Virus record (IMG/VR): IMGVR_UViG_3300042390_000674
Location: 1-24,736 of that record
Source: a virus
Strand: one strand, 5' to 3'
Length of the DNA: 24,736 bases
In this document: positions 1 through 24,736 of the stretch, piece after piece
How positions within the stretch are numbered: position 1 is the first letter of the stretch
Layout: every line of letters starts with the position of its first letter
Made by a program: the position numbers and the translations under genes
Notes under the pieces: generated by a model
Told to the model about the DNA's origin: nothing
Seen by the model: only the letters and a program-made list of their open reading frames with translations
Databases searched by the model: none

Positions 1-521
1 CCGACCCGCTCGCCGCGGCCTTGGTGGGGCTCCTACCCATCGAGCCGACGGACACGGTGATGGAGCCTCACGCGGGCGGTGGGGCGTTCGTGCGGGCCTT
101 GCTCCCGGTCGCGCGCCGAGTCCACGCGTGCGACGCGAACCCCGAAGCCGAGGGGCTCCACATCGACGGGGTGTCAGCCTCGTTCGGGGGCGTGGACTTC
201 CTGCAGTTGAAGTACGGGCGGGCCCGGTGGATCGTCGGCAACCCACCCTTTCGCGGCTTTGAGGCGCACGTCGAGCACGCGCTAACCCTCTCCCGCCACG
301 TCGCCTTCCTGCTCCGGCTCGCCTCGATGGAGACCGCCGCGCGGGCGCCCATGTGGCAGCGGTGGCCGCTCCGGAAGGTGTGGGTGCTCGCCGAGCGCCC
401 GAGCTTTACGGGCGGGGGCACCGACAGCGCCGCCTACGGGTGGTTCTGGTTTGACCGGCTCTACGAGGGCCCTGCCGAGATCGTGCCTGGGTGGTCGTGG
501 AAGGGTGGGGGTGTCTCGTGA
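1..521 (+). CDS. DNA adenine-N6 methyltransferase-like protein (5' end cut off)
   Basis: The reading frame is open to the left edge (first whole codon at base 3), so the N-terminus is missing. A TTG at 21 could be read as a start but would fall just before motif I. Visible motifs are a SAM-binding motif I, EPHAGGGAF, about 25 residues in, and the catalytic motif GNPPF about 80 residues in. N-P-P-F is typical of amino-methyltransferases acting on adenine. The C-terminal RPSFTGGGTDSAAYGWFWF stretch resembles small phage-encoded adenine methyltransferases. The expected role is methylation of phage DNA, for example protection from host restriction. No target-recognition domain is visible. It ends by overlapping the next gene at GTGA (518-521). 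An RNA methyltransferase is a less likely alternative. Confidence 0.75.
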   Translation, partial: DPLAAALVGLLPIEPTDTVMEPHAGGGAFVRALLPVARRVHACDANPEAEGLHIDGVSASFGGVDFLQLKYGRARWIVGNPPFRGFEAHVEHALTLSRHVAFLLRLASMETAARAPMWQRWPLRKVWVLAERPSFTGGGTDSAAYGWFWFDRLYEGPAEIVPGWSWKGGGVS

Positions 522-979
522 TCGCCGACGAAGGCCCGGGGGCGATCCGCTTCGGCGCCTACCTCGCCGCCCCCGAGGGCAAGGTGTGGCCCGACGGCGC
601 GTGTCGGTGGCGCGTGACGGGGCCGGGGGTGTCGCGGCTGACGCGGCTGCTCCGGCGGGCTGACGCGATGGGGGAGGTGTACCGATGGCTCCAGGAGACC
701 GGGATGGGCGGGGTGCGGCCGGCGGCCTGGGTCGAGGTGGTGCCGCAGGAGCCGCTGAAGCGGAAGACGTACCGACAGGTCGAGGCCGAGGAGCCGCTTC
801 CGGCGTGGGTGGTGGTGGACGAGGGGAAGCCCCTGGGCGTGTGCATCGTCGCCTACTGTGGGGCGGTGGTGGTGACGCGGCGGCTGTGCGGGGCCCATGA
901 CCGGAAGGCGCGGGCGCAGGGGATCCGGGAGCGGATCGGGCCCCCAGCGGTCGTGAAGGCGAAGGGCGTGTGGCGGTGA
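518..979 (+). CDS. Small phage protein with a C-terminal zinc-ligand-like motif
   Basis: This 153-residue protein has no recognised family. I chose the GTG at 518 because it overlaps the upstream stop as GTGA, the usual junction in this genome; the frame also allows GTG at 491. Near the C-terminus is a Cys-x4-Cys-x9-Cys-x2-His pattern (CIVAYC ... CGAH) followed by a basic RKARAQG tail. This spacing matches the small zinc-binding motif in many phage HNH or DNA-binding proteins, but no HNH catalytic residues are visible. The rest is charged, with several tryptophans and no membrane segment. It sits between a DNA methyltransferase and a sigma-like protein, so a nucleic-acid-related role is plausible but unproven. 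Confidence 0.65.
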   Translation: MIADEGPGAIRFGAYLAAPEGKVWPDGACRWRVTGPGVSRLTRLLRRADAMGEVYRWLQETGMGGVRPAAWVEVVPQEPLKRKTYRQVEAEEPLPAWVVVDEGKPLGVCIVAYCGAVVVTRRLCGAHDRKARAQGIRERIGPPAVVKAKGVWR

Positions 980-1359
980 GCGGGGCGCCCGACCCTCGGG
1001 TCTCGCCTCCCATCGGCCACGCGATCAAGGCGGCTCCAGACCTGTCCGACCCGAAGGTGGTCCGGCTCGCCCGTCGCATGTACTTCAGCCGCTTCGCTGA
1101 CCAGGTGACCGAGGCCGGGATCGAGGCAGAGGACGGGCTTCAAGAGGTGCTCTTGCGTTTGTTCCTGAAGTCGCAGTCGCCATCGAGGTGGAACCCCGAA
1201 CGGGGCGGGCTGACGACCTGGCTGTTCGTCGCGACCGGGGGGGTCGTGCTCAACATGATCGACAAGCACCGACGGTTCGTGAGGCGGGCGGGCGAGGTCT
1301 GCAACGAGGGCGATGCGGCGTGCATGGCTCGTGCGGTTGAGGCCACTGGCGACGAATAA
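976..1359 (+). CDS. Sigma-factor region 2-like protein, lacking region 4
   Basis: This is a 127-residue protein starting at GTG 976, which overlaps the previous stop as GTGA; an in-frame GTG at 970 is an alternative. The middle reads EAEDGLQEVLLRLF, then a fdPerG-like NPERGGLTTWLF segment, then NMIDKHRRFVRR. That order (acidic-Asp-Leu-Gln-Glu, then Gly-x-x-x-x-W, then Asn and basic residues) is typical of sigma-70 family region 2, which contacts core RNA polymerase and the -10 element. Nothing resembling region 4 follows. Stand-alone region-2-type late sigma factors are known, for example T4 gp55. It is the last gene before the packaging genes and before the first CGGTAYCAC motif, so it could switch on late transcription. 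The assignment rests on pattern only. Confidence 0.55.
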   Translation: MSGAPDPRVSPPIGHAIKAAPDLSDPKVVRLARRMYFSRFADQVTEAGIEAEDGLQEVLLRLFLKSQSPSRWNPERGGLTTWLFVATGGVVLNMIDKHRRFVRRAGEVCNEGDAACMARAVEATGDE

Positions 1360-1534
1360 AGCGACATAGACACGCAGAAAGGTGTGTGTGAGGCCTTGAC
1401 AGGTGCCCATGCCCCCTCATCGGTACCACCAAGGGGGTGTGAGAACGGTCGGACCCCCCACCCGGCCTACGCACGTCGAGCCTCGCGCGCGAGCTCTCGA
1501 AAAAAACCGCCAAAGTTCAAGGAATTGACACCCC
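1360..1534 (+). promoter_or_regulatory. Intergenic control region ahead of the packaging/head genes
   Basis: This 175-base gap has several signals. TTGACA is at 1396-1401, with no good -10 hexamer 16-18 bases later. The CGGTACCAC motif is centred at 1422-1429, between CCCCCT (1412-1417) and AGGGGG (1432-1437), which can pair. A perfect 12-base palindrome CTCGCGCGCGAG lies at 1482-1493, followed by a run of A residues (1500-1506). AAGGA at 1519-1523 is a ribosome-binding site for the terminase gene. The gap probably carries the promoter and/or terminator at the boundary between the 1-1359 genes and the late genes. Confidence 0.5.
1422..1429 (+). promoter_or_regulatory. CGGTAYCAC motif, copy 1
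   Basis: GGTACCAC preceded by TC, 62 bases after the stop of the sigma-like gene. It lies in the loop of a potential CCCCCT/AGGGGG hairpin. It is the first of seven same-strand intergenic copies. Confidence 0.6.
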
Positions 1535-2158
1535 ATGAGACGGTCACGCCTTGACAAGTCCTCGTCGTCTGTGCGTCGGGCCGCCGTCGAGAAGGCTCTG
1601 CGAGAGCGCGGGTGGTCCGAGGTCGTCGTCGAGTCGCTCATCGCCGAGACCGGGTCCAGCCGGGCCACCCTCTACCGGGACCGCGACGAGATCGCGAAGG
1701 TGCTGGCGCAGGAGGAGACCGCCGGCCTGCCCGAGCGCCGGGCCCTCTTCCTCAGCGACCTCCGCCGCATCCGCGACGGGTCGCACGTCGACGGGGCGTA
1801 CAGCGCCACCGCCCGCCTCCTCGACATGGAGGCCAAGATCCTCGGGCTCGACCGCGTCCCGCTCCCCGAGGTCGAGGCCGAGAAGGAGGGCGAGCTCGAC
1901 ACGTCGCTTGAGGGCGTGCTCCTCGAGGTCCGCAAGCTCCGGCGGCAAGCGCAGGCGGGGCACTCCTACGTCGCGGCCGACAAGCTCCTCGCCCGTGAGC
2001 ACGAGCTCGTCATGTCCATCCGGCAGCGTGACGAGGCGATCCGCGCCGCCGAGCTCGCCCACCTCAACGAGGAGGGGCTCATCGACATGATCATCGCCAA
2101 CGTCGCGACCCTCCCCGACACGCTCCGGGCTCGACTCCGTGAGGCCCTCGGGGAGTAG
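1535..2158 (+). CDS. Terminase small subunit
   Basis: This 207-residue protein probably forms the DNA-recognition part of the packaging motor, binding the phage pac or cos site and handing DNA to the large subunit. Residues about 20-55 form a helix-turn-helix (RERGWSEVVVESLIAETGSS, then RATLYRDRDEI). The central ARLLDMEAKILGLDRVPLPE segment is typical of phage small terminases, and the C-terminal half is helical and charged, as in oligomerising small terminases. ATG 1535 has AAGGA about 11 bases upstream. The gene lies directly before the large subunit, the usual order. A DNA-binding regulator is the alternative, but the position makes terminase much more likely. Confidence 0.85.
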   Translation: MRRSRLDKSSSSVRRAAVEKALRERGWSEVVVESLIAETGSSRATLYRDRDEIAKVLAQEETAGLPERRALFLSDLRRIRDGSHVDGAYSATARLLDMEAKILGLDRVPLPEVEAEKEGELDTSLEGVLLEVRKLRRQAQAGHSYVAADKLLAREHELVMSIRQRDEAIRAAELAHLNEEGLIDMIIANVATLPDTLRARLREALGE

Positions 2159-2218
2159 CAGTCCCGGCCCTACCCACCCAACGCCGGGCACGGGTAGGAA
2201 CCGGACACGAGCGCAGCC

Positions 2219-2226
2219 GGTACCAC
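2219..2226 (+). promoter_or_regulatory. CGGTAYCAC motif, copy 2
   Basis: GGTACCAC preceded by CC, ending five bases before the GTG at 2232 that may start the large terminase. Flanking GCCG/CGGC can pair around it. Confidence 0.6.
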
Positions 2227-2231
2227 GGCGC

Positions 2232-3704
2232 GTGACAGCTCCCCCCCGGGCCATGCTCCTCGCTCTCCTCCGCGGCACCGGCGGCCTCGTCGAGCACGTC
2301 GCGCGCCACCCGCTCGACTACTCGCGGTGGACCGAGCCCCAGGAGGAGTACCTCACCAACCGGTCGAACCGGAAGCTCCTCCGCATCGGCAACGGCGGCG
2401 GGAAGTCCCGCGTAGCCCTCGCCGACGTGGTCATGCGCGCCCGCAAGTCACACCCGTTCCGCCCCGATTGGAACGCCCGCCGGGGCCCGACGAAGCAGTG
2501 GATCACGACGGTGACCTGGTCGCAGGCCGTCCCGCTCATGCAGATGCTCCGCTCGTTCCTCGGCGAGGGGGAGCTGGCGAAGGCGCCGAACTGGGACCCC
2601 GCGAAGGGGTGGGGCAAGGATTCGCCCGTCCTCGTGTGGCCCGACGGGTCGACGGTGGGGTGGCGCACCTCCAACCAGGGCCCGCTCGCGCACGCTGGCG
2701 CCGAGCTCGACCACATCCTGATCGACGAGCCGGTGGCCGCCGAGACCTACCGCGAGCTCGAGCGGCGTGTGGCCCGCCGCGGCGGTGACCTCTCCCTCGC
2801 CATGACGCCGATCAACTGCCCCGGCGACATCGCGTACCTCCGCGACCTGTGCACCGAGGGCATCGTCGCGGACCTAAACTTCCCGATGAACGAGCGGCTC
2901 TTCCGCTACACCGACGGCGACATCCGCAGGCTCCCCGACGGTACGCCCTGCGATGCCACCTGGATCGCGGAGCAGATCCGGCAGGTGCTCCCGGCCTACC
3001 GCGACATCGTCATCAACGGCGGGTGGGACGAGATCACCGTCGACGGTCGCTTCACGGACGCCTTCAGCCGCTCTCGCCACGTCGCCGAGTTCCGCCTCGA
3101 CGGCTCCGAGGTGCTCTCTCTCGGGACGGACCACGGATCCCAGGCCTTCACGGAGACGGCGGTGCTCGTCGCGGTCGACCAGTCGAAGGAGTACCCGCAC
3201 ATCTACATCCTCGACACCTACGAGGCGCAGCGCGACAGCCCCGCCGATGCCGACGCGCGGGCCATCCTCGAGATGCTGGCGCGTCACGGGAAGCGCTGGG
3301 GGAGCCTGAAGCACGTCACCGGCGACATCGCCCACTACGGCGGGCGCGGGCGCATCAACCGCAAGAGCAACCAGGAGCTCGCCTACGAGATCGCGCGCGA
3401 GCTCCAGCTCGGGCGCAACGCGTCACTCGTCCCGCCCATCCGGACGGCGAAGACGGGCGCCGGGGCGGGCCCCCGCGGGTCGGTCTACCGCGGCACGTCC
3501 TGGCTCTACCGGGCGCTCCTCCGCGAGGGCCACGTCACCGTCCACCCCCGGTGCGTCTCGCTCATCAAGGCCTTCGAGAACTACAAGGGCGGGAGCACCG
3601 ACGAGCACGGCCACCTGGTCGACGCTCTCCGCTACGCCCTCGACCCGTGGATCAACCGGGGGCAGCAGCGCAACGTCCCGAGCGCCACGGTGGTGGTGGG
3701 GTAG
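2232..3704 (+). CDS. terL: Terminase large subunit (packaging ATPase and nuclease)
   Basis: This 490-residue motor pumps DNA into the procapsid and cuts it. With the GTG 2232 start, the Walker A loop GNGGGKS is at about 53-59 and the Walker B strand ILIDEP at about 161-166. An RNase-H-like nuclease half follows, with candidate metal-binding aspartates D300 (in GTDHG), D328 (in ILDTYE) and D464 (in HLVDALRY). All key residues are present and the length is normal. I prefer GTG 2232 because it lies five bases after a CGGTACCAC motif, the same spacing as the portal gene. ATG 2253 is the alternative; neither has an obvious Shine-Dalgarno sequence. Confidence 0.93.
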   Translation: MTAPPRAMLLALLRGTGGLVEHVARHPLDYSRWTEPQEEYLTNRSNRKLLRIGNGGGKSRVALADVVMRARKSHPFRPDWNARRGPTKQWITTVTWSQAVPLMQMLRSFLGEGELAKAPNWDPAKGWGKDSPVLVWPDGSTVGWRTSNQGPLAHAGAELDHILIDEPVAAETYRELERRVARRGGDLSLAMTPINCPGDIAYLRDLCTEGIVADLNFPMNERLFRYTDGDIRRLPDGTPCDATWIAEQIRQVLPAYRDIVINGGWDEITVDGRFTDAFSRSRHVAEFRLDGSEVLSLGTDHGSQAFTETAVLVAVDQSKEYPHIYILDTYEAQRDSPADADARAILEMLARHGKRWGSLKHVTGDIAHYGGRGRINRKSNQELAYEIARELQLGRNASLVPPIRTAKTGAGAGPRGSVYRGTSWLYRALLREGHVTVHPRCVSLIKAFENYKGGSTDEHGHLVDALRYALDPWINRGQQRNVPSATVVVG

Positions 3705-3711
3705 GGCACTC

Positions 3712-3719
3712 GGTACCAC
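3712..3719 (+). promoter_or_regulatory. CGGTAYCAC motif, copy 3
   Basis: GGTACCAC preceded by CTC, seven bases after the terL stop and exactly five bases before the portal ATG at 3725. No Shine-Dalgarno sequence is seen in this 20-base gap. Confidence 0.65.
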
Positions 3720-3724
3720 GGGCG

Positions 3725-5338
3725 ATGTCGACCCACATGCTGGCGCCCCCGCTTCCCGCCAACCCGGTCGAAGCGCAGCGCGTGGAGCACACCCGCCTCC
3801 GCCGGCGCGTGCTCTACTCGATGCACGAGGGCGACGTGCGCGCCCGGCTCTCCGAGGCCGTGGGCCCCACCCGCGCGCAGGCGTGGAAGCTCACGGACAT
3901 GACGTCCAACCCGGCGTGGTACGTCTGCTCTCAACTCGCCGCGCTTCACCGCGAGACCCCCGAGGTCACGCCCCCCGACGGTGGCGAGGACGTGGCCGCC
4001 TCGGTCTCCGAGTCGGGGTTCTGGCAGCTCGCGCAGCGCGTCCAGCGCGACACCATCGGGCTGAACGACCTGTTCGTGCGGGTCGACATCGACCCCGAGA
4101 CGAAGGAGCCCGGCTACCGGCTTGTCCCGCCCGACCTGGTCGAGATCATCACCAACCCGTTCGCCCCCTCCCAGCCGCTCGCGATGAAGGAGTGGATCCA
4201 GGACCCCGACAACGCCGGGCAGTGGGTCCAGCTCGTGACCGACCCGCGCGAGGCGCTCTACATGGCCCTCGACGCGGAGGGCATCGACGTGTCCGCCCGC
4301 GTGCTCAAGGGCGACTTCCGGGGCGAGGCCTACCCCTGGTTTGTCGGCGGCAAGCCCGTGCTTCCCTACATCGGGTACCACGCCGCCGAGACCGGCTACG
4401 CGCTCGAACCCTACGGTGGGCGCGAGGTGTTCGAGGGGTCCCTACAGCTCGGCGTCTACTACAGCTTCTTCGGCCACATCCTCCGCAACGCCGCGTGGGG
4501 GCAGCGCTGGATCCTCGGCGCCGAGCCCGTCGGCGGCGATGTCGACGAGGACGGCCGGCGGAGGGAGATCGTGGCCGACCCCGCCACCCTCCTCGTGCTC
4601 CGGCAGATGGAGGACGCCGCGGGCCAGGCGCAGGTGGGACAGTTCGCGCCCCCGGTCGACCCCGACCGCATCCTCGCCGCGATCGAGCGCTACGAGCAGC
4701 GCGTGGTCGAGATGGCGCTCTCGACGGTGGGCGTGTCCCGCCGCGAGTCTGACGTCCGCTCCGCCATGTCCCTCGCCGTCTCCCGCGAGGCCCAGCGCGA
4801 GGCGCAGCGGGCCTACGAGCCCGTGTTCCGCCGCTCCGACATCCGCCTCCTCCGCCTCACCTCGGGCCTCATGGGCGGCCCGGTGGACGGCTGGCGCATC
4901 CAGTACAAGGGCGCCCCGCGCGACTCCATCGAGCTCGACGCCGAGCTGACCCGGATGCAGGGGCAGATCGCCGCGGGCCTCCTCGACAAGGTCACAGCCT
5001 ACCAGCAGCTCCATCCCGGCCTCCTTCGCGACGAGGCGGAGGCTGCCGTGAAGACGATCACCGAGACGAACCGCCGGCTCTCTGGCGGCGCGATCGAAGT
5101 GGTGACCGGCGCCCCCGCCGCCGATGCGCCCGCCCCCTCGGCCATGCCCACGATCGCGCTCACCTCCACGGACATCGCCTCCATCGTGACCGTCGACGAG
5201 GCCCGCGCCTCCCAGGGGCTCCCCCCGATCGGCGGCACGGACGGAGCGCTCACCGTCGCCGAATTCCAAGCGAAGAACGCGGCCGTGATCGCCGCGGCCG
5301 CCAACGCCACCGCCGGAACCCCGACCCCGACCCCGTAG
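3725..5338 (+). CDS. Portal protein
   Basis: This 537-residue protein should form the dodecameric ring at the capsid vertex through which DNA enters and leaves and to which the terminase and neck bind. It sits directly after terL and before the scaffold. Its architecture is portal-like: a mixed N-terminal region, a VPPDLVEIITNP segment, a long helical middle (DPDRILAAIERYEQRVVEMALSTVGV, residues about 315-340), helical SREAQREAQRAYEPV, and a C-terminal VDEARASQGLPPIGG segment common at portal ends. The tail ends in alternating Thr-Pro. The ATG at 3725 starts MSTHML. The frame continues upstream without a stop inside terL, but that stretch is an out-of-frame shadow. Confidence 0.88.
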   Translation: MSTHMLAPPLPANPVEAQRVEHTRLRRRVLYSMHEGDVRARLSEAVGPTRAQAWKLTDMTSNPAWYVCSQLAALHRETPEVTPPDGGEDVAASVSESGFWQLAQRVQRDTIGLNDLFVRVDIDPETKEPGYRLVPPDLVEIITNPFAPSQPLAMKEWIQDPDNAGQWVQLVTDPREALYMALDAEGIDVSARVLKGDFRGEAYPWFVGGKPVLPYIGYHAAETGYALEPYGGREVFEGSLQLGVYYSFFGHILRNAAWGQRWILGAEPVGGDVDEDGRRREIVADPATLLVLRQMEDAAGQAQVGQFAPPVDPDRILAAIERYEQRVVEMALSTVGVSRRESDVRSAMSLAVSREAQREAQRAYEPVFRRSDIRLLRLTSGLMGGPVDGWRIQYKGAPRDSIELDAELTRMQGQIAAGLLDKVTAYQQLHPGLLRDEAEAAVKTITETNRRLSGGAIEVVTGAPAADAPAPSAMPTIALTSTDIASIVTVDEARASQGLPPIGGTDGALTVAEFQAKNAAVIAAAANATAGTPTPTP

Positions 5339-5357
5339 ACCCGAGAGGACACCCCCC

Positions 5358-5918
5358 ATGGCTGAACCCGAGACCCGCGAGCCCGTACCCTACGAGCGCT
5401 TCCAGACCGTCGTGAGCGAGAAGAACACCCTGACCGCCGAGATCACCACGCTCCGCGGCGAGGTCCAGAAGCTGACCGAGAAGGCCGCGACCGTCGACAC
5501 GCTCTCCACCGAGGTCACCCGCTGGAAGGGCGAGGCCGAGGCCGCCGCCGGCCGCTTCAACACCTTCACCGAGATCTCTGGCGCGCTCGGGTCCAACGAC
5601 CCCGACGTGATCGCCGCCTTCGACGGCAAGTACAAAGCCCTCCCCGAGAAGGACCGCCCCACACGCGCCGCGTGGGTCGAGGCCCTGAAGGCGAAGCCCG
5701 AGGACGCCCCCGGCGTGCTCCGCCCGTGGCTGACCCCCGCGCCTGGCGCCAAGGGCCCCGAGCCGAAGCCGGCCCCCCGCAACCCGGCCGCGCCCAGCTC
5801 GCCCCCCAACGCCCCGGCCGCGATCGTCGGCGCCGAGGTGGCGCGCATCAAGGCCACCTGTGTGAAGACGGGCAACTGGGAGCCGTGGAAGGCCTTCAAG
5901 AAGGCCAACGGGCTCTGA
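5358..5918 (+). CDS. Capsid scaffolding protein
   Basis: This 186-residue protein lies between portal and major capsid, the standard scaffold position. Residues about 15-70 form a charged coiled coil (QTVVSEKNTLTAEITTLRGE and following). A Pro/Ala-rich linker (about 130-155) follows, then a short basic C-terminus ending WKAFKKANGL. That plan of helical rod, flexible linker and basic capsid-binding end is typical of phage scaffolds, which guide procapsid assembly and are then lost. ATG 5358 has a strong ribosome-binding site, GAGAGGA (5343-5349). This is the only gap of comparable size in the head region without the CGGTAYCAC motif. Confidence 0.82.
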   Translation: MAEPETREPVPYERFQTVVSEKNTLTAEITTLRGEVQKLTEKAATVDTLSTEVTRWKGEAEAAAGRFNTFTEISGALGSNDPDVIAAFDGKYKALPEKDRPTRAAWVEALKAKPEDAPGVLRPWLTPAPGAKGPEPKPAPRNPAAPSSPPNAPAAIVGAEVARIKATCVKTGNWEPWKAFKKANGL

Positions 5919-5923
5919 CCCTC

Positions 5924-5931
5924 GGTACCAC
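5924..5931 (+). promoter_or_regulatory. CGGTAYCAC motif, copy 4
   Basis: GGTACCAC preceded by CTC, five bases after the scaffold stop and 73 bases before the capsid start. It can sit in a CCTCG (5920-5924) / CGAGG (5936-5940) hairpin, or in a larger GACCC/GGGTC one. Confidence 0.6.
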
Positions 5932-6004
5932 GTCGCGAGGCCCCGGGTCGCTCCCGTCAACAGCGTCGGGCTGACGAGAAATCTTCACCCATCTGGAGTC
6001 CCCC

Positions 6005-6904
6005 GTGGCCAACGAAATGACCCCCTCGAGCATCGCCGACATCGTCGCCGGTGAAGTCCTCGCCGCCGAGTTCCTCATGACGCTCGACGACCGCGACGCC
6101 AGCGTGCTGATGCACCCCGCGTTCTTCCACGCGACCGGCGCCCCCGGCTCCAACGTCGTGCGCGTCCCCGTGCTCGGCTACGGCAAGGATCTCCTTGCCG
6201 CCACCAGCGCTTCCGCCGAGACCGCCAACACGGCCTTCAGCGACGACAAGGTGGACGTCACCCTCGCGAACTACACGCTCCGCTACTCGGCCGACGACCT
6301 CGCCCGCTTCATGGCGGACGGGAAGATCGACCCGATCCGCTTCGCGGCCTACGCGGGTGTCAACGTGGCGCAGACCCTGATCTCGCTCGCCGCCAACGTC
6401 ACCGACGGCTTCTCCAACGTCGCCGGCTCCACGGGCGTCAACGCCGCGTGGTCCGACGTGCTCGTCGCGAAGGCGTTCCTGTACGTCGCGAAGGCGCAGG
6501 GCGCGATGCTCGGCCTCCTCCACGGCCAGCAGTGGGCGGACCTCGAGGCCAACGCGCTCTCGCTCGGCGTGCTCCCCGCGGCGACGAACGCCGCGATCGT
6601 CAACTCCCAGCTCGAGGCCTACAAGGGCCGGTACTTCGGCGTCGACTTCTTCACCTCCGGCCACGTCCCGACCGCCGACACCGGCGCCAACCGCGCCGGC
6701 GGCATCTGGACCGCGGGCGGCGTCGTGTGGGCGGACGCCGAGTTCGCCAACGACGGCGACCCCAACATCGTGAACCTCGGGCGCGGGCAGTTCGAGCGCG
6801 TTCGCCGGGGCACGTTCTCGGAGACCTCCTACATGATCCGCGCCGCGATGGGCGTGGCGCTCGGCATCGACGGCGCCGGCGTCACCCTGAAGACGGACGC
6901 ATAG
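6005..6904 (+). CDS. Major capsid protein (HK97-fold type)
   Basis: This 299-residue protein probably forms the icosahedral shell. Position (portal, scaffold, capsid), length and composition fit: few Cys or Lys, rich in Ala/Gly/Val, beta-rich in the middle, with a VVRVPVLGYGKDL segment and an N-terminal helical arm. The LANYTLRYSADDLARFM segment and the C-terminal RRGTFSETSYMIRAAMGVAL strand/helix resemble P22/N4-gp56-like HK97-fold coat proteins, but I cannot place the subfamily. GTG 6005 has GGAG eight to ten bases upstream. A hairpin-rich gap follows, perhaps to raise capsid expression over its neighbours. Confidence 0.85.
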   Translation: MANEMTPSSIADIVAGEVLAAEFLMTLDDRDASVLMHPAFFHATGAPGSNVVRVPVLGYGKDLLAATSASAETANTAFSDDKVDVTLANYTLRYSADDLARFMADGKIDPIRFAAYAGVNVAQTLISLAANVTDGFSNVAGSTGVNAAWSDVLVAKAFLYVAKAQGAMLGLLHGQQWADLEANALSLGVLPAATNAAIVNSQLEAYKGRYFGVDFFTSGHVPTADTGANRAGGIWTAGGVVWADAEFANDGDPNIVNLGRGQFERVRRGTFSETSYMIRAAMGVALGIDGAGVTLKTDA

Positions 6905-6997
6905 CTCTGCGGAGCTTCCCGGGGGCCCTTCGGGTGTCCTCTCGGGAGCCCCTGGGGAGCTCTCGCCTGGAGCCCGCTCGGTATCACCGGGCGGGCT
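6903..6997 (+). terminator. Hairpin array behind the capsid gene; possible partial terminator
   Basis: Two structures flank a GC-rich stretch. AGCTC (6903-6907) pairs with GAGCT (6912-6916). A nearly perfect 27-base hairpin lies at 6971-6997, with 12 base pairs, one of them G-T, and a three-base loop; its apex is the CGGTATCAC motif. A TTTTT run (7005-7009) starts eight bases later, so this is not a textbook intrinsic terminator. It could attenuate transcription, mark an RNA end, or be a protein-binding site. Confidence 0.45.
6980..6987 (+). promoter_or_regulatory. CGGTAYCAC motif, copy 5
   Basis: GGTATCAC preceded by CTC, 33 bases before the ATG at 7020. It forms the tip of the 12-base-pair hairpin at 6971-6997. 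Confidence 0.6.
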
Positions 6998-7019
6998 TCA
7001 CCCGTTTTTGAGAGGACAC

Positions 7020-7742
7020 ATGGCAGAACGCACCGATCCCGCCGCCGCCGGCGCCGCCACCCCCGCGAACAAGAAGGTGACTCCTGCCTTCTTCTCGCGC
7101 GACACCGGCGCTACGCTCCCGTACCTCGACCGCAGCGCCCCCTACATCCTCGCGCACCACCCGAAGCGGTACATGGTCATGGACGGTCGGCTCGTCCCGA
7201 GCCCGTCGCAGATCGCGCTCGTCGACGGCGTCAACCGCGTGCGCGTGGCCGCCGACGGCCGCATCTACTTCAGCGACACCCAGGCGAAGCTCCAGGATCG
7301 CGGCTTCAAGCTCATCCCCTTCGAGAAGGGTCCGGGCGGCGAGTCGTACCTTCAGGAGATCGACACCCGCCCCGACGGTCGCGAGGTCGTGACGAAGGCG
7401 ACGATCTCCGTGTGGCAGACCGCTTTCGCGGGCAGCGACCGCGCCGAGTCCGACGAGGCCGGGTACGCGACCTGGCTTGAGGAGCTGGTGGCCGAGGGGT
7501 TCCTTCCGAAGTGCCCCGTCCACGTCGCCAACGCGATGCTCCAGACGGCCCGCTCGCAGCTCCAGGAGGCGGAGCAGCAGCGCGCTCAGGGCAAGCTCTC
7601 CGACGCCACCCGGATCGACGCCCTCACCGTCGACGTCGCCGTCCTCGAGAAGGCCGCGGGCAAGCCGCAAGCGGCCAAGGCCACGCGCGGCGCCCCCAGG
7701 CTGGAAGCCGAGGGCAAGGCGCCCGGGCGGGGCAACGCGTGA
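7020..7742 (+). CDS. Unknown head-region protein
   Basis: This 240-residue protein is not recognised. ATG 7020 has an excellent ribosome-binding site, GAGAGGA (7010-7016), the same as the scaffold gene. The N-terminal 130 residues look like a compact mixed fold (YILAHHPKRYMVMDGRLVPS, then VRVAADGRIYFSD). Residues about 135-165 hold a Trp-rich helical patch. The C-terminal 80 residues are a charged coiled coil (QTARSQLQEAEQQRAQGKLS) ending in a basic, Gly-rich tail. Coming right after the capsid gene, it may be a head completion, internal or decoration protein. It overlaps the next gene at GTGA. Confidence 0.75.
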   Translation: MAERTDPAAAGAATPANKKVTPAFFSRDTGATLPYLDRSAPYILAHHPKRYMVMDGRLVPSPSQIALVDGVNRVRVAADGRIYFSDTQAKLQDRGFKLIPFEKGPGGESYLQEIDTRPDGREVVTKATISVWQTAFAGSDRAESDEAGYATWLEELVAEGFLPKCPVHVANAMLQTARSQLQEAEQQRAQGKLSDATRIDALTVDVAVLEKAAGKPQAAKATRGAPRLEAEGKAPGRGNA

Positions 7743-7906
7743 GCGGCGAGCGCCAGGGCGACCGCGAGGCCCTCGACAAGCTCACGAAGGACGTGATCGA
7801 CACGCCCCGTCAGGGCCGCCCCTTCACCGATGGGGAGGCCCGCGACATGGCCCGCAAGGCGCTGACCGAGGCTGACCGCCGCCTGCGCGACCAGGGCAAG
7901 CGGTAG
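7739..7906 (+). CDS. Small charged protein of the head region
   Basis: This 55-residue protein starts at GTG 7739, overlapping the upstream stop as GTGA. It is very hydrophilic and helical (REALDKLTKDVIDT, later DMARKALTEADRRLRDQGKR), with no membrane segment. I recognise no family. Its coupling to the upstream gene and its position three bases before a CGGTAYCAC copy argue that it is real. Confidence 0.6.
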   Translation: MSGERQGDREALDKLTKDVIDTPRQGRPFTDGEARDMARKALTEADRRLRDQGKR

Positions 7907-7909
7907 GTC

Positions 7910-7917
7910 GGTACCAC
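7910..7917 (+). promoter_or_regulatory. CGGTAYCAC motif, copy 6
   Basis: GGTACCAC preceded by GTC, three bases after the upstream stop and 22 bases before GTG 7940. No strong hairpin is seen here, which suggests that the primary sequence is what is conserved. Confidence 0.6.
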
Positions 7918-7939
7918 GGCGCACACCCCCGAGGCGCGC

Positions 7940-8389
7940 GTGAGCTCTACCCCGTACTTCTCCGTCGAGGCGCCGATTGAGGCCCTCGGCGAAGCCGCAT
8001 CCAGCTTCACCGGCATCCGCACCGACGACGCCGTGACCCACGCCTCGTTCGTCTACGGCGCGTCGAGCACCGACGACGTCGTCTTCATCGCCACCCGCGC
8101 GATGCGCGTGAAGGCCGCCTACCTCCGTCCCTACGTCGCAGGCACCGACACCGGCGCCGTGACCGTGACCCTCCGCAAGGTGCCGAGCGGCACGGCGATC
8201 GCGGGTGGCACGGCGCTCCACACGGGCACCGGCAACCTCAAGGGCACCCCCGACACGGTCCAGACCCTCACGCTCTCCGCCACGGCGGCCGACCTCGGGC
8301 TCGCCGCCGGTGACGCTCTCGCGATCGACTTCACTGGCGTGATGACCGCGGCCCGCGGTGTCGTCACCGTCGGCCTGGCCCCCCGCTAA
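7940..8389 (+). CDS. Probable capsid decoration or head-surface protein
   Basis: This 149-residue protein is beta-rich and Thr/Ala-rich, with repeated strand-like segments such as GAVTVTLRKVPSGTAIAGG and ARGVVTVGLAPR. Short proteins of this composition near the capsid gene are often decoration or head-fibre proteins that stabilise the shell. GTG 7940 is preceded by GAGG. It is followed after two bases by the adaptor-like gene. The role is inferred from location and composition; no catalytic motif is seen. Confidence 0.6.
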   Translation: MSSTPYFSVEAPIEALGEAASSFTGIRTDDAVTHASFVYGASSTDDVVFIATRAMRVKAAYLRPYVAGTDTGAVTVTLRKVPSGTAIAGGTALHTGTGNLKGTPDTVQTLTLSATAADLGLAAGDALAIDFTGVMTAARGVVTVGLAPR

Positions 8390-8391
8390 CC

Positions 8392-9138
8392 ATGAGCGGC
8401 GCCGCCACCACGTTCACGACGGCGCGCTTCCTGACCGCGGACTACCTGGTTCGCGGGCAGGACAACCCGCTGTCGTGCCCGCTCTGGAGTGCCGGCGCCC
8501 TCGTCGCGCCGACCGAGTCGGAGTCGACCGTCTCGATCTACGACGCGGGCGGCACGGCCATCGTGACCGCGGCGGACGTCACGGTCACGAGCAGCATCGC
8601 GACGTTCACGCTCCCGGCGGCGCTCGTCCCCACGTCGCTCTCCCTGGGCGGCGGCTGGCGCGTCGAGTGGACGCTGGGCGTGGGCGGCGTCCCGACCACG
8701 TACCGCAACAACGCCTTCCTCGTCCGCTCCCGGCTCGCGCCGATGATCACGGACGCCGACCTCTTCCGCCGCGTGTCGGGCCTCAACCCCGCGAGCTCGG
8801 CACCGCTCTCCTCGGTCGCCAACTACCAGCCGTACATCGACGAGGCCTTCGTCACGCTCCACGGGTGGCTGACGGGCCGCGGCTCGCTCCCCCACCTGGT
8901 CATGGAGCCGAGCGCCCTGCGCGAGACGCTGATGCTGCTCACGCTCACGGGCATCTTCGAGGACTTCGCGACGCGCCTGACCGAAGGCTTCGCGATCCAG
9001 GCCGCCGAGTACCGACGCCAGTACATGGCCGAGCGGGCGGGCCTCTCCTTCGAGTACGACCTCGCCGACACCGGCCGCTCTGACGGCCGCCGCAAGCGCT
9101 CCGCATCGCCCACGGTGTGGCTCGGCGGGTGGGGCTGA
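8392..9138 (+). CDS. Head-tail adaptor-like protein with an N-terminal beta domain
   Basis: This 248-residue protein has two parts. The first 115 residues are beta-rich (ESTVSIYDAGGTAIVTAADV, then GGWRVEWTLG). The C-terminal half is helical (ALRETLMLLTLTGIFEDFAT, then EYRRQYMAERAGLSFEYDLA). The helical part resembles head-tail adaptors that bind under the portal. Its place between the head genes and the tail-terminator-like gene supports this. ATG 8392 follows the upstream TAA by two bases without a Shine-Dalgarno sequence, so translation is probably coupled. Confidence 0.62.
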   Translation: MSGAATTFTTARFLTADYLVRGQDNPLSCPLWSAGALVAPTESESTVSIYDAGGTAIVTAADVTVTSSIATFTLPAALVPTSLSLGGGWRVEWTLGVGGVPTTYRNNAFLVRSRLAPMITDADLFRRVSGLNPASSAPLSSVANYQPYIDEAFVTLHGWLTGRGSLPHLVMEPSALRETLMLLTLTGIFEDFATRLTEGFAIQAAEYRRQYMAERAGLSFEYDLADTGRSDGRRKRSASPTVWLGGWG

Positions 9139-9569
9139 TGGGTGACCTCGCCGACCTCCGCGCGACGTTGGCGGCCCCCCTGGAGGCGCTCGCCGGCTGG
9201 ACCGTGTCCCGGTGGGCGCCCGACCTGTTCGGCCGCGACACCGACCACATCCTCAACCACGCGTTCGCCATCCACTTTCCCGAGTCGGTGCCGGCCCCCG
9301 GCAACGGGCGCCAGCGCGTAAGCCCCGAGGCCGTGCTCATCATGGAGACGACGGTAGAGGTCCTGTGGGCGCACCGCCTCCGCGGCGACGCACAGGTGGC
9401 CGACGGCGACGCGGCGACCAACGCGGAGCAGCTCCTCGTGAGGACCCTGTTCGGCATCCTCGGCGAGCACATCAAGCTCGACCGCCTCGGCCGTCGCGCC
9501 GCCCCCGAGGGCTGGGTCCTCGGGGTCGCCCGCTTCAAGGTCGTGCACCGGTACGCGCTCACGGCCTGA
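9138..9569 (+). CDS. Tail terminator/completion-like protein
   Basis: This 143-residue protein starts at ATG 9138, overlapping the upstream stop (TGATG). It has a mixed helix/strand layout, with an N-terminal helix, a HAFAIHFPESVPAP strand, a long helix region with ETTVEVLWAHRLRG, and a C-terminal strand WVLGVARFKVVHRYALTA. Size, order and the strand-rich ending fit tail terminators, which cap the tail tube and join it to the head. It lies directly before the major tail protein, where that gene normally sits. Sequence evidence alone is weak. Confidence 0.58.
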   Translation: MGDLADLRATLAAPLEALAGWTVSRWAPDLFGRDTDHILNHAFAIHFPESVPAPGNGRQRVSPEAVLIMETTVEVLWAHRLRGDAQVADGDAATNAEQLLVRTLFGILGEHIKLDRLGRRAAPEGWVLGVARFKVVHRYALTA

Positions 9570-9580
9570 CGCGGGCGGTC

Positions 9581-9588
9581 GGTATCAC
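9581..9588 (+). promoter_or_regulatory. CGGTAYCAC motif, copy 7
   Basis: GGTATCAC preceded by GTC, eleven bases after the upstream stop and 28 bases before the major tail ATG. GGTCGG (9577-9582) and CCGACC (9592-9597) can pair around it. It is the last intergenic copy in the window. Confidence 0.6.
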
Positions 9589-9616
9589 GGGCCGACCCAC
9601 CCACGCGGAGGCCCTG

Positions 9617-10117
9617 ATGGCGCTGTTCGACTTCCCCATGCTCCCGAAGAACGGGACGCTCCTCCTCGAGGACGCCACTGGCACCCCGATCGCCCTGACC
9701 GTTCAGTACGAGGACGGCGACTTTGCGATCGACGAGATGCAGGCCGGGTACATGGAGACCGAGATCCTCCAGGACCGCGGTGTCGATTGGACGATCGTCG
9801 AGACGAAGGAGCAGCGGCTGACCGCTACCTTCAGCGCCTACGCCACCGACCTCGCCGACGCGACCGAGAAGACGATCCCCGATGCGTGCATGAAGACGGG
9901 CGCCTTCGCGGCTGGCGTCTCCGTGTTCGGCGCCAACCGGCCGTGGGGCATCAAGTGCACCTACACGCAGGAGCAGACCAACTACGGCGCGGGCGCCGAC
10001 AGCACGATCGTGCTGGCGAAGGTCCGCCCCCTGTGGGCCTTCGCGGAGGCCGGCACGGGCAAGTTCACCATCAAGATGATGATCTTCAACCCGTCCTCGA
10101 CCGTGACGCGGACCTGA
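9617..10117 (+). CDS. Major tail (tube) protein
   Basis: This 166-residue protein probably polymerises into the tail tube. It is beta-rich with one helix-like stretch, opening with FPMLPKNGTLLLEDATGTPI and later GKFTIKMMIFNPSS, similar in plan to siphovirus tube proteins. It lies between the tail-terminator-like gene and the frameshifted chaperone genes, the expected position. ATG 9617 has GGAG ten bases upstream, and the gene follows a CGGTAYCAC motif, as suits a highly expressed structural gene. The absence of a sheath gene supports a non-contractile tail. Confidence 0.75.
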   Translation: MALFDFPMLPKNGTLLLEDATGTPIALTVQYEDGDFAIDEMQAGYMETEILQDRGVDWTIVETKEQRLTATFSAYATDLADATEKTIPDACMKTGAFAAGVSVFGANRPWGIKCTYTQEQTNYGAGADSTIVLAKVRPLWAFAEAGTGKFTIKMMIFNPSSTVTRT

Positions 10118-10118
10118 G

Positions 10119-10496
10119 ATGAGCGCCACCGTCACGCTCCTCGGGCAAGAGTACGCCGTCACGATCCCTCCGCAGTTCGCTGTCGTCGAGGAGCTTGTGG
10201 TGGCCTACGGCGAGGCGGGCGACCGCGCGTCTCACCGGCTCCGCGTGTGCGGCGCGATCCTCGGCATCTGCACACCGCTCGGCCGCGAGTTCAAGGCCGA
10301 CTACGTCAAGGCCCGTTTCGACGTGCTCGCCTACGGTGGGGCCATCTATGGCGCCCTCCGCGAGCGCGGGGCCACGTCGGCACAGGTGGCAGAGCAGGCA
10401 CACACCATCCTCGGGGCCTTGGTCGCCAAGGCGTTCCCTCGCGAACAAGAGGTCGTCGAGCGCGCGGGTTTTTCGGCACCCGCCGCGGGCGGGTAG
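10119..10496 (+). CDS. Tail assembly chaperone, short form (G-like)
   Basis: This 125-residue product of unshifted translation starts one base after the major tail stop. It is mostly helical (QFAVVEELVVAYGEAGDRAS, then helical AQVAEQAHTILGALVAKAF) and ends with Gly/Ala residues within the frameshift hairpin. In lambda-like phages the short chaperone binds tail tube subunits and the tape measure during assembly and is absent from the virion. Position, length and the frameshift site just before its stop make this assignment strong despite the lack of a diagnostic domain. Confidence 0.85.
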   Translation: MSATVTLLGQEYAVTIPPQFAVVEELVVAYGEAGDRASHRLRVCGAILGICTPLGREFKADYVKARFDVLAYGGAIYGALRERGATSAQVAEQAHTILGALVAKAFPREQEVVERAGFSAPAAGG

Positions 10497-10657
10497 ACCG
10501 CGACGCTCTCGCGATCTCTCTCCGGTACGGCGGGGGCAACCCTCGATGGTTTCACGAGCAGCCGCGCGAGGTCCAGGTGGACGTCCTCGCGCTTCACCGC
10601 GTCGAGGCTGACGAGGCGAAGGCGGCCACAGAACAACGCAAGCGAGGAGGCAGGTAG
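10119..10657 (+). CDS. Tail assembly chaperone, -1 frameshift fusion (GT-like)
   Basis: Ribosomes that slip back one base at 10466-10472 read 118 codons of the upstream frame, then continue from base 10472 for 61 residues, giving about 179 residues. The added part begins FGTRRGRVDRDA and includes WFHEQPREVQVDVLALHRVE, then a basic Lys/Arg-rich end. A conserved Trp followed by a helical segment is common in the T domain, which recruits the tape measure. The extension has no credible start of its own and fills the whole space to the next gene, strong evidence that it is made by frameshifting. Confidence 0.88.
10466..10494 (+). other. -1 programmed ribosomal frameshift signal
   Basis: The slippery heptamer G GGT TTT (10466-10472) is in the correct phase. 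After a five-base spacer comes a perfect hairpin, ACCCGCC (10478-10484), loop GCG, GGCGGGT (10488-10494), overlapping the short-form stop codon. Heptamer, spacer and stem match the classic arrangement for tail chaperone frameshifts. Confidence 0.92.
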
Positions 10658-10658
10658 C

Positions 10659-11231
10659 GTGACGACCCGGTACACCAGCGGCGGCGTCACTGTCGCCCTC
10701 GACGCGGGCCTTGACGCGTTCGTGCGCGCGCTGGTGTCGGCTTCGGAGACCGAGACGATCCGCATCCTCGAGGCTGCGGCGGACGGCGAAGCGGCGCGGG
10801 CCGAGGCCGCCTGGTACGGGCCCGAGGGGGTCACCAAGCGCACGGGCAAGAGCGGCGACATCGACCGCGTCACCACGTTCGACGTCGACCGCGGCGAGGT
10901 GCGCGTGAGCGTCGGCTCGACCGACGCGCGCCCCGACGCGAAGGGGAAGGGCGTGGTCCCCTACTACGTGCGCCGGCCCGGGCCGCTCTCCCTCGTTGAT
11001 CGCTTCGTCACCCAAGGCGAGTGGTGGGCCTGGAAGAAGGGCGAGAAGCCCGTGGGGAGGGCAGGCACCAAGGGCAAGACCAATTGGATCATCCGCGAGT
11101 CCAACCCCAAGGCCAGCGACGGGAAGTACCTCGTCGTCGAGCTCATCCGGAAGCCGGTGGCCGCCCGCCTGCTCGAGATCACCCCCGAGCTCGGCCGCGC
11201 CATCGCCGCGCGCGCCACCCAGCGGAGCTGA
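10659..11231 (+). CDS. Unknown tail protein between the chaperones and the tape measure
   Basis: This 190-residue protein starts at GTG 10659, with GAGGAGG about ten bases upstream. The N-terminal third is helical (GLDAFVRALVSASETETIRI). The middle has a strand pair (RVTTFDVDRGEVRVSVGSTD) and a PYYVRRPGPLS segment, followed by a Trp/Lys-rich stretch (GEWWAWKKGEKPVG). No family is recognised. Its location inside the tail operon implies a minor tail or assembly role. It is unlikely to be an enzyme, as no catalytic motif is visible. Confidence 0.65.
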   Translation: MTTRYTSGGVTVALDAGLDAFVRALVSASETETIRILEAAADGEAARAEAAWYGPEGVTKRTGKSGDIDRVTTFDVDRGEVRVSVGSTDARPDAKGKGVVPYYVRRPGPLSLVDRFVTQGEWWAWKKGEKPVGRAGTKGKTNWIIRESNPKASDGKYLVVELIRKPVAARLLEITPELGRAIAARATQRS

Positions 11232-11232
11232 C

Positions 11233-13080
11233 GTGTCCAACCCAGTAGCCGGTATCGACATCGTCGCGCGCCTCGACCAGTTCCGCGCCGAGCTCGCCAA
11301 GATCCCCGACATCGGCGGCAAGGAAGCCAAGGCCCTCGCCGCGCAGATGTCGAAGGAGATCCGCGGAGCAGAGAGGGCATCCCTCGCCGCCGCCAAGGCG
11401 TCCAAGGCCGCGGCCGGGGCGACCAAGGACTTCGGCGACAAAGCCGGCGCCGCCGGTCAGAACGCCTCCAAGCTCGCCGGCTTCCTCGGCATGATCTCGC
11501 CACAGGCCGCAGAGGCCGCGCGCTCGGTTGCCGACCTCGCTGACGTGGGAGAGGTCGCCTCGGCCTCCGGCTCGGCCTTGGGCGTCTCCACGGCGGCGCT
11601 GGGGGTGGCTCTCCTCGCAGTCGCCGAGGTCGCGGCCGTCGCCTACGTCGCGTACCGGGTGTACACCGAGGAGTCCGACCGGGCGGCCGAGTCGGCTGTG
11701 TGGCTGGCGACCGCCGAGGCGGCCCTCACGCCCATCCTCGAGGACACGCGAGACGCGACCATCGATCTCAAGGTGGCGACGGGCGAGCTGACCGAGGAGG
11801 CGGGTGCGCTTGAGCGTGCCTCGATCCGAGCGTTCGCCGCGTACCAGCAGGCCACGGCCGCCACTAAAGCGCAGCTCTCCGGCCTCAAGGCGGAGCAGTC
11901 CGGGGTGTTCACGCAGTTGGTCGACATGGCCGACGGCATCATCCCCGCCTGGACTCCGATGGGTGTGATCCTCGACGGGCTCACGACGACCTCGGCCGAG
12001 TATCAAGTGCAGGTGGACGGGCTCCAGGGGAGCATGGACAAGGCCGCCGCGACGACACGCGCCAACCGCGACGTCCATGAGAAGCTGATCGAGGTCGAGA
12101 AGGCGGGCAAGGCCTCCAAGAGCGGGATCGCGAAGGCGAGCGACGAGCAAGCCAAGGCCCTCGACAGGCTCAACGACGAGATCGAGCGCCAGGCGGCGCT
12201 CACCGCCGCGTCCTCTGCCTCCTACGACGAGATCATCGGCAAGCTCAACGGCATGGAGCGGGCTGACCGGATGGGCCTCCTGTCGAGCGCAGACCGTGCC
12301 GAGGCCGAGCACGCCGCGGCGATGCAGCAGATCGCCGACTTGGCGTCCGTGCAGCAGACCGCGGAGATGACCGCCGCCGCTCGGGAGACCATCGAGCAGG
12401 AGGCGCGCGCCGCGTCGGTAGCGGAGACGGATCGCTACCTCGCCGAGGTCGCGGCGATGGAGCGGTCTGCCGACCAAGAGGCGCTCGACCAGGCCACCGC
12501 CCGGGCGGCGCAAGAGGTCGCCATCCGTGAGCAGACGCGATCCGCGACGTCGGACCTCCTCGGCGCCGCCTCCGCCGCGTTTGCGTTGGCGGCCGAGGAG
12601 CAAGGCAAAACGAACAAGGGCGCAGCGCTCGCGATGTTCGCGGCCTCCAAGGCGGCAGCGGTGGCCCAGGGCGTGGTCAACACCGCCCTCGCGGTCTCCT
12701 CCGCTCTCACCCTCCCCCCGCCGGCGAGCTTCATTGCGGCGGCGGCGGCGGGCGTGTCGGGCGCGGTGGCCGTCGGCACCATCCTCGCCTCCCCCCCGCC
12801 GAGCTTCAACGACACGCCGGGCGTTCAGATGATGGACCAGCGCGGGAGCGTGAGCCTCGCCTCGGGCGACTTCTTCGCCGCGGCGCGGTCCCCCGCCGAG
12901 CTCCAGCGCCAAGTCGGCGCCGGCGGCGGCGGCGGCGGCGTGTCGATCCTCCAGGTGAAGCTCGGGCACCGGGTCCTCGATCAGTCGGTGGCCCGCACCA
13001 TCCAGGAGGGCGGCCGGCTCTCGCGTGAGATCTCGACCCGCACGAAGGCCGGCACGACTGGACACCGGAGCCGCGCGTGA
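11233..13080 (+). CDS. Tail tape measure protein
   Basis: This 615-residue protein is thought to set tail length. It is almost entirely helical and Ala-rich, with long Lys/Glu/Ala stretches (for example AQMSKEIRGAERASLAAAKA), a hydrophobic segment at about 115-144 and a second hydrophobic zone at about 464-522 ending in Pro- and Ala-rich strands. These can insert into the host envelope during DNA delivery. At about 0.15 nm per residue the tail would be roughly 90 nm, which is short for a siphovirus. GTG 11233 follows the upstream stop by one base; earlier in-frame codons lie inside the previous gene. The C-terminus has a Gly-rich run before the end. Confidence 0.88.
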   Translation: MSNPVAGIDIVARLDQFRAELAKIPDIGGKEAKALAAQMSKEIRGAERASLAAAKASKAAAGATKDFGDKAGAAGQNASKLAGFLGMISPQAAEAARSVADLADVGEVASASGSALGVSTAALGVALLAVAEVAAVAYVAYRVYTEESDRAAESAVWLATAEAALTPILEDTRDATIDLKVATGELTEEAGALERASIRAFAAYQQATAATKAQLSGLKAEQSGVFTQLVDMADGIIPAWTPMGVILDGLTTTSAEYQVQVDGLQGSMDKAAATTRANRDVHEKLIEVEKAGKASKSGIAKASDEQAKALDRLNDEIERQAALTAASSASYDEIIGKLNGMERADRMGLLSSADRAEAEHAAAMQQIADLASVQQTAEMTAAARETIEQEARAASVAETDRYLAEVAAMERSADQEALDQATARAAQEVAIREQTRSATSDLLGAASAAFALAAEEQGKTNKGAALAMFAASKAAAVAQGVVNTALAVSSALTLPPPASFIAAAAAGVSGAVAVGTILASPPPSFNDTPGVQMMDQRGSVSLASGDFFAAARSPAELQRQVGAGGGGGGVSILQVKLGHRVLDQSVARTIQEGGRLSREISTRTKAGTTGHRSRA

Positions 13081-14861
13081 TCCTCTACCCGAGCCAGCTC
13101 ACCGGGCGCCGCGTTCACTGGATCCTCACCGTGGAGGTGGGCGGCGTCCTCATGCGGATGGCCGACGACGAGATCGACATCGTCACCGACGCGGGCGAGG
13201 TCTACCACTACTCGGCGGGCCTCGACGACATCGAGACGAGCGAGGGGATCAGCCTGTTCGGCGACAGCGTCGGGCAGCTCTCGGTAGCGCTGGAGTTCGT
13301 GCCCCCGCCGGGGGTGAGCATCGCGCAGATGGTCGCCCGCGGCGATGACCTCTCCGCAGGCCGCGGCGAGCTCGCGCGCTGGGCCGAGGGGACTACCTAC
13401 GAGTCGCGGCGGGTGGTCCTCGTCGGCGGCCTCGCCGACCCCGAGTACGGCGACGACGGCGAGGCCGTGAGCACGTCCCTTGAGGAGCGCCTCGCCTACG
13501 ATGAGACGCTCACCTCGTCGTCGCTGGCGAGCGCGTCGACGTCGACGTGGGATCACACGTCGTCCCTGTTGAGCGACTGGCTCGACGTGCCCTACCCCAT
13601 CGTGATCGGGCGGCCGGGGAAGCTGGGGGCGAGCGACTACATCACCGGCTCGCCCGCGGTGTGGGTCGACCATCGAGGCGACAACCCCGGCGGCTGGGGC
13701 GGGCGCTCGGGCTCGGTGGGCCACGTCGTCGTGATCGCCGGGCATCACGTCAGCGCGCAGTACGTCTACTTGAATCACGATGCGTACACGACGGCCGACA
13801 AACGCTTCAAGGTCTTCAACGGCTGGGACCAGGCGGGACAGCCGGTGGCGTTCATTGGGTGGTACCTCACGACGACGTCGCCTGACGCGTATGAGTTCGA
13901 CAATACCTACGCCTACACCTGGTTTGTCGACCCCGACCCCAACACGACGACGGGCGGCCCGACGGTGAGCTTCGGCTCGCTGTTTGTGGACCTCGAGGCG
14001 ACGTTCACGGACACGACGCAGACGCCGCTGTTCGTCGTCTGGAACGACGAGGCCACGGTCGACGGCGGCGGCGGCGGCCTCGTCCGTGACGGGGCGACCA
14101 TCCGCGGTGCAGGCGACGTGCTCGCCCACCTCCTCAGCCTCACCACGCTCTCCATCGACTGGGGCCGCCTCGCCGCGGCGATCCCGCTCCTCTCCGCGTA
14201 CCAGCTCGACGGGTGCATCACCGAGCGCGTGAGCGTGTGGTCCCTCATCCAGGACGAGATCCTCCCGCTCCTCCCGGTGTCGCTCGTCAGCGGACCCCGC
14301 GGCATCTACCCGGTTGTCTGGCGCCACACGGCGACGGCGGCCGACGCGGTCCTCACCATCGACGCCGACGCCGACCCCAGTGTCAGCCGAGACGGGCGCG
14401 TGTCCTACGACTCCCAAGACCGCGTCAACCGGTTCTCGCTGGAATACCAACTCTCGTACAGGACGGGGAACTACCAGGCGGCCCGGACCTACGGGAGCCT
14501 TGAGGACGCGGCCTCCGGCTCGGGCGTCACCGCGCACCCGCTGTGTACCTGGAGCCAGGGCAGGACGCGCACCGTGCGCGAGAAGCGGATGTCCTCGGCG
14601 TGGGTGTACTCCGACTCGACGGCCTACGCCGTCCTTGAGTGGTGGGCGGCGGCCTACGCGCTCCCGACGCGGACGGTGGACTACCGGGTCCCCGAGGTGG
14701 AGTACGCCCATGTCGAGCGGGGCATGGTCGCCACGCTCACCGACGCGTCCATCTACTGCGACGGCGCGGTGTGCCTCGTTCGTGACGTGCTCACCGACGG
14801 ATCGGGCTCGCTGGTCCTCACGCTCCTGCTGCTCGACAACCCCCTGACGAGGACCGCCTGA
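13077..14861 (+). CDS. Tail hub / baseplate protein
   Basis: This 594-residue protein starts at GTG 13077 and overlaps the tape measure stop as GTGA. It follows the tape measure, the usual position for distal-tail or hub proteins. The N-terminus is strand-rich (TVEVGGVLMRMADDEIDIVT); an IVIGRPGKLGASDYITG segment and a long Gly/Thr/Asp-rich middle follow. The C-terminal 250 residues (VSVWSLIQDEILPLLPVSLV, then MVATLTDASIYCDGAVCLVR) resemble hub domains that handle the tail tip. A lysozyme-type peptidase motif is not visible. Confidence 0.7.
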   Translation: MILYPSQLTGRRVHWILTVEVGGVLMRMADDEIDIVTDAGEVYHYSAGLDDIETSEGISLFGDSVGQLSVALEFVPPPGVSIAQMVARGDDLSAGRGELARWAEGTTYESRRVVLVGGLADPEYGDDGEAVSTSLEERLAYDETLTSSSLASASTSTWDHTSSLLSDWLDVPYPIVIGRPGKLGASDYITGSPAVWVDHRGDNPGGWGGRSGSVGHVVVIAGHHVSAQYVYLNHDAYTTADKRFKVFNGWDQAGQPVAFIGWYLTTTSPDAYEFDNTYAYTWFVDPDPNTTTGGPTVSFGSLFVDLEATFTDTTQTPLFVVWNDEATVDGGGGGLVRDGATIRGAGDVLAHLLSLTTLSIDWGRLAAAIPLLSAYQLDGCITERVSVWSLIQDEILPLLPVSLVSGPRGIYPVVWRHTATAADAVLTIDADADPSVSRDGRVSYDSQDRVNRFSLEYQLSYRTGNYQAARTYGSLEDAASGSGVTAHPLCTWSQGRTRTVREKRMSSAWVYSDSTAYAVLEWWAAAYALPTRTVDYRVPEVEYAHVERGMVATLTDASIYCDGAVCLVRDVLTDGSGSLVLTLLLLDNPLTRTA

Positions 14862-17800
14862 TGAAGCTCCAACCCCTCGGCGACCTCCGCGGCGTCCTCA
14901 TTCCCGACGCGGGTACGCTCACCGCGGCCTACTCGGCCACCTCCCAAGCCGGCCCCCGCGCGGGCCCGGTGGTCCCAGACCAGACGACGGGCCTGCTTCT
15001 CCACGCCAGCGGCGCGCTCGACGCGTCGAGCGAGGCGGCCCAGGGCGTCACGATGGGGATCACGACGCTCACGGGCGGCGGTGTCGGCACAGGCGCGATC
15101 CGGTGGGCGTTCAGCGGTGACACTTTGCGGAGCTGGGATCCGCCGGTGATGCTCGCGGGCTGGGAGTACATCGACCGGTCCACGGTGGCCTCGCGCTACG
15201 TCGCGCCTCACGTCATCCGGCGCGCGTCCACCGGCCTCCCCGTCGCCGTCGTGACCAAAAACACTAACGACGTCGTGGTCAACATGGCGGACAATCGGGG
15301 CATCTGGACCGCGGCGACTGTCGAGGCCACCACCGCACAGACGCGGGCGTGCCTTGTCGACCTGCCGAGCGGGCGCCTCCTCTGCCTCTACGTCGTCGCG
15401 GCCTCGAGCTCCTCGACGCAGGTGCGGATGGCATACTCGGACGACGACGGCGCGACGTGGGCGGTGGGCGCGAGCTCGGCGCTCGGGTCGTCAATCGGGG
15501 TGGCGTCGAGCGCGGTGGTCCGCATCCGCGCGGTCTACCTCGCCGGGCAGATCTCCATGTTCATCCACTACGTCACGGCCGGCGCCGACTTCGTGTTCCA
15601 GCTCGCGAGCTCCGACGGGGGATGCCGGTTCGTCGGCATCGTCGGCGATGTCTCCAGCGGCTACCCCGACATGGTCGTCAGCCAGGGCTCGATCTTCCTC
15701 TCGCTGCTCCGCTACAGCGCCGCGTACACGCCGGTGACGGTCCAGCCCTACGTCTACCGGCTGTCGTCGGCTTCGCAGCCGATCTCATCGGTTGAGGGCG
15801 TCCAGGCGGGGACGGCCGCGGGCTCCGAGGTCTTCGGCACCTTCGCCGCGGGCGTGTTCACGGCGGGCGAGCTCGCGCTACTCGCGATGGATGACGGCAC
15901 GCTCTACGTCTACGGCGTGGACTTCGCGGGCACCGGCACCGGCGAGGTCATCACGCGCGTGAGCATCGACAGGGGCGCCAGTTGGGATCACAACTTTCGC
16001 AATAGCCACGGCGACGTCAACGGGACGGTGCTCCACTTCTCGGGCATCAACACCACGGCCTGGCGCGACCTGTCGGTAGCGCCCGAGCGCGGACGTGCCA
16101 TCATGGCGCACGCCACGATTGGCACGTCGACCGGCGACTACACGAGCCTCGCCGCTGCCTACCTCGGCGGCTGGTCGACGGTGGGGATGCCGGCGCCGGG
16201 GAGTCAGGAAGCATGGGAAGTGGCCGGCTGGGATGACACCTACGTCCCCATCGACCTTCCCGACGACTCGGGCCCGACGTGGACGCGTAGCTTCACCGGC
16301 GCGGCGACCGAGACGCTCGGCTCGGGCGGCGTGACGGTGAGTTGCATCGGCACCGACCGCGGGCAGTACCTCGCGACGCCGGCGACCACTGGCTACGAGG
16401 CCGACGGCGTGATCCTCGAGTACGCGGTTGTCGTCACCTCGGGCACGGCGAGTGCCGAGGTGCGGATCTCCGACGGCACGAACGCCTACATCACCCGCGT
16501 CGACGCGACGACGACCTCCGTGGAGCTCCGCGACGTGACGGCGGGCACGCTCGTCGGGACTGCGGTGACCGTCGACTGCACCAAGGGCGTCGTGATTCGC
16601 ATCGCGGTAGGGAAGGCCTCGGGCGCGTGGTCTACCAACGTGGGCAAGGTCCGCGCGTGGGTGCGCCTTGAGGGGCCCTACGGCAGCGGCTTCGTCAACC
16701 ATGGCCCTCGCCAGGACCGCGAGTGGACGTCCCTCGGCACGACGAGCACGCTTCAGTCGGTCGCCAGCGGCACCAATCGGATCCGCTGGGGCTCTGTGCC
16801 TCTGCCCTGCACTTCGACCTGGCGCCAGTTCGTCTTCTCGGCGGGCCGCGAGGCTGCAGGCAACATCCTTGCCAGCCCGGCCGGGACCTCCCGAGGCCAC
16901 CTCATCCCCCCCGTCGGGAGCCCCGTCCACCTGGTCGACGGCCTCCGCGTCCACGGTGTCGACGGGCCGACGGTGGCCGGTGACACGTTCACGACGACGG
17001 CCGCCTTCTCGTATCCAGTCGCGGCGATCAACCCCGCCGTGTCCCCCTCGCCGCGGCGTGTGTGGCGCTCGACGCTGGACACGGTGCAGCAGGACATCAT
17101 CCTCACGGGCGTCGACCTCGGCGCCCGCTCCGGTGACCTCTACGGGTTGTACTTGGCTGGGTGCAACTGGCGCACGGCTACCCTCTACCGGGACAGCAGC
17201 GGAACGAACAAGGTCTGTGACATCGATCTCGGCGCGAGCATGGCCGGTATGGACTTCGTCCGCAACCGCGGCCTCGTCTACCCCGTCGCCGGCGCGGGCG
17301 TCGGGATGCCCTTCTACGCGGGCGCGACGGCGCTGGAGGGCGCGACCGTGGAGTACACGTCGACGAGCGCCGGAAACCCGGTGGTGGTCCGCACGGTGCG
17401 GGCCAACACCTCGGGCGGTTGGGTCGCCAACGCGCCCGTCGGCACCTACGCGTCGACGCGCCTCGAGCTGGAGAGCTACGACGCGGCCGATCCGACGAGC
17501 GGCCTACTCACGCTGCGGATGCCCTCGGCCGTCGTCCTCTTCGACGCGATGGTCGGCACCGACACGCTCATGCTGCGGATCCCCGCCCAAGTCACGCCCG
17601 ACGACTACATGACGATCGGCACGATGATCGTCGGGCGCGTCCGCCTCTTCGGGCGGCAGTACAGCCGCGGGCGCGGGCTCACCTTCAAGCCAGCCTACGA
17701 GCTCGCCGAGACGCGCTCGGGCGCCCGGCGGGGGCGCGCCCTCGGGCCGACTCGACGCGCGATGGAGATGGCGTGGGACGACGGCGTCGACACGACTGGG

Positions 17801-18139
17801 CTGCACACCCCCGGCACGGCGCCCGACTACTACGGCCTCGGCTACGCCGGTGCCGACGGCCTCACCGCCATCGCGGACACGCCGCGGACGCTCGCGGGCA
17901 TCATCGCCGAGACGGACGGCGCGGTCCTGCCGGTGGTCCTCCTGCCCGCCATCCGGCAGCAGTCGAGCGCACCCGGTACCACCGGGCTCCAGCTCCTCGA
18001 TCCCGAGGCGCACCTCTACGGGCGCGTGATGACGGAGACGCTCCGGGTGGACGCGTCGAGCTCGGTGCGGGGTGACGAGCTCCGCGACCCCGGTGAGATG
18101 GTCCAGATCAGCACGGTACGCATCGAGGAGGAGGTCTGA
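14861..18139 (+). CDS. Large tail protein with sialidase-type propeller repeats
   Basis: At 1092 residues this is the largest protein. The N-terminal 400 residues contain Asp-box-like repeats: FSGDTLRSW (about 84-92), ADNRGIW (about 143-149), YSDDDGATW (about 192-200), SSDGGCRF (about 250-257) and SIDRGASW (about 368-375). These mark sialidase-like beta propellers. The middle is a jelly-roll-like, Thr/Val/Gly-rich beta domain. The C-terminal 200 residues (for example TIGTMIVGRVRLFGRQYSRG) resemble tail-tip components. It probably binds or trims a host surface glycan. The catalytic arginine triad of true sialidases was not established, so enzymatic activity is uncertain. ATG 14861 overlaps the hub stop. 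Confidence 0.75.
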   Translation: MKLQPLGDLRGVLIPDAGTLTAAYSATSQAGPRAGPVVPDQTTGLLLHASGALDASSEAAQGVTMGITTLTGGGVGTGAIRWAFSGDTLRSWDPPVMLAGWEYIDRSTVASRYVAPHVIRRASTGLPVAVVTKNTNDVVVNMADNRGIWTAATVEATTAQTRACLVDLPSGRLLCLYVVAASSSSTQVRMAYSDDDGATWAVGASSALGSSIGVASSAVVRIRAVYLAGQISMFIHYVTAGADFVFQLASSDGGCRFVGIVGDVSSGYPDMVVSQGSIFLSLLRYSAAYTPVTVQPYVYRLSSASQPISSVEGVQAGTAAGSEVFGTFAAGVFTAGELALLAMDDGTLYVYGVDFAGTGTGEVITRVSIDRGASWDHNFRNSHGDVNGTVLHFSGINTTAWRDLSVAPERGRAIMAHATIGTSTGDYTSLAAAYLGGWSTVGMPAPGSQEAWEVAGWDDTYVPIDLPDDSGPTWTRSFTGAATETLGSGGVTVSCIGTDRGQYLATPATTGYEADGVILEYAVVVTSGTASAEVRISDGTNAYITRVDATTTSVELRDVTAGTLVGTAVTVDCTKGVVIRIAVGKASGAWSTNVGKVRAWVRLEGPYGSGFVNHGPRQDREWTSLGTTSTLQSVASGTNRIRWGSVPLPCTSTWRQFVFSAGREAAGNILASPAGTSRGHLIPPVGSPVHLVDGLRVHGVDGPTVAGDTFTTTAAFSYPVAAINPAVSPSPRRVWRSTLDTVQQDIILTGVDLGARSGDLYGLYLAGCNWRTATLYRDSSGTNKVCDIDLGASMAGMDFVRNRGLVYPVAGAGVGMPFYAGATALEGATVEYTSTSAGNPVVVRTVRANTSGGWVANAPVGTYASTRLELESYDAADPTSGLLTLRMPSAVVLFDAMVGTDTLMLRIPAQVTPDDYMTIGTMIVGRVRLFGRQYSRGRGLTFKPAYELAETRSGARRGRALGPTRRAMEMAWDDGVDTTGLHTPGTAPDYYGLGYAGADGLTAIADTPRTLAGIIAETDGAVLPVVLLPAIRQQSSAPGTTGLQLLDPEAHLYGRVMTETLRVDASSSVRGDELRDPGEMVQISTVRIEEEV

Positions 18140-18585
18140 TGGCGACGACTACGGTGTGCCCTGTCGCGTGGATCCAGATCGGCAGCGCCCAAGCCGACGC
18201 GGCGGCGCGCGCCCTCATCGTCCAGGCGGGCTCGGGCGTGACGCTGACGACGACGACGACCGGGGGCGTGGCGACGACGACGATCGCGGCCTCGGGCGGC
18301 GGCGGTGGCGGCACCCCGACTGGCGCGGCCTCCGGAGACCTCGCCGGCACCTACCCGGCGCCGACGGTGACGCAGGCCCGAGGCCTTCGCGAGTCGGCGG
18401 GCCCGACGACGTTGACGATGGGCGCGGTGGCCGACGGCCAAGTGCTCAAGCGCTCGGGCTCTACCATCGTCGGCGCGTTCCTCTCGCTCGCCCTCGTCGT
18501 GTCTCAGCCCGACGCCTACGTCGCGCTTGAAGGGCTCTCCGTCGTCTACCCGTCCATCATCTCGTCCGGAGGCACCGTCGCATGA
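18139..18585 (+). CDS. Short tail-fibre-like protein
   Basis: This 148-residue protein starts at ATG 18139, overlapping the upstream stop (TGATG). Its N-terminal half is Thr/Ala/Gly-rich with low complexity and a run of Gly. The central PTGAASGDLAGTYPAPTVTQ segment matches a motif very common in phage tail fibres, typically a short trimerising linker. The rest is strand-rich (TLTMGAVADGQVLKRSGSTI). It is probably a small fibre attached to the tail tip. It overlaps the next gene at ATGA. Confidence 0.7.
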   Translation: MATTTVCPVAWIQIGSAQADAAARALIVQAGSGVTLTTTTTGGVATTTIAASGGGGGGTPTGAASGDLAGTYPAPTVTQARGLRESAGPTTLTMGAVADGQVLKRSGSTIVGAFLSLALVVSQPDAYVALEGLSVVYPSIISSGGTVA

Positions 18586-19556
18586 GTCTCGCCCCTCTCG
18601 CATGGCGCTACGTCGGAGCGCAGGCCTTCGCCAGCGCGACCGTAGCCTCTGCCCTTGACGCGCTCTACACCCTCGGGCTCAAGGTCACCTACGACGACGC
18701 GACGACGCGGACGCCGGGCTCGGGCTCGGCGTGGACGTGGTCGCGCTTCCAAAACGCCAGCGTCACGGAGGCCTGCTACGCCACGCCGCCGACTGACACG
18801 CTTGGCCTCCGTGTGATCCTCGCCGGCGCAGCCGTGGCCCCCGTGCCGGTACAGACGATGGCGGTGCCCGATGTGGCCGCCGCGGGAACCATGCACTGCA
18901 ACGTCGTGAAAAACGCCGGTGCGTTCGCGTCGTGGAACGCGGCTTCACCCTTCACTTCTGGGCAGACGTTCGGGTATTGGCGCGTGTGGGCCTCGGCGTC
19001 CGGGGCTGGCACCGTCCGGCTGTACGAGGGGACCGAGGCGGTCCTCGTGCTGATCTCGACGGGCGGCGGCAGCATCTACGGCGTGTTCCTCGGCGCCCTG
19101 CTCGACCCCGAGAGCCCCGACGTAACGAGCGATGCCGAGAGCGATGGCAAGCTCTACGGGATGATCACCTCGGGCATCGCGACCGCCATCAGTAGCGCGA
19201 TGAACACGGCCACCGCGTTCCTGGACCATTCGGTCACCGCAAGCCAGAATCACGCCGGTCTATTTACGCCCAGCGGAAGCGCCCTTCTCACCATGAACCG
19301 CCGCGCCCCCGCCAATAACGCGTTGACGACGACCTCGCTGAAGACGCGCTCAGGTCGGTACGTCCGCGCGCCCTACGATTACAGGTCGACGGCCGCCGCA
19401 CCCAACGACGCGTCACTCGGCCGCCTTCGAGAGGTCAGTATGTTCGCCGATGGGAAGACCGGGACTCGGCTGATTTCGGGCGCGACCACCATCGGCTACC
19501 TCGTCAGCGGCTCGACTTCAATCGACCAGGACGCCATCATCCTGGCGCACGCATGA
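18582..19556 (+). CDS. Tail appendage protein, probably virion-exposed
   Basis: This 324-residue protein starts at ATG 18582, overlapping the upstream stop as ATGA. It is Ala/Ser/Thr/Gly-rich, consistent with a beta-structured fibre or receptor-binding protein. The first 150 residues look like a beta sandwich (TFGYWRVWASASGAGTVRLY). A Gly/Asp linker follows, then helical-to-strand segments (GMITSGIATAISSAMNTATA) and a short C-terminal domain ending DQDAIILAHA. No enzyme motif is visible. Its place after the fibre-like gene supports an adsorption role; the exact function is not recognised. Confidence 0.62.
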   Translation: MSLAPLAWRYVGAQAFASATVASALDALYTLGLKVTYDDATTRTPGSGSAWTWSRFQNASVTEACYATPPTDTLGLRVILAGAAVAPVPVQTMAVPDVAAAGTMHCNVVKNAGAFASWNAASPFTSGQTFGYWRVWASASGAGTVRLYEGTEAVLVLISTGGGSIYGVFLGALLDPESPDVTSDAESDGKLYGMITSGIATAISSAMNTATAFLDHSVTASQNHAGLFTPSGSALLTMNRRAPANNALTTTSLKTRSGRYVRAPYDYRSTAAAPNDASLGRLREVSMFADGKTGTRLISGATTIGYLVSGSTSIDQDAIILAHA

Positions 19557-19756
19557 GCCCGGCCGTCGCCTGGGTCGCAGCCCTCGCCGCCGAGGGCCAC
19601 ACTCCCGTCCGCATCGAGGCGCCGGGCGTCCATCACGCCGATCTCATCGCGGCTGGGTACGCGCCCGAGTCGGAGCGCGACGGGCGAGCCGGCCACATCG
19701 TCGTCACTGACACGAACGTCGCCGAGTGGGCGGCGAACCTGCCGGAAACGTGGTAG
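19553..19756 (+). CDS. Small unknown protein at the end of the tail module
   Basis: This 67-residue protein starts at ATG 19553, overlapping the upstream stop as ATGA. It begins with a short helical stretch (AVAWVAALAAEGHTPVRIEA), has HHADLIAAGYAPESERD in the middle, and ends with a Trp. No family is recognised and the single hydrophobic stretch is too short to be a clear membrane helix. Coupling to the appendage gene suggests a tail-associated or fibre chaperone role. Confidence 0.55.
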   Translation: MSPAVAWVAALAAEGHTPVRIEAPGVHHADLIAAGYAPESERDGRAGHIVVTDTNVAEWAANLPETW

Positions 19757-19778
19757 TCTTGCGCGTGCGAGGTTGACT

Positions 19779-20090
19779 ATGCCTAACGACGCTCCCGCTT
19801 GGTACAGCAAAGCTTTCCGGGTCGAGGGCCCCGCCGGCATCCTCGCGATGCTCCTGTCCAGTGGAGTACTCGGCGCGACCGCAGCGGGCGGCGTCGGGGC
19901 CTACACACGCGACGGCGACCTTGCCGCGGTGGACGCTCGCGTAGATGCGCGCATGGGCGCGGTAGTCGAGCAGCTCCGGCGCGAAGCCCAAGTGGCGACC
20001 GAGGCGACCGAGGCCCTCGCTGGCGTGCGCTACGAGGAGATCTTGCGCCGGCTCGACAGGATCGAGAGGCGGTTGGACACGACGCCTTGA
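19779..20090 (+). CDS. Holin-like membrane protein with coiled coil
   Basis: This 103-residue protein starts at ATG 19779 with GAGG about eight bases upstream; a TTG at 19773 is an in-frame alternative. Residues about 17-43 form one hydrophobic segment (PAGILAMLLSSGVLGATAAG and following). The rest is a charged coiled coil (VVEQLRREAQVATEATEALA, later YEEILRRLDRIERRLD). One membrane helix plus a cytoplasmic coiled coil, in a small gene after the tail fibres and before a DUF5675 protein, fits a holin or accessory lysis protein. Other small membrane proteins cannot be excluded. Confidence 0.55.
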   Translation: MPNDAPAWYSKAFRVEGPAGILAMLLSSGVLGATAAGGVGAYTRDGDLAAVDARVDARMGAVVEQLRREAQVATEATEALAGVRYEEILRRLDRIERRLDTTP

Positions 20091-20551
20091 CCCCGCCCAC
20101 CCTCCGCATCCGCGTGACCCGCGACGAGCCGCACGACGCCGGCACGCTCGGCGTCGTCGAGCTCGACCTCCCCGACGACGGGGCCGGCTGGATGCCCTTC
20201 GGCTACTGCTCCGAGGACGTTGACCGGCGCCTCGAGGTCGATCCCCGGATGAAGATCCCCGGGCAGACCGCGATCCCCACGGGCACCTACGCGGTGCGCC
20301 TCTACCACAGCCCGAAGCACGGCCCGGACACCCCCGAGCTCGTCGCCGTCCCCGGCTACCAGCACGTCCAGATCCACAGCGGCAACGGCGCACGCGACAC
20401 GCTCGGGTGCCTCCTGTTCGGGCTCGGGCGCGACATCGGCGCGGGCATCGTGACGCGGAGCCGGCCCGCCTGCGCGTGGATCCGGGGCGAGATCGCCCGG
20501 GTCATCAAGGCCGGCGGCACGGTGACGGTGGAAGTCCGGAGGGCGGCATGA
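20087..20551 (+). CDS. DUF5675-like protein, candidate lysis factor
   Basis: This 154-residue protein starts at TTG 20087, overlapping the upstream stop as TTGA. It shows the DUF5675 pattern: IPTGTYAVRL at about 64-73, then VPGYQHVQIHSGN, then DTLGCLLFG, with His97 and Cys108 in the conserved H-x-G-N ... G-C arrangement. DUF5675 proteins occur in phages and some secretion-associated loci. The His/Cys spacing recalls L,D-transpeptidase-like folds, but enzymatic activity is my inference. It lies after the holin-like gene where an endolysin would be expected, and I see no conventional lysozyme, amidase or peptidase in the window. Confidence 0.7.
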   Translation: MTPPTLRIRVTRDEPHDAGTLGVVELDLPDDGAGWMPFGYCSEDVDRRLEVDPRMKIPGQTAIPTGTYAVRLYHSPKHGPDTPELVAVPGYQHVQIHSGNGARDTLGCLLFGLGRDIGAGIVTRSRPACAWIRGEIARVIKAGGTVTVEVRRAA

Positions 20552-20766
20552 CCAACCCCGACCGGTCCCAGCTCGCCGCCCTCGGGCGCCCCGTCGCCGT
20601 CCCCGGCGTCCACTTCCCGAGCGCGAGCGACGACGAGGCCCTGGGGCGCCACCTCCGCGCCGACGCAGCCGAGGACCTCGACGCGCTCCGGCGCGTGAGC
20701 GATGCGGCGATCGGGGACGAGCTCTTCCGGCGCCGTGAGGCGCGCACCCCGACAGGAGCGACATGA
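20548..20766 (+). CDS. Small unknown protein
   Basis: This 72-residue protein starts at ATG 20548, overlapping the upstream stop as ATGA. It is charged, with a short Pro/Val-rich start (GRPVAVPGVHFPSASDDEAL) and a helical second half (DLDALRRVSDAAIGDELFRR). There is no membrane segment or known motif. Position in the lysis-like cassette suggests a late accessory role only. Confidence 0.55.
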   Translation: MTNPDRSQLAALGRPVAVPGVHFPSASDDEALGRHLRADAAEDLDALRRVSDAAIGDELFRRREARTPTGAT

Positions 20767-21068
20767 CCCCCACCGATCGCCGCGCCCACCGCGCCGCCCG
20801 CATCGCCCACGCCCGCACCCGTCTCCCCGCGCGGTCCTGGCTCCGCGCCCGCATCGAGCCGCTCATCCTCGCCGGCCAGTCCGACGACCAGGTGGCGCGC
20901 CAGATCGCCACCGCCCTCGACGGCCTCTTCGCGCTGGACCGGCTCATCCCCGGCCCCGTGGGGCAGCTCGCCGAGGCGGTCGACGGGGACATCCTCTACG
21001 CCGTCGCGCTCCCGATCGTGAAGGGCGCGCGGCGCGCGATGGTCAAGGCGCAGATCGTGCACGCGTAG
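20763..21068 (+). CDS. Small unknown protein, last gene of the rightward module
   Basis: This 101-residue protein starts at ATG 20763, overlapping the upstream stop as ATGA. It has a strongly basic N-terminus (RRAHRAARIAHARTRLPARS), an amphipathic middle and a moderately hydrophobic segment (GDILYAVALPIVKGARR) that may be an amphipathic helix rather than a membrane span. No family is recognised. It is followed by an inverted repeat and the attP-like region. Confidence 0.55.
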   Translation: MTPTDRRAHRAARIAHARTRLPARSWLRARIEPLILAGQSDDQVARQIATALDGLFALDRLIPGPVGQLAEAVDGDILYAVALPIVKGARRAMVKAQIVHA

Positions 21069-21073
21069 GGGGC

Positions 21074-21098
21074 AACCCTCAAGGAATTCGTGAGGGTT
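21074..21098 (+). terminator. Inverted repeat behind the late genes; possible terminator
   Basis: AACCCTCA (21074-21081) and TGAGGGTT (21091-21098) are perfect complements around a nine-base loop, six bases after the final stop. There is no following T run, so it is a weak intrinsic terminator; it could also be part of the attachment region. Confidence 0.45.
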
Positions 21099-21102
21099 CG
21101 GG

Positions 21103-21288
21103 GTGTGGGAAGACCGTGGGAAGACCGGGGCACGAATGGCCGTGGAGCGGCAATCCAGGCCAGCCAGAACCGCCGCTAAGTGCCCGTCATTACCCGCGAA
21201 CCGCAGCCGAGCCGCACAGGTATGCCCTGTTCCAAGATCCGCATCAACAGCGGATCGTAGAGCGGTGTGGGAACGAGTGTGGGAAGAC
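21103..21288. other. Candidate phage attachment site (attP) region
   Basis: Four same-direction repeats flank this region. On the left are GTGTGGGAAGACC (21103-21115) and GTGGGAAGACC (21116-21126). On the right are GTGTGGGAAC (21265-21274) and GTGTGGGAAGACGG (21277-21290). They look like paired arm-type integrase sites. Between them lies a 7-7-7 inverted repeat (21236-21256). The region sits immediately beyond the 3' end of the integrase gene, the classic place for attP. No tRNA fragment is recognised in it. Confidence 0.62.
21236..21256. repeat. Candidate att core: 7-base inverted repeat with 7-base spacer
   Basis: GATCCGC (21236-21242) and GCGGATC (21250-21256) are perfect complements around the seven-base spacer ATCAACA. 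Tyrosine recombinase core sites have this form, with the spacer as the strand-exchange region. Neither strand has a T run after the repeat, which argues against a plain terminator. Confidence 0.58.
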
Positions 21289-21310
21289 GGCCGGGGCCGC
21301 GTGTACCGCT

Positions 21311-22504
21311 TTACGACGACGTGAACGGGAGCACGGCCCCGAGCTGCGCGCGGGCCACAGCTCGCCGCTTGTCGTCGAGGCTCGGGCGCCGGTAGCGTCG
21401 GGCGGCCTCGGCGGCGGAGTGTCCCTGCACGCTCGCCCCCGTCGCCGGCTCCACGTCCGACCGGCCCATCTCGTCCGTGGCCCACCGGCGAATCGCGTGC
21501 GACGTGAAGCGCCCCTCGGCGAGCCCCAGTCGAGCGGCGACCCGAGCGCAGGCGGCGGGTAGGAGCTTCATCGTGCGGCTCACCGCGGTGACGGGCTGGA
21601 CCCCGAGCACCCACCGCGCGCGGATGTCGAGGGGCATCTGCCGGCGGCCCTGCCCCTTCGGGTCCTCGGTGCGGTCGCGCCAGGTGCGGAGGGCCTCGGC
21701 CACCTCGTCGCCGATCGGTACCTCGCGCTCGCCCGTCTTCGCTGCCCCCGCGTGCCGCCCGAGGGAGAGGTAGGGCATCGGCCCGAGCCGGCAGTCGGCC
21801 CACTCCAGAGCGGCGATCTCGCCCACGCGAGAGCCCGTGGCGTACATGAGCCAGATCAAGAGCCCGTAGCGGGGCGGGAGCTCCTCGATGAGCGCAAGGA
21901 TCTCCTCTCGCGCCGGGGTGCGGGTGGGTCGCTTCGGGCGGGCGGCGAGCGGCTTTGGCGAGAGGATCGGGCACGTCGTCCACCGCTTCTGCCGGGCGTA
22001 CTTCAGGACCATCTGGAGGACCGAGACGTCATCGTTGATCGTCTTCGTCGCGTGTCCCGCGGCGGCCCGAGCGAGCGCGTAGTCCTCGATCGCCGTCTCC
22101 TCGAGCGCGTCGAGGACCAGGTCCCCGATCGTGCCCTCGCGCTTCCGGGAGATGAGCCGCCGCACGCTCGCGGTGTAGGCGAGGAGGGTGCGCGCCGTGA
22201 TCTGGTCGGCCTCCATCTCGCTCGCCTTCCGCCCGAGCCAGAGCTCGGCGGCGTCCCGGATCGTGTAGCCGCTGGACTCCCGAGCCGCCGGCGCCGCCGC
22301 GAGGTGGTCAGCTACCCACCGGATCGCCTTCGCCTCGATCTCGGCGTGCGTCCCGCGCCCGAGCACGGGCTTCTGCTTCTCGCCCTTGACGCACGAGTAC
22401 CCCCTCCACCACCACCGCGCGTCCTTCTCGGTCGGCTCCCGCTCGGGGTAGACGGTCAGCGGGCCGACGACGATCGGATCGGGCTTGCGGGGAGGGCGGG
22501 CCAT
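21311..22504 (-). CDS. int: Tyrosine integrase
   Basis: This 397-residue site-specific recombinase would integrate the phage at the host attB and, with an excisionase, remove it. The catalytic set is complete: Arg226 in TGSRVGEI, Lys256 in AAKTGERE, His336 and Arg339 in SHAIRRW, His362 in GHSAAEA and the nucleophile Tyr371 in ARRYRRP. The N-terminus has an arm-binding-like domain (WWWRGYSCVKGEKQKP), then a core-binding helical domain (SGYTIRDAAELWLGRKASEM). ATG 22504 is used. It is the last gene of the leftward operon, and its 3' end faces the candidate attP. Confidence 0.93.
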   Translation of the reverse strand: MARPPRKPDPIVVGPLTVYPEREPTEKDARWWWRGYSCVKGEKQKPVLGRGTHAEIEAKAIRWVADHLAAAPAARESSGYTIRDAAELWLGRKASEMEADQITARTLLAYTASVRRLISRKREGTIGDLVLDALEETAIEDYALARAAAGHATKTINDDVSVLQMVLKYARQKRWTTCPILSPKPLAARPKRPTRTPAREEILALIEELPPRYGLLIWLMYATGSRVGEIAALEWADCRLGPMPYLSLGRHAGAAKTGEREVPIGDEVAEALRTWRDRTEDPKGQGRRQMPLDIRARWVLGVQPVTAVSRTMKLLPAACARVAARLGLAEGRFTSHAIRRWATDEMGRSDVEPATGASVQGHSAAEAARRYRRPSLDDKRRAVARAQLGAVLPFTSS

Positions 22505-22531
22505 CTCAGGAGGCTACGCGCCGACCGGCGC

Positions 22532-22789
22532 TCAGTCCACCGATACTCGACGTGCCCGGTCGACCGGCGGGCGTCTCGGAGGTGCGGCCACGAGCTGGGC
22601 GCCGTCCCGCTCCCGCTTGAGCGCCGCGTTGATCTCGCCGACCTCGAAGCGCAGCCCCGCCCCCGGCGTCGGAAGCGCGAGCCCACGCGCCCGAGCCCAC
22701 GCCAACGCCTTCTCCCGGCCGCAGCCGAGGTGGCGGGCGAGCTCGTCGTCCGTGAGGAGGTCGCGATCTCCGAGGCCGCGGGGTGCCAT
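22532..22789 (-). CDS. Excisionase-like helix-turn-helix protein
   Basis: This 85-residue protein starts at ATG 22789, two bases after the upstream stop. Residues about 11-58 (LLTDDELARHLGCGREKALA, then WARARGLALPTP, then LRFEVGEINAALKRE) match the winged-helix excisionase/MerR-type DNA-binding fold (helix-turn-helix, then a wing, then a basic helix). The C-terminus is Pro/Arg-rich. It lies directly upstream of the integrase and is probably a recombination directionality factor or a regulator of the operon. Confidence 0.68.
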   Translation of the reverse strand: MAPRGLGDRDLLTDDELARHLGCGREKALAWARARGLALPTPGAGLRFEVGEINAALKRERDGAQLVAAPPRRPPVDRARRVSVD

Positions 22790-22791
22790 GG

Positions 22792-23226
22792 CTACGGCAT
22801 CCCCGACACGATCTCAGACGCCATCCGCTCCCCACGCGCCCGAGCCTTGATGAGCTCACGCAGCCGCTCCACCTCGTCCAGCAGCGCCCCCACGTCCATC
22901 CGATACGCCGCCTGCCAGCCGGTGCCGGTGGCGCGGGAGAGCACCTGACGGATGCCGGTGAGGTCGAGGGATGCGACGGCGGGGGGCCCCTCGTCAATGG
23001 CGACGACTTCGGCGCCGGCCATGACTGCGCGCCACCATTCGACGGACTCGCGACATGCGCCGCGCTCCCCGTCGACGATGGTGGTGTAGGTCCAGCTTAC
23101 GAGCCACCCAGATACATCCAGCACGGTCGCCTCGTAGCCGGGAAGCCCGTACCGGACGACGTCGCCCGCCCGCGGATCCACCCGAGGATCGCGCCCCTCA
23201 ACATCGGCGGGGGTGGGGCGGGTCAT
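22792..23226 (-). CDS. Unknown phage protein with a small beta domain
   Basis: This 144-residue protein starts at ATG 23226, chosen because it overlaps the upstream stop as ATGA. The frame extends further upstream but only as a shadow of the neighbours. The first half looks like a small SH3-like beta domain (DPRVDPRAGDVVRYGLPGYE, then SWTYTTIVDGERG) followed by CRESVEWWRAVMAGAEVV. The second half is a coiled coil (DVGALLDEVERLRELIKARA). Related small proteins occur in phage early regions. No function is assigned. Confidence 0.65.
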   Translation of the reverse strand: MTRPTPADVEGRDPRVDPRAGDVVRYGLPGYEATVLDVSGWLVSWTYTTIVDGERGACRESVEWWRAVMAGAEVVAIDEGPPAVASLDLTGIRQVLSRATGTGWQAAYRMDVGALLDEVERLRELIKARARGERMASEIVSGMP

Positions 23227-23576
23227 GGCGCACTCTCCAGGGCGGCGACCAGGGCCTCGGCTTCGGTGGTGTGATAGCCGCCAAACTCGCCACCGTCCCC
23301 GATTAGCGACCACATCCGCCCGCCGTTCAGGATCCCAACAAACTGGCAAATGGCGCCAACGCCCTCGTCTTCGCACACCTCCCGCACCAACGCGAGGAGA
23401 CAGCCGAGCGTGGCGGGGTCGGCCAACACCGGGAGTACCTCGGCTCCCGCGTACCAAGGCCAGTTCTCCCCCACGCGAGCGCGCCACGCGCCGTCCGCGA
23501 GGAGCATCCCCGGCATCCATCGCCAGCCCTTGCAGGCGACGGCGCGGCGGGAGAGGGCGATCTGCTCTTCGGTCAT
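23223..23576 (-). CDS. Unknown phage protein with a KGWRWMPGM motif
   Basis: This 117-residue protein starts at ATG 23576, overlapping the upstream stop as ATGA. It has the segment KGWRWMPGMLLADG near residue 15, then a DPATLGCLLALVREVCEDEG segment and a C-terminal GGYHTTEAEALVAALESAP. This pattern is familiar from many small phage-encoded hypothetical proteins, but their role is unknown. No transmembrane segment or catalytic motif is visible. Confidence 0.68.
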   Translation of the reverse strand: MTEEQIALSRRAVACKGWRWMPGMLLADGAWRARVGENWPWYAGAEVLPVLADPATLGCLLALVREVCEDEGVGAICQFVGILNGGRMWSLIGDGGEFGGYHTTEAEALVAALESAP

Positions 23577-23773
23577 GGCTTCTCCTCGCGGCGGTGCTCG
23601 CCGCTCTTGATTCGATCCGCACAGAACGACATCCAAGGATCCCCGCCGTCTTCAGCCCATCGCTCCAAAGCGGCCCCCACGGCGGCGCGCTCTTCCTGTG
23701 TCGCCATCTCCACGATGCGGGGCAGCGCATCCACAAGCGCATCCAGGGCTTGCACCATCACCGACGCGCTCAT
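23573..23773 (-). CDS. Small acidic unknown protein
   Basis: This 66-residue protein starts at ATG 23773, overlapping the upstream stop as ATGA. It is helical (VMVQALDALVDALPRIVEMA, then QEERAAVGAALERWAEDGGD) and ends in basic residues. No family is recognised. Translational coupling on both sides supports it being real. Confidence 0.6.
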   Translation of the reverse strand: MSASVMVQALDALVDALPRIVEMATQEERAAVGAALERWAEDGGDPWMSFCADRIKSGEHRREEKP

Positions 23774-23982
23774 GACCGCAGGCTCCAGAGGTTGACGACC
23801 CCGCGGCCCATGTGGCGCGTGCGGGGGACGGTGACGCACTCGGCGATGCCGAGCAGGTAGAGGGCGCGGAGAGCGCCGCACGCCTGCGCGGTGCTCACGC
23901 CGATGGCTTCGGCGACCTCGGCAGCGGGGCTACTCGGCTCGGCCGCGAGGTAGTCGCGGGCTCGGGCGCGGATGGTGGTCAC
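23770..23982 (-). CDS. Small winged-helix DNA-binding protein
   Basis: This 70-residue protein starts at GTG 23982, overlapping the upstream stop as GTGA. The helix-turn-helix is clear: ARARDYLAAEPSSPAAEVAE, then AIGVSTAQACGALRALYLLG, followed by a wing with TVPRTRHMGRG and a final LWSLRS strand. This is the layout of small MarR/ArsR-like transcription regulators. It may regulate the leftward operon or lysogeny, but no operator can be assigned. Confidence 0.7.
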   Translation of the reverse strand: MTTIRARARDYLAAEPSSPAAEVAEAIGVSTAQACGALRALYLLGIAECVTVPRTRHMGRGVVNLWSLRS

Positions 23983-24185
23983 GCCGGCACCGTGCCCAGC
24001 AGCGCCGCCCGGACCTCGGCCCCGTCCGCCGTCAGGATCCACCGCCCCGCCGGCCGGGTGGTGGTCGGCCGCATGGACGCCAGCCCGAGCGTGCCCGCCT
24101 CGGCCCACAGCGCGGACGAGGGGGCGAGGTGGGGGGCGGCGAGGGCGTCGCGGAGCTCGGGGGTGAGGCGGGAGAGGCGGATCAC
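23979..24185 (-). CDS. Small unknown protein, winged-helix-like ending
   Basis: This 68-residue protein starts at ATG 24185, overlapping the upstream stop as ATGA. The sequence (MIRLSRLTPELRDALAAPHL, later RPTTTRPAGRWILTADGAEV) has a helix, then a strand-like wing and a Thr-x-x-Gly element often seen at the end of winged-helix domains. That similarity is weak, so I leave the function open. Confidence 0.55.
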   Translation of the reverse strand: MIRLSRLTPELRDALAAPHLAPSSALWAEAGTLGLASMRPTTTRPAGRWILTADGAEVRAALLGTVPA

Positions 24186-24601
24186 GACAGCGCCCCGCCG
24201 ACGTACCCGCCGCGCCCGGCGGCGAGGGCGTCCTCGGCCGCTTCGGCGCGGGCGACTACGTCGTGGTAGTCGACCTCAAAGGCTTTGACGCCAGCAAGGA
24301 CGCCGCGGATGGCTTTCAGCTCGGCGAGCTCGCGGAGCAGCTCGGCGTCGTCGTGTACCTCGAGAAGGCCGAGTTCCTCGCGGATGGTCCCGACGAGGTC
24401 TCTGAGCTGGTCACGCTCGGCGGCGAGGGCGCGCACGCTGTCCCCCTCCTCGAGCTTGTCGTATGGGTCGACGCCGGCCTCGTCGAGGGCCGCGAGCACG
24501 TCGTACAGGCGAGCCTCGAAGCCCGCGGCCTCCTGTCGCCAGAACTCAACAGTGGCAGCGCCACCCGGGGGGATCGTGACGCCCGATTCAGCCCGCCTCA
24601 C
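24182..24601 (-). CDS. Coiled-coil protein of unknown function
   Basis: This 139-residue protein starts at GTG 24601, overlapping the upstream stop as GTGA. It is almost wholly helical and acidic (VRALAAERDQLRDLVGTIRE, then AELLRELAELKAIRGVLAGV), with a short Gly-rich end. It may oligomerise. No DNA-binding motif or membrane segment is visible. It is co-directional with the integrase genes. Confidence 0.62.
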   Translation of the reverse strand: MRRAESGVTIPPGGAATVEFWRQEAAGFEARLYDVLAALDEAGVDPYDKLEEGDSVRALAAERDQLRDLVGTIREELGLLEVHDDAELLRELAELKAIRGVLAGVKAFEVDYHDVVARAEAAEDALAAGRGGYVGGALS

Positions 24602-24736
24602 GCCGCCACCGCCAAGTCAGCGCGGCCCGACTCGCTCAGGCGGTAGCGGGCGGGGCGATGCCCGTCGCTCACCAGCCAACCCTCGGCGGCGAGGCGGCTC
24701 ACGAAGCGGGCGATGGAGGACTCGGAGAGGCCGGAG
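24598..24736 (-). CDS. Winged-helix protein, N-terminus beyond the right edge
   Basis: The frame enters from the right edge and ends with TGA at 24600-24598, overlapping the next gene's GTG. The last 45 residues show a helix-turn-helix and wing: SESSIARFVSRLAAEGWLVS, then DGHRPARYRLSESGRADLAV. This is a recognition helix followed by a wing and a strand with Thr/Ser-x-x-Gly spacing typical of MarR-like regulators. It is the first visible gene of the leftward operon. A full-length reading is needed to name it. Confidence 0.62.
   Translation of the reverse strand, partial: SGLSESSIARFVSRLAAEGWLVSDGHRPARYRLSESGRADLAVAA

Follow-up and report, generated by a model that had tools for sequence, protein, structure and literature searches.

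The window analysed here, the whole stretch of 24,736 bases of viral DNA, contains an intergenic region of 242 bases between an upstream gene on the plus strand, which ends at 21068, and an integrase gene on the minus strand, which ends at 21311. A GTGTGGGAA repeat occurs in this region as two tandem pairs, together with a perfect inverted repeat of two seven-base arms around a seven-base spacer (7-7-7). The first-pass annotation had placed both kinds of repeat directly after the integrase gene, and on direct reading its coordinates were correct and the site lies just beyond the 3' end of int (Table 1).

Table 1. Features of the probable attachment region and the adjoining genes (coordinates are those of the window).
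Feature	Position	Strand	Basis or remark
8-9-8 inverted repeat, possible transcription stop	21074..21098	.	just past the upstream gene's stop; without T run
Left tandem pair, arm-type repeats (GTGTGGGAAGAC, CGTGGGAAGAC)	21103..21125	+	motif also adjoins integrases elsewhere
Block conserved with relative G004 (29/42)	21176..21217	.	alternative core place or accessory site
Perfect 7-7-7 inverted repeat, candidate core	21236..21256	.	imperfect extension 21227-21265, 12/16 per arm
Right tandem pair, arm-type repeats (GTGTGGGAACGA, GTGTGGGAAGAC)	21265..21288	+	direct reading, motif count, simulation
Tyrosine integrase, 397 aa	21311..22504	-	PF00589, PHROG integrase, conserved columns, fold like Tn1549 and lambda Int
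Small helix-turn-helix protein, candidate excisionase	22532..22789	-	HTH_17 below cut-off; PHROG excisionase E 0.007

Tandem repeats beside an intact integrase gene

By direct reading, the left pair is composed of GTGTGGGAAGAC (21103-21114) and CGTGGGAAGAC (21115-21125), the latter being an incomplete copy with GTGGGAAGAC in common, whereas the right pair is composed of GTGTGGGAACGA (21265-21276) and a second GTGTGGGAAGAC (21277-21288). The element common to all units, GTGGGAA, starts at 21105, 21116, 21267 and 21279, with a spacing of 11-12 bases within pairs and 162 bases from pair to pair. When both strands of the window were searched, these four copies were the only ones found, all of them on the plus strand and within a single 186-base stretch. 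Among 1000 simulated first-order Markov windows, none contained four GTGGGAA in 200 bases, and none contained even two in 20 bases. A chance clustering of short repeats would accord with the inverted repeat, which by itself falls within chance expectation for a GC-rich window, but it fits neither the lack of any close GTGGGAA pair in the 1000 simulations nor the reappearance of the motif at the integrases of other phages, and its probability is close to nil. The GTGGGAA direct repeats are a real signal, far from chance, and they flank the inverted repeat as two tandem pairs, as had been described from the first reading.

The adjoining gene encodes an intact tyrosine integrase, with a PF00589 match above the cut-off, PHROG integrase matches, and the catalytic residues R226, H336, R339, H362 and Y371 all in conserved alignment columns. 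Over about residues 79-370, the model of this protein resembles both Tn1549 Int (Z 17.9) and lambda Int (Z 16.3). Its first 70 residues are predicted, with low confidence (pLDDT about 45-60 for 11-69), to form strands followed by a helix, and a Pfam profile search returned no arm-binding domain match in the integrase. No relatives of the integrase were detected in the phage or plasmid records searched, and those in 398 Pseudomonadota genomes were limited to distant, short matches. The small helix-turn-helix protein encoded just upstream of int is plausibly an excisionase, judging from its profile matches.

A second viral record, IMGVR_UViG_3300042371_001057 (G001), starts with a sequence identical to window 17242-24736, and its end matches window 1-5860 with 99.95% identity, the integrase being 100% identical. 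As this record overlaps the window at both ends, the two records join into one closed genome of about 33.0 kb, which is therefore circular or permuted. The window, from 1 to 24736, is an incomplete linear cut of that genome. Because phage genes lie on both sides of the site, the arrangement is that of an attP and not of an attL or attR, and the site is intact and internal to an unintegrated phage genome.

Occurrence of the paired motif in other viral contigs

Two kinds of scan were performed across viral contigs. The first, covering 2.9 million contigs, looked for two GTGTGGGAA copies 2-5 bases apart and produced 19 loci, our own phage included. A tyrosine integrase adjoins the pair in nine of the others (L010, L012, L014, L017, L020, L022, L024, L025 and L026), with L019 being a repeat of the stretch of L020. 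Three loci (L015, L021 and L023) were rejected as att sites, as they resemble simple coding repeats, and another three (L013, L018 and L027) with no integrase nearby were left out of the count. Scans of the second kind, in which another copy had to follow the pair at a distance of 150-211 bases, added seven loci (L138-L144), with an integrase in six of the seven (L138-L142 and L144). On the other hand, a permuted control motif was found in four loci, none of them near an integrase. Spacing in the comparison loci is 11-13 bases within pairs and mostly about 190-250 from pair to pair, and their integrases are mostly less than 30% identical to that of the window.

The 3' half of a tRNA is the classic attP core. 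Such halves, identified by their T-stem, T-loop and acceptor 3' strand, were found beside or between the pairs in seven loci (L009, L016, L025, L026, L138, L141 and L144), and the T-arm of L026 was also detected independently by Rfam. Between the TGTGGGAA arms of L143 (12100-12315) the minus strand reads GMGNNPMVGATVSVAVAIAEAAKAGK, resembling a protein gene at its 3' end. This locus, around which a 2.5 kb search showed no integrase, is from its sequence possibly a non-tRNA target with the same arms. In L014 (9043-9103) the integrase gene has at its 3' end two TGTGGGAA pairs with just 28 bases between them, and the first repeat overlaps the integrase stop codon.

Operators and replication origins also show tandem direct repeats with helical spacing, and the repeats of the window could accordingly be recognised by another DNA-binding protein and not be arm sites at all. 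This is very unlikely given that, in unrelated phages, the motif adjoins integrases and surrounds tRNA 3' halves, and that a relative of the phage with a different integrase (G004) has different arm repeats. G004 has structural genes in common with the window, DNA matches and a terminase that is 81% identical, with an integrase of 26% identity to that of the window. In the same intergenic place (L033, 15960-16187) it carries GTGGCACCGGCGTGGCACGC twice, 208 bases apart and with 11-base spacing, the element of this doubled pair being GTGGCAC versus GTGGGAA in the window. The first-pass annotation had made its reading depend on the presence of the repeats near the integrases of close relatives; G004 has a doubled pair of its own, with a different motif, in the same place. 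The comparison of the two sequences suggests that integrase and arm repeats changed together in G004, which is what recognition of the repeats by the integrase would predict.

Taken across these loci, tandem TGTGGGAA pairs with 11-12 base spacing, the pairs being about 160-250 bases apart, might be an arm code that is common to many AT-rich and GC-rich phages with integrases mostly less than 30% alike, in which case attP sites, including those with non-tRNA cores such as the present one, could be found from sequence alone. We propose this generalization tentatively, considering it somewhat less probable than its opposite.

Possible positions of the core between the arms

We infer that the crossover takes place somewhere in 21126-21264. 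The inverted repeat within this interval is exact on reading, as first described, with GATCCGC (21236-21242) and GCGGATC (21250-21256) around the spacer ATCAACA. It lies 110 bases from the left pair and 8 from the right pair, in agreement with the asymmetry noticed earlier (about 110 and about 9). Perfect 7-7-7 repeats occur four times in the whole window (5.0 expected), and for one to fall within the intergenic 242 bases the probability is 0.023. If the arms are extended to 16 bases, 12 of 16 match, the seven inner ones all being perfect, a figure equalled at only one other site in the window; the extended inverted repeat is a little out of the ordinary, with a probability of about 1% in the intergenic interval.

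Two observations speak for this repeat as the core: the overlap in lambda Int recombination is seven bases long (PMC4880445), and L017, whose arms are the same, contains a perfect 7-7-7 repeat too. We regard the repeat as the leading candidate for the crossover core, with a probability just short of even. The inverted repeat of L017 (4470-4492) reads AACCCGTT GAGGCGC AACGGGTT and lies about 22 bases from one of the arm pairs, which are the same as those of the window.

The chances are evenly balanced that the site is an attP in which the crossover core occupies another part of the inter-arm DNA, such as 21176-21217 or its vicinity, the 7-7-7 repeat then being incidental or accessory. That 42-base block is common to the window and G004 (29 of 42 identical, P 0.0005), and G004 is without a comparable inverted repeat. 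In addition, a gap of only 8 bases separates the candidate core from the right arm, versus roughly 40-75 bases from the anticodon loop to the nearest arm pair in L009, L026 and L138, as read off those sites, the core of the Oenococcus IntF attP is not symmetric (PMC8074189), and the frequency of 7-7-7 repeats in the window is that predicted by chance. On the other hand, the integrase of G004 is unrelated in sequence, so that a block common to both phages may be something other than the core, the extended inverted repeat is among the two best in the window, and the L017 repeat accompanies the same arms.

The inverted repeat could also act as an RNA hairpin, for instance by stopping transcription where the upstream operon and int converge, the arms of the surrounding attP being real all the same. 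The plus strand has a strong RNA fold (z -5.3), with only 0.1% of same-GC windows reaching an equally low fold energy, and the flanking genes converge; however, a T run is absent, no terminator was called, and the upstream stop codon already has its own hairpin (21074-21098), which makes a hairpin role unlikely. The first-pass proposal of an attP with its core at the 7-7-7 repeat can thus be divided: the attP and the paired arm sites are well supported, whereas the 7-7-7 core is possible but unproven.

A search for attB with the exact 21-base repeat across 84,980 genomes gave no convincing match. Three exact 21-mer matches in bacterial genomes lie inside different protein genes and were judged to be chance occurrences. 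In the L006 and L008 matches the codons read IRINS, and in L006 the match extends over 26 bases. The arm-to-arm DNA, compared with 392 Planctomycetota and 398 Pseudomonadota genomes, produced short matches only, none of them convincing and the inspected ones in unrelated genes, and no lysogen junctions were found in the genomes searched. The attB search with core plus flanks suggested by the first-pass annotation returned no match with shared flanks. With a host that may lie outside the genomes searched, the missing attB match need not count against an attP. A search of viral contigs with TAAGTGCCCGTNATNAC gave 58 matches, many of which are one recurring related sequence, and was judged uninformative; an att layout was seen among them only in the phage of the window and in G004.

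No tRNA or Rfam RNA was found in the att region. On the minus strand of window 21176-21262, an open frame that reads LYDPLLMRILEQGIPVRLGCGSRVMTGT and then a stop passes through the inverted repeat and ends to the left of it. Judging from its sequence, this frame may represent the last part of a host gene, at its 3' end, that the attP carries; searches with it gave no match. Host gene 3' ends matching the frame would read ...RILEQGIPVRLGCGSRVMTGT.

Comparison with known attachment sites and meaning

The closest published layout found is that of the attP of temperate Oenococcus oeni phages, in which 4-6 direct repeats, each about 10 bases long, are distributed over the two sides of the core, from 2/2 to 2/4 (PMC8074189). 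As in the window, the direct repeats are divided around the core and a tyrosine integrase gene adjoins them, and the Oenococcus repeats TTTGCCACA and reverse TGTGGCAAA resemble the TGTGGGAA of the window. In contrast to the window site, which has no tRNA segment and a symmetric candidate core, the Oenococcus targets are tRNA genes, known from lysogens, and the cores, as that of the IntF attP, are without symmetry (PMC8074189). In lambda attP, as here, the core is enclosed by two arms, each with arm sites for the integrase, and the whole site takes up about 190-240 bases (PMC4880445), and its overlap is as long as the seven-base spacer of the candidate core. Unlike in lambda, one arm of the window lies just 8 bases from the candidate core, the arm sequence is different, and none of the IHF, Xis and Fis sites that lambda has between core and arms was recognised. 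The lambda-type layout claimed in the first-pass annotation holds as a general plan; no IHF-like site was found in the region at one mismatch to the E. coli consensus, which may not fit the protein of the host.

The order and orientation of L138 (IMGVR_UViG_3300034158_000052) equal those of the window, with a TGTGGGAA pair, a core, TGTGGGAA and then int on the minus strand, but the core of L138 is a tRNA 3' half and the two integrases are only distantly related. The arm-type motif in the attP of phage P2 starts with TGTGG, which it has in common with the motif of the window, and the rest of it differs. A literature search returned no phage-integration paper joining the motif of the window, or the P2-like motif, with attP.

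An attP with paired arm sites is well supported because the repeats are not a product of chance, the adjoining integrase is intact, doubled pairs are found elsewhere and phage genes lie on both sides. We conclude with high confidence that a temperate phage has its attP at 21103-21288, where the neighbouring integrase would bind the arm pairs and the core, and the site most likely follows the plan of the lambda integrase. The N-terminal domain of the integrase would bind both tandem GTGTGGGAA pairs and its core-binding and catalytic domains the core site between them, so that the protein would bridge arms and core and recombine attP with the attB of the host.

The phage, which is GC-rich and uncultivated and to which the phage records searched contain no close relative, is thus very probably temperate, and its attachment site is narrowed to 186 bases. 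Since the paired arm motif recurs at very divergent integrases, it could serve as a simple means of locating attP and predicting insertion targets in viral contigs, and one may ask what keeps the arm code so constant.
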